Positions 1 through 64,000 of a DNA stretch of 64,000 bases are shown here, in pieces. Origin of the DNA: Procambarus clarkii. Its lineage: Eukaryota; Arthropoda; Malacostraca; Decapoda; Cambaridae. The notes under the pieces are model-generated. The model saw only the letters and a program-made list of their open reading frames with translations, was not told the origin of the DNA and did not search any database. The stretch lies in NCBI RefSeq assembly GCF_040958095.1, contig NC_091214.1, positions 6,509,242 to 6,573,241 of the forward strand, given 5' to 3'. The position numbers and the translations under genes were made by a program. Position 1 is the first letter of the stretch; every line of letters starts with the position of its first letter.

Positions 1-697
1 TTACCACACTATCTTACGTTAAAAGCCTTGGTCCACGTAGGCAGGATACAAGGTTTACACTAATAACAAGCTAGGGTAAAGTACTACTGGATAAGCACTG
101 AAGCTGGATGCAGCTTAGGGTAGTGAGACCATGTGGTACCCTAATACAAAACACAACACTTAGGGTAAACAAAACACTGGCAAATACTAACCCCAGGTCT
201 CACCAATAGTTACTACCAGAGTAGGTACACTTACTGATGCCCCGTACTAAGCTTAAGGATACAGGAACTTCAGGTAAGGGAAATAAGTAAGAGGAGAAGG
301 GAGAAGAGTAGGGATACAGCCACAGAGTAGGTCTTATCCTCACACACCAGCCAGAGAGAAGGACGAGCTAGCCACCAGCTGCCTCCCCCATCTCGTGGTG
401 CCGGGAGGAGCCTAATTGATCGTGCAGCTAAGCACATTAAAGATCTTCCCCTATGCAACGTATTGTTACTTTATGAATGATTAGAAAGTATTAGTAAGCA
501 AAGTTGGTGCCTATGTTATTATTTAATAATCAACCCCCAGCTCAGTCTTTAAATGCTCTTTGAGAAACAATAATAGTCTTACGTCTGGCAGGGAAGATAC
601 AAACAATTGACATTCTAGATGCCCAACTGTACTACCAGAAAGTTTAATAGCTCAATTTTGACCTCTGGTTTCCACTGGAGAACCCAGGGTCGTAACA
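1..697 (-). repeat. 3' LTR (left copy, incomplete at window edge)
   Basis: This is the copy of 6186-6882, matching base for base except position 388. Its inner edge is exact: identity ends at 697, where the minus-strand LTR starts with TGTTACG next to the polypurine tract. The outer edge lies before base 1, so total LTR length is unknown but at least 697 bp. Confidence 0.92.
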
Positions 698-712
698 CTC
701 CTCCCCCCTTCA
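698..712 (-). promoter_or_regulatory. Polypurine tract for plus-strand priming
   Basis: On the minus strand the tract reads GAAGGGGGGAGGAG and directly abuts the LTR start TGTTACG. This is the expected place and composition for the primer of second-strand DNA synthesis. It also fixes the orientation of the element. Confidence 0.8.
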
Positions 713-1003
713 GAGAAAAAAAAAATGTGAATACTAGAATAGTAGTCATATTTTTTTGTAAGAGTATACAGAGAACAAAAAGAAAAACATATAACAAAAA
801 CAAAAAATCAATCAAAAGCAATTTCTCTGCAAAAAAAAAAATACAAAGGAGTTCTCTGAAAGAAAAAAGCATACACAACAAAAATAAAAGAACAGGGAAG
901 TAAATAAATTGGACACGGAATATTTAATGTCACAGGAGAACCTAAAAAAAAATTAACTAAAGCATGACGGTTGGTAAATGGCTTTCCGTGGCTCAGATGA
1001 ATG

Positions 1004-1284
1004 TTATTCAGGCAACCGGGACAGAGCGTCGGCTATCACGTTGAGTCTGCCCGGTAGGTGGGTAATGGAAAGATTGAAGTCCTGTAGGTACAACGCCCAC
1101 CTGAGGATGCGTTTATTCTTACCCTTCATCTGAGTCAGGAAGACTAGTGGGTTATGGTCCGTGTACACTTCCACTATATTACCTGTGAGGTAAACTTCGA
1201 ACTTTTTACATGTTAACACTAGCGCCAACGCCTCTTTTTCTACCACTGAATAATTGCGTTGCGCCTTGTCGAATTTCACACGAG
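1004..1284 (-). CDS. pol: RNase H C-terminal part of pol, shifted reading frame
   Basis: This frame continues the RNase H domain after the main pol frame drifts near 1280-1290. It shows the usual Ty3/gypsy RNase H landmarks: a YSVVEKEALAL segment, then VYTDHNPLVF and a DALSRLPE end, with the stop codon at 1004-1006. A one-base loss between the two frames, just after the VYYYS segment of pol, explains the break. The frame opens further upstream in shadow, but homology begins only at about 1284. The polypurine tract and 3' LTR follow, so this is the natural end of the polyprotein. Confidence 0.8.
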
Positions 1285-4200
1285 TAATAATATACTGGGT
1301 GTTCCACCTGATCATCCCCAGTTTGCAACAACACTGCACCAGCACCCGAGTCAGACGCGTCAACATGAATTTTAAACGGTCGGTCGAACCTTGGACTAGC
1401 AAGCACTGGGGCGGAAGCTAAGATCAATTTCAAATTTTTAAATGCCTCTGCACAGTCTGATGACCACTTAAATTTAACGGCTTTCCGCAACAAGTCTGTG
1501 AGAGGAGTGGCAACACTGGAAAAGTTCTGACAAAAACGTCGATAGTACGCACACATACCGATAAATCTTTGAACGTCCTTTTTAGACTTTAGTACTGGAT
1601 ACTCCAGAATGGCATTGATTTTATCTTGCCGAGGTAACACTTTTCCTTGGCCCACTTCATAACCGAGGTACGTCACTGTGCCTTGGCCAAAATGACACTT
1701 TTTAGCATTTAAGGTAAGATTTGCCCTTTTCAAGATGGCAAACAACTGGCGTAACCTAGCTATGTGGTCAGCCCAATTACTGTCAAACAGCACGATATCA
1801 TCTAAATACGCCCGACAATTTGGCACCTTAGCGAGTAGAGAGTTCATGAGTCTCTGGAACGTGGCAGGGGCATTACGCAAGCCGAACGGTAACACTTGAT
1901 ACTCAAAAACACCCTCGGGTGTCACGAACGCAGTGAGCTGTTTAGCACGTTCAGTGAGTGGGATTTGATAATACCCCCTCGAGAGGTCGAATTTCGAAAC
2001 GTACTTGGCATTTCCCAACTCGTCAATGCAGTCCTCGAGGAGGGGCAGCGGATAGGCATCCACAATGGTCACCTTGTTGAGCTGCCGATAGTCGGTGCAT
2101 AATCGCCAGGAGCCGTCTGGTTTGGGGACCAAAAGGCAGGGCGAGCACCAAGAGCCCTGGCTCGGCCGGGTGAGGCCGTGCTGGAGCAAGAAGTCGACCT
2201 CCTTCCGTACGATGGCCTTTTCTGGACTCATCCGATAGGGTTGAAGGCGAATGGGAGTGTAGTCCGTCAATTCGACATCATGGCAAATGGCATCAGTCTG
2301 GGTCGGGACCTCCCCGAACAGACTGGAGAATTCATCAACCAACGACTGCACCTCTTCACGTTGGGCCATCTGCAAATGGGACAGTTCCTCCACAGCATTC
2401 ACAGAACTAGAATTATTGAAAATGAGATTAGTTGGGTCCCCAGAACAATCATCCCCTCTCTCCCTGGAAATGGAAACATTGGTTAGTGCAATGGGCCTGG
2501 GGCCCTGGAACTTCTTCAGTCGATTTACATGTATGAGCATTACCTGGTTACGTTTGTCAGAGTGCCTCACTTTGTACGTGAGGTCCCCAGTCTTTTCTGT
2601 CACAATGTAGGGGCCTTCGTACTTGTGGGACATAGTGTTCCCTAGTCGAGGCTTTAATACCAGGACAGGGTCGCCAGGCTGAAATACCCGTAACTTAGAT
2701 TTAGCATCGTTACGTTCTTTCATCTTTTCTTGGGCCTTGCCAAGATACTTAAATGCAGCCGCCTTGCAGTCCTTGAGTCTCTGGTGGTGTTGCGCAAAGA
2801 AAGCCGAACCTTCGGATAACGTTACGTTCCCTAACAGATTCTCCTGTAACATTTGCAAGGGTCCACGAACTTTATGGCCAAAGACTAACTCAAAAGGAGA
2901 ACAGCCCAGTGAACTTTGTAATCCCTCTCTAGCCGCAAACAAAACATACGGTAAATTCTCATCCCAGAAGGTGTGGGAACTCTCGCACGATGTCTTCAAC
3001 ATCTGCTTCAGAGTTAGATGGAAACGTTCAATTACCCCCTGACTCTGTGGATGGTATGGGCTGGAAACCTTATGAGTTATTCCATGTTCCTTACAAAATT
3101 GCTCAAAAACATCAGACTTAAAATTAGTACCATTGTCAGTTTGCACGACCCGAGGCAGTCCAAAAGTGGAAAAAAATTGCAACATACGAGCAACAACAGT
3201 TTTTGCTCGGATGTTCCTTACAGCAAAAGCCTCTGGGTAACGAGTAGTGATACACATCATCGTGATTAGGTAAATATTACCAGACTTAGTTCTAGGTAAT
3301 GGTCCAACACAGTCCATTACCACATGAGAAAATGGTTCCTCTGGCACGACAATAGGCCTTAGAGGAGCTTTAGGTGGAGTCTGGTTTGGTTTCCCAACCA
3401 GTTGACAAACAATACACGCATTACAAAATTTTGCCACATCGCTTTTCAGCTTGGGCCAGAAAAAATACTTTAAAATTTTGTGATACATAATATTAATACC
3501 TTGATGTCCCCCCATAGGATCATCATGAGCAGCTGCCAAAACTCTTTCTCTATAGCAGGTCGGCAACATAACCTGGTGGACTACCTCCCACTCATTTGAC
3601 AAGGGAGCACTCTGTGGTCTCCATTTTCTCATCAAAATCCGATCATTGTAGTAGTACCCAGTTGCTGCGTCTACAATTTCCTCCATAGAGACGGCTGTTT
3701 CATGACAATCTGCAAGAGTGGGGTCAGCTTTCTGTAACTCACTCAAGGAGGCATCTAGGCCTTGGTCAGATGCCATTGGCCGAGGCTCAACAGTGTTCTC
3801 CACCTCCCCACTACTCTCGGTAGATGGCGGTGGCAGGCTCTCCACAATGTCCTCGGCCACGTCATCAAGTCGGGCCATGAATGTGTCCGCGAGGTCCACT
3901 TGGCTTTCACCACTCGGAAAGCTCCTCGTGACCTCGGGATTTACCACCTTGGCAAGCACAGGGCTGCCCTTACATTTAAGTCCCATAGACCTGGTCACCG
4001 CGCACGCAGGGTACACAACATTATCCTCTGCGGCGGGTGGATCCAGGCAAACCTTAGGGGTAGGCAACATAATAGGCAGTCTGGAGTCCCCTACCTTATC
4101 CCCTGCTAAATCATTACCAACTATTACATCAACATTAGGGAAAGGTAGGTATGAAGTGACTCCGACTGTACAAACACCCTTGTGGAAATCAGATTCCAGG

Positions 4201-4793
4201 GTAACCTTATGGAGGGGTACTGCCCGAGTATCACTAGTGACACCCTCGACCAGTACCACCTCTCCAGTGTCGAGAGTGTTGGCACCTTGCAACGCACTCT
4301 CTAAAATTAAAGTCTGGATGGCACCGGTGTCTCGGAAGATCACCACGTCCTTCCAGGAAGAACCCTCAGACAAAAGTAGTCTCCCTTTCGATAAGAATGG
4401 GGTAAGCAAGTCCAACCACTGTGGGTTGGAGGTCTTACTCCCTAACCCTTCTGAAAGCCTCAAGCCCTGTGTCACAACTAGAGCATTGGGTCTTTTTTCA
4501 GGGTGCAGTTGCCAACAACGGCTAATAGTGTGGTTTGGACGATTACAGTGACCACAAAAACGTCGGGGAGAAGAGACATTACTAACAGAATTACCCTTCG
4601 GTTCACCTTTAGGTGCCGTTGGGCTAGACACTTTAACAGGGTTAGTTATGTCTGAAACAGAAGGTGCATTAGGTAAAGGGTTAGAATGAGCTGGTCTGGA
4701 CTGGCTGTGTGTATAAGGTTTGCTACTCTGTGGGGTATAATTATTTTTATTGGGCCTTTTGCCCGCCAATTGGTAGTTTTCTGCCAACTTGGC
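1206..4793 (-). CDS. pol: Pol polyprotein: zinc knuckle, protease, integrase, reverse transcriptase, partial RNase H
   Basis: Counting residues from the TTG at 4787: a CCHC zinc knuckle at about 78-91 (CGHCNRPNHTISRC); a retropepsin-like DTGA motif at 153; an integrase zinc region with H421/H428 and C455/C458/C461; and the integrase catalytic triad at about D492 (MDCVG), D551 (TDNGT) and E587 (VIERF). A GPY/F-type module follows at 723-727 (YEGPY). The reverse transcriptase spans about 815-1090, with KFDLSRGYYQ and the YLDDIV catalytic box near 994-999, and RNase H starts near 1165. Integrase therefore precedes reverse transcriptase, the reverse of ordinary Ty3/gypsy. The frame is the same as Gag, separated only by the TAG at 4794-4796. 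The last 25 or so residues after VYYYS are out of frame; the true RNase H continues in another frame (1004-1284). Confidence 0.9.
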   Translation of the reverse strand, partial: AKLAENYQLAGKRPNKNNYTPQSSKPYTHSQSRPAHSNPLPNAPSVSDITNPVKVSSPTAPKGEPKGNSVSNVSSPRRFCGHCNRPNHTISRCWQLHPEKRPNALVVTQGLRLSEGLGSKTSNPQWLDLLTPFLSKGRLLLSEGSSWKDVVIFRDTGAIQTLILESALQGANTLDTGEVVLVEGVTSDTRAVPLHKVTLESDFHKGVCTVGVTSYLPFPNVDVIVGNDLAGDKVGDSRLPIMLPTPKVCLDPPAAEDNVVYPACAVTRSMGLKCKGSPVLAKVVNPEVTRSFPSGESQVDLADTFMARLDDVAEDIVESLPPPSTESSGEVENTVEPRPMASDQGLDASLSELQKADPTLADCHETAVSMEEIVDAATGYYYNDRILMRKWRPQSAPLSNEWEVVHQVMLPTCYRERVLAAAHDDPMGGHQGINIMYHKILKYFFWPKLKSDVAKFCNACIVCQLVGKPNQTPPKAPLRPIVVPEEPFSHVVMDCVGPLPRTKSGNIYLITMMCITTRYPEAFAVRNIRAKTVVARMLQFFSTFGLPRVVQTDNGTNFKSDVFEQFCKEHGITHKVSSPYHPQSQGVIERFHLTLKQMLKTSCESSHTFWDENLPYVLFAAREGLQSSLGCSPFELVFGHKVRGPLQMLQENLLGNVTLSEGSAFFAQHHQRLKDCKAAAFKYLGKAQEKMKERNDAKSKLRVFQPGDPVLVLKPRLGNTMSHKYEGPYIVTEKTGDLTYKVRHSDKRNQVMLIHVNRLKKFQGPRPIALTNVSISRERGDDCSGDPTNLIFNNSSSVNAVEELSHLQMAQREEVQSLVDEFSSLFGEVPTQTDAICHDVELTDYTPIRLQPYRMSPEKAIVRKEVDFLLQHGLTRPSQGSWCSPCLLVPKPDGSWRLCTDYRQLNKVTIVDAYPLPLLEDCIDELGNAKYVSKFDLSRGYYQIPLTERAKQLTAFVTPEGVFEYQVLPFGLRNAPATFQRLMNSLLAKVPNCRAYLDDIVLFDSNWADHIARLRQLFAILKRANLTLNAKKCHFGQGTVTYLGYEVGQGKVLPRQDKINAILEYPVLKSKKDVQRFIGMCAYYRRFCQNFSSVATPLTDLLRKAVKFKWSSDCAEAFKNLKLILASAPVLASPRFDRPFKIHVDASDSGAGAVLLQTGDDQVEHPVYYYSCEIRQGATQLFSGRKRGVGASVNM

Positions 4794-5483
4794 CTAATCC
4801 CCTATTTTAGAATTTAACTCTATCCTTCCTCTAATATACTGTGAAACATTCTCTGGCATCATATTTATAAAATGCTCCATTAAAATTAAGTTCCTGAGAG
4901 CCTCGTATGTTTCGGCTTTCGCCGAGCGAATCCATCTATCAAACAATCGAATTTGATCATTCACAAATTCAGTGAGCGGTTGGTTGTGAGTAGGCCTAAG
5001 GTTACGATAAACTTGGCGGTGAGCTTCAGGAGTAATTTCATATGCCCGCAAAATACATTCCCTGACTTTATCATATTCGAAACACTCGTCGTCAGGCATG
5101 TTTATAAAAATATCTTGTGCTTTACCCCTAAGTCTTCCCTGTAGGATTTTCACCCACTCTTCCTTTGGCCAGTTCATGGACGTGGCCACTCTCTGAAAAT
5201 GGTTGAAAAACCTTTCAGGGTCAGACTCGGAAAATTCAGGCAAATTATGCTTTTTCTCATAATGCCTGGGGTTTGAATCCCCGGCAGGTGGAGGTCCAGT
5301 GGCATTCGCTCTAATTCTAGCCTCCTCGGTTTTGAGTTTTTGCTCCTCTAATTTTATTTTTGCTAACTCTAAAGCTAATTCACTTTCCCTATGAGTTGCA
5401 CTTTCTGCTTGGCTAGGCTGGCATAAAGGTGTATCACTTGCCATGCAATAGTTGTTCATCAATACAATGTTGTAATATTTCAT
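4794..5483 (-). CDS. gag: Gag, SCAN-like capsid portion
   Basis: About 230 codons ending at TAG 4794-4796. The N-terminal part has a charged helix (alternating L, E and K, about residues 30-60). The rest resembles retrotransposon capsid/SCAN sequence: LPEFSESDPERFF, WPKEEWVKILQGRL, YEITPEAHRQVY, then FVNDQIRLFDRW and LILMEHFINMMPE. The nucleocapsid zinc knuckle lies after the stop, in the pol frame and in phase. So the TAG either limits a read-through Gag-Pol or is a nonsense mutation; the codons around it (GGG GAT TAG GCC) do not decide it. The first codons overlap the 5' Gag segment in another frame. Confidence 0.8.
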   Translation of the reverse strand: MKYYNIVLMNNYCMASDTPLCQPSQAESATHRESELALELAKIKLEEQKLKTEEARIRANATGPPPAGDSNPRHYEKKHNLPEFSESDPERFFNHFQRVATSMNWPKEEWVKILQGRLRGKAQDIFINMPDDECFEYDKVRECILRAYEITPEAHRQVYRNLRPTHNQPLTEFVNDQIRLFDRWIRSAKAETYEALRNLILMEHFINMMPENVSQYIRGRIELNSKIGD

Positions 5484-5622
5484 TCACCAAAGTCCACTTT
5501 TTATCTGCGACATTTAATTCTAGGCCAAATTCCTGGCCTAACAATACTAAATTAGACTTTTTAAGTTTCTTTATCTCTACCACTGAAGGCTCCCTTGCCA
5601 GTTTCTGCATTTCAGAAGACAT
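5434..5622 (-). CDS. gag: Gag N-terminal segment, frame-broken from the rest of Gag
   Basis: The ATG at 5620-5622 opens a frame of about 62 residues beginning MSSEMQKLAREP and ending near EQLLHGK at the TGA 5434-5436. It is the natural start of Gag: it follows the leader, and it runs into the SCAN-like Gag through a frame change somewhere between 5434 and 5483, where the two frames overlap. A longer open stretch upstream lacks an ATG and is T-rich leader. I infer one small indel; a programmed shift is possible but no classic slippery heptamer stands out. Confidence 0.6.
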   Translation of the reverse strand: MSSEMQKLAREPSVVEIKKLKKSNLVLLGQEFGLELNVADKKWTLVNEILQHCIDEQLLHGK

Positions 5623-5685
5623 CACTAATAATTTTAGCTCCCAGCCAAAGAAAAAATTAAAAAATAAAAATTGGAAAAAAAACAA

Positions 5686-6185
5686 AAATTTGCACGGCCC
5701 CTAACACAAGGCCACACTAACCTTAATCGTGAAGGGATCCAGCTGGGTGTCCAGTCAGTGCAAGAATGTCCTTTGCTAGATGAGCTGGACCCTAGGCTAG
5801 CACACAACCGTTCTGCGGAAATAAAAAAATTTAATTTTGGCACTCAAGAATCTAATTTTTTACACTTATAATGTTCCTCCCGGACTGGCCAACCACTTGT
5901 TACAAATGATAGGAGTGGGGCTTCTATGGGGTACTGGTACTATTAAGGGGTAAAGGTAGTTAGAAGACAAGAGTATCAAATATGGGAGAGCTAAAAGGCC
6001 CGGCCCCCAAAATAAACTATCCACAGTAGTAATAACTTGCTACAAGACCATATATGTTAGTCTAAGGGTTGATCACTGCGCTCCCACCTTGGAAGAAGAG
6101 ATACTCTGTAATTCATGTACTTATTTATTAACCCCTTAACAACCCCCCATATACACTCACACCAATAACAATAATAATAATAACT
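5686..6185 (-). other. LTR retrotransposon leader, no gene
   Basis: Non-coding stretch between the 5' LTR and gag. It should hold the primer-binding site and packaging signal. I could not place the primer-binding site with confidence, because the LTR's inner end cannot be defined by comparison with the truncated left LTR. A short TAA-type repeat lies at about 6168-6183. Confidence 0.5.
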
Positions 6186-6882
6186 TTACCACACTATCTT
6201 ACGTTAAAAGCCTTGGTCCACGTAGGCAGGATACAAGGTTTACACTAATAACAAGCTAGGGTAAAGTACTACTGGATAAGCACTGAAGCTGGATGCAGCT
6301 TAGGGTAGTGAGACCATGTGGTACCCTAATACAAAACACAACACTTAGGGTAAACAAAACACTGGCAAATACTAACCCCAGGTCTCACCAATAGTTACTA
6401 CCAGAGTAGGTACACTTACTGATGCCCCGTACTAAGCTTAAGGATACAGGAACTTCAGGTAAGGGAAATAAGTAAGAGGAGAAGGGAGAAGAGTAGGGAT
6501 ACAGCCACAGAGTAGGTCTTATCCTCACACACCAGCCAGAGAGAAGGACGAGCTAGCCACCAGCTGCCTCCCTCATCTCGTGGTGCCGGGAGGAGCCTAA
6601 TTGATCGTGCAGCTAAGCACATTAAAGATCTTCCCCTATGCAACGTATTGTTACTTTATGAATGATTAGAAAGTATTAGTAAGCAAAGTTGGTGCCTATG
6701 TTATTATTTAATAATCAACCCCCAGCTCAGTCTTTAAATGCTCTTTGAGAAACAATAATAGTCTTACGTCTGGCAGGGAAGATACAAACAATTGACATTC
6801 TAGATGCCCAACTGTACTACCAGAAAGTTTAATAGCTCAATTTTGACCTCTGGTTTCCACTGGAGAACCCAGGGTCGTAACA
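6186..6882 (-). repeat. 5' LTR (right copy)
   Basis: Matches 1-697 with one difference (6573). On the minus strand it starts TGTTACGACC at 6882. It should contain the element's promoter and polyadenylation site. The inner (left) end may extend a little before 6186. Confidence 0.9.
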
Positions 6883-6884
6883 TA

Positions 6885-7460
6885 AGGCAAATAGGATACT
6901 GGAATTTATTTATCGAAGCGTTAGTAACAAGACACCTGGTGTGGTTCTTCAGCTATATCTTGCTCTGGTTAGGCCCCGTTTAGATTATGTAGTTCAGTTT
7001 TGGTCGCCGTACTCTAGAATGGATATAAATTCACTTGAACGTGGCCAGCGTACGCTGACAAAATTAATTCCCCAAATTAGAAATCTTTCATGTGAAGAAA
7101 GATAAACAAAGCTTAAATTGCATTCACTGGAAAGGCGAAGAGTTAGGGGTGACATGATAGAGGTTTTCAAGTGAATGAATGGACATAACAAAGGGGATAA
7201 TAATAAGGTACACGAAACAATGCGTGTAAATTGGATAAGCTTAGATTTAGAAAAGACTTGGGTAAATTCTGGTTCGGTAATAGGGTTGTTAATTTGTGGA
7301 ACCAACTACTGGGAAACGTAGTGGAGGTGGGGTCCCTCGATTGTTTCAAGCGCTGGTTAGACATGTATATGAGTGGGATTGGGTGGATATAAATAGGAGC
7401 TGCCCAGTATGGGCCAATAGGCCTTCTGCAGTTACCTTTGTTCCTATGTTCTTATCCTGC
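6885..7460 (+). mobile_element. LINE 3' fragment (reverse transcriptase tail)
   Basis: Broken plus-strand translation gives the end of a non-LTR reverse transcriptase (LALVRPRLDY, then FWSPYS, LERGQRTLTK and RRVRGDMI) with several stops and frame changes. It ends in a GGATATAAATAG plus CCAATAGGCCTTCTG tail typical of one LINE family. It directly abuts the retrotransposon LTR, so the LTR element probably inserted into or beside it. It is a fossil and encodes nothing. Confidence 0.75.
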
Positions 7461-7479
7461 AAAAAAAAGATGTTGTTGT

Positions 7480-8015
7480 TTTAGATTTAGCTACTCAGAA
7501 CGAAGTGTCCATGTAGTACGGGCTATGGTGAGCCCGAAAAAATAGAGATCGACATAGCTTATATTACATTCTTTAGAAAGGTGAAGAATTAAGGGTGACA
7601 GGATAGAGGTGTACAATTGGATGAATGTCCATAACAAAAGGGATAGTAATAGGGTAATGAAAGTATCAACACAAGACAGAACAGAACACAATGGTATAAA
7701 TTTGATAAGTTTCGATTTATGAAAGACCAGAGTAAATACTTGTTCGGTAACAGGGTTCGCGTAATATAATAGAAGTAGTAGTAATTGATTGTTTGAAGCG
7801 GAGGTTAAACATATATTTGAATGAGATTGGGTAGATATAAATAGTAGCTACCTCTTGGGTGGATATAAATATCAGCTACCTAGTTCTAAGGTGGATATAA
7901 ATAGTAGCAACCTCTTGGGTGGATATAAATAGTTGCTACCTTTTGGGTGGATATATATAGCAGCTACCTCGTATGGACCAATAGGCCTTCTGCAATTACC
8001 TTCATCCTTATGTTC
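7480..8015 (+). mobile_element. Second, more decayed copy of the same LINE tail
   Basis: It repeats the tail of the neighbouring fragment, including the CCAATAGGCCTTCTGCA segment near 7978-7994, but is more diverged. The terminal GGATATAAATAG segment is present about five times in tandem (7829-7975) instead of once. Confidence 0.65.
7829..7975 (+). repeat. Short tandem repeat of a LINE 3' end, about 5 copies of 28-32 bp
   Basis: GGATATAAATAG-type units begin near 7831, 7859, 7891, 7919 and 7947, separated by CTACCTC-type spacers. The unit equals the last bases of the LINE tail at 7380-7410, so the array grew from a LINE 3' end. Confidence 0.7.
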
Positions 8016-8370
8016 TCATCAGCTTACCTCTCTTTTTTTTACTTTCTCATCTCTCCTTCACCCATCCCACCCGTGTCCCCTCCCCCCTTTTTTTCTTGTT
8101 CTTACCTTTCACCTCTTGTTACCTGCTCTTCACCTCACTCTTGTATTACATATGCCCGTGCCTCTTATGTCCTCTTCACTAGCGACTTCATAACGGTCCA
8201 GGACGGGCAGAAACTTCGTCGTCTCATCTTATGGTGTGTAGTTTGGTCAAGATTTCTTCAGCCACGTTATTGTGAATCATCATCTGCACGAGATATTGAA
8301 CAATTCCTGAACTTACGGGAACATAATCGCTTTCATATTTTTTTTTTTTTATAATCGCTAAATTTGAAGA
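8016..8370. other. No gene seen
   Basis: C/T-rich stretch (8020-8110) followed by unremarkable sequence and a T run at 8339-8350. I see no supported feature. Confidence 0.5.
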
Positions 8371-8371
8371 T

Positions 8372-8500
8372 ATGGAAACCAATGTAATGATTCGTACTGT
8401 TGATAAGCCTCACGAGTGTCTCGAGTGCTCAAGAAAATTCAGGTACCTTAGCAATTTGAAACAACACTTGTTAGTACATTCTGATGATAGGCCTTACAAG
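8372..8500 (+). CDS. C2H2 zinc-finger protein fragment, cut by the assembly gap
   Basis: The ATG at 8372 opens a frame with one complete C2H2 finger (CLECSRKF, then LSNLKQH and LLVH: C-x2-C-x12-H-x3-H). It is followed by the start of a TGEKP-like linker (DDRPYK), after which the N run begins. At least one more finger would be expected beyond the gap. C2H2 fingers of this type usually bind DNA in the nucleus. The upstream T run and surrounding transposon fragments leave open a pseudogene, a transposon-borne finger or a single exon of a host gene. Confidence 0.55.
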
Positions 8501-9000
8501 NNNNNNNNNNNNNNNNNNNNNNNNNNNNNNNNNNNNNNNNNNNNNNNNNNNNNNNNNNNNNNNNNNNNNNNNNNNNNNNNNNNNNNNNNNNNNNNNNNNN
8601 NNNNNNNNNNNNNNNNNNNNNNNNNNNNNNNNNNNNNNNNNNNNNNNNNNNNNNNNNNNNNNNNNNNNNNNNNNNNNNNNNNNNNNNNNNNNNNNNNNNN
8701 NNNNNNNNNNNNNNNNNNNNNNNNNNNNNNNNNNNNNNNNNNNNNNNNNNNNNNNNNNNNNNNNNNNNNNNNNNNNNNNNNNNNNNNNNNNNNNNNNNNN
8801 NNNNNNNNNNNNNNNNNNNNNNNNNNNNNNNNNNNNNNNNNNNNNNNNNNNNNNNNNNNNNNNNNNNNNNNNNNNNNNNNNNNNNNNNNNNNNNNNNNNN
8901 NNNNNNNNNNNNNNNNNNNNNNNNNNNNNNNNNNNNNNNNNNNNNNNNNNNNNNNNNNNNNNNNNNNNNNNNNNNNNNNNNNNNNNNNNNNNNNNNNNNN
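8501..9000. other. Assembly gap (500 N)
   Basis: Exactly 500 undetermined bases, a conventional filler size, so the real distance is unknown. The sequence changes from a zinc-finger frame to LINE ORF1 across it. Confidence 0.99.
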
Positions 9001-10011
9001 GCCTGCAAGAGGACAACAAAACAGATCTTGATTTTGCTAGATTCAATGAAGAAAGCATTGATATAACCAGTCTACACAACAAGTTGGTAAAATTAGATAC
9101 TATAGTGAACTCTCATTTAGAAATAATTAGTAAATTGAAAAAAAGTAATGACCATTTAAATACCAAAGTTTTGTCTTGAGGGTTCAGTGAAAGACTTGTG
9201 CAAGGATAAGAATCAATTGGAAACAAATTGCAAAACCATGGAAGAAGAAAATAAACTCTTAAAAATAGCTTTGGAAGAAGTTAAAGTAAATTTAAACATA
9301 AATGACTACAATAGGTTAGGCAAGGAAATTCAACAGGAGAAACAACTTTTGTCAGCACAGATGGAGGAAGTTACACAGGGAATAGAACAGTGCAAGAAGG
9401 ATATGCAACTCACCTATGCACAAGTGGCCAAGGAGAAGGAAAAAATTGAAGAAGCAGTAAAGGAAGTCAAACACTGTATCAACCAAGATAAAACAAACAT
9501 TAGGCTGGAAGTGAGAAAAGAATTGGCATCTAACCCGAAGTTGGTGCAAAACACAGTTGATCGGAGTAAGTCCCTGATAATTTTTGCCTGCAAAGAAAAG
9601 GAGATAACATCTAGGTCAGAAAGAGCTGTAGAAGAAGCAAAAGTAGTAGACAAAATTGTTGGCCTCGTGAAAGGTCTTACTACCATTGAGAATGTGTGCG
9701 ACTACAGGAGAATAGGCAGATAGGTAAAAGGGAAAGATCGACCTTTGAGGATCACCCTAAATGGTACCAAACAGATGGAAGAAGTACTAAGGAATGCTAG
9801 AAAATTACAAAGTGATGAGGATGGGAAAGTGTGGTCGTTAAGACGAGATCTTTCAAAAGAAGATAGAGAGAAGCTGAAACTGAACCTCGCCGAGGCGAAA
9901 CGTTTAAATGAGAGCAGGAATGAAGAAGAAATCAATTCTTTTTTCTATAAAGTGATAGGGGCAGGCAGACCAGTAAAATGGTACATAAAGGCAACCCAAC
10001 AAAATTATTAG
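9001..10011 (+). pseudogene. LINE copy 1 ORF1 (coiled-coil protein), broken
   Basis: After the gap, three open pieces (to 9179, 9187-9723, 9745-10011) read as one Lys/Glu-rich, strongly coiled-coil protein followed by a basic C-terminal part ending at 10011. This resembles ORF1 RNA-binding proteins of LINEs, which form the retrotransposition particle. Stops at about 9177 and 9721, with a frame change, break it. I see no zinc knuckle. It overlaps the start of ORF2 by about 30 bases, a common ORF1/ORF2 arrangement. Confidence 0.65.
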
Positions 10012-10850
10012 AGAGAGGGGGAGCGAAGAATAAGAAGAGGGGGAACAAGTTCCTGAAGATTGCATACACCAACATAGATGGAGTGAGATCGAAGATATTG
10101 GAGTTAAGTGATGTAATACAGCTGCGGACACCAGACATTGTTGCACTCACGGAGACAAAACTTGAAGATGTTACTTTAAATGAGGTCATATTCCCAAGGG
10201 GCTACTCAATTTGGAGACGGGATAGAAAAATTAGGAAAGGCGGTGGCGTTGCTGTGCTGATGAAAGAACACCTAAAGGTGAATGAAATAATGACTGCCAA
10301 TCCACAAGAACTTGACATAATAGCACTAGAGATCTGCCATGGGGATGATAAATAATGATCATAAATGCATATAGTCCACCGCCAAGCAGCACATGGTCAA
10401 AGGAGGAGCTAGATAGTAAACGAGAAGGTCTTATAACAATAATGAGAGAGATCATAGCGAGAGCGGATAACGATAGATCACGACTGTTGATAGTCGGCGA
10501 CTTCAGCTTGAAATCCATAGACTGGGAAGCATATGAAGCTAAAACAGAAGATTTTAGGACCTGTAAATTTGTAGACCTCATCATGGAAACATTCTTGTAT
10601 CAACATGTTAAACAAGCTACAAGGATGAAGGAAGGGGACGTTCCCTCCATGCTAGATTTGATATTTACCAGGAAGGAGGAAGAAATATTTGACATTCAGT
10701 ACCTTCCTCCCTTGGGTAAAAGTGACCATGTCTTTTTGGGAATAAAGTATGCAATGCGTTATAATCTGGAAGAAAATAAGAAGGTTGAAGCAATTGAAAA
10801 ACCTGACTTCAGGAGAGGACATTATGGCAACCTTCGAAATTTTTTTAGTT
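9978..10850 (+). pseudogene. LINE copy 1 ORF2, endonuclease domain, broken
   Basis: AP-endonuclease-like landmarks appear in order: YTNIDGVRSK, ALTETKL, GGGVAVLMK, INAYSPP, VGDFS (usually GDFN) and GKSDH near the end. A stop with a frame change at about 10353 splits it, and another stop ends it at 10850. In the intact element this domain nicks target DNA to prime reverse transcription. The change in the GDFN motif and the breaks mean this copy is inactive. Confidence 0.8.
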
Positions 10851-11101
10851 AGTATAACTGGACAGACTTGTTGCTAGGCAAGGAAGTGAATGAGATGTAT
10901 GTCAAGTTTTGTGAAATATATGATATAGGCACAAAAAAATTTATACCAAAAAAGAGATGCAGAACTAGGAAACATGATTGGTTCAACAGAAATTGCGAGA
11001 GGGTAAGAGACTAAAAGACACAAAAATGGAATCAATACAGTAAGAGGCCAAACCCCCAAACATACCAGCGATACAAATATGCGAGAAACAACTACACGGC
11101 A

Positions 11102-13000
11102 GTGAGGAGAGAGGCAGAAAGAAATTTTGAAAAAGGGATTGCAGACAAATGTAAAACAGAACCAGGTCTATTTTATAAATTCGTAAACAACAAATTCCAG
11201 GTAAAGGATAATATTCAGAGGTTGAAAATGGGAAATAGATTCACGGAAAATGAAAAGGAAGTGTTTGAAACATTAAACGAAAAGTTCCAAAGCGTGTTTG
11301 TACAAAATGAAATCTTCAGGGAACCAGACACAATAGGAATTCCAGAGAACAACATAGAGCAAATAGAGGTGTCTAGAGACGAAGTGGAAAAAATGCTCAA
11401 GGAGCTAAGCAAGAACAAAGCAGTTGGTCCAGATGGAGTTTCACCATGGGTTCTGAGAGAATGTGCACCTGAGCTCAGCATTCCACTTCACCTGATTTTT
11501 CAGGCATCCCTGTTTACAGGAGTTGTAGCTGATGTGTGGAAAAAGGCTAACATAGTACCAATCTACAAAAGTGGAAGCAGGGAAGACCCCCTTAATTATA
11601 GACCTGTATCATTGACAAGTGTAATAGTCAAAATATTGGAAAAAATAATTAAAACTAAATGGGTAGAACACCTAGAGAGAAATGATATAATATCAGACAG
11701 ACAGTATGGTTTTCGATCTGGAAGATCCTGTGTATCGAATTTACTCAGTTTCTATGATCGAGCCACAGAGATATTACAGGAAAGAGATGGTTGGGTTGAC
11801 TGCATTTATCTGGACCCAAAAAAGGCTTTCGACAGAGTTCCACATAAGAGGTTGTTCTGGAAACTGGAAAATATCGGAGGGGTGACAGGTAAGCTTCTAA
11901 CATGGATGAAAAATGTTCTGATAGAAAAATGAGGGGAGTAATCAGAGGCAATGTATCGAACTGGAGAAATGTCACAAGTGGATTACCACAGGATTCAGTT
12001 CTTGCACCAGTGGTGTTTATTGTCTACATAAATGATCTATCACTTGGTATACAGAATTATATGAACATGTTTGCTGATGATGCTAAGATAATCCGTGTCT
12101 CGATAGTCTCCGTGGTGTAGTGGTAAGACACTCGCCTGGCGTTCCGCGAGCGCTGTCATGGGTTCGTATCCTGGCCGGGAAGGATTTACTGGGCGCAATT
12201 CCTTAACTGTAGCCTCTGTTTAACGCAACAGTAAAATGTGTACTTGGATGAAAAACGATTCTTCGCGGCAGGGGATCGTATTCCAGGGACCTGCCCGAAA
12301 CGCTACGTGTACTAGTGGCTGTACAAGAATGTAACAACTCTTGTATATATCTCAAAACAAAAAAATAGGAAGTATATGGAGCACCGCTTGGCAAATGGAA
12401 TTTAATGTTAATAAATGCCATGTTATGGAATGTGGAATAGGAGAACATAGACACCACACAACCTATATATTATGTGAGAAATCTTTAAAGAATTCTGATA
12501 AAGAAAGAGATCTAGGGGTGGTTCTAGATAGAAAACTATCACCTGAGGACCACATAAAGAATATTGTGCGAGGAGCCTGTGCCACGCTTTCTAATTTCAG
12601 AATTGCTTTTAAATACATGGATGGCGATATACTAAAGAAATTGCTCATGACTTTTGTTAGGCCAAAGCTAGAATATGCAGCTGTTGCGTAGTGCCCATAT
12701 CTTAAGAAGCACATCAACAAACTGGAAAAGGTGCAAAGACATGCTACTAAGTGGCTCCCAGGACTGAAGGGCAAGAGCTACGAGGAGAGGTTAGAGGCAT
12801 TAAATATGCCAAAACTAGAAGACAGAATAAAAAGAGGTGATATAATCACTACATACAAAATAGTAACAGGAATTGATAAAATCGACAGGGAAGATTTCCT
12901 GAGACCTGGAACTTCAAGAACAAGAGGTCATAGATTTAAACTAGCTAAATACAGACACCGAAGAAATATAAGAAAATTAACTTTCGCAAAAGAGTGGTAG
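11102..13000 (+). pseudogene. LINE copy 1 ORF2, reverse transcriptase domain, broken
   Basis: Reverse transcriptase motifs: KNKAVGPDGVSPW, NIVPIYKSGS, NYRPVSLTS, QYGFRSGRS, then SGLPQDSVLAPV and FADDAKI (active-site A/DD box) near 12069-12090. After the SINE it resumes with WQMEFNVNKCHVM and KERDLGVVLD, then RPKLEYAAVA and the C-terminal LERVQ/RGDIITTY-type segment to 13000. Stops at 11930, 12118 and 12690 and the SINE interrupt it. The usual PQGS motif reads PQDS here, another sign of decay. Confidence 0.85.
12106..12366 (+). mobile_element. tRNA-derived SINE, copy A
   Basis: The head is tRNA-like: A-box TGGTGTAGTGG at about 12113-12123 and B-box GGTTCGTATCC at 12161-12171, the RNA polymerase III promoter pair. 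A body shared with three other copies in this window follows, ending in an A-rich tail to 12366. It is inserted in the reverse transcriptase of LINE copy 1, so it is younger than that LINE. It is not a tRNA gene: the 3' half departs from a tRNA fold and the unit is about 260 bp. Confidence 0.88.
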
Positions 13001-13076
13001 ACGGTTGGAACAAGTTAGGTGAGAAAGTGGTGGAGGCCAACGAGCGTAGCTCTCATCCTGTAACTACACTTAGGTA

Positions 13077-13655
13077 ATAACAAACAAGGCCACACAAACA
13101 AGGCAACACAAGCAGGGCCACACATGCAAGGCTGCACAAGCAAGGTCTCAAAAGCAAGGCCACACGAGCAGGACCACACATGCAAGACCAAACGAACAGG
13201 AGCATACAAGCAACACCACACAAGCAAGACCACACAAGCAGGGCCACACAAACAAGGCAACACAAACAAGGCCACACAAGCAAGGCCACACAACCGAGGC
13301 CACACAAGCAGGACAACACAATTAAGGCCTCACAAGCAGCGCCACACAAGCAAGGCCACATAACCAAGGCAATACATGCATGACCACACAAGAAAGATCA
13401 AACAAGCAAGGCCACACAAGCAAGGCCACACGCAAGAACAAACAAGCAAGGCCACACAAGCAGGACCACACAAGCAAGGCCACACAAGCAGGGACGAAAA
13501 GAAAGGCTGCACAAGGAAGGCCACACAAGCAGGACCACAAAGCAAGGCAACACCAGCAAGGCCACACAAGCAGAAACACACAAGCAGGGCCACACAAGCA
13601 AGGCCACACAAGCAAGGCCACACAAGCAAGGCCACACAAGCAAGGCCACACAAAA
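13077..13655 (+). repeat. 14-bp minisatellite, array 1 (about 40 units)
   Basis: Degenerate head-to-tail units of GCCACACAAGCAAG, beginning right after the LINE copy 1 tail (CACTTAGGTAATAACAAAC). Units often carry CAGGAC or CAAACG variants. The unit has no stop in any forward frame and 14 is not a multiple of 3, so every frame stays open. The open frames here are not genes. Confidence 0.92.
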
Positions 13656-14335
13656 GCTGGTAGTGATCTTTTGATAGTGATTACTCGTGATCTCTATTGA
13701 CACGTGTTTCTCGAGGGTGAGGGAGGGTGGTCACATTGCGCCTCGCTCGTCAATAAGGCTTCATATCTCGGGACATCAGAGGGATACGCGGGAAATTCGG
13801 TGTTCAGTGATAATACAAAGTGCAACACACCAATTTGAAACTAGAAAACTTATGGATAGTGTCCGATAGTGTATATTGGGCAAGATCAGGGGTACGACAT
13901 CAGTGCCAGGACAAGCACGTGGGCCACTGAGGTCAGATTGTACACAACTAGATGTGATAGTGAAGATCATAACAAATAGTGAATAGGATAGTGAAGAAGT
14001 GATTCTAAACGTGTGGCATTGAACTATATCGGTGCTAAGAGAATAAGAAGACGAATACTGGTGATATATAGTGACAAGTTGGAGGGACCTACGCCGTGGC
14101 AGCGGCTGGATGGAGACAGCAGGCCTACACACCACTGTCAACACTACTTAACACCTGTTTGTGCTGTGGGATGTTATGAATTGGCGGTAAGGTAAGGCCT
14201 CTCAACAAAGTCAGTCAGTCAATCGGTGTGTGTTATTGCTTTAATAGTTAGTCTTGGATATAAGTTAACAAACGGAAACGAATATCAAGGGAAATGTGCG
14301 GCTCATGTGGGATCTAGTTTGTGACACCTAAGTGT
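13656..14335. other. No gene seen; possibly the 5' leader of LINE copy 2
   Basis: Unique-looking sequence between the minisatellite and the C-rich and (CT)n tracts. It precedes an ORF1 of the same family as the LINE at 22956, so it may be that element's 5' untranslated region. I find no coding or RNA feature. Confidence 0.4.
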
Positions 14336-14369
14336 GAAAAAAACACTCCGCCCTACACCGGGACAACTC

Positions 14370-14835
<466 letters not shown>

Positions 14836-14836
<1 letters not shown>

Positions 14837-15669
14837 TTGGGGAAAACATCGCAGGGACACGAACTCGGGGTGACAAACACAGGAGGACAATCACAGCTGG
14901 AACAAACTCAGAGGATGGGGTGGAACAGGAAGCCTGGATGAAGGGAGTATTCCAGCAAATGTGGGATGAATTCAGTGAAGGACTGAGGGTAATGAGGGAG
15001 ACAGTTGCCAACCTGCAGGATGAACTAAGGGCAGCAAAGGAGGAGATAAGAAGCCTGAAGGAGACTCCTCCACAATACCAGACACAAACCGTGACTCAGG
15101 GAGATGGGAATGCTACTGTGGAGGGGACCTTCACACTTCAGCTCTCATTTGCTGAAATGCTTAACATGAGCCCTGAAGCTAGGTCTGCAGTTAAGGAAGT
15201 GGCCTCCTCTCAGGAAGCAGCTAGATGTACTAGTCGGCTGATAGAGAGAAAAAGAGCAGTAGTAGTAGCAGTCATTAAAGAGCAAACAGGGACCAGACCA
15301 AAGGAGCGGAGAGACAAGGACAAAAACATAGTTAAAGAGATCCTTAAAGAGGTAAGGATGGAGGGAACTGAACAAAATGTTGAAAAGGTTTTCAGGCTTG
15401 GAAAATACAACAAGGACAGACACCGAATGATAAAGGTGGTATTCATGAGCGAAATCACAAAAGAGGAACTGTTAGCAAGGAAGTGCTGTCTAGCAAATGT
15501 AGAGAAGTTCAAAAAAGTATTCCTGCAGAGGGATATGACAAGGGAAGAGAGAAAGCAGGCAGCAGATGCGAGGAAGGAGCGCAGGGAGAGAGAAAGGAAT
15601 CAGGGAGCCACAACCCCGATCCCTACAATCCCGAGGGGAGTGGAGAACCCTCCTCAAACAGTGCACTAG
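14836..15669 (+). CDS. LINE copy 2 ORF1, nearly intact
   Basis: After the (CT)n tract the frame encodes about 275 residues and stops at 15669. A coiled-coil segment (MWDEFSEGLRVM, then VANLQDELRAAKEEI) is followed by a basic region resembling the RNA-recognition part of LINE ORF1 proteins (NVEKVFRLGKYN, then RMIKVVFMSEITKEELL) and a Lys/Arg/Glu-rich tail. It would bind element RNA. The true start is unclear because the open frame runs back through the microsatellite. ORF2 does not follow; C-rich filler does. Confidence 0.65.
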
Positions 15670-16185
15670 CCACAGGGAGTGCGGCACCACCCCCACATTC
15701 TACCCAACAGACACCCTACCTGCCCCCAACCCTGTCAGCCCCCCACTAAGTACCCACCTGAGGCACCATCCCCCCACCCACCCCACTCCTCCCACTCACC
15801 CCCTCCTCCCACTTCCCCCCTCCCCCCAGGACCTCCCTTCTCCCCCATCCCCCAAGTCCTCCCTTCTCCCACATGCCCTCCCGTCTCTCCCACCCACAAG
15901 CCCTCCATTCTCCCCCGCCCCCCTAAGCCCCCCACTCTCCCCCACCCCACCTAAGCCTTCCCCTCTCCACCACTCCCCAAAACCCTCCCCTCTTCCTCAC
16001 CCACCTCAGCCTTCCCTTTCCCCCCCACGCCCCCCAATCCCTCCCCCCTTTTTCTGCCCTCCAAACCCCCCCTTCTCCCCCATCCCCCCAAACCTCCTCC
16101 TCTCACCCCCCACAACCTCCCCCTCTCACCCCCCCCCTCAACCTCCTCCTCTCACCCACCCCCCCAACCCTCCCCCTCTCACCCA
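15670..16185 (+). repeat. C-rich low-complexity filler inside LINE copy 2
   Basis: About 500 bp dominated by CCC, CCA and CCT with short T breaks. It sits between ORF1 and the middle of the reverse transcriptase, where roughly 2 kb of LINE should be. The open frames (Pro/Ser/Thr-rich) are compositional. Confidence 0.85.
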
Positions 16186-17232
16186 CCTTTGATACAGTGC
16201 CACACAAGAGGCTAGTGAAAAAGCTGGAGATGCAGGCTGGAGGGAAAGGGAAGGTACTCCGTTGGATACAGGAGTACCTAAGCAACAGGAGACAACGAGT
16301 CAGTGTGAGGGGTGAGTCTCAGATTGGCGAGACGTTACGAGTGGAGTCCCGCAGAGGTCAGTCCTTGGACCTATTCTGTTTCTGATATATGTAACTGATC
16401 TCCCAGAGGGTATAGACTCGTTTCTCTCAATGTTTGCCGATGATGCAAAAATTATGAGGAGGATTGAAACTGAGGACGATAGTAGGAGACTACAAGATGA
16501 CCTAGACAGACTGAGTGAATGGTCCAACAAATGGTTGTTGAAGTTCAACCCGAGTAAATGCAAAGTAATGAAACTAGGCAGTGGAAACAGGAGGCCAGAC
16601 ACAGGATACAGAATAGGAGATGAGGTACTTAATGAAACGGACAGAGAGAAAGATCTAGGAGTTGATATCACACCAAACCTGTCTCCTGAAGCCCACATAA
16701 AGTGAATAACGTCTGCGCCATATGCGAGGCTGGCTAACATCAGAACAGCGTTCAGGAAACCATTCAGAATAAGGAATCATTCAGAATCTTGTACACCACA
16801 TATGTAAGACCAATCATGGAGTATGCGGCCCCAGCATGGAGCCCGTACCTTGTCAAGCACAAGACGAAGCTGGAAAAAGTCCAAAGGTATGCCACTAGAC
16901 TAATCCCAGAACTAAGAGGCATGAGTTACGAGGAAAGGCTGCGGGAAATGCACCTTACGACACTGGAAGACAGAAGAATTAGGGGAGACATGATCACAAC
17001 CTACAAAATCCTCAGAGGAATCGACCGGGTAAACAAGGATAAACTATTCAACACTGGTGGGACGCGAACAAGGGGACACAGGTGGAAACTGAGTACCCAC
17101 ATGAGCCACAGAGACGTTAGAAGGAACTTTTTCAGTGTCAGAGTAGTTAACGGATGGAATGCATTAGGCAGTGATGTGGTGGAGGCTGACTCCATACACA
17201 GTTTCAAATGTAGATATGATAGAGCCCAGTAG
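16186..17232 (+). pseudogene. LINE copy 2 reverse transcriptase, C-terminal part
   Basis: It begins mid-domain at FDTVPHKRLVKKLE and is frame-shifted near 16345-16390 before MFADDAKIM at 16430. It then continues through WSNKWLLKFN and EKDLGVDI, has further breaks near 16704 and 16770, then YVRPIMEYAAPAWSP, RLIPELRGMSYEERL and the C-terminal end at 17232. It lacks the N-terminal fingers and the whole endonuclease, so it is inactive. Strongly similar to LINE copy 3. Confidence 0.85.
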
Positions 17233-17319
17233 GCTCAGGAAACTGTACACCAGTTGATTGACAGTTGAGAGGCGGGACCAAAGAGCCAAAGCTCAACCCC
17301 TGCAAGCACAATTAGGTGA

Positions 17320-20300
17320 GTACAAGCAAGGCCACACAAGCAAGGTCTCACAAGCAAAGGCATACAAGCAGGACCACACAAGCAGGGCCACACAAGCAGG
17401 GCCACACAAGCAAGGCCACACAAGCAGGGCCACACAAGCAGGACCACACAAGCAAGGCCACACATGCAAGGCCACACAAGCAAGGCCACACAAGCAGGAC
17501 CACACATGCAAGGCCACACATTCAAGGCCACACAAGCAGGACCACACATGCAAGGCCACACAAGCAAGGCCACACAAGCAGGACCACACAAGCAAGGCCA
17601 CACAAGCAAGGCCACACAAGCAAGGCCACACAAGCAGGGCCACACAAGCAGGGCCACACAAGCAAGGCCACACAAGCAGGACCACACAAGCAAGGCCACA
17701 CAAGCAGGACCACACAAGCAAGGCCACACAAGCAAGGCCACACAAGCAGGGCCACACAAGCAAGGCCACACAAGCAGGACCACACAAGCAAGGCCACACA
17801 AGCAGGACCACACAAGCAAGGCCACACATGCAAGGCCACACAAGCAAGGCCACACAAGCAGGACCACACAAGCAGGGCCACACAAGCAAGGCCACACAAG
17901 CAGGACCACACATGCAAGGCCACACAAGCAGGACCACACAAGCAAGGCCACACATGAAAGGCCACACAAGCAAGGCTACACAAGCAAGGCCACACATGCA
18001 AGGCCACACAAGCAAGGCCACACAAGCAGGATCACACAAGCAAGGCCACACAAGCAGGATCACACAAGCAAGGCCACACAAGCAGGATCACACAAGCAAG
18101 GCCACACAAGCAGGATCACACAAGCAAGGCCACACAAGCAAGGCCACACAAGCAGGGCCACACAAGCAGGATCACACAAGCAGGACCACACAAGCAAGGC
18201 CACACAAGCAAGGCCACACAAGCAAGGCCACACAAGCAGGATCACACAAGCAAGGCCACACAAGCAGGACCACACAAGCAAGGCCACACAAGCAGGGCCA
18301 CACAAGCAAGGCCACACAAGCAGGGCCACACAAGCAAGGCCACACAAGCAGGCCACACAAGCAAGGCCACACAAGCAGGATCACCCAAGCAAGGCCACAC
18401 AAGCAGGGCCACACAAGCAGGGCCACACAAGCAAGGCCACACAAGCAGGGCCACACAAGCAAGGCCACACAAGCAGGGCCACACAAGCAAGGCCACACAA
18501 GCAGGATCACACAAGCAAGGCCACACAAGCAAGGCCACACAAGCAGGATCACCCAAGCAAGGCCACACAAGCAGGGGACACACAAGCAGGATCACACAAG
18601 CAAGGCCACACAAGCAAGGCCACACAAGCAGGGCCACACAAGCAGGGCCACACAAGCAAGGCCACACAAGCAGGATCACACAAGCAAGGCCACACAAGCA
18701 GGGCCACACAAGCAGGATCACACAAGCAAGACCACACAAGCAAGGCCACACAAGCAAGGCCACACAAGCAAGGCCACACAAGCAAGGCCACACAAGCAAG
18801 GTCACACAAGCAAGGCCACACAAGCAGGATCACACAAGCAAGGCCACACAAGCAGGATCACACAAGCAAGGCCACACAAGCAAGGTCACACAAGCAAGGC
18901 CACACAAGCAGGATCACACAAGCCAGGCCACACAAGCAAGGCCACACAAGCAAGGTCACACAAGCAAGGCCACACAAGTAAGGCCACACAAGCAAGGCCA
19001 CACAAGCATGACCACAGAAGCAAGGCCACACAAGCAAGGCCACACAAGCAAGGCCACACAAGAAGGATCACACAAGCAAGGCCACACAAGAAGGGCCACA
19101 CAAGCAAGGCCACACAAGCAAGGTCACACAAGCAAGGCCACACAAGCAGGATCACACAAGCAAGGCCACACAAGCAAGGCCACACAAGCAAGGTCACACA
19201 AGCAAGGCCACACAAGTAAGGCCACACAAGCAAGGCCACACAAGCAGGACCACAGAAGCAAGGCCACACAAGCAAGGCCACACAAGCAAGGCCACACAAG
19301 CAGGATCACACAAGCAAGGCCACACAAGCAGGGCCACACAAGCAAGGCCACACAAGCAGATCACACAAGCAAGGCCACACAAGCAAGGTCACACAAGCAG
19401 TACCACACAAGCAACGTCACACAAGCAGTACCACACAAGCAAGGCCACACATGTAAGGTCACACAAGCAAGGCCACACAAGCAAGACCACAGAAGCAGAA
19501 CCACACAAGCAAGGCCACACAAGCAGGGCCACACAAGCAGGACCACACAAGCAAGGCCACACATGCAAGGCCACACAAGCAAGGCCACACAAGCAGGACC
19601 ACACATGCAAGGCCACACATTCAAGGCCACACAAGCAGGACCACACATGCAAGGCCACACAAGCAAGGCCACACAAGCAGGACCACACAAGCAAGGCCAC
19701 ACAAGCAAGGCCACACAAGCAAGGCCACACAAGCAGGGCCACACAAGCAGGGCCACACAAGCAAGGCCACACAAGCAGGACCACACAAGCAAGGCCACAC
19801 AAGCAGGACCACACAAGCAAGGCCACACAAGCAAGGCCACACAAGCAGGGCCACACAAGCAAGGCCACACAAGCAGGACCACACAAGCAAGGCCACACAA
19901 GCAGGACCACACAAGCAAGGCCACACATGCAAGGCCACACAAGCAAGGCCACACAAGCAGGACCACACAAGCAGGGCCACACAAGCAAGGCCACACAAGC
20001 AGGACCACACATGCAAGGCCACACAAGCAGGACCACACAAGCAAGGCCACACATGAAAGGCCACACAAGCAAGGCCACACAAGCAAGGCCACACATGCAA
20101 GGCCACACAAGCAAGGCCACACAAGCAGGATCACACAAGCAAGGCCACACAAGCAGGATCACACAAGCAAGGCCACACAAGCAGGGCCACACAAGCAGGA
20201 TCACACAAGCAGGACCACACAAGCAAGGCCACACAAGCAAGGCCACACAAGCAAGGCCACACAAGCAGGATCACACAAGCAAGGCCACACAAGCAGGACC

Positions 20301-22955
20301 ACACAAGCAAGGCCACACAAGCAGGGCCACACAAGCAAGGCCACACAAGCAGGGCCACACAAGCAAGGCCACACAAGCAGGGCCACACAAGCAAGGCCAC
20401 ACAAGCAGGATCACCCAAGCAAGGCCACACAAGCAGGGCCACACAAGCTGGGCCACACAAGCAAGGCCACACAAGCAGGGCCACACAAGCAAGGCCACAC
20501 AAGCAGGGCCACACAAGCAAGGCCACACAAGCAGGATCACACAAGCAAGGCCACACAAGCAAGGCCACACAAGCAGGATCACCCAAGCAGGGCCACACAA
20601 GCAAGGCCACACAAGCAGGATCACACAAGCAAGGCCACACAAGCAGGGCCACACAAGCAGGGCCACACAAGCAAGGCCACACAAGCAGGATCACACAAGC
20701 AAGGCCACACAAGCAGGGCCACACAAGCAGGATCACACAAGCAAGACCACACAAGCAAGGCCACACAAACAAGGCCACACAAGCAAGGCCACACAAGCAA
20801 GGCCACACAAGCAAGGTCACACAAGCAAGGTCACACAAGCAAGGCCACACAAGTTAGGCCACACAAGCAAGGCCACACAAGCAGGACCACAGAAGCAAGG
20901 CCACACAAGCAAGGCCACACAAGCAAGGCCACACAAGCAGGATCACACAAGCAAGGCCACACAAGCAGGGCCACACAAGCAAGGCCACACAAGCAGGATC
21001 ACACAAGCAAGGCCACACAAGCAAGGTCACACAAGCAGTACCACACAAGCAACGTCACACAAGCAGTACCACACAAGCAAGGCCACACAAGCAAGGTCAC
21101 ACAAGCAAGGTCACACAAGCAAGGCCACACAAGCAAGGCCACACAAGCAAGGCCACACAAGCAAGGTCACACAAGCAAGGCCACACAAGCAAGGTCACAC
21201 AAGCAAGGCCACACATGCAAGGTCACACAAGCAAGGCCACACAAGCAAGACCACAGAAGCAGAACCACACAAGCAAGGCCACACAAGCAGGGCCACACAA
21301 GCAGGACCACACAAGCAAGGTCACACATGCAAGGCCACACAAGCAAGGCCACACAAGCAGGACCACACATGCAAGGCCACACATTCAAGGCCACACAAGC
21401 AGGACCACACTTGCAAGGCCACACAAGCAAGGCCACACAAGCAGGACCACACAAGCAAGGCCACACAAGCAAGGCCACACAAGCAAGGCCACACAAGCAG
21501 GGCCACACAAGCAGGGCCACACAAGCAAGGCCACACAAGCAGGACCACACAAGCAAGGCCACACAAGCAGGACCACACAAGCAAGGCTACACAAGCAAGG
21601 CCACACAAGCAGGGCCACACAAGCAAGGCCACACAAGCAGGACCACACAAGCAAGGCCACACAAGCAGGACCACACAAGCAAGGCCACACATGCAAGGCC
21701 ACACAAGCAAGGCCACACAAGCAGGACCACACAAGCAGGGCCACACAAGCAAGGCCACACAAGCAGGACCACACATGCAAGGCCACACAAGCAGGACCAC
21801 ACAAGCAAGGCCACACATGAAAGGCCACACAAGCAAGGCCACACAAGCAAGGCCACACATGCAAGGCCACACAAGCAAGGCCACACAAGCAAGGCCACAC
21901 AAGCAGGATCACACAAACAAGGCCACACAAGCAGGATCACACAAGCAAGGCCACACAAGCAGGATCACACAAGCAAGGCCACACAAGCAAGGCCACACAA
22001 GCAGGGCCACACAAGCAGGATCACACAAGCAGGCCCACACAAGCAAGGCCACACAAGCAAGGCCACACAAGCAAGGCCACACAAGCAGGATCACACAAGC
22101 AAGGCCACACAAGCAGTACCACACAAGCAAGGCCACACAAACAAGGTCACACAAGCAAGGTCACACAAGCAAGGCCACACAAGCAAGGCCACACAAGCAA
22201 GGCCACACAAGCAAGGTCACACAAGCAAGACCACACAAGCAAGGTCACACAAGCAAGGCCACACATGCAAGGTCACACAAGCAAGGCCACACAAGCAAGA
22301 CCACAGAAGCAGAACCACACAAGCAAGGCCACACAAGCAAGGCCACACAAGCAGGACCACACAAGGAAGGCCACACAAGCAAGGCCACACAAGCAAGTCC
22401 ACACAAGCAAGGCCACACAGCCAAGGCAATGCAAGCAGGACCAAACAACCAAGATCCCACAAACAGGGCCACACAAGCAAGGCCACACAAGCAATGTCAC
22501 ACAAGCAAGGCCACACAAGCGAGGCCACACAAGCAGGACCACACAAGGAAGGCCACACAAGCAAGGTCACACAAGCAATGTCACACAAGCAAGGCCACAC
22601 AAGCGAGGCCACACAAGCAGGACCACACAAGGAAGGCCACACAAACAAGGCCACACAAGCAGGGCCACACAAACAAGGCCACACAATCAAGGCCACACAA
22701 GCAAGGCCACACAAGCAAGGACACACAAGCAAGGATGTACAAGCAAGGCCGCACAAGCAAGGTCTTTTACAAGCAAGGCCTCACGAGCAGGACCACAAAA
22801 GCAAATCCACATAAGCAAGGCCACACAAGCATGACCATATAAGCATAGCGACACAAGCAAGATTTCACAAACAAGGCCACACAAACAAGCTCACACAAGC
22901 AAGGTCACAAGCCAAGTCACACAAGCAGGACCACACAAGCAAGGCCACACAATTG
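17320..22955 (+). repeat. 14-bp minisatellite, array 2 (about 400 units)
   Basis: Head-to-tail GCCACACAAGCAAG with common variants CAGGGC, CAGGAC, CAGGAT, CAAGGT and CATGC. It starts right after the 3' tail of LINE copy 2 and ends where LINE copy 3 begins. A rare variant (ACATTCAAGG) recurs at about 17521, 19620 and 21384, showing duplicated blocks of about 2.1 and 1.76 kb. The right edge (22720-22955) is degenerate. Very long open frames on both strands are an artefact of a stop-free unit whose length is not a multiple of three. Confidence 0.95.
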
Positions 22956-25345
22956 GAAGAACAAGGCCATAGATTGGAAGAACAGAGACCCGCATGGAGG
23001 ACCAGAAACATAGAGAGCTAAGCTACTGGACGTGGCAACAAGAAACTTTCTAAGCCAGCACATCAAAGAACCAACAAGAATGAGAGGAGAAGATGAACCA
23101 GCAATGCTTGATTTGATATTTACCCTAAATGAGTGGGATATAAGGGAAGTTAAGATGGAAGCGCCCTTGGGAATGAGTGACCACAGTGTATTGAACTTTG
23201 AGAACCTGGTAGAGCTAGGACTTATCTCCCCCAAAAAAGAACTAGGAATCAAAAGGCTGGCATACCGAAAGGGGAATTATGCACAGATGAGAAGTTTCCT
23301 AAGTGAAATACCTTGGGACACAGACCTCAGAGATAAGTCTGTACAGGGTATGATGGACTATGTTACCCAAAAGTTTCAGGAGGCAGAAAATAGGTTCATC
23401 CCGGCCCAAAGGGAAAAATCCGAGAAGCAACAGAAGAATCCATGGTATAATAGGACATGTATGGAAGCGAAGAAACTGAACAAAAGGGCGTGGAGGAACT
23501 TCCGGAATAACAGAACACCAGAAAGCAGAGAGAGGTACCAGAGAACCAGGAATGAGTACGTCAGGGTGAGAAGAGAAGCAGAGAAAAGCTTTGAAAATGA
23601 TATAGCAAACAAAGCCAAGACCGAACCAAAGCTACTCCACAGTCACATCAGAAGGAAAACAACAGTGAAAGAACAGGTATTGAAACTTCGAACAGGCGAG
23701 GACAGGTATACAGAGAATGACAGAGAGGTGTGTGAAGAACTCAACAAGAGGTTCCAGGAGGTCTTCACAATAGAACAAGGTGAGGTCACTGTGCTAGGAG
23801 AAAGGGAGGTAAACCAGGCGGCCTTGGAACAGTTCGAAATTACGAGAGAGGAGGTCAAGAGACACCTGCTGGATCTGGTTGTTAGAAAGGCTGTTGGTCC
23901 AGATGGGATCTCACCTTGGATACTGAAAGAGTGTGCAGAGGCACTTTGCTTGCCACTCTCCATAGTGTATAGTAAGTCACTGGAGATGGGAGACCTACCA
24001 GAAATATGGAAGACGGCGAATGTGGTCCCAATATACAAAAAGGGCGACAGGCAAGAGGCACTGAACTACAGGCCAGTGTCCTTGACTTGTATACCATGCA
24101 AGGTGATGGAGAAGATCGTGAGAAAAAACCTGGTAATACATCTGGAGAGAAGGGACTTCGTGACAAATCGCCAACATGGGTTCAGGGAGGGTAAATCTTG
24201 CCTTACAGGCTTGATAGAATTCTACGATCAGGTGACAAAGATTAAGCAAGAAAGAGAGGGCTGGGCGGACTGCATTTTCTTGGATTGTCGGAAAGCCTTT
24301 GACACAGTACCGCATAAGAGGCTGGTACATAAGCTGGAGAGACAGGCAGGTGTAGCTGGTAAGGTGCTCCAGTGGATAAGGGAGTACCTAAGCAATAGGA
24401 AGCAGAGAGTTACGGTGAGGGGTGAGACCTCCGATTGGCGTGAAGTCACCAGTGGAGTCCCACAGGGCTCTGTACTCGGTCCTATCTTGTTTCTGATATA
24501 TGTAAATGATCTCCCGGAGGGTATAGATTCATTTCTCTCAATGTTTGCGGACGATGCTAAAATTATGAGAAGGATTAAAACAGAAGAGGACTGTTTGAGG
24601 CTTCAAGAATACCTAGACAAGCTGAGGGAATGGTCGAACAAATGGTTGTTAGAGTTTAACTCAACCAAATGTAATGTAATGAAGATAGGTGTAGGGAGCA
24701 GGAGGCCAGATACAAGATATCATCTGGGAGAGGAAATTCTTCAGGAGTCAGAGAAGGAAAAGGACTTGGGGGTTGATATCACGCCAGACCTGTCTCCTGC
24801 AGCACTTATCAAGCGGATAACATCAGCGGCATATGCCAGGCTGGCCAACATACGAACGGCATTCAGAAACTTGTGTAAAGAATCATTCAGAACTTTGTAT
24901 ACCACATATGTCAGGCCAATCCTGGAGTATGCAGCCCCAGCATAGAGTCCATATCTAGTCAAGGATAAGACTAAACTGGAAAAGGTTCAAAGGTTTGCCA
25001 CCAGACTAGTACCCGAGCTGAGAGGTATGAGCTACGAGGAGAGACTACAGGAATTAAACCTCACTTCGCTGGAAGACAGAAGAGTTAGGGGGGACATGAT
25101 CACCACATTCAAGATTCTGAAGGGAATTGATAGGGTAGATAAAGAAAGTCTATTTAACACAAGGGGAACACGCACAAGGGGACACAGGTGGAAACTGAGT
25201 GCCCAAATGAGCCACAGAGATATTAGAAAGAACTTTTTTAGTGTCAGAGTGGTTGACAAAAGGAATGCATTAGGAAGTGATGTGGTGGAGGCTGACTCCA
25301 TACACAGTTTCAAGTGTAGATATGATAGAGCCCAATAGGCTCAGG
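22956..25345 (+). mobile_element. LINE copy 3, 5'-truncated
   Basis: It begins inside the endonuclease and runs to the end of the reverse transcriptase, then a short tail ending near an AATAAA at about 25369. Same family as copy 2 (shared RGMSYEERL, DSIHSFKCRYDRAQ). The 5' side is the degenerate end of the minisatellite. It is the best-preserved LINE in the window. Confidence 0.9.
23032..25338 (+). CDS. LINE copy 3 ORF2: endonuclease end and full reverse transcriptase, one nonsense codon
   Basis: A single frame of about 768 codons with one TAG at 24943-24945. The start is the C-terminal end of the endonuclease (SMLDLIF-type segment, then LGMSDHS). A basic linker follows, then the reverse transcriptase: VRKAVGPDGISPW, NVVPIYKKGD, NYRPVSLTC, QHGFREGKS, then SGVPQGSVLGPI and MFADDAKIM. 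The C-terminal thumb and tail include YVRPILEYAAPA, then after the stop RLVPELRGMSYEERL and DSIHSFKCRY. The TAG probably replaces a TGG, since copy 2 has Trp there. It would copy LINE RNA into DNA if intact, but the 5' truncation makes this copy inactive. Confidence 0.88.
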
Positions 25346-26683
25346 AACCTGTACACCTGAATCTGTCAATAAAGTACTTTTCCCTGATTGTTACACCCCA
25401 CAAGCTGCTAACCATTACTGTAACGTGTGTCATCACATACACTACTCAGACAACACCATCACTAGTATATCGATGCAGAGATAAACGAACTAAATGGAAT
25501 GAAAAATCTAGTTATCAGATAATGTATGTGCTAACTGATACACGTCTAACATTATGTCACATTATGAAAGAGAAGAGGAAGATGGAAATATAGCAACCTA
25601 AATTCATGTTATTTGTGTCAAACCTTCAACCTGTGAGAGTTTTTGACTTAGATAAGTGGGAATAAATGAAATTGGTATAAGGAATTGAGCTCGGAAAATG
25701 TCTAAGAATTTTCTTTATTCTTTAACCTTTATTCCTGTCGTGATATTCAATTAGGTCGCCAGAGGAAGGACTTGCTTAGCTAACACACCAGTGTAGTAAG
25801 CAGCTCATTCCTCACTTTGGGACCAGATATGAACAATTGACTAGGCGCGAGCAAACGCCGAGACCCCAATGAAAATTGAAATCCCCTCCACTTGAGCCGA
25901 CGACCTTTGCCATTCGCCGAAGCGAATCTAGCGAGTAGGTCACGGGCTCTCACAACAATAATTTATTGTTGTGTGGTGCCGTATATTTGGTCCAAAACTC
26001 AGAATCAGTCTCAATTTGATTAGTCGAGTGTGCAGTACACTTGCATAACAATAATAATGTGTGGGGGTGTAACGAAAAGACAGTGTTAAACATAACAACT
26101 TAGTATATTCAATAAAGTACTAACAACTACAACAAAACAAAAAGAAATATCAATGACGTTACTCGAAATCCTTCCTGTGACACTATCAATGACAGCTAGA
26201 CACCAGCCTCTCGGACTGCATAATGAACTAACTCGAACATAAGCGTGAACATAGAGGAATCAACAAGAACTAACAGATCTATAATCACAATTACAACAAA
26301 TGACACAGTGGGTTCTGAAACACGTCTCCAGTAACCTCCTAACTGTTCTACGCCTCAGTGCAGTCTACACCTGCAATGGCGGTTGCAATGCAATCAAATC
26401 AGTAGCCGTTCAATGACAACAATGACTAAAGGGTTCACTGGCAACTCCAGCACCCTTCCTCAAATTAATCCTTACGTTAACACTCCGTCCCACGGACGAT
26501 CAACAATCAATAACAATTGATTTACGTTAATAACACAATAACATTTACGTTAATAACAAAATAACATTTACGTTAATTTAATATAAATCACTTTAACGTG
26601 CACGGCGATATGGACTGGAACTTCCTGGAAGTGAAATCGATGTTTTCGGGTGACCGAGCAGCAACACTGAAAAGTGCATACTC
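25346..26683. other. No gene seen; contains ACGTTA-rich short repeats
   Basis: AT-rich sequence without supported coding potential. A 23-26-bp unit with TTTACGTTAATAAC is repeated three times at about 26518-26578. A perfect small hairpin CGTCC-CAC-GGACG at about 26485-26497 occurs again near 32133. Confidence 0.5.
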
Positions 26684-26977
26684 TTTTTTTTTTTTTTTTT
26701 TTTTTTTTTTGAGATATATACAAGAGTTGTTACATTCTTGTACAGCCACTAGTACGCGTAGCGTTTCGGGCACGTCCTTAATCCTATGGTCCCTGGAATA
26801 CGATCCCCTGCCGCGAAGAATCGTTTTTTCATCCAAGTACACATTTTACTGTTGCGTTAAACAGAGGCTACAGTTAAGGAATTGCGCCCAGTAAATCCTC
26901 CCCGGCCAGGATACGAACCCATGACATAGCGCTCGCGGAACGCCAGGCGAGTGTCTTACCACTACACCACGGAGACT
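26684..26977 (-). mobile_element. tRNA-derived SINE, copy B (full length)
   Basis: Reverse-complement copy of the unit at 12106, with a T run at 26684-26710 (the A tail), the shared body, and the tRNA-like head ending at 26977. Head and body match copy A closely, with an extra CTTAATCCTATGG segment in the body. Confidence 0.9.
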
Positions 26978-28511
26978 GCTTTTTGCTGTCCTGACCTTAA
27001 TATTCGATGTACAGATTTAATTTTTATACCAATGTAAGAACATATGTATATGTCACCAAAGCATGAGTTAAATCACACAAAAAGCTAAAGAACTACATCG
27101 ATCACTAGCCGTGAGCTCCAAGCAGCGACGAAATATTTCTATTCTTTTCAGGGATGTCAACTTCACACTTGTCCTACAGCGTTAAATTTGGTATCAATAT
27201 GATCGCAATTAAATTTCCTACATGGACATATGCATATAAATGTAGAATCATGATCGCGGCCCACACCAAAAGTGTGTGGAGTGTGCGATTACACTTGCCG
27301 TGTCAACAATACAATAGTCTTTCCACTAAGTTACAATAGAATGCCGTTCTCCTAAATATGCCATGTGCCTATTAGAGAAAACGAAAATTTAATGGCAAAC
27401 ATTTTCATACTCTCCCCAAGTCGATCGAATAAGAATTGGATTTTATACAAATATTTTTTAATCGCGCGTAAATTTACGACGCAGTTGTACTTTTAGGAAA
27501 AAATACGCGTCGGTTATTTACGACCCAGGAGCGGGAAAGTGTTTTAATAACTCTTACAACTGTCACTAGTAACGCGGAAATTACACAACACTCTACCCGT
27601 CTAGCATTCAGTGAGAAAATCCCATTAATCCCTGTCCTACCAGACAGCTGATAAATCTCTTTATTAGTTACGTTAATTTACGTTAAACGGTTACTAATCA
27701 CTCAGCGATGATAAACTCTGATTTACAATGTCCAAAGTGTTAAGAGAACGGTGATCACTCGTGATTACCTTTAGAGTAATTAATTACTATCCTCAAGATC
27801 AATAATGAAACAATTAAATACGCAACCTTTCACACTGGCTCAGCAATTTACATTAAGGTATAAATTCCGTCTGAGCCTTCCATACTCAGACCAATTTAGG
27901 CGGCTAATAACAGTAATTAGCACCACGTTTACGTTATTCTAAAATGACGTTACTCCTCCCACGAGACAATTAAGTGCCGGTACTTCCCCGCAGATAAATA
28001 ACGACGTTACGTTAATGGAACAATGGAGCCTTCGTGTGAGTCGATCAAACAAGGATCGAGGTTAATTACTTTGACTTCCTGAAACACGTCAATTACCCGG
28101 CTCACTGACCGTTAATTACGACAGACAATACTCTAATTCTTATCTGGCTGATGGCTAGGCTCCTTCAGACTACCATAGCTGCTTGGCAGGAAAGTAAATT
28201 AACCCAAACGTATTCTACGTTACTCAAATTGTCAAAGAACAAATTCCCTTAAAGCAATGGGCGTTCCCTTGGTTACGTTATATTAATTGCCTCGCAATCA
28301 CCTCACTGAATACTGGACTTCGATGTCCTACCAGATAAACAGGAGAATATATGTGTACCCAAGTACTCGTCTACAGCCGAGTTCACCCACGACAATGACA
28401 AATCACACTAACAAATCACAGTGATTTACGTTACAATCCGGTTGCAATGACAATACTGCAGAACCTAGTAAAATAACATACAGGACATGAACCCTCTAGA
28501 ACACTGGTTAC
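26978..28511. other. No gene seen
   Basis: AT-rich, many ACGTTA motifs, no open frame with recognisable content, no RNA feature. It may be part of an old non-autonomous element, but I cannot define ends. Confidence 0.5.
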
Positions 28512-28678
28512 CTACCTTGAGGTTACCTTGAGGTGCTTCCGGGGCTTAGCGTCCCCGCGGCCCGGTCGAAAACCAGGCCTCCTGGTTGCCGGAGTGATCA
28601 ACCAGGCTGTTGGACGCGGCTGCTCGCAGCCTGACGTATGAGTCACTGCCTGGTTGATCAGGTCTCTTTTGGAGGTGC

Positions 28679-30247
28679 TTATCCAGTTCTCTCTTGAACA
28701 CTGTGAGGGGTCGGCCAGTTATGTCCCTTATGTGTAGTGGAAGCGTGTTGAACAGTCTCGGACCTCTGATGTTGATAGTTCTCTCTCAGAGTACCTGTTG
28801 CACCTCTGCTTTTCAACGGGGGTATTCTGCACATCCTGCCATGTCTTCTCGTCTCATGTGATGTTATTTCTGTGTGCAGGTTTGGGACCAGCCCCTCTAG
28901 TATTTTCCACGTGTAAATTATTATGTACCTCTCCCGCCTGCACTCAAGGGAATGCAGTTTTAGGCTCTTTAGTCGGTCCCAATAGTTTAGATGTTTTACT
29001 GAGTGGATTCTAGCAGTAAAGGATCTCTGCACGCTCTCCAGGTCAGCAATTTCTCCAGCTTTGAAAGGGGCTGTCATTGTGCAGCAGTACTCCACTCTAG
29101 AGAGCACAATCGTTTTGAAAAGTATCATCATCGGTATAGCATCTCTAGTGTGAAAAGTTCTTGTTATCCAACCTGCCATTTTTCTTGCAGTTGTGACGGC
29201 TACTTTATTGTGTTCTTTTAAGGTAAGGTCTTCCGACATGAGTACACCCAGATCTTTTACATTGCCTTTTCGTTCTATGTTATGATTTGCCTGAGTTTTG
29301 TATGTGGTTTCCGTTTATATATTTTCATTTTTTCCATGGCGCATGAGCTGGAACTTATCTTCGTTAAACACCATATTATTTTCTGTAGCCCATAGAAAGA
29401 CCTGATCTACATCTGTCTGGAGGTTTGCCGTGTCCTCTATGTTGCCTACTCTCATGAAGATCCTAGTGTCATCTGCAAAGGATGATACAGTGCTATAGGT
29501 TGTGTTCTTGTCTATGTCCGATATGAGAATGAGAAAAAGTACTGGAGCAAGCACAGTACCCTGGGGGACTGAGCTCTTCACGGTTGATGGGCTGGATTTT
29601 ATTTTGTTGACTATTACACATCGGGTTCTGTTGGTCAGGAAATTGTAGATCCATCTGCCTATTTTTCCGGTAATTCCTTTTGAACGCATTTTATGTGCAA
29701 TAACACCATGGTCACATTTATCAAAAGCTTTTGCGAAATCTGTGTAAATTACATCAGCGTTTTGTTTGTCTTCCATAGCATCTAATGCCATATCATAGTG
29801 GTCCAGCAACTGCGACAGGCAAGAGCGCCCTGTTCTGAAACCATGTTGTCCAGGGTTATGTAGGTACTGTGATTCCATGTATTTTGTGATCTTACTTCTT
29901 AGCACTCTCTCCAAAATTTTTATGATGTGCGATGTTAGTTCTATCGGTCTGTAATTTTTTGCCTCTGCCTTATTTCCTCCTTTATGAAGTGGTGCTATCT
30001 CTGCTGTTTTTAGTATATCAGGAATAACGCAAGTATCTAGGCTTTGTCTCCACAGAATGTGGAGGGCCTGCGATAGTGGTTTTTTACAGTTCTTTATGAA
30101 TATGGAGTTCCAAGAATCCGAGCCTGGTGCAGAGTGCATAGGCATACTGTTTATGGCTTCTTCAAAATCCAGTGGGGATAGGGTGACGTCTGATATATGA
30201 TTTGATGTTGGTATCATATCCATGAAAAACTTCGTTTGGGTTATCAA
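28679..30247 (-). pseudogene. LINE copy 4 reverse transcriptase, one nonsense codon
   Basis: One frame from 30247 to 28679 with a single TAA at 29315-29317. Motifs: MHSAPGSDSWNSIF, EIAPLHKGGN, NYRPIELTS, QHGFRTGRS, then DFAKAFDKCDH, SSVPQGTVLAPV and SSFADDTRIF. After the stop the thumb and C-terminal part continue (LSRVEYCCTM, then LESVQRSFTARI and RRERYIIIYTWKILEG). The upstream linker (30378-30824) is in another frame, so there is also a frame break near 30250-30380. Inactive. Confidence 0.85.
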
Positions 30248-30377
30248 TCTTTAGTGCGTTTAATGGCTCGCTGAAAACAGAGTCGTACTGCTTCCTCAGT
30301 AGCTCGCTCATTTCTTTATTGTCATCGGTGAACGTTCCATCTCCCTTTGGCAGGTGCCCGATACTAGATGTGGCTTT

Positions 30378-30824
30378 TTATCTTGATTTTGCATAGGAGA
30401 AAAAATATTTCTGATTTCTCTCTATTTCACTGATGGCCTTTTGCTCTCTTTGCCTCTCCTGAGTTTTGTATGATTCTTGTAGCTTCCGTTCAATTGTTTC
30501 TATTTCTCTACCTAACCTTCTTCGCCGTTCTTGAGATAGGGTGCGACTCTCAAGTTGTTCCGCGATTCGTTTTCTTCGCCTATATAGGGAACGACGTTCC
30601 CGTTCCAATCTGCATATCTTCCTCTTTTTTCTTAGGGGTATGCGGTTTGAACATATTTCTAGTGCTACTGAGCTTATTTTTTCCAGGCAATGCAAATTTT
30701 CCAGGCAATGCATTTTCCAAAATGCAAACCAGTTCAGGTTTGCATTTTCTAGCTGTTCTTCCAAGTTTATTTCTGTGAAGTTCTGGTTTATTTGCTCCCA
30801 GTTTATCTGGGAGCTGCCCCACAA
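30378..30824 (-). pseudogene. LINE copy 4 linker upstream of the reverse transcriptase
   Basis: About 148 residues, Arg/Glu/Lys-rich and helical (IPLRKKRKICRLERERR, then RRKRIAEQLESRTL), ending in KYFFSYAKSR. This is the usual link between endonuclease and reverse transcriptase in such LINEs. The first codons and the endonuclease are missing. Confidence 0.6.
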
Positions 30825-31064
30825 CGACTTTACTGAACTGCAATCACATACGGTGATTGCTCAACTCTAGCAACAATCACTAACAATGACAACCCCTTTG
30901 CAATAACACACACGGCAAATACTCTAATTTCCAAGTATTAGAATACTGCACACACTTACTGATGCAAATGACCCCAGTGCTCTCAATAACCCCTAGAACA
31001 TAGGTCCACAATTTGCAATCACCACAGTAAATAACACAATAACACTGGGCACCGTGACACTACG

Positions 31065-31065
<1 letters not shown>

Positions 31066-31152
<87 letters not shown>
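31066..31152. repeat. (AT)n microsatellite
   Basis: About 87 bp of perfect alternating AT. Preceded by 200 bp of unremarkable sequence after LINE copy 4. Confidence 0.98.
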
Positions 31153-31156
<4 letters not shown>

Positions 31157-31364
31157 CTGCTGACACATGTAGCCCACAGCTATCAAACGTTATTGGGAAC
31201 ACTAAGAAGATCTCACACTCTTTAAATCACATGGGTGAGCGATTTATCGATCACGCATGCCGATAAACACTACCGAGTATTACGTTACTCGACAGAGCGA
31301 CGGCGGTCTCTCGCGACTCACTTACCAAATTCTACCAAAATTACGTTAATACTGCAACCACAAT

Positions 31365-31366
31365 AC

Positions 31367-31457
<91 letters not shown>
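31365..31457. repeat. (AT)n microsatellite, left flank of the foldback element
   Basis: Nearly perfect AT alternation, directly abutting the palindromic element at 31458. Confidence 0.98.
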
Positions 31458-33390
<1,933 letters not shown>

Positions 33391-34174
33391 ATGTTTCGGT
33401 TGCTGGTTACCAAAGTTAAGTCCGCCCACTTAACAAGTGTACTGGCCTCCACAGGCATAAGAGCACTATTGTAAGTGAGCTGGTGAACCATCTCCTCACA
33501 CAACCAACACTCATTGTTGGGAGACCTATGGATATACACCAAAGTGTAAGAGGTTAAATTATAAACAAAACCATATTTTGGGCAGCCAAAATAATTGTAG
33601 TAGTCCCTTTCAAAACTACCCAACGTCCCAAAGACCAACGGTTCCAGATTTACAACCATTTATCAACTCTTCTCAACTGATGAGCCAAAAAAGTATCTTG
33701 GAAAAAAACACATGCAAGTCTTGGAAGATATATGGTAATATCCTCCATGATCAAGATTCCTGGAAACGACTGACGCCAAATAATGCTAACCGATATGATT
33801 GTCAACCAGAATAAATAGAAAAAGTACAATCCTTTATCGCCATATACAGGCAAGAAAGCACAGATTTATCTCCTGAACAGATTTAAACAAAATTTGAAAT
33901 TAGATTTTTCGTCTAAAATAAGCTAAGAATCTACGAGACAGTAACAGACTGTCTTTCTAAAGTATTTGGATAAATAAATACCAAACACCTACTCTTCTTA
34001 GACAGAAAAAGCGTTTGAATTAGGAAACCCGGGGGCAATTTTAAACCTCGTTAGTCGAAAATGCGGTTAATGACACCGTACTCTACTGGGCAAATAAAGA
34101 TTGCCATACAGACATAAAGTACGATTTGAAGGACACTTTCCTCAACAAATAGTTGAGAAAATAGCACATAGCAA
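33391..34174. other. No gene recognised
   Basis: The minus-strand frame 33387-33659 (about 90 residues, Tyr/Leu-rich) looks unlike a compositional artefact, but I recognise no domain and it has no supporting signals. The rest is AT-rich with no structure that I can support. Confidence 0.4.
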
Positions 34175-37100
34175 GGTGGGGACTCTCAGCCCAACACTGC
34201 TGGTGGGGACACTCAGCCCAACACTGCTGTTGGAGGGACACTCAGCCCAACACTGCTGGTGGAGGACACTCAGCCCAACACTGTTGGTGGGGGACTCTCA
34301 GCCCAACACTGCTGGTGGGGGACTCTCAGCCCAACACTGCTGGTGGGGACACTCAGCCCAACACTGCTGGTGGGGACACTATAAGCCCAACACTGCTGGT
34401 GGGGGACTCTCAGCCCAACACTGCTGGTGGGGACACTCAGTCCAACACTGCTGGTAGGGACATTCAGCCCAACACTGCTGGTGGGGACTCTCAGCCCAAC
34501 ACTGCTGGTGGGGGACTCTCAGCCCAACACTGCTGGTGGGGGACTCTCAGCCCAACACTGCTGGTGGGGGACTCTCAGCCCAACACTGCTGGTGGGGTAC
34601 TCTCAGCCCAACACTGCTGGTGGGGACTCTCAGCCCAACACTGCTGGTGGGGGACACTCAGCCCAACACTGCTGGTGGGGGACTCTCAGCCCAACACTGC
34701 TGGTGGGGACTCTCAGCCCAACACTGCTGGTGGGGACACTCAGCCCAACACTGCTGGTGGGGGACACTCAGCCCAACACTGCTGGTGGGGGACACTCAGC
34801 CCAACACTGCTGGTGGGGACACTCAGCCCAACACTGCTGGTGGGGGACACTCAGCCCAGCACTGCTGGTGGGGACACTCAGCCCAACACTGCTGGTGGAG
34901 GGACACTCAGCCCAACACTGCTGGTGGGGACACTCAGCCCAACACTGCTGGTGGGGACTCTCAGCCCAACACTGCTGGTGGGGGACACTCAGCCCAACAC
35001 TGCTGGTGGAGGACACTCAGCCCAACACTGCTGGTGGGGACACTCAGCCCAACACTGCTGGTGGGGGACTCTCAGCCCAACACTGCTGGTGGGGACACTC
35101 AGCCCAACACTGCTGGTGGGGACTCTCAGCCCAACACTGCTGGTGGGGGACTCTCAGCCCAACACTGTTGGTGGAGGGACACTCAGCCCAACACTGCTGG
35201 TGGGGACACTCAGCCCAACACTGCTGGTGGAGGGACACTCAGCCCAACACTGCTGGTGGGGACTCTCAGCCCAACACTGCTGGTGGGGGACACTCAGCCC
35301 AACACTGCTGGTGGAGGACACTCAGCCCAACACTGCTGGTGGGGACACTCAGCCCAACACTGCTGGTGGGGGACTCTCAGCCCAACACTGCTGGTGGGGA
35401 CTCTCAGCCCAACACTGCTGGTGGGGGACACTCAGCCCAACACTGCTGGTGGGGTCACTCAGCCCAACACTGCTGGTGGGGACACTCAGCCCAACACTGC
35501 TGGTGGGGACACTCAGCCCAACACTGCTGGTGGAGGACACTCAGCCCAACACTGCTGGTGGGGACACTCAGCCCAACACTGCTGGTGGATGGACTCTCAG
35601 CCCAACACTGATGGTGGAGGGACACTCAGCCCAACACTGCTGGTGGGGACACTCAGCCCAACACTGCTGGTGGGGACACTCAGCCCAACACTGCTGGTGG
35701 AGGGACTCTCACCCCAACACTGCTGGTGGGGACACTCAGCCCAACACTGCTGGTGGAGGGACTCTCAGCCCAACACTGCTGGTGGGGACACTCAGCCCAA
35801 CACTGCTGGTGGGGACACTCAGCCCAACACTGCTGGTGGGGGACTCTCAGCCCAACACTGCTGGTGGGGACACTCAGCCGAACACTGCTGGTGGGGGACT
35901 CTCAGCCCAACACTGCTGGTGGGGACTCTCAGCCCAACACTGCTGGTGGGGGACACTCAGCCCAACACTGCTGGTGGGGTCACTCAGCCCAACACTGCTG
36001 GTGGGGACACTCAGCCCAACACTGCTGGTGGGGACACTCAGCCCAACACTGCTGGTGGAGGACACTCAGCCCAACACTGCTGGTGGGGACACTCAGCCCA
36101 ACACTGCTGGTGGATGGACTCTCAGCCCAACACTGATGGTGGAGGGACACTCAGCCCAACACTGCTGGTGGGGACACTCAGCCCAACACTGCTGGTGGGG
36201 ACACTCAGCCCAACACTGCTGGTGGAGGGACTCTCACCCCAACACTGCTGGTGGGGACACTCAGCCCAACACTGCTGGTGGAGGGACTCTCAGCCCAACA
36301 CTGCTGGTGGGGACACTCAGCCCAACACTGCTGGTGGGGACACTCAGCCCAACACTGCTGGTGGGGGACTCTCAGCCCAACACTGCTGGTGGGGACACTC
36401 AGCCGAACACTGCTGGTGGGGGACTCTCAGCCCAACACTGCTGGTGGGGGACTCTCAGCCCAACACTGCTGGTGGGGACACTCAGCCCAACACTGCTGGT
36501 GAGGGACTTTCAGCCCAACACTGCTGGTGGGGACACTCAGCCCAACACTGCTGGTGGGGACACTCAGCCCAACACTGCTGGTGGAGGGACTCTCAGCCCA
36601 ACACTGCTGGTGGAGGGACACTCAGCCCAACACTGCTGGTGGAGGACACTCAGCCCAACACTGCTGGTGGGGACACTCAGCCCAACACTGCTGGTGGAGG
36701 GACTCTCACCCCAACACTGCTGGTGGGGGACTCTCAGCCCAACACTGCTGGTGGGGGACTCTCAGCCCAACATTGCTGGTGGGGACACTCAGCCCAACAC
36801 TGCTGGTGGGGACACTCAGCCCAACACTGCTGGTGGGGACACTCAGCCCAACACTGCTGGTGGGGGACTCTCAGCCCAACACTGCTGGTGAGGGACTTTC
36901 AGCCCAACACTGCTGGTGAGGGACTTTCAGCCCAACACTGCTGGTGGGGGACACTCAGCCATACACTGCTGGTGAGGGACTTTCAGCCCAACACTGCTGG
37001 TGGGGGACACTCAGCCCAACACTGCTGGTGGGGACACTCAGCCCAACACTGCTGGTGGAGGGACACTCAGCCCAACACTGTTGGTGGAGGGACACTCAGC

Positions 37101-40100
37101 CCAACACTGCTGGTGGGGACACTCAGCCCAACACTGCTGGTGGAGGGACACTCAGCCCAACACTGCTGGTGGGGACACTCAGCCCAACACTGCTGGTGGG
37201 GACTCTCAGCCCAACACTGCTGGTGGGGGACACTCAGCCCAACACAGCTGGTGGAGGACACTCAGCCCAACACTGCTGGTGGGGACACTCAGCCCAACAC
37301 TGCTGGTGGGGGACTCTCAGCCCAACACTGCTGGTGGGGACTCTCAGCCCAACACTGCTGGTGGGGGACACTCAGCCCAACACTGCTGGTGGGGTCACTC
37401 AGCCCAACACTGCTGGTGGGGACACTCAGCCCAACACTGCTGGTGGGGACACTCAGCCGAACACTGCTGGTGGGGGACTCTCAGCCCAACACTGCTGGTG
37501 GAGGACACTCAGCCCAACACTGCTGGTGGAGGACACTCAGCCCAACACTGCTGGTGGAGGACACTCAGCCCAACACTGCTGGTGGGGACACTCAGCCCAA
37601 CACTGCTGGTGGAGGGACTCTCAGCCCAACACTGCTGGTGGAGGGACACTCAGCCCAACACTGCTGGTGGGGACACTCAGCCCAACACTGCTGGTGGGGA
37701 CACTCAGCCCAACACTGCTGGTGGAGGGACTCTCAGCCCAACACTGCTGGTGGGGACACTCAGCCCAACACTGCTGGTGGGGACACTCAGCCCAACACTG
37801 CTGGTGGAGGGACTCTCACCCCAACACTGCTGGTGGGGACACTCAGCCCATCACTGCTGGTGGAGGGACTCTCAGCCCAACACTGCTGGTGGGGACACTC
37901 AGCCCAACACTGCTGGTGGGGACACTCAGCCCAACACTGCTGGTGGGGGACTCTCAGCCCATCACTGCTGGTGGGGACACTCAGCCCAACACTGCTGGTG
38001 GGGGACTCTCAGCCCAACACTGCTGGTGGGGGACTCTCAGCCCAACACTGCTGGTGGGGACACTCAGCCCAACACTGCTGGTGAGGGACTCTCAGCCCAA
38101 CACTGCTGGTGGGGACACTCAGCCCAACACTGCTGGTGGGGACACTCAGCCCAACACTGCTGGTGGGGGACTCTCAGCCCAACACTGCTGGTGGGGACAC
38201 TCAGCCGAACACTGCTGGTGGGGGACTCTCAGCCCAACACTGCTGGTGGGGGACTCTCAGCCCAACACTGCTGGTGGGGACACTCAGCCCAACACTGCTG
38301 GTGAGGGACTTTCAGCCCAACACTGCTGGTGGGGACACTCAGCCCAACACTGCTGGTGGGGACACTCAGCCCAACACTGCTGGTGGAGGGACTCTCAGCC
38401 CAACACTGCTGGTGGAGGGACACTCAGCCCAACACTGCTGGTGGAGGACACTCAGCCCAACACTGCTGGTGGGGACACTCAGCCCAACACTGCTGGTGGA
38501 GGGACTCTCACCCCAACACTGCTGGTGGGGGACTCTCAGCCCAACACTGCTGGTGGGGGACTCTCAGCCCAACATTGCTGGTGGGGACACTCAGCCCAAC
38601 ACTGCTGGTGGGGACACTCAGCCCAACACTGCTGGTGGGGACACTCAGCCCAACACTGCTGGTGGGGGACTCTCAGCCCAACACTGCTGGTGAGGGACTT
38701 TCAGCCCAACACTGCTGGTGAGGGACTTTCAGCCCAACACTGCTGGTGGGGGACACTCAGCCATACACTGCTGGTGAGGGACTTTCAGCCCAACACTGCT
38801 GGTGGGGGACACTCAGCCCAACACTGCTGGTGGGGACACTCAGCCCAACACTGCTGGTGGAGGGACACTCAGCCCAACACTGTTGGTGGAGGGACACTCA
38901 GCCCAACACTGCTGGTGGGGACACTCAGCCCAACACTGCTGGTGGAGGGACACTCAGCCCAACACTGCTGGTGGGGACACTCAGCCCAACACTGCTGGTG
39001 GGGACTCTCAGCCCAACACTGCTGGTGGGGGACACTCAGCCCAACACAGCTGGTGGAGGACACTCAGCCCAACACTGCTGGTGGGGACACTCAGCCCAAC
39101 ACTGCTGGTGGGGGACTCTCAGCCCAACACTGCTGGTGGGGACTCTCAGCCCAACACTGCTGGTGGGGGACACTCAGCCCAACACTGCTGGTGGGGTCAC
39201 TCAGCCCAACACTGCTGGTGGGGACACTCAGCCCAACACTGCTGGTGGGGACACTCAGCCGAACACTGCTGGTGGGGGACTCTCAGCCCAACACTGCTGG
39301 TGGAGGACACTCAGCCCAACACTGCTGGTGGAGGACACTCAGCCCAACACTGCTGGTGGAGGACACTCAGCCCAACACTGCTGGTGGGGACACTCAGCCC
39401 AACACTGCTGGTGGAGGGACTCTCAGCCCAACACTGCTGGTGGAGGGACACTCAGCCCAACACTGCTGGTGGGGACACTCAGCCCAACACTGCTGGTGGG
39501 GACACTCAGCCCAACACTGCTGGTGGAGGGACTCTCAGCCCAACACTGCTGGTGGGGACACTCAGCCCAACACTGCTGGTGGGGACACTCAGCCCAACAC
39601 TGCTGGTGGAGGGACTCTCACCCCAACACTGCTGGTGGGGACACTCAGCCCATCACTGCTGGTGGAGGGACTCTCAGCCCAACACTGCTGGTGGGGACAC
39701 TCAGCCCAACACTGCTGGTGGGGACACTCAGCCCAACACTGCTGGTGGGGGACTCTCAGCCCATCACTGCTGGTGGGGACACTCAGCCCAACACTGCTGG
39801 TGGGGGACTCTCAGCCCAACACTGCTGGTGGGGGACTCTCAGCCCAACACTGCTGGTGGGGACACTCAGCCCAACACTGCTGGTGAGGGACTCTCAGCCC
39901 AACACTGCTGGTGGGGACACTCAGCCCAACACTGCTGGTGGGGACACTCAGCCCAACACTGCTGGTGGAGGGACTCTCAGCCCAACACTGCTGGTGGGGA
40001 CACTCAGCCCAACACTGCTGGTGGAGGGACTCTCAGCCCAACACTGCTGGTGGGGGACACTCAGCCCAACACTGCTGGTGGGGACACTCAGCCCAACACT

Positions 40101-43100
40101 GCTGGTGGAGGGACTCTCAGCCCAACACTGCTGGTGGGGACACTCAGCCCAACACTGCTGGTGGAGGGACTCTCAGCCCAACACTGCTGGTGGGGGACAC
40201 TCAGCCCAACACTGCTGGTGGGGTCACTCAGCCCAACACTGCTGGTGGGGACACTCAGCCCAACACTGCTGGTGGGGACACTCAGCCCAACACTGCTGGT
40301 GGAGGACACTCAGCCCAACACTGCTGGTGGGGACACTCAGCCCAACACTGCTGGTGGATGGACTCTCAGCCCAACACTGATGGTGGAGGGACACTCAGCC
40401 CAACACTGCTGGTGGGGACACTCAGCCCAACACTGCTGGTGGGGACACTCAGCCCAACACTGCTGGTGGAGGGACTCTCACCCCAACACTGCTGGTGGGG
40501 ACACTCAGCCCAACACTGCTGGTGGAGGGACTCTCAGCCCAACACTGCTGGTGGGGACACTCAGCCCAACACTGCTGGTGGGGACACTCAGCCCAACACT
40601 GCTGGTGGGGGACTCTCAGCCCAACACTGCTGGTGGGGACACTCAGCCGAACACTGCTGGTGGGGGACTCTCAGCCCAACACTGCTGGTGGGGACTCTCA
40701 GCCCAACACTGCTGGTGGGGGACACTCAGCCCAACACTGCTGGTGGGGTCACTCAGCCCAACACTGCTGGTGGGGACACTTAGCCCAACACTGCTGGTGG
40801 GGACACTCAGCCCAACACTGCTGGTGGAGGACACTCAGCCCAACACTGCTGGTGGGGACACTCAGCCCAACACTGCTGGTGGAGGACACTCAGCCCAACA
40901 CTGCTGGTGGGGACACTCAGCCCAACACTGCTGGTGGATGGACTCTCAGCCCAACACTGATGGTGGAGGGACACTCAGCCCAACACTGCTGGTGGGGACA
41001 CTCAGCCCAACACTGCTGGTGGGGACACTCAGCCCAACACTGCTGGTGGAGGGACTCTCACCCCAACACTGCTGGTGGGGACACTCAGCCCAACACTGCT
41101 GGTGGAGGGACTCTCAGCCCAACACTGCTGGTGGGGACACTCAGCCCAACACTGCTGGTGGGGACACTCAGCCCAACACTGCTGGTGGGGGACTCTCAGC
41201 CCAACACTGCTGGTGGGGACACTCAGCCGAACACTGCTGGTGGGGGACTCTCAGCCCAACACTGCTGGTGGGGACTCTCAGCCCAACACTGCTGGTGGGG
41301 GACACTCAGCCCAACACTGCTGGTGGGGTCACTCAGCCCAACACTGCTGGTGGGGACACTCAGCCCAACACTGCTGGTGGGGACACTCAGCCCAACACTG
41401 CTGGTGGAGGACACTCAGCCCAACACTGCTGGTGGGGACACTCAGCCCAACACTGCTGGTGGATGGACTCTCAGCCCAACACTGATGGTGGAGGGACACT
41501 CAGCCCAACACTGCTGGTGGGGACACTCAGCCCAACACTGCTGGTGGGGACACTCAGCCCAACACTGCTGGTGGAGGGACTCTCACCCCAACACTGCTGG
41601 TGGGGACACTCAGCCCAACACTGCTGGTGGAGGGACTCTCAGCCCAACACTGCTGGTGGGGACACTCAGCCCAACACTGCTGGTGGGGACACTCAGCCCA
41701 ACACTGCTGGTGGGGGACTCTCAGCCCAACACTGCTGGTGGGGACACTCAGCCGAACACTGCTGGTGGGGGACTCTCAGCCCAACACTGCTGGTGGGGGA
41801 CTCTCAGCCCAACACTGCTGGTGGGGACACTCAGCCCAACACTGCTGGTGAGGGACTTTCAGCCCAACACTGCTGGTGGGGACACTCAGCCCAACACTGC
41901 TGGTGGGGACACTCAGCCCAACACTGCTGGTGGAGGGACTCTCAGCCCAACACTGCTGGTGGAGGGACACTCAGCCCAACACTGCTGGTGGAGGACACTC
42001 AGCCCAACACTGCTGGTGGGGACACTCAGCCCAACACTGCTGGTGGAGGGACTCTCACCCCAACACTGCTGGTGGGGGACTCTCAGCCCAACACTGCTGG
42101 TGGGGGACTCTCAGCCCAACATTGCTGGTGGGGACACTCAGCCCAACACTGCTGGTGGGGACACTCAGCCCAACACTGCTGGTGGGGACACTCAGCCCAA
42201 CACTGCTGGTGGGGGACTCTCAGCCCAACACTGCTGGTGAGGGACTTTCAGCCCAACACTGCTGGTGAGGGACTTTCAGCCCAACACTGCTGGTGGGGGA
42301 CACTCAGCCATACACTGCTGGTGAGGGACTTTCAGCCCAACACTGCTGGTGGGGGACACTCAGCCCAACACTGCTGGTGGGGACACTCAGCCCAACACTG
42401 CTGGTGGAGGGACACTCAGCCCAACACTGTTGGTGGAGGGACACTCAGCCCAACACTGCTGGTGGGGACACTCAGCCCAACACTGCTGGTGGAGGGACAC
42501 TCAGCCCAACACTGCTGGTGGGGACACTCAGCCCAACACTGCTGGTGGGGACTCTCAGCCCAACACTGCTGGTGGGGGACACTCAGCCCAACACAGCTGG
42601 TGGAGGACACTCAGCCCAACACTGCTGGTGGGGACACTCAGCCCAACACTGCTGGTGGGGGACTCTCAGCCCAACACTGCTGGTGGGGACTCTCAGCCCA
42701 ACACTGCTGGTGGGGGACACTCAGCCCAACACTGCTGGTGGGGTCACTCAGCCCAACACTGCTGGTGGGGACACTCAGCCCAACACTGCTGGTGGGGACA
42801 CTCAGCCGAACACTGCTGGTGGGGGACTCTCAGCCCAACACTGCTGGTGGAGGACACTCAGCCCAACACTGCTGGTGGAGGACACTCAGCCCAACACTGC
42901 TGGTGGAGGACACTCAGCCCAACACTGCTGGTGGGGACACTCAGCCCAACACTGCTGGTGGAGGGACTCTCAGCCCAACACTGCTGGTGGAGGGACACTC
43001 AGCCCAACACTGCTGGTGGGGACACTCAGCCCAACACTGCTGGTGGGGACACTCAGCCCAACACTGCTGGTGGAGGGACTCTCAGCCCAACACTGCTGGT

Positions 43101-46100
43101 GGGGACACTCAGCCCAACACTGCTGGTGGGGACGCTCAGCCCAACACTGCTGGTGGAGGGACTCTCACCCCAACACTGCTGGTGGGGACACTCAGCCCAT
43201 CACTGCTGGTGGAGGGACTCTCAGCCCAACACTGCTGGTGGGGACACTCAGCCCAACACTGCTGGTGGGGACACTCAGCCCAACACTGCTGGTGGGGGAC
43301 TCTCAGCCCATCACTGCTGGTGGGGACACTCAGCCCAACACTGCTGGTGGGGGACTCTCAGCCCAACACTGCTGGTGGGGGACTCTCAGCCCAACACTGC
43401 TGGTGGGGACACTCAGCCCAACACTGCTGGTGAGGGACTCTCAGCCCAACACTGCTGGTGGGGACACTCAGCCCAACACTGCTGGTGGGGACACTCAGCC
43501 CAACACTGCTGGTGGAGGGACTCTCAGCCCAACACTGCTGGTGGGGACACTCAGCCCAACACTGCTGGTGGAGGGACTCTCAGCCCAACACTGCTGGTGG
43601 GGGACTCTCAGCCCAACACTTCTGGTGGGGGACTCTCAGCCCAACACTGCTGGTGGGGGACTCTCAGCCCAACACTGCTGGTGGGGACACTCAGCCCAAC
43701 ACTGCTGGTGGGGACACTCAGCCCAACACTGCTGGTGGAGGGACTCTCAGCCCAAAACTGCTGGTGGGGGACACTCAGCCCAACACTGCTGGTGGGGGAC
43801 TCTCAGCCCAACTCTGCTGGTGGGGACACTCAGCCCAACACTGCTGGTGAGGGACTCTCAGCCCAACACTGCTGGTGGGGGACACTCAGCCCAACACTGC
43901 TGGTGGGGACACTCAGCCTAACACTGCTGGTGGGGACACTCAGCCCAACACTGCTGGTGGGGACACTCAGCCCAACACTGCTGGTGGGGACTCTCAGCCC
44001 AACACTGCTGGTGGGGACACTCAGCCCAACACTGCTGGTGGGGACACTCAGCCCAACACTGCTGGTGAGGGACACTCAGCCCAACACTGCTGGTGGAGGG
44101 ACACTCAGCCCAACACTGCTGGTGGGGACAGTCAGCCCAACACTGCTGGTGGGGACACTCAGCCCAACACTGCTGGTGGGGGACACTCAGACCAACACTG
44201 CTGGTGGGGACACTCAGCCCAACACTGCTGGTGGGGACACTCAGCCCAACACTGCTGGTGGGGACACTCAGCCCAACACTGCTGGTGGAGGGACTCTCAC
44301 CCCAACACTGCTGGTGGGGACACTCAGCCCAACACTGCTGGTGGAGGGACTCTCAGCCCAACACTGCTGGTGGGGACACTCAGCCCAACACTGCTGGTGG
44401 GGACACTCAGCCCAACACTGCTGGTGGGGGACTCTCAGCCCAACACTGCTGGTGGGGACACTCAGCCGAACACTGCTGGTGGGGGACTCTCAGCCCAACA
44501 CTGCTGGTGGGGGACTCTCAGCCCAACACTGCTGGTGGGGACATTCAGCCCAACACTGCTGGTGAGGGACTTTCAGCCCAACACTGCTGGTGGGGACACT
44601 CAGCCCAACACTGCTGGTGGGGACACTCAGCCCAACACTGCTGGTGGAGGGACTCTCAGCCCAACACTGCTGGTGGAGGGACACTCAGCCCAACACTGCT
44701 GGTGGAGGACACTCAGCCCAACACTGCTGGTGGGGACACTCAGCCCAACACTGCTGGTGGAGGGACTCTCACCCCAACACTGCTGGTGGGGGACTCTCAG
44801 CCCAACACTGCTGGTGGGGGACTCTCAGCCCAACATTGCTGGTGGGGACACTCAGCCCAACACTGCTGGTGGGGACACTCAGCCCAACACTGCTGGTGGG
44901 GACACTCAGCCCAACACTGCTGGTGGGGGACTCTCAGCCCAACACTGCTGGTGAGGGACTTTCAGCCCAACACTGCTGGTGAGGGACTTTCAGCCCAACA
45001 CTGCTGGTGGGGGACACTCAGCCATACACTGCTGGTGAGGGACTTTCAGCCCAACACTGCTGGTGGGGGACACTCAGCCCAACACTGCTGGTGGGGACAC
45101 TCAGCCCAACACTGCTGGTGGAGGGACACTCAGCCCAACACTGTTGGTGGAGGGACACTCAGCCCAACACTGCTGGTGGGGACACTCAGCCCAACACTGC
45201 TGGTGGAGGGACACTCAGCCCAACACTGCTGGTGGGGACACTCAGCCCAACACTGCTGGTGGGGACTCTCAGCCCAACACTGCTGGTGGGGGACACTCAG
45301 CCCAACACAGGTGGTGGAGGACACTCAGCCCAACACTGCTGGTGGGGACACTCAGCCCAACACTGCTGGTGGGGGACTCTCAGCCCAACACTGCTGGTGG
45401 GGACTCTCAGCCCAACACTGCTGGTGGGGGACACTCAGCCCAACACTGCTGGTGGGGTCACTCAGCCCAACACTGCTGGTGGGGACACTCAGCCCAACAC
45501 TGCTGGTGGGGACACTCAGCCGAACACTGCTGGTGGGGGACTCTCAGCCCAACACTGCTGGTGGAGGACACTCAGCCCAACACTGCTGGTGGAGGACACT
45601 CAGCCCAACACTGCTGGTGGAGGACACTCAGCCCAACACTGCTGGTGGGGACACTCAGCCCAACACTGCTGGTGGAGGGACTCTCAGCCCAACACTGCTG
45701 GTGGAGGGACACTCAGCCCAACACTGCTGGTGGGGACACTCAGCCCAACACTGCTGGTGGGGACACTCAGCCCAACACTGCTGGTGGAGGGACTCTCAGC
45801 CCAACACTGCTGGTGGGGACACTCAGCCCAACACTGCTGGTGGGGACACTCAGCCCAACACTGCTGGTGGAGGGACTCTCACCCCAACACTGCTGGTGGG
45901 GACACTCAGCCCATCACTGCTGGTGGAGGGACTCTCAGCCCAACACTGCTGGTGGGGACACTCAGCCCAACACTGCTGGTGGGGGACTCTCAGCCCATCA
46001 CTGCTGGTGGGGACACTCAGCCCAACACTGCTGGTGGGGGACTCTCAGCCCAACACTGCTGGTGGGGGACTCTCAGCCCAACACTGCTGGTGGGGACACT

Positions 46101-49100
46101 CAGCCCAACACTGCTGGTGAGGGACTCTCAGCCCAACACTGCTGGTGGGGACACTCAGCCCAACACTGCTGGTGGGGACACTCAGCCCAACACTGCTGGT
46201 GGAGGGACTCTCAGCCCAACACTGCTGGTGGGGACACTCAGCCCAACACTGCTGGTGGAGGGACTCTCAGCCCAACACTGCTGGTGGGGGACTCTCAGCC
46301 CAACACTTCTGGTGGGGGACTCTCAGCCCAACACTGCTGGTGGGGGACTCTCAGCCCAACACTGCTGGTGGGGACACTCAGCCCAACACTGCTGGTGGGG
46401 ACACTCAGCCCAACACTGCTGGTGGAGGGACTCTCAGCCCAAAACTGCTGGTGGGGGACACTCAGCCCAACACTGCTGGTGGGGGACTCTCAGCCCAACT
46501 CTGCTGGTGGGGACACTCAGCCCAACACTGCTGGTGAGGGACTCTCAGCCCAACACTGCTGGTGGGGGACACTCAGCCCAACACTGCTGGTGGGGACACT
46601 CAGCCTAACACTGCTGGTGGGGACACTCAGCCCAACACTGCTGGTGGGGACACTCAGCCCAACACTGCTGGTGGGGACTCTCAGCCCAACACTGCTGGTG
46701 GGGACACTCAGCCCAACACTGCTGGTGGGGACACTCAGCCCAACACTGCTGGTGAGGGACACTCAGCCCAACACTGCTGGTGGAGGGACACTCAGCCCAA
46801 CACTGCTGGTGGGGACAGTCAGCCCAACACTGCTGGTGGGGACACTCAGCCCAACACTGCTGGTGGGGGACACTCAGACCAACACTGCTGGTGGGGACAC
46901 TCAGCCCAACACTGCTGGTGGGGACACTCAGCCCAACACTGCTGGTGGGGACACTCAGCCCAACACTGCTGGTGGGGGACACTCAGCCCAACACTGCTGG
47001 TGGAGGACACTCAGCCTAACACTGCTGGTGGGGACTCTCAGCCCAACACTGCTGGTGGAGGACACTCAGCCCAACACTGCTGGTGGAGGACACTCAGCCC
47101 AACACTGCTGGTGGGGACGCTCAGCCCAACACTGCTGGTGGGGACACTCAGCCCAACACTGCTGGTGGGGACACTCAGACCAAGACTGCTGGTGGAGGAC
47201 AATCAGCCCAACACTGCTGGTGGAGGGACACTCAGCCCAACACTGCTGGTGGGGGACACTCAGCCCAACACTGCTGGTGGGGACACTCAGCCCAACACTG
47301 TTGGTGGGGACACTCAGCCCAACACTGCTGGTGGGGGACACTCAGCCCAACACTGCTGGTGGGGGACACTCAGCCTAACACTGCTGGTGGGGACTCTCAG
47401 CCCAACACTGCTGGTGGAGGACACTCAGCCCAACACTGCTGGTGGAGGACACTCAGCCCAACACTGCTGGTGGGGACACTCAGCCCAACACTGCTGGTGG
47501 AGGGACACTCAGCCCAACACTGCTGGTGGGGACACTCAGCCCAACACTGCTGGTGGAGGACACTCAGCCTAACACTGCTGGTGGAGGGACTCTCAGCCCA
47601 ACACTGCTGGTGGGGACTCTCAGCCCAACACTGCTGGTGGGGACACTCCGCCTAACACTGCTGGTGGAGGGACTCTCAGCCCAACACTGCTGGTGGGGGG
47701 ACTCTCAGCCCAACACTGCTGGTGGGGACTCTCAGCCCAACACTGCTGGTGGGGACTCTCAGCCCAACACTGCTGGTGGGGACTCTCAGCCCAACACTGC
47801 TGGTGGGGACACTCAGCCCAACACTGCTGGTGGGGGACTCTCAGCCCAACACTGCTGGTGGGGGGACTCTCAGCCCAACACTGCTGGTGGGGACTCTCAG
47901 CCCAACACTGCTGGTGTGGGACACTCTGCCCAACACTGCTGGTGGGGGACTCTCAGCCCAACACTGCTGGTGGGGACACTCAGCCCAACACTGCTGGTGG
48001 GGACTCTCAGCCCAACACTGCTGATGGAGGACACTCAGCCCAACACTGCTGGTGGGGACACTCAGCAGAACACTGCTGGTGGGGACACTCAGCCCAACAC
48101 TGCTGGTGGGGGACTCTCAGCCCAACACTGCTGGTGTTGACACTCAGCCCAACACTGCTGGTGGGGACACTCAGCCCAACACTGCTGGTGGGGACACTCA
48201 GCCCAACACTGCTGGTGGGGACACTCAGCCCAACACTGCTGGTGGGGACACTCAGCCCAACACTGCTGGTGGAGGGACACTCAGCCCAACACTGCTGGTG
48301 GGGGGACTCTCAGCCCATCACTGCTGGTGGGGACTCTCAGCCCAACACTGCTGGTGGAGGGACTCTCAGCCCAACACTGCTGGTGGGGGACACTCAGCCC
48401 AACACTGCTGGTGGGGACACTCAGCCCAACACTGCTGGTGGGGGACACTCAGCCCAACACTGCTGGTGGGGACACTCAGCCCAACACTGCTGGTGGGAAC
48501 ACTCATCCCAACACTGCTGGTGGAGGACACTCAGCCCAACACTGCTGGTGGGGACACTCAGCCCAACACTGCTGGTGGAGGACACTCAGCCCAACACTGC
48601 TGGTGGAGGACACTCAGCCCAACACTGCTGGTGGGGGACACTCAGCCCAACACTGCTGGTGGGGACACTCAGCCCAACACTGCTGGTGGGGACACTCAGC
48701 CCAACACTGCTGGTGGGGACACTCAGCCCAACACTGCTGGTGGAGGGACACTCAGCCCAACACTGATGGTGGGGGACACTCAGCCCAACACTGCTGGTGG
48801 GGACTCTCAGCCCAACACTGCTGGTGGGGGACTCTCAGCCCAACACTGCTGGTGGGGACACTCAGGCCAACACTGCTGGTGGGGACACTCAGCTCAACAC
48901 TGCTGGTGGGGACACTCAGACCAACACTGCTGGTGGAGGACACTCAGCCCAACACTGCTGGTGGGGGACTCTCAGCCCAACACTGCTGGTGGGGGACACT
49001 CAGCCCAACACTGCTGGTGGGGACTCTCAGCCCAACACTGCTGGTGAGGACACTCAGCCCAACAGTGCTGGTGGGGGACACTCAGCCCAACACTGCTGGT

Positions 49101-52100
49101 GGGGACACTCAGCCCAACACTTCTGGTGGAGGACACTCAGCCCAACACTGCTGGTGGGGACTCTCAGCCCAACACTGCTGGTGGGGGACTCTCAGCCCAA
49201 CACTGCTGGTGGAGGACACTCAGCCCAACACTGCTGGTGGAGGACACTCAGCCCAACACTGCTGGTGGGGGACTCTCAGCCCAACACTGCTGGTGGGGAC
49301 TCTCAGCCCAACACTGCTGGTGGGGACACTCAGCCCAACACTGCTGGTGGAGGGACTCTCAGTCCAACACTGCTGGTGGGGACACTCAGCCCAACACTGC
49401 TGGTGGGGACACTCAGCCCAACACTGTTGGTGGGGACTCTCAGCCCAACACTGCTGGTGGAGGGACTCTCAGCCCAAAACTGCTGGTGGGGGACACTCAG
49501 CCCAACACTGCTGGTGGGGGACTCTCAGCCCAACTCTGCTGGTGGGGACACTCAGCCCAACACTGCTGGTGAGGGACTCTCAGCCCAACACTGCTGGTGG
49601 GGGACACTCAGCCCAACACTGCTGGTGGGGACACTCAGCCTAACACTGCTGGTGGGGACACTCAGCCCAACACTGCTGGTGGGGACACTCAGCCCAACAC
49701 TGCTGGTGGGGACTCTCAGCCCAACACTGCTGGTGGGGACACTCAGCCCAACACTGCTGGTGGGGACACTCAGCCCAACACTGCTGGTGAGGGACACTCA
49801 GCCCAACACTGCTGGTGGAGGGACACTCAGCCCAACACTGCTGGTGGGGACAGTCAGCCCAACACTGCTGGTGGGGACACTCAGCCCAACACTGCTGGTG
49901 GGGGACACTCAGACCAACACTGCTGGTGGGGACACTCAGCCCAACACTGCTGGTGGGGACACTCAGCCCAACACTGCTGGTGGGGACACTCAGCCCAACA
50001 CTGCTGGTGGGGGACACTCAGCCCAACACTGCTGGTGGAGGACACTCAGCCTAACACTGCTGGTGGGGACTCTCAGCCCAACACTGCTGGTGGAGGACAC
50101 TCAGCCCAACACTGCTGGTGGAGGACACTCAGCCCAACACTGCTGGTGGGGACGCTCAGCCCAACACTGCTGGTGGGGACACTCAGCCCAACACTGCTGG
50201 TGGGGACACTCAGACCAAGACTGCTGGTGGAGGACAATCAGCCCAACACTGCTGGTGGAGGGACACTCAGCCCAACACTGCTGGTGGGGGACACTCAGCC
50301 CAACACTGCTGGTGGGGACACTCAGCCCAACACTGTTGGTGGGGACACTCAGCCCAACACTGCTGGTGGGGGACACTCAGCCCAACACTGCTGGTGGGGG
50401 ACACTCAGCCTAACACTGCTGGTGGGGACTCTCAGCCCAACACTGCTGGTGGAGGACACTCAGCCCAACACTGCTGGTGGAGGACACTCAGCCCAACACT
50501 GCTGGTGGGGACACTCAGCCCAACACTGCTGGTGGAGGGACACTCAGCCCAACACTGCTGGTGGGGACACTCAGCCCAACACTGCTGGTGGAGGACACTC
50601 AGCCTAACACTGCTGGTGGAGGGACTCTCAGCCCAACACTGCTGGTGGGGACTCTCAGCCCAACACTGCTGGTGGGGACACTCCGCCTAACACTGCTGGT
50701 GGAGGGACTCTCAGCCCAACACTGCTGGTGGGGGGACTCTCAGCCCAACACTGCTGGTGGGGACTCTCAGCCCAACACTGCTGGTGGGGACTCTCAGCCC
50801 AACACTGCTGGTGGGGACTCTCAGCCCAACACTGCTGGTGGGGACACTCAGCCCAACACTGCTGGTGGGGGACTCTCAGCCCAACACTGCTGGTGGGGGG
50901 ACTCTCAGCCCAACACTGCTGGTGGGGACTCTCAGCCCAACACTGCTGGTGTGGGACACTCTGCCCAACACTGCTGGTGGGGGACTCTCAGCCCAACACT
51001 GCTGGTGGGGACACTCAGCCCAACACTGCTGGTGGGGACTCTCAGCCCAACACTGCTGATGGAGGACACTCAGCCCAACACTGCTGGTGGGGACACTCAG
51101 CAGAACACTGCTGGTGGGGACACTCAGCCCAACACTGCTGGTGGGGGACTCTCAGCCCAACACTGCTGGTGTTGACACTCAGCCCAACACTGCTGGTGGG
51201 GACACTCAGCCCAACACTGCTGGTGGGGACACTCAGCCCAACACTGCTGGTGGGGACACTCAGCCCAACACTGCTGGTGGGGACACTCAGCCCAACACTG
51301 CTGGTGGAGGGACACTCAGCCCAACACTGCTGGTGGGGGGACTCTCAGCCCATCACTGCTGGTGGGGACTCTCAGCCCAACACTGCTGGTGGAGGGACTC
51401 TCAGCCCAACACTGCTGGTGGGGGACACTCAGCCCAACACTGCTGGTGGGGACACTCAGCCCAACACTGCTGGTGGGGGACACTCAGCCCAACACTGCTG
51501 GTGGGGACACTCAGCCCAACACTGCTGGTGGGAACACTCATCCCAACACTGCTGGTGGAGGACACTCAGCCCAACACTGCTGGTGGGGACACTCAGCCCA
51601 ACACTGCTGGTGGAGGACACTCAGCCCAACACTGCTGGTGGAGGACACTCAGCCCAACACTGCTGGTGGGGGACACTCAGCCCAACACTGCTGGTGGGGA
51701 CACTCAGCCCAACACTGCTGGTGGGGACACTCAGCCCAACACTGCTGGTGGGGACACTCAGCCCAACACTGCTGGTGGAGGGACACTCAGCCCAACACTG
51801 ATGGTGGGGGACACTCAGCCCAACACTGCTGGTGGGGACTCTCAGCCCAACACTGCTGGTGGGGGACTCTCAGCCCAACACTGCTGGTGGGGACACTCAG
51901 GCCAACACTGCTGGTGGGGACACTCAGCTCAACACTGCTGGTGGGGACACTCAGACCAACACTGCTGGTGGAGGACACTCAGCCCAACACTGCTGGTGGG
52001 GGACTCTCAGCCCAACACTGCTGGTGGGGGACACTCAGCCCAACACTGCTGGTGGGGACTCTCAGCCCAACACTGCTGGTGAGGACACTCAGCCCAACAG

Positions 52101-53490
52101 TGCTGGTGGGGGACACTCAGCCCAACACTGCTGGTGGGGACACTCAGCCCAACACTTCTGGTGGAGGACACTCAGCCCAACACTGCTGGTGGGGACTCTC
52201 AGCCCAACACTGCTGGTGGGGGACTCTCAGCCCAACACTGCTGGTGGAGGACACTCAGCCCAACACTGCTGGTGGAGGACACTCAGCCCAACACTGCTGG
52301 TGGGGGACTCTCAGCCCAACACTGCTGGTGGGGACTCTCAGCCCAACACTGCTGGTGGGGACACTCAGCCCAACACTGCTGGTGGAGGGACTCTCAGTCC
52401 AACACTGCTGGTGGGGACACTCAGCCCAACACTGCTGGTGGGGACACTCAGCCCAACACTGTTGGTGGGGACTCTCAGCCCAACACTGCTGGTGGAGGGA
52501 CTCTCAGCCCAACACTGTTGGTGGGGACTCTCAGCCCAACACTGCTGGTGGGGGACTCTCAGCCCAACACTGCTGGTGGAGGGACTCTCAGCCCAACACT
52601 GCTGGTGGAGGGACTCTCAGCCCAACACTGCTGGTGGGGACTCTCAACCCAACACTGCTGGTGGGGGACTCTCAGCATAACACTGCTGGTGGGGACACTC
52701 AGCCCAACACTGCTGGTGGGGGACAATCAGCCCAACACTGATGGTGGGGGGGGGGGGACTCTCAGCCCAACACTGCTGGTGAAGGGGGGGACTCTCAGCG
52801 CAACACTGCTGGTGGGGGGGGACTCTCAGCCCAACACTGCTGGTGGGGGGACTCTCAGCCCAACACTGCTGTTGTGGGGACTCTCAGCCTAACGCTGCTG
52901 TTGTGGGGACTCTCAGCCTAACGCTGCTGTTGTGGGGACTCTCAGCGCAACACTGCAGGTGGAGGGACTCTCAGCCCAACACTGCTGGAGGGGGACTCTC
53001 AGCCTAACGCTGCTGGTGGGGGACTCTCAGCGCAACACTGCAGGTGGAGGGACTCTCAGCCCAACACTGCTGGAGGGGGACTCTCAGCCTAACGCTGCTG
53101 GTGGGGGACTCTCAGCGCAACACTGCTGGTGTGGGGACTCTCAGCGCAACACTGCTGGTGTGTGGACTCTCAGCGCAACACTGCTGGTGGGGGGGGGGAC
53201 TCTCAGCCCAACACTGCTGGAGGGGGACTCTCAGCCTAACGCTGCTGGTGGGGGACTCTCAGCGCAACACTGCTGGTGTGGGGACTCTCAGCGCAACACT
53301 GCTGGTGGGGGGGGGGACTCTCAGCCCAACACTGCTGGGGGGGTGGGGGCTTTCAGCCCAACACTGTTGTTGGAGGAACTCTCAGCCCAACACTGCTAGT
53401 GGTGGAGACTCTCAGCGCAACACTGCTGGTGTAGGGACTCTCAGCCTAACGCTGCTGTTGGGGGGACTCTCAGCCTAACGGTGCTGAGTA
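34175..53490 (+). repeat. 26-29-bp minisatellite array, about 19 kb and 700 units
   Basis: Head-to-tail units share CTCAGCCCAACACTGCTGG followed by TGGGG and ACA or ACT. Unit length varies with the G run and an optional GA insert (GGTGGAGGGAC, GGTGGAGGAC, GGTGGGGAC). Mixed lengths of 26-29 shift the frame but create almost no stops, so long His/Trp/Cys or Ser/Pro/Thr open frames appear in all frames and are not genes. Rare variants recur at fixed large spacings, showing kilobase duplications. The right edge (52740-53490) is degenerate, with GCGCAACACTG and CCTAACGCTG variants and longer G runs. Confidence 0.97.
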
Positions 53491-54171
53491 GTGAATAAGG
53501 AGACAGATTGAGGTAAAAAAATTTCAGAAACGGTTGGGCACTTCCATGCCGACTTGACCCTGGCGGGCCAGATCGTCCATTCCTCTTATTTTGGGTGGTT
53601 AGTTTAGGGCACAGTCAGCGCGCTCCTGTCTGGCTGGCGGGGTTGGGTGGTGGTCCCCCCTTGGGGTCCCGGGGGAGACCACCACCCAGGGTGTACCTGA
53701 GGAACTGGTGCCCTATCCTAACCTGTTTTTTTTTACTTTTTGTCGCCTTGCTTTAAGATGAGTCTAGGGCCTCAAGAAGGGGGTCTCTACTTATGAGAGG
53801 TACCGAGGATGAATGTTCAATAGTTGGAAACCAAAAAATACACTGGTGAAAGGCATATAAACGTTTTTGGAGTATTTTAATGGCATGAGCAAAAATGCAC
53901 GATTTGTCCCGGGGGTGTTACGAGAGTACTACGGTATCAATTTGGGGGCCCTTACTTTTGAATGGATCAGAGGGTGAATGTTCAATAGATTCAAACCAAG
54001 AAACGCAGTTGAAAGCGAATATAGAAGTTTTTGGAGTACTTTAATGAGGCTATGACTGAATAGTATAGGGAGTCCTTGGGCACAGCTCCATTTTCTGTAA
54101 TGGTCAGAGGTGGATAACCCCAGTGGGGGTCAAGCATACAAGGGGGGTCAAGATTCCTTACAAAGACCATT
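53491..54171. other. No gene seen
   Basis: Short GC-rich stretch (53560-53720) then AT-richer sequence. Two related segments (GAATGTTCAATAG at about 53809 and 53976, and TTTTTGGAGTA at about 53862 and 54029) lie about 167 bp apart, suggesting an old local duplication. Confidence 0.5.
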
Positions 54172-54442
54172 TTGGATATATACAACAAGAGTTGTTACAT
54201 TCTTGTACAGCCACTAGTACGCGTAGCGTTTCGGGCAAGTCCTTAATCCTATGGTCCCTGGAATACGATCCCCTGCCGCGAAGAACCGTTTTTTCATCCA
54301 AGTACACATTTTACTGTTGCGTTAAACAGAGGCTACAGATAAGGAATTGCGCCCAGTAAATCCTCCCCGGCCAGGATACGAACCCATGACATAGCGCTCG
54401 CGGAACGCTAGGCGAGTGTCTTACCACTACACCACGGAGACT
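54172..54442 (-). mobile_element. tRNA-derived SINE, copy C
   Basis: Reverse-complement copy of the family at 12106 and 26684, with tRNA-like head at 54380-54442 and shared body. It lacks the long T run at the tail side. Confidence 0.88.
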
Positions 54443-55297
54443 GCTTATAGGTGTAGATATATAGGTGTAGTAAGCCTTATCTTGAATTCGCATGATACTG
54501 TGGGGTACATTGACATGAAGGGCGAGTCATAGAACAGGATCTGCATGTGAGATGGGTCATATTGGGGTTTTAAAGAAGTTAAGATAGCTTTAAAGAGTCC
54601 TGTGTGCTTGATAGTGGGGAAATGTTCAGTCAATAATTCTCGTGTTTTGAATCTGAATGAGGGGTCCTAGTTTGAGTTCTAGTCGTAAAATGAGTTCCTT
54701 AGTATATTTGCTATGGAAATGAGCTTTCAGTACTCTATATAATTTGAAATGACGTCAAGAAAGACATGTTTATGTGCGAGAAGAGTCAGGTTGGAAACTG
54801 TTTATTCCAGTCATCCTCCCTTGGCTTTGCTTCGTTTTCTTTAGCTAAAGTAAAGATTCCATTTTCTGTGGTATTCAGTTGACTACTGGTGAAAAAGGCA
54901 TACTTGCATTTGTATGGTTCTAACCTGTTTATAGATTTTATAGATATATTTTTCGGGCCTCAAATTAGATTTTAATATGAAAAATAGCATCAAATGTATG
55001 TCTATCTTTTGTAATAAACGTTACAAGCATTAACAATACCTGTGATATTTCATAGCATACAAAAAGAAGTTTAAATAGTGGGGCCTCAGCCATATAATGT
55101 TGGGTTTGACACTCCATACATTAATTTGACACTCGTAAATGTACTATAAAGGAAAGTAGTTGAGTGGTTTAAGTAATTTAATACGTACTGGGGATCTGTT
55201 TGTATTCTGTATTAAATTTCGTTTTTTAACATAATAGTTTTCAGCTATTGTGGTGGGGGCCCAATAACTTCATATAGCGCAACGACTGGCGCTATCT
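54443..55297. other. No gene seen
   Basis: AT-rich sequence with scattered stops in all frames; nothing that I can support. Confidence 0.5.
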
Positions 55298-55860
55298 GTA
55301 CTTAGTCCCCCCTAAACTTAAAACTGTTGCACAATCTTAATTAAACACATTGCTAAACTCTTATACACAAGCAAAAACTCAATTTTTAACTTACACAAAT
55401 AAACCCAGGGCTTTCACATTCGCGCAAAATACTTAGTCCCCCTAAACTTAAAACAGTTGCACAATCTTACTTAAACACATTGCTAAACTCTTATACACAA
55501 ACAAAAACTCAATTTTTAACTTACACAAATAAACCCAGGGCTTTCACATTCGCACAAAATACTTAGTCCCCCCTAAACTTAAAACAGTTGCACAATCTTA
55601 CTTAAACACATTGCTAAACTCTTATACACAAACAAAAACTCAATTTTTAACTTACACAAATAAACCCAGGGCTTTCACATTCGCGCAAAATACTTAGTCC
55701 CCCCTAAACTTAAAACAGTTGCACAATCTTACTTAAACACATTGCTAAACTCTTATACACAAACAAAAACTCAATTTTTAACTTACACAAATAAACCCAG
55801 GGCTTTCACATTCGCGCAAAATACTTAGTCCCCCCTAAACTTGAACACTCACAATCTTAC
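55298..55860 (+). repeat. 131-bp tandem repeat, four copies plus a partial fifth
   Basis: Units start at CTTAGTCCCCC at 55301, 55432, 55562, 55693 and 55824, that is every 130-131 bp. Copies differ at only a few positions, so the expansion is recent. The fifth copy breaks off after about 25 bases. Confidence 0.95.
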
Positions 55861-57063
55861 GGTGCTTAATTTCCAAAGCCTTCCAAACCTGCACTGGGTC
55901 CTGCCCAGCTGACTGCGGCTGGATGGATTACAATTGAGCCAAAAACAGTTGGTCAGGGCGAGATACGGCCTCATTTTTAGAGACATTTACTATAGCAAAA
56001 GCTTGAACGTCGAAAACTGAATGCGGGCCTGCACGAGAGTTGTTCTTGGCACTCGAATGTTTAGAGATTAAAATACATAGAATCTGCAAGAGCCCACCCC
56101 AAGTCGCTTACGCGGGCAATAGACATGTTTTTCGCCCAAATGTATTTATTTAAAATAATACGTCAGATAGAAAGAGTTTCGCATTGCTATTATATTTACC
56201 TTATAAAGCCTCTTTATAAAAATGATATGCCACTGTGTATTATGATTGTTTTAAAATAAATATTGCATAAATACTTACACGATTTCATAAACAAAAAAAA
56301 ACTTTTAATGAGCCATAGTTGGAAGGCTTCATCATTACAGTAAATACAAACTTATAAAACTAATTAAAAATATATATCTTATAGAGGAAGATTTATTCTT
56401 CAGGATATATATTATTTATTAATTAAGAGTTTCATTCTGTTTAAAAAAAAGTTGCCAATATTTTCAAATCGCTGGCCACAAATTTTTTATAAAGGTTTTC
56501 CAAGGGAGTAAATCTTGCTTCCTCTCTTTCTCCCAAATGTTTCCTCATTTGCACAGGAGCAGAGCAACCTTCGTGCGGGCCCTGGTTCAGTTCCCCAACG
56601 TCCGAGATATTGGACATTACAAATTTCACTAAATGATTCATTATCTTAGCAGCCTCTCTAATTATAAAGTTGTTAATCTTTTTTATAACCTTTGAGTGCT
56701 AGTTCTCAAAAGGTTCTTTACCTCAGAAAGAGAGAGAGAGATTCTATTTTTGTCCATATTCGAGCAGAATGTTGAGCAACCTTCGTGCAGGACCCGGTTC
56801 AGTTCCCCAACGTCCGAGCTATTGCACATAGCAAATTTCTCTAAATGAGGCAGTATCTCGCCCCCACCCCCCGGATCAATGATTTTAGGGCAGTAAATAA
56901 GCAATTGCAATCTAATCCCCCCCCCCCCCCAAAAAAAAATACTGTTCATGAAAATGTGAGCTTATTTATACTAATTTATGAATATAAAAAAACAACTCGA
57001 CATTTGTACAATTTTTATTTACATAAATAAATTAGTCTCTATGTCTTCTTAGTTTTTGTCTTC
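55861..57063. other. No gene seen; contains a diverged direct duplication
   Basis: Two segments of about 90 bp (around 56560-56645 and 56765-56850) share CAACCTTCGTGC, GGTTCAGTTCCCCAACGTCC and AAATTTC, about 205 bp apart. On the minus strand both can be read as a similar short peptide (SDVGELN...HEGCS), but stops and lack of context argue against a gene. Poly-C runs lie near 56918-56930. Confidence 0.5.
57014..57019 (-). terminator. AATAAA polyadenylation signal of the IAP-type gene
   Basis: AATAAA on the minus strand, about 45 bases after the stop codon at 57064-57066, a normal distance. Confidence 0.65.
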
Positions 57064-58042
57064 TTAGGAAATAATCGGTCGAAGGACATGCGAAATGGTG
57101 CGTCTGCAAATGGGGCAGTTTCTCATAGATACAAGACAATTACTGCATGTTACCATATGTCTGCAGGGCAGCAGTACGACACTCAACGCATTGTTAAAGC
57201 ACACCTTACACAAAATATCAGCAGCCCAAGACGTTGGCGTAGATGTGTTCATCACAGTTTCAACATGGGATGTCGCATTAAAGTCTGTGGCCTCTTCGCC
57301 AGTTTCAACATCCATTTCATTAGCGACTATAGTCGTCTCTTCCGCCTCTGTTTCAACAGGAGAAGGCAAAGCCCGCAAACCAAGATTAGTGCTCATGAAC
57401 CCGCTCATTGATCCAACAACGTCGACATCCATTTCATTAGCTGTGGCGACTGTTTCCATGTCAGAGGGCGCGGATTGCCATTCCAGATTCGCAGGCTCTA
57501 CCCTACCTTCCACATCCTCATGATGAATTCCCCTTAAACCCATTTCGGCTTTAGTGCTCTCTTGCATATACCACAACATTAATTCTATACATCTGGCCTC
57601 TGTAACAAACGGTAATAAATCTTTGGTGCTTTTGAGATATAGCCTTAAGGCAGGTCTCACACAGACATCAGGAAATCCAAAATGTTCAATTAATGCTGGG
57701 AAAAAACCCAAACCTTCCATCAGACCAGTTAAAAGATGTTCATCTATGGGTTTTATAGTTCGACGCTGCGAAGATTCTCAAACATTCTTAATGAACTGTG
57801 CATCCTTTTTAATGTTGACAAAGGTGCACTCAGGATACCATTGCGCGTGCAGTGTCCAAGGGTCGTCAGCGGGTTCCCAATTACGAAAACCATTCCCACA
57901 GAAAAAGCAGCGCATGTGGTCACTTAGGCCTGTAAATTTAAGAAAAAAAATATTCCCATTCATTATTATTATTATAGCTCACATCCGGCAATGTTGTAAT
58001 ACAAAAGCACACACACACGCGCACACACACACACACACACTT

Positions 58043-58095
58043 CCCGGGACCAAAGAGCCAGAGCTCCACCCCCGCAAGCACAATTGGGGGAGTAA
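58043..58095 (+). mobile_element. LINE 3' tail fragment in IAP intron 2
   Basis: GGGACCAAAGAGCCAGAGCT and CGCAAGCACAATT match the tail of LINE copy 2 (17270-17319). Only the last 50 or so bases are present, consistent with extreme 5' truncation. Confidence 0.7.
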
Positions 58096-58101
58096 ACACA
58101 C

Positions 58102-58289
58102 TTTTTTTTTCAGATATATACAAGAGTTGTTACATTCTTGTACGGCCTAGCATTTCGGGCAGGTCCCTAGAATACAATCCCCACCTCGAAGAATCGTTTT
58201 TTACAACCAAGTACCCATTTTACTGTTGAGTTAAACAGAGGCTACAGTTAAGGATTTGCGCCCATTAAATCCTCCCCGGCCAGGAGGAT
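58102..58289 (-). mobile_element. tRNA-derived SINE, copy D (truncated)
   Basis: T run at 58102-58110, then the SINE body in reverse orientation with small internal losses. It ends before the tRNA-like head is complete. It lies inside intron 2 of the IAP-type gene in the gene's own sense. Confidence 0.8.
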
Positions 58290-59149
58290 ACACACGCACA
58301 CACTAAAAATAACAAAAACTCCAACAATATTTGTTTACCACAGAAGAAAAATCCTGATTCTGCCAATTCGTGAGATGTTTGCTTGACACAACCAGTCCAG
58401 CTGAGGTCGAATGTTTCCAAACGCTGTTTGTATGTTGCCAAGCCTGGATATCTAGGTTTAGCGTATGGAATTACCCCCAGAACCTGCAAATCATCTCCAG
58501 TCATTTTAGTTTCTTCCTCGCGGGGTGGGGTCTCTAAAAAAACAAAGATGCTCCATCACATATATGCATAAGACACAGGTTCTAAGTCAATTCTTTCAAA
58601 AACAAAAAAAAATAAAGAAAAATTATTTGAAAAGACTTACTGCGTTTATACTTATTTTTTTTTTTTTTGTCCTCCCTCCACATCGCCAATACTAATTATT
58701 CACAGATAAACTAGTAAATTATATTTATACAATATACTCACGATCAGATGTTGCTATATTCTTTGGTTCGAATAGGGGTGAAAAGAAATCCAGCCCATAT
58801 TCGAATGCCAGTTTGGTGATTTCCAAAGGAACGTTATTGTCCTTTTCGCCTCTTATGAAGGAACAATTTGGCGACACTTTCGCATGCCTACTACGGGGCG
58901 TATCGCCCTCAATCCAAGCATGCACAACTTTACAACAAAAGGCGCAGGAACAATGATCCGCAACTCTCAGATAATAAAATCCCTCATTCACCAGGTCTTG
59001 GGGGTTTAGCCACTCGACAGGCCAATTTATAAAGGTGTCTAAACGCACTTGGGCACATTTAAGACTGTCCCTGGAGTAAAACGTTTTAGTACGGGAAGGT
59101 TCCATTGTGTACTGGTGCGACACTGGCGAATGGAGGCAAGATCCTAGGC

Positions 59150-59157
59150 TATATATT
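59150..59157 (-). promoter_or_regulatory. TATA box of the IAP-type gene
   Basis: Minus-strand ATATATAG about 45-50 bases before the ATG. A start site near 59125 (CCAGTG, resembling the arthropod initiator) would give a leader of about 20 bases. Confidence 0.55.
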
Positions 59158-59159
59158 GC

Positions 59160-59948
59160 CCGTCCTTTCCCTCCCCGAAATAAGTGTCAAAGATCGCTAC
59201 ATATGTGCTAGTTTCTTCTTTTTTTTTGGTTTAGCAATTCTAGCCACCGCTACTCTTTTTTTTATGGCATAATTATGAGGAAACAGGGAAAGGAAAAAAT
59301 GACTCGTAAATGTGCTAAATCATGTTGCATAATGCAGTGAATTAAAAAAAAAAAAGATGGCAGTTGGTAGTCTAGGAAAGGTGACCAAGTACTTATTTTT
59401 TGTGATAATTATCGAGAAATGTCATTAACTACATAAGGTATCCCTAATGTCAATAAGTTATCACAAACCTTCCAATAATGATGTGGCCTCCATGACTTTA
59501 TATATATTTCATTAAGGGAATATGGTCTGACTACGGTTTTTTCATGGGGGGGGGGGGGGAACATTAAAAAAAAAATGGAAACATGTCGCACTGTGTTTGA
59601 CCTTTTCTGCTTCTGAAAAAAAAGGTTGCCAGTGTTTGGGTATTAAGCTGACGTATATTGATATTTTATGGCAAGATATTTTGAGATACATATTGCGCTA
59701 TTTGAGGTGGTTTTTTTTTATGCTAATTAAGTCAGTGAAAAAAAATGTTCCTATGGGCTTCTTGTTGGTCGAGGCCCTTATAATAATAATATAAATATTT
59801 GCTCAGTACGTGGTAACTTTTACACGCACTAGCAGGGATGGAGATATAAGGGCGCAAAGCCCCCACGACGAATATTCGCAGGGTCGACACAGGGCGGTTG
59901 ACTAGGCTTTATCCAAAACATAAGGGAAAGTAAAAAAAAAAAAGAAAA
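59160..59948. other. Intergenic region between the divergent IAP-type and first macro-like genes
   Basis: AT-rich, with A and T homopolymers and a poly-G run at 59548-59559. It holds the promoters of both flanking genes at its ends and no further gene that I can support. Confidence 0.5.
59843..59850 (+). promoter_or_regulatory. TATA box of macro-like gene 1
   Basis: GATATAAGG, about 100 bases before the ATG at 59949, with no intervening ATG. A start site about 30 bases downstream would give a leader of about 70 bases. Confidence 0.5.
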
Positions 59949-60632
59949 ATGGAGACGTGGCTGGAAACGCACACCGGATATTTAACCGATGAAGAATTTT
60001 ACAATAATGAAACTTGCATTGTGTATCCTGTAAACTGCATATCTTGCGTCCCGTACGGGATGGCGAAGGACATATCAGTGAAATACAAACACGCAAGCGC
60101 CTATGGTGAACGCAGGCCTTTGTATAATCTCAAGAGATGTGTTCCCCATGATCGACCAATTCCCGGTTCAATTCATGTCTCCAATCGTCGAGTTGAAAAT
60201 CTCCCCTGCATTATTGCTGCTGCAGTGCAATATGGTATAGGGGCGCCTGTAGAGAACAATGAGATCGCCAAGTCGCATATAGAAAAATCCAAAGATCGTG
60301 ATATGCTCACCGGATTAAAAGAAGATACAACGCAAAATCGCCTCATCTATTTCAAAAAGGCTATAGAAGCCATAACGAGATTCATCAAGTCTTCTCCGGA
60401 AATCGCACGAGTTGTATTACCTGTGGGTATTGGTCGCACCTGTGTTCAAAGAGATGAAGTTTGGGAGGAAACATATCTTCCAATTATCGAAGATCTGTAT
60501 GAAAACTTAAAACATTACGATGTTAATGTTATATTGGTGCGTAATGACCAGAGCTCCAAGGAAAAAAAAAATGTCCCTGGCAACTCTACGATGCGCAGTT
60601 GTCCCCCGCGCCGGCGTGAAAAGTGTATATAG
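59949..60632 (+). CDS. Macro-domain-like protein 1 (227 aa), intronless
   Basis: Residues 21-45 (ETCIVYPVNC, then YGMAKDISVKY) look like the first strand and loop of a macro domain, where a Gly-Ala/Met-Ala-type loop meets ADP-ribose. Next come DRPIPGSI (68-75), a hydrophobic strand LPCIIAAAVQ (85-94), GLKEDTTQNRLIYFKKAI (122-139) and RVVLPVGIGRTC (154-165), like the PxxGxG loop that holds the ribose/phosphate, followed by VWEETYLPIIEDL (171-183). Length fits a single domain plus a short basic tail. Macro domains bind or remove ADP-ribose; which applies here is unknown. It is the first of three tandem paralogues, diverges from the IAP-type gene, and its stop codon lies inside the next gene's TATA box. 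I recognise the fold only by motif, so the family call is tentative; that it is a real gene is more secure. Confidence 0.7.
   Translation: METWLETHTGYLTDEEFYNNETCIVYPVNCISCVPYGMAKDISVKYKHASAYGERRPLYNLKRCVPHDRPIPGSIHVSNRRVENLPCIIAAAVQYGIGAPVENNEIAKSHIEKSKDRDMLTGLKEDTTQNRLIYFKKAIEAITRFIKSSPEIARVVLPVGIGRTCVQRDEVWEETYLPIIEDLYENLKHYDVNVILVRNDQSSKEKKNVPGNSTMRSCPPRRREKCI
60626..60632 (+). promoter_or_regulatory. TATA box of macro-like gene 2, overlapping the stop of gene 1
   Basis: TATATAG; its last three bases are the TAG stop of gene 1. An initiator-like TCAGCAC at about 60660 lies about 30 bases further on, just before the ATG at 60669, giving a very short leader. Confidence 0.65.
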
Positions 60633-60668
60633 ACCCCCTTCCGAGTCACCACCTCACAAGTCAGCACT

Positions 60669-61646
60669 ATGGAGCTCCCCTCCCTGATTGGCGACTTTGC
60701 CTCTTTGCCCATCTATAACAATCGTGATTGTCTGCTCTATGATTTGGATGCAACAAGCGTGCAGTTGAGCGAAATGGTGCACACTTTATGGGAACGATAC
60801 CCCTATGCTCGATTGCATCGGAAAAACCTGCCGTACAAAAATCGTGCTGTTAGAACTGATAGAGATATCCCCGGCCTCATATTTGTTGGCGAAGCACCCG
60901 AATTCTGCAATAGGATGGATGACGACCCCTATGAAAGTTATGCTGTTTTACCGCACCTTATTGGATTAATCACCCAGTTTACCAACGGCCCAGCGACGCC
61001 ATCTTCTTACAAAAAGCCCAGGTACGAAGCATGGAGTTTGGATGAGCATTTTTATGACGGCCTGAAAAATGATACCGAATACCAAAGATGGCGTTGGTTT
61101 GACAAAGCTCTGCGAAAAGCCATTGAACATATTCTTCAGAGAAGCCGAAGAGGACAAGTGGGAAGGATTATTTTCCCATATGGGTTGGGCAAGGCTTGCG
61201 GGCAGTATCTCACAAGTGGCGAACGCAACATATGGGAGACTAAATATTTCCCTGTGATGTGCAAATTAGCTCAGAAACTGCAAGAACGTGGTATAGACAC
61301 TTTAATGATATGTCCTGTAAATAATGACACGCCAACTCGCTCTCCAACCCATGGCATCTTTAGACACAAGATTCCACGTATGGCCATTCCACCTGTTTCT
61401 ACGAATGATAAAGACTCTGTTTCTACTGTCGGACCTGCCGCTGACGTGAGAGAAGACGGGTCAGCTGTCGTGGAAGATACCACGAGCGTTGCTGTGGAAG
61501 ATGATCCATCTACCGGCACCATGTCTGTTACTGTAGGAGATGAAGTGCTCACTATTGTGGAAGACGCCGACAATGAAGACAAAGAGAAAATGGAAATGGA
61601 ATATAATGAAGATGAGATTAGAAAAGCTGTAGAATCTATATTGTAA
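60669..61646 (+). CDS. Macro-domain-like protein 2 (325 aa) with acidic tail
   Basis: The same domain plan as gene 1: RDCLLYDLD (19-27), LWERYPYARL (40-49), DRDIPGLIFVG (64-74), VLPHLIGLITQ (93-103), GLKNDTEYQRWRWFDKAL (131-148), GRIIFPYGLGKACG (165-178), then IWETKYFPVMCKLAQKL (188-204). The domain ends near residue 220. The last 100 or so residues are Thr/Val/Asp/Glu-rich, ending in an acidic stretch, and are likely disordered. The reading frame is intact. Only 36 bases separate it from the stop of gene 1, yet it has its own TATA and initiator. An ATTAAA follows the stop by about 15 bases as the likely polyadenylation signal. The ADP-ribose-binding role is inferred. Confidence 0.7.
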   Translation: MELPSLIGDFASLPIYNNRDCLLYDLDATSVQLSEMVHTLWERYPYARLHRKNLPYKNRAVRTDRDIPGLIFVGEAPEFCNRMDDDPYESYAVLPHLIGLITQFTNGPATPSSYKKPRYEAWSLDEHFYDGLKNDTEYQRWRWFDKALRKAIEHILQRSRRGQVGRIIFPYGLGKACGQYLTSGERNIWETKYFPVMCKLAQKLQERGIDTLMICPVNNDTPTRSPTHGIFRHKIPRMAIPPVSTNDKDSVSTVGPAADVREDGSAVVEDTTSVAVEDDPSTGTMSVTVGDEVLTIVEDADNEDKEKMEMEYNEDEIRKAVESIL

Positions 61647-61659
61647 TATTTCATACAAA

Positions 61660-61665
61660 TTAAAC
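61660..61665 (+). terminator. ATTAAA polyadenylation signal of macro-like gene 2
   Basis: The common AATAAA variant, just after the stop codon. The 150 or so bases that follow are a T-rich and (CA)n-containing spacer before the next TATA box. Confidence 0.45.
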
Positions 61666-61832
61666 CACAAAAAAAGAAATGTTAACCTGTATTTTTATTT
61701 ACTTTTCCTAATTTCTCTACACACACACACACACACATTTATTTATTTATTGTTTCCTAATTTCTCTGTACAAAAAGAAAAACTATGAATTACATATTAT
61801 AAAAGCCTCTAACAACTCTATGTGACAAGGTG

Positions 61833-61840
61833 TATATAAG
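61833..61840 (+). promoter_or_regulatory. TATA box of macro-like gene 3
   Basis: TATATAAG. The first ATG (61850) is only 10 bases past it, too close for a start site 25-30 bases downstream. The in-frame ATG at 61880 is therefore the better start. Confidence 0.6.
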
Positions 61841-61879
61841 ACGAAGGTTATGTTAAAAAACCTTTTTAATCGCTTCGAG

Positions 61880-62623
61880 ATGTGTTCCAACTACATGCGA
61901 GCCAAATTACGGAGACTCAAAGATTCTATTATTGAAGTGGATTTCCCCAACGATGATATATTTAAACCCGGGGACTGTATTGTCTATGATCTTCCTGCCC
62001 TACACCAGTTTTCTAATGGTTACTCCCAACAGCTGTGGGAAAAATATCCTTATGGGGTGGTTGAAAAGAAAATATGTCCTGAAACGCTTTGTGCTGTAGT
62101 TACGGATCGTGACACTCCAGGAAATATAATCCTCTCCCCGCCACCAGAACCTAATGTGCAGCCTTATCTCTTAGCCCTCATATGTCAATAGTGTGTAGGT
62201 GCGTCTATTGAAAATAATGACATTAACCAATTTCATATTAAGCACAGTAAAGATATTGATTTAGTAGCGGGATTGCGGAGAGATACAACTATCAACAGAC
62301 GATGGTGTTTTAAAAAGGCCGTGAGTCGCCTTATGAGCGAAGCCAAGAGTAATAATTCTATCAAACGGATAGTTATGCCATTTGGTATAGGCTGCAATTC
62401 TGGGGTGGGTTGGTCTAGAGCGGGTGAAGAAGAAGAATGGCTGGCATCTTACTACCCTACACTGGCTCATTTGGCCCATGTAATGAAAAAATGCAAAAAA
62501 GAATTTGTGCTGGTGCGTCCTAAACAAGATGGAGCAGGGAAAGGTCAAGTACCGCCACAAGTAGTGAAAAGACCATCGAGTAAAAGGAGGAACCTTAGAT
62601 TTTATTACACTAACGACGAATAA
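61880..62623 (+). pseudogene. Macro-domain-like gene 3, interrupted by one TAG
   Basis: One frame with a single stop, TAG at 62189-62191. Before it: PGDCIVYDLP, LWEKYPYG, TDRDTPGNIIL and PYLLALICQ. After it: GLRRDTTINRRWCFKKAV, KRIVMPFGIGCNSG and EEWLASYYPTLAHL, so both halves of the family's domain are present and in phase. The tail is basic (RPSSKRR). An AATAAA overlaps the region just after the stop (about 62624). Genes 1 and 2 have sense codons at the position of the TAG. It is either a recent pseudogene or a sequence error. I chose the ATG at 61880 because of the TATA spacing; another in-frame ATG lies at 61850. Confidence 0.7.
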
Positions 62624-62639
62624 TAAAAAAAGTGCTTGT

Positions 62640-63041
62640 TTTTTTTTGTATATGTACTCATAATAAAATAAAAAATTGTATAAATGTCAAGTTTTTTTTT
62701 TATCTGTTAAAGTAGTTTTTAAAAATAAGAGAGAGACCTCATCACTTATTCACCCCCATGACAAGTACTCTAGCAAATACTACCTGACATTTTTTTTTTA
62801 ACATATTTCATCTTCAAGGGGAGTGTGCAATAATAATAATAATAATGATACATGATTTTTTTTATTTAGGTAAAAAACACACACATATATATATATATAC
62901 AAACAAAATAATGTTCTGATTGAACAGAGTCTGGGTTGGGGGACAAAGTCTCGGGATTTGGGGATAACCCCCCCCCCCCCATCAGGCCACCTGCACATTG
63001 TTCCTGTAGTATGTCCCCTTTGCATCATTAGTTCCTAAGAG
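62640..63041. other. Intergenic, low complexity
   Basis: Poly-T runs, a (TA)/(CA) stretch at 62878-62900, a run of 12 C at about 62969-62980, and AATAAA-type signals for both flanking genes. No gene seen. Confidence 0.55.
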
Positions 63042-63584
63042 TTATCTTGTGGGTGGAGCTTTATCTAGATCTGCCTTAATGACGGGATGCAAATTTTCCC
63101 TCCAATAAACCTCATCCTCTGGCGCAATTTCCTCAGCTTCGGAGGTGGAACAATAATCCCCATAATCCCCAAAGAAAATTTCTCTAAATGCATTCTGCGC
63201 TCGAACTTTGTCATGATAAATAAACCAGTTTTCACGCTGTTTAAAATCAATCCCCGCAAACTGTTTTTCTATTTCACCTTGGGCTTGCACCCACTCGATA
63301 AAGTTGGGTATTCCATTATACGCCACATTAATCAAGCCTATTCCTATTTCGACAGGTAGTCTTATTTCTGTTTCGTCACAAAAACCGCCATATACGGTCT
63401 CAACGGCGTTAATTTTTTTTGTTTTCTGTCTTTGAACATGTGAGTCTTCTAAATCTGCGCCTTCATACTGCTTTTCAATTGCCGCTAAAGCCTTGACGCG
63501 TGCGATGAACTTGGGCAATTCCTCATACTCCACGACGCAATGACCTCGTGAAATAAATACCAGGGGCGATTCCCTGCATTGCAT
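63042..63584 (-). CDS. Divergent macro-like paralogue 4 (180 aa), possibly with an upstream exon
   Basis: ATG at 63582-63584, stop at 63042-63044. It follows the motif order of genes 1-3, though diverged: GHCVVEYEEL (compare GDCIVYDL), LPVEIGIGLINVAYNG (compare LPHLIGLITQFTNG), GIDFKQRENWFIYHDKV (compare GLKNDTEYQRWRWFDKA), FREIFFGDYGDYC in place of the PxGxG loop, and VYWRENLHPVIKADL (compare IWETKYFPVMCKL). The loss of the PxGxG glycines suggests that it no longer binds the same ligand. A pyrimidine tract ending TTTTATCAG at about 63624-63632 on the minus strand could be a splice acceptor for an upstream exon outside or near the window edge; a weak TTATATC at the same place could instead be a TATA box. 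The paralogy is my alignment by eye. Confidence 0.6.
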   Translation of the reverse strand: MQCRESPLVFISRGHCVVEYEELPKFIARVKALAAIEKQYEGADLEDSHVQRQKTKKINAVETVYGGFCDETEIRLPVEIGIGLINVAYNGIPNFIEWVQAQGEIEKQFAGIDFKQRENWFIYHDKVRAQNAFREIFFGDYGDYCSTSEAEEIAPEDEVYWRENLHPVIKADLDKAPPTR

Positions 63585-64000
63585 CTTCCTCTTTTCCTCA
63601 ACATCTACAGCCTGATGGCCGAGCTCTGATAAAAGATATAACAGAAAAAATTAATTGCATACGCCTATAGAGAGAGAGAAAAAAATCGTTGAACTTTATT
63701 GGATTTCTTTTAGATTTAACTTTTAACTACTTGGAACGAATTATCAATGAGGCACAAACCATGACAAGTCCTGTAAAGTATTAGGGTTTATGCATACCAT
63801 TTATATATAAATGGTATGCAAACATTTTCATGTTTTTAAAACATCCTAAAAACGACATTTCATTGTTTTCAGCACGTTTATAATTACGTTTAGAAAAGGT
63901 TTTTTGAGAACTTTTATATACGACCTTAGAACGTAAATAATTAACATTTCTAAAAACTTTTTTATAATCTTTTAATTACCTACATTAAAACGTTTAGGGT
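63585..64000. other. AT-rich flank, no gene seen
   Basis: Possible promoter or 5' intron of the minus-strand gene at 63584 (pyrimidine tract 63624-63650). A small palindrome ATACCATTTATATATAAATG with its continuation lies at about 63796-63820. Otherwise featureless. Confidence 0.45.

Follow-up and report, generated by a model that had tools for sequence, protein, structure and literature searches.

Four open reading frames packed near the end of a crayfish (Procambarus clarkii) DNA stretch of 64,000 nucleotides, hereafter the window, raise the question of whether they form one protein family, which fold they encode, and where such a family came from. The original prediction read them as a tandem family of four diverged macro-domain-like genes, and the frame positions that it gave are correct. 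We report here that genes 1, 2 and 3 are a single tandem family of intron-free frames, that a macro fold is supported for genes 1 and 2, and that the cluster is probably part of an endogenous nimavirus in decay, or a set of genes left from such an element, in which a strongly diverged wsv206-like family was locally amplified.

Results

Three related genes

Gene 1 (59949-60632, plus strand) encodes a predicted macro-domain protein of 227 residues that carries a PVGIG loop. Gene 2 (60669-61646, plus strand) starts 36 nt past the end of gene 1 and encodes 325 residues, with a predicted macro domain at about residues 1-220 and an acidic C-terminal tail of low confidence. Gene 3 (61850-62623, plus strand), the third member of the family, is broken by an in-frame TAG at codon 114 (62189-62191) into two open pieces, 61850-62188 (g3a) and 62192-62620 (g3b); a near-identical relative without the break, P0004 (258 aa), is present in the protein set searched.

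Local alignment scores were compared with those of 300 shuffles, with gene 2 cut to its first 235 residues and g3a and g3b taken separately. No shuffle reached the observed score for genes 1 and 2 (179, shuffle maximum 56), gene 1 and g3b (199, maximum 64), gene 2 and g3a (129, maximum 51) or gene 2 and g3b (99, maximum 51), and the same holds for gene 1 and g3a, where the score is just 49 and the shuffle maximum 47. A family profile matched four of the 1331 stop-to-stop segments of the window (at least 25 residues, fewer than 10 X) at E-values between 6.9e-109 and 4.7e-38, the next segment standing at E 0.49. Since the profile includes genes 1 and 2 and the near-identical gene 3 relative, this search shows only that the 64-kb window holds no further clear copy. 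Protein-database matches numbered 2, 1 and 5, every one of them tagged 'lgn', which we take to mean Logan.

Gene 4 (63042-63584, minus strand) is a frame of 180 aa lying 416 bases from the end of the window, for which no kinship to the macro family was found. It has its own architecture, in which a repeat unit of about 65 residues occurs twice (self-alignment score 82, shuffle maximum 46, reached by 0 of 300 shuffles). Its scores against the family were reached by 63 (gene 1), 194 (gene 2), 295 (g3a) and 76 (g3b) of 300 shuffles; the family profile gives it -0.6 bits, hhalign assigns a probability of 0.6% against macro domains and 0.1% against the family, and a sequence search of the PDB returned no match. 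The proposed four-gene family thus holds for genes 1 to 3, whose similarity is significant, and fails for gene 4, which sits at noise level. Short look-alike motifs do occur in its pairwise and hhalign alignments, such as a W near the end followed by P-V-I, and these are what speaks for four macro-domain paralogues; against the shuffles, the profile, hhalign and the separate repeat structure, we consider that reading hardly credible. With gene 4 outside the family, the earlier statement that its glycine loop was lost does not hold.

A predicted macro fold without a Pfam match

The predicted structures of the 227-aa and 325-aa proteins show a macro fold (Foldseek and VIA-align), as the original prediction had anticipated from motif order and the PxGxG loop. 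The models used 7 (gene 1) and 6 (gene 2) alignment rows, the remaining four models of each protein scoring lower, and the one for gene 2 is of poor quality (pLDDT 50.5). Profile-profile comparison points the same way, yet modestly: against a macro set led by phage Poa1p-like macro domains, hhalign aligned 148 columns colinearly both for a gene-1-led alignment (A2; E 1.1e-4, probability 56%) and for a gene-2-led one (A5; E 0.0016, probability 16%). In these alignments the invariant Gln in the family's Q[YF] is matched with that of the phage TQ, and the PxGxG loop lies within the phage LPxIGxGIGG loop, while insertions distinguish the family from the phage proteins.

By sequence, the family is indeed as far from known macro domains as had been claimed. 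None of the six A5 members matched PF01661 (Pfam Macro) at E-values up to 10, whereas all four control macro proteins did, so macro membership is claimed here by fold and not by Pfam assignment; nor did the gene 3 pieces or gene 4 match it at E up to 1. Searches of Pfam, PHROGs and NCBIfam returned no macro match for the family proteins, the lowest E-value there being 0.0079 for phrog_4384 (unknown function) over 26 residues of P0004. Sequence searches of the PDB returned only three matches for gene 1, at E 0.15, to a chitinase-like/YM1 protein, and one match for profile A4, at E 0.87. IMG/VR scans with five single proteins found no relative. Two phage-collection matches of gene 1, at E 3, were taken as chance.

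Genes 1 and 2 have their predicted fold in common with Poa1p/DarG/TARG1-type macrodomains, and the modest, colinear 148-column match is to a set led by proteins of this kind; the family differs from these in a shortened loop after PxGxG, in the missing PF01661 match and, apparently, in the absence from genes 2 and 3 of the motif Asn that follows the second strand. In ADP-ribose-binding macrodomains this Asn has a role. With modest alignment confidence, it appears kept in gene 1 (PVNC) and replaced by Asp in gene 2 (hhalign alignments with the macro set) and by Pro in gene 3 (family alignment). According to passages of PMC7050489, the ALC1-like hydrolase TARG1 uses a catalytic Lys84/Glu125 dyad, DarG retains only the Lys, and SCO6735 has neither residue; absence of the dyad would therefore not exclude activity.

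Nimaviral proteins as the nearest viral structures

By structure, genes 1 and 2 are less isolated than their sequences implied. The best viral structural match of both gene 1 and gene 2 is A0A401IPE9 (200 aa), a Wsv206-like protein of Metapenaeus ensis nimavirus, with 19% and 14% identity, respectively, in the structural alignments. The second match of gene 2 is Wsv059 of WSSV (Q77J93, 208 aa; E 1.7e-4, 13% identity), and these two nimaviral proteins are its only viral matches with E below 0.001 among the matches listed. For gene 1, a Marseillevirus LCMAC101 protein follows by a small margin (E 1.9e-9). This structural ranking covers viral models only; given its small margin for gene 1 and the poor model for gene 2, a closer tie of the family to nimaviral wsv206-like proteins than to other macro domains is tentative.

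An IAP gene in pieces beside gene 1

Adjoining gene 1, on the minus strand, lie separate open pieces of an IAP-type gene (57067-59186) with two BIR domains and a RING, an arrangement that host IAPs can also show. BIR 1 occupies 58728-59186, BIR 2 is split into a first part at 58268-58555 and the rest at 57781-57978, and the RING lies at 57067-57777, behind an in-frame TGA (57778-57780). Pfam, run on the separate pieces, recognised BIR (6.5e-17, 6.9e-4 and 1.4e-13) and RING (zf-C3HC4_3, 5.3e-13); the exon borders and splicing are putative. Between the exon pieces, in a presumed intron, blastn within the window placed a repeat (58113-58285), presumably SINE-like, with relatives at 12105-12357, 26707-26989 and about 54170-54460, the 54 kb copy being 78% identical. 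ARAGORN found no tRNA gene. Much of the remaining window consists of retrotransposon frames and satellites. Pfam, run on 21 distinct frames or pieces, recognised no nimaviral core gene, and of (TAACC)n, the repeat expected to flank endogenous nimaviruses of the telomere-targeting type, there is only a degenerate stretch at 31555-31643, about 25 kb away; both results count somewhat against a nimaviral insert. An arms race between host and pathogen, offered in the original prediction as an example of the selection behind the divergence, is a conjecture here; the premature stops in gene 3 and in the IAP point to decay of this chromosomal copy.

Discussion

The closest viral structural relatives of the family are shrimp-virus proteins, and genes 1-3 are thus most probably what is left of a virus that entered the host genome long ago. 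They would be paralogues, strongly diverged and arrayed in tandem, within the wsv206/wsv059-like macro-domain family of nimaviruses, and they lie beside an IAP, a kind of gene found in endogenous nimaviruses as well. Indeed, the described contents of endogenous nimaviruses include IAP and macro genes alike (PMC7016691), a point that weighs against a purely crustacean origin, namely a fast-evolving host macro-domain family, without viral ancestry, tandem-amplified beside a host IAP. IAPs and macro domains occur in animals too. This host origin gains from the 'lgn' tag on the sole close relatives found, from the retrotransposon and satellite surroundings and from the repeat between the IAP pieces, but the frames are intron-free and packed 36 nt apart, and nimaviral proteins lead the viral structural comparison for genes 1 and 2 and are the only listed ones below 0.001 for gene 2. 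We therefore regard it as unlikely. Descent from another large DNA virus with macro domains and IAPs, to which the LCMAC101 match of gene 1 would lend itself, is quite improbable, as this protein is absent from the best 50 of 53 gene 2 matches, where both matches below 0.001 are nimaviral.

The endogenous nimavirus Nimav-1_LVa (PMC7016691) offers a comparison. Its Wsv206-like genes g034 and g139 (family PF6) are listed there with a macro domain, and the same element has spliced BIR/RING genes. Differences are also apparent: the printed coordinates place its two copies about 110 kb apart, against three in tandem here, and gene 2 bears a long acidic tail that distinguishes it from Wsv206-like proteins. 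PF1 of the same element (10 genes, no domain recognised) is likewise arranged in runs of adjacent genes next to an IAP on the reverse strand, with members on both strands; its proteins are 199-406 aa long, and the likeness drawn here is one of gene arrangement.

Kawato et al. suggest independent acquisition of wsv206 in majaniviruses and whispoviruses, so that 'wsv206-like' may join separate acquisitions. The passages of two papers that name wsv059 do not describe it as a macro domain, 'nimavir' and 'white spot' occur 0 times in the main text of PMC9503650 on viral NAD/ADPr systems, and among the passages covered, largely openly accessible main text, none describes wsv206-like genes in a tandem array.

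In the virus, the proteins of genes 1-3 might have bound ADP-ribose attached to targets of host or viral origin. The product of gene 1 could have removed or masked ADP-ribose marks and so blunted antiviral PARP signalling; those of genes 2 and 3, which appear to lack the motif Asn, may have changed their ligand specificity and come to act as readers or decoys, and the acidic tail of gene 2 may add partner binding. Activity of the present chromosomal copy is probably low or absent.

If the nimaviral reading is right, it would add to the macro domains known from nimavirus-type elements, which are related to the shrimp white spot virus, and would provide three linked paralogues in which a kept and a lost ADP-ribose-binding motif can be compared. 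Predicted structure would also have picked out wsv206/wsv059-type genes that escape the sequence profiles used in this work. A wider and rather doubtful idea is that nimaviruses hide a large macro-domain multigene family, in which wsv206-like proteins, Wsv059 and tandem IAP-side blocks such as PF1 would all be diverged macro domains, an anti-ADP-ribosylation arsenal with some copies binding ligand and others acting as decoys. Should PF1-type genes prove alike, much of the contest between nimaviruses and crustaceans would turn on ADP-ribose signalling.

Results

The original prediction described four diverged macro-domain-like genes in tandem, and the reading frames it claimed are all present in the window: gene 1 (59949-60632, plus strand, 227 aa), gene 2 (60669-61646, plus strand, 325 aa with an acidic C-terminal tail), gene 3 (61850-62623, plus strand) and gene 4 (63042-63584, minus strand). 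Gene 3 is interrupted at codon 114 by a TAG (62189-62191), which leaves two open pieces, g3a (61850-62188) and g3b (62192-62620). In local alignments, with gene 2 trimmed to its first 235 residues, scores lay far over all 300 shuffles for gene 1 with gene 2, gene 1 with g3b, and gene 2 with either piece of gene 3, and only just over all 300 shuffles for gene 1 with g3a. As judged from these sequence comparisons, genes 1 and 2 share common ancestry with each other and with either piece of gene 3.

Gene 1 and the gene 2 core are identical at 63 of 200 aligned positions. Among the related database proteins, P0003 is identical to gene 1 at 225 of 227 positions and P0001 to gene 2 at 315 of 317, one gap aside; P0002, which shares 126 of 212 positions with the core of gene 2, is an additional paralogue. 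Furthermore, P0004 is a relative of gene 3 that lacks the break, identical at 113/113 positions to the first piece and 139/143 to the second, and it shares 73 of 225 aligned positions with gene 1 and 60 of 209 with the gene 2 core.

Gene 4, a frame of 180 aa, contains two internal repeats, each about 65 residues long. Shuffle alignments, the family profile and hhalign revealed no kinship to genes 1-3 or to macro domains, and searches of Pfam, PHROG, NCBIfam, PDB and IMG/VR returned no match, weak chance-level hits aside. Since genes 1-3 are homologous and gene 4 shows no kinship to them, the proposed family of four is reduced to three members in the window. A perfect 30-base palindrome (63791-63820) lies just past gene 4.

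The macro-domain assignment was checked independently at the sequence level with a reference alignment (A7) that joins YmdB of Escherichia coli with six macro proteins from phages, of which one is annotated as Poa1p-like; Pfam recognized all four of the A7 proteins tested. With hhalign, the gene-1-led family alignment (A2) matched A7 in register over 148 columns (E 1.1e-4, probability 56%), the gene-2-led alignment (A5) gave E 0.0016 and a probability of 16%, and the gene 4 control reached 0.6%. This profile-profile support for a macro fold is modest, and serves only as backing for the predicted structures. The hhalign alignments place the motif Asn (PVNC) in gene 1 and an Asp at that position in gene 2, and the family alignment places a Pro there in gene 3; P-x-G-[IL]-G is common to all three. 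What the analysis shows is a predicted fold and a motif pattern; within the limits of prediction, the macro interpretation is correct.

Searches against predicted viral structures returned, for gene 1, a Metapenaeus ensis nimavirus Wsv206-like protein as top match (E 3.3e-10) and a Marseillevirus LCMAC101 protein as second (E 1.9e-9), within 22 matches below 0.001 that include phage and RNA-virus macro proteins. For gene 2, only two of the matches listed fell below 0.001, the Metapenaeus ensis nimavirus Wsv206-like protein and Wsv059 of WSSV.

Gene 1 is adjoined on the opposite strand by an IAP gene (57067-59186, minus strand), with two BIR and one RING in separate pieces. A TGA interrupts this gene between two of its pieces, and a repeat lies between pieces, with more copies at 12, 26.7 and 54 kb of the window. 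A 33-base stretch downstream of the IAP gene (56984-57016) is 91% complementary to one downstream of gene 3 (62671-62703), as if it were a shared 3'-end motif.

Elsewhere the window carries a Gypsy-type frame and three other reverse-transcriptase frames, the latter found among ten frames scanned. The Gypsy-like frames occupy 1206-5483 on the minus strand, with a SCAN-domain frame alongside; in one of them, of 1193 aa, integrase domains stand ahead of the reverse transcriptase, whereas the usual Gypsy order is reverse transcriptase, then integrase. Almost one third of the window is taken up by a 19-kb minisatellite array (34175-53486) with units of 27/55/83 bases, about 92% matches and a G+C content of about 62%. 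Another long array (17322-22952) is built on the 14-base unit ACAAGCAAGGCCAC, which recurs at 13080-13653, and a 131-base tandem repeat (55299-55860, 4.3 copies, 97% matches) lies upstream of the gene cluster. Degenerate (TAACC)n of the arthropod telomere type occurs at 31555-31643, on both strands; this motif is the insertion site for several endogenous nimaviruses.

Discussion

The four sequences had been described as far from any member that could be named. The divergence of genes 1-3 stands, and the family can now be placed more closely, as a tandem set probably of the nimaviral wsv206/wsv059 type. For the endogenous Nimav-1_LVa, Bao et al. (2020, PMC7016691) list, in the part consulted, spliced BIR/RING genes as well as a pair of wsv206-like genes that have a macro domain, and a passage of Kawato et al. 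(2023, PMC10871703) presents the gain of wsv206 as seemingly independent in majaniviruses and whispoviruses. No description of a tandem arrangement of this family was found in the literature searched.

Taken together, the viral structure matches, the IAP neighbour with its TGA, the repeats, the retrotransposon frames and the satellites fit a resident, decaying nimavirus-derived segment. The copy in the window may be silent, since for the endogenous relative MjeNMV a section of PMC10871703 reports very low mapping rates and, in somatic tissue, mainly short antisense transcripts.

Macrodomains act as readers or erasers of ADP-ribose marks, according to an excerpt of PMC7050489, and the alphavirus macro domain, as described in a portion of PMC7468284, binds ADP-ribose and de-ADP-ribosylates host proteins. 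Of the three copies, gene 1 would be the likeliest ADP-ribose binder, and genes 2 and 3 could be altered-specificity or decoy copies.
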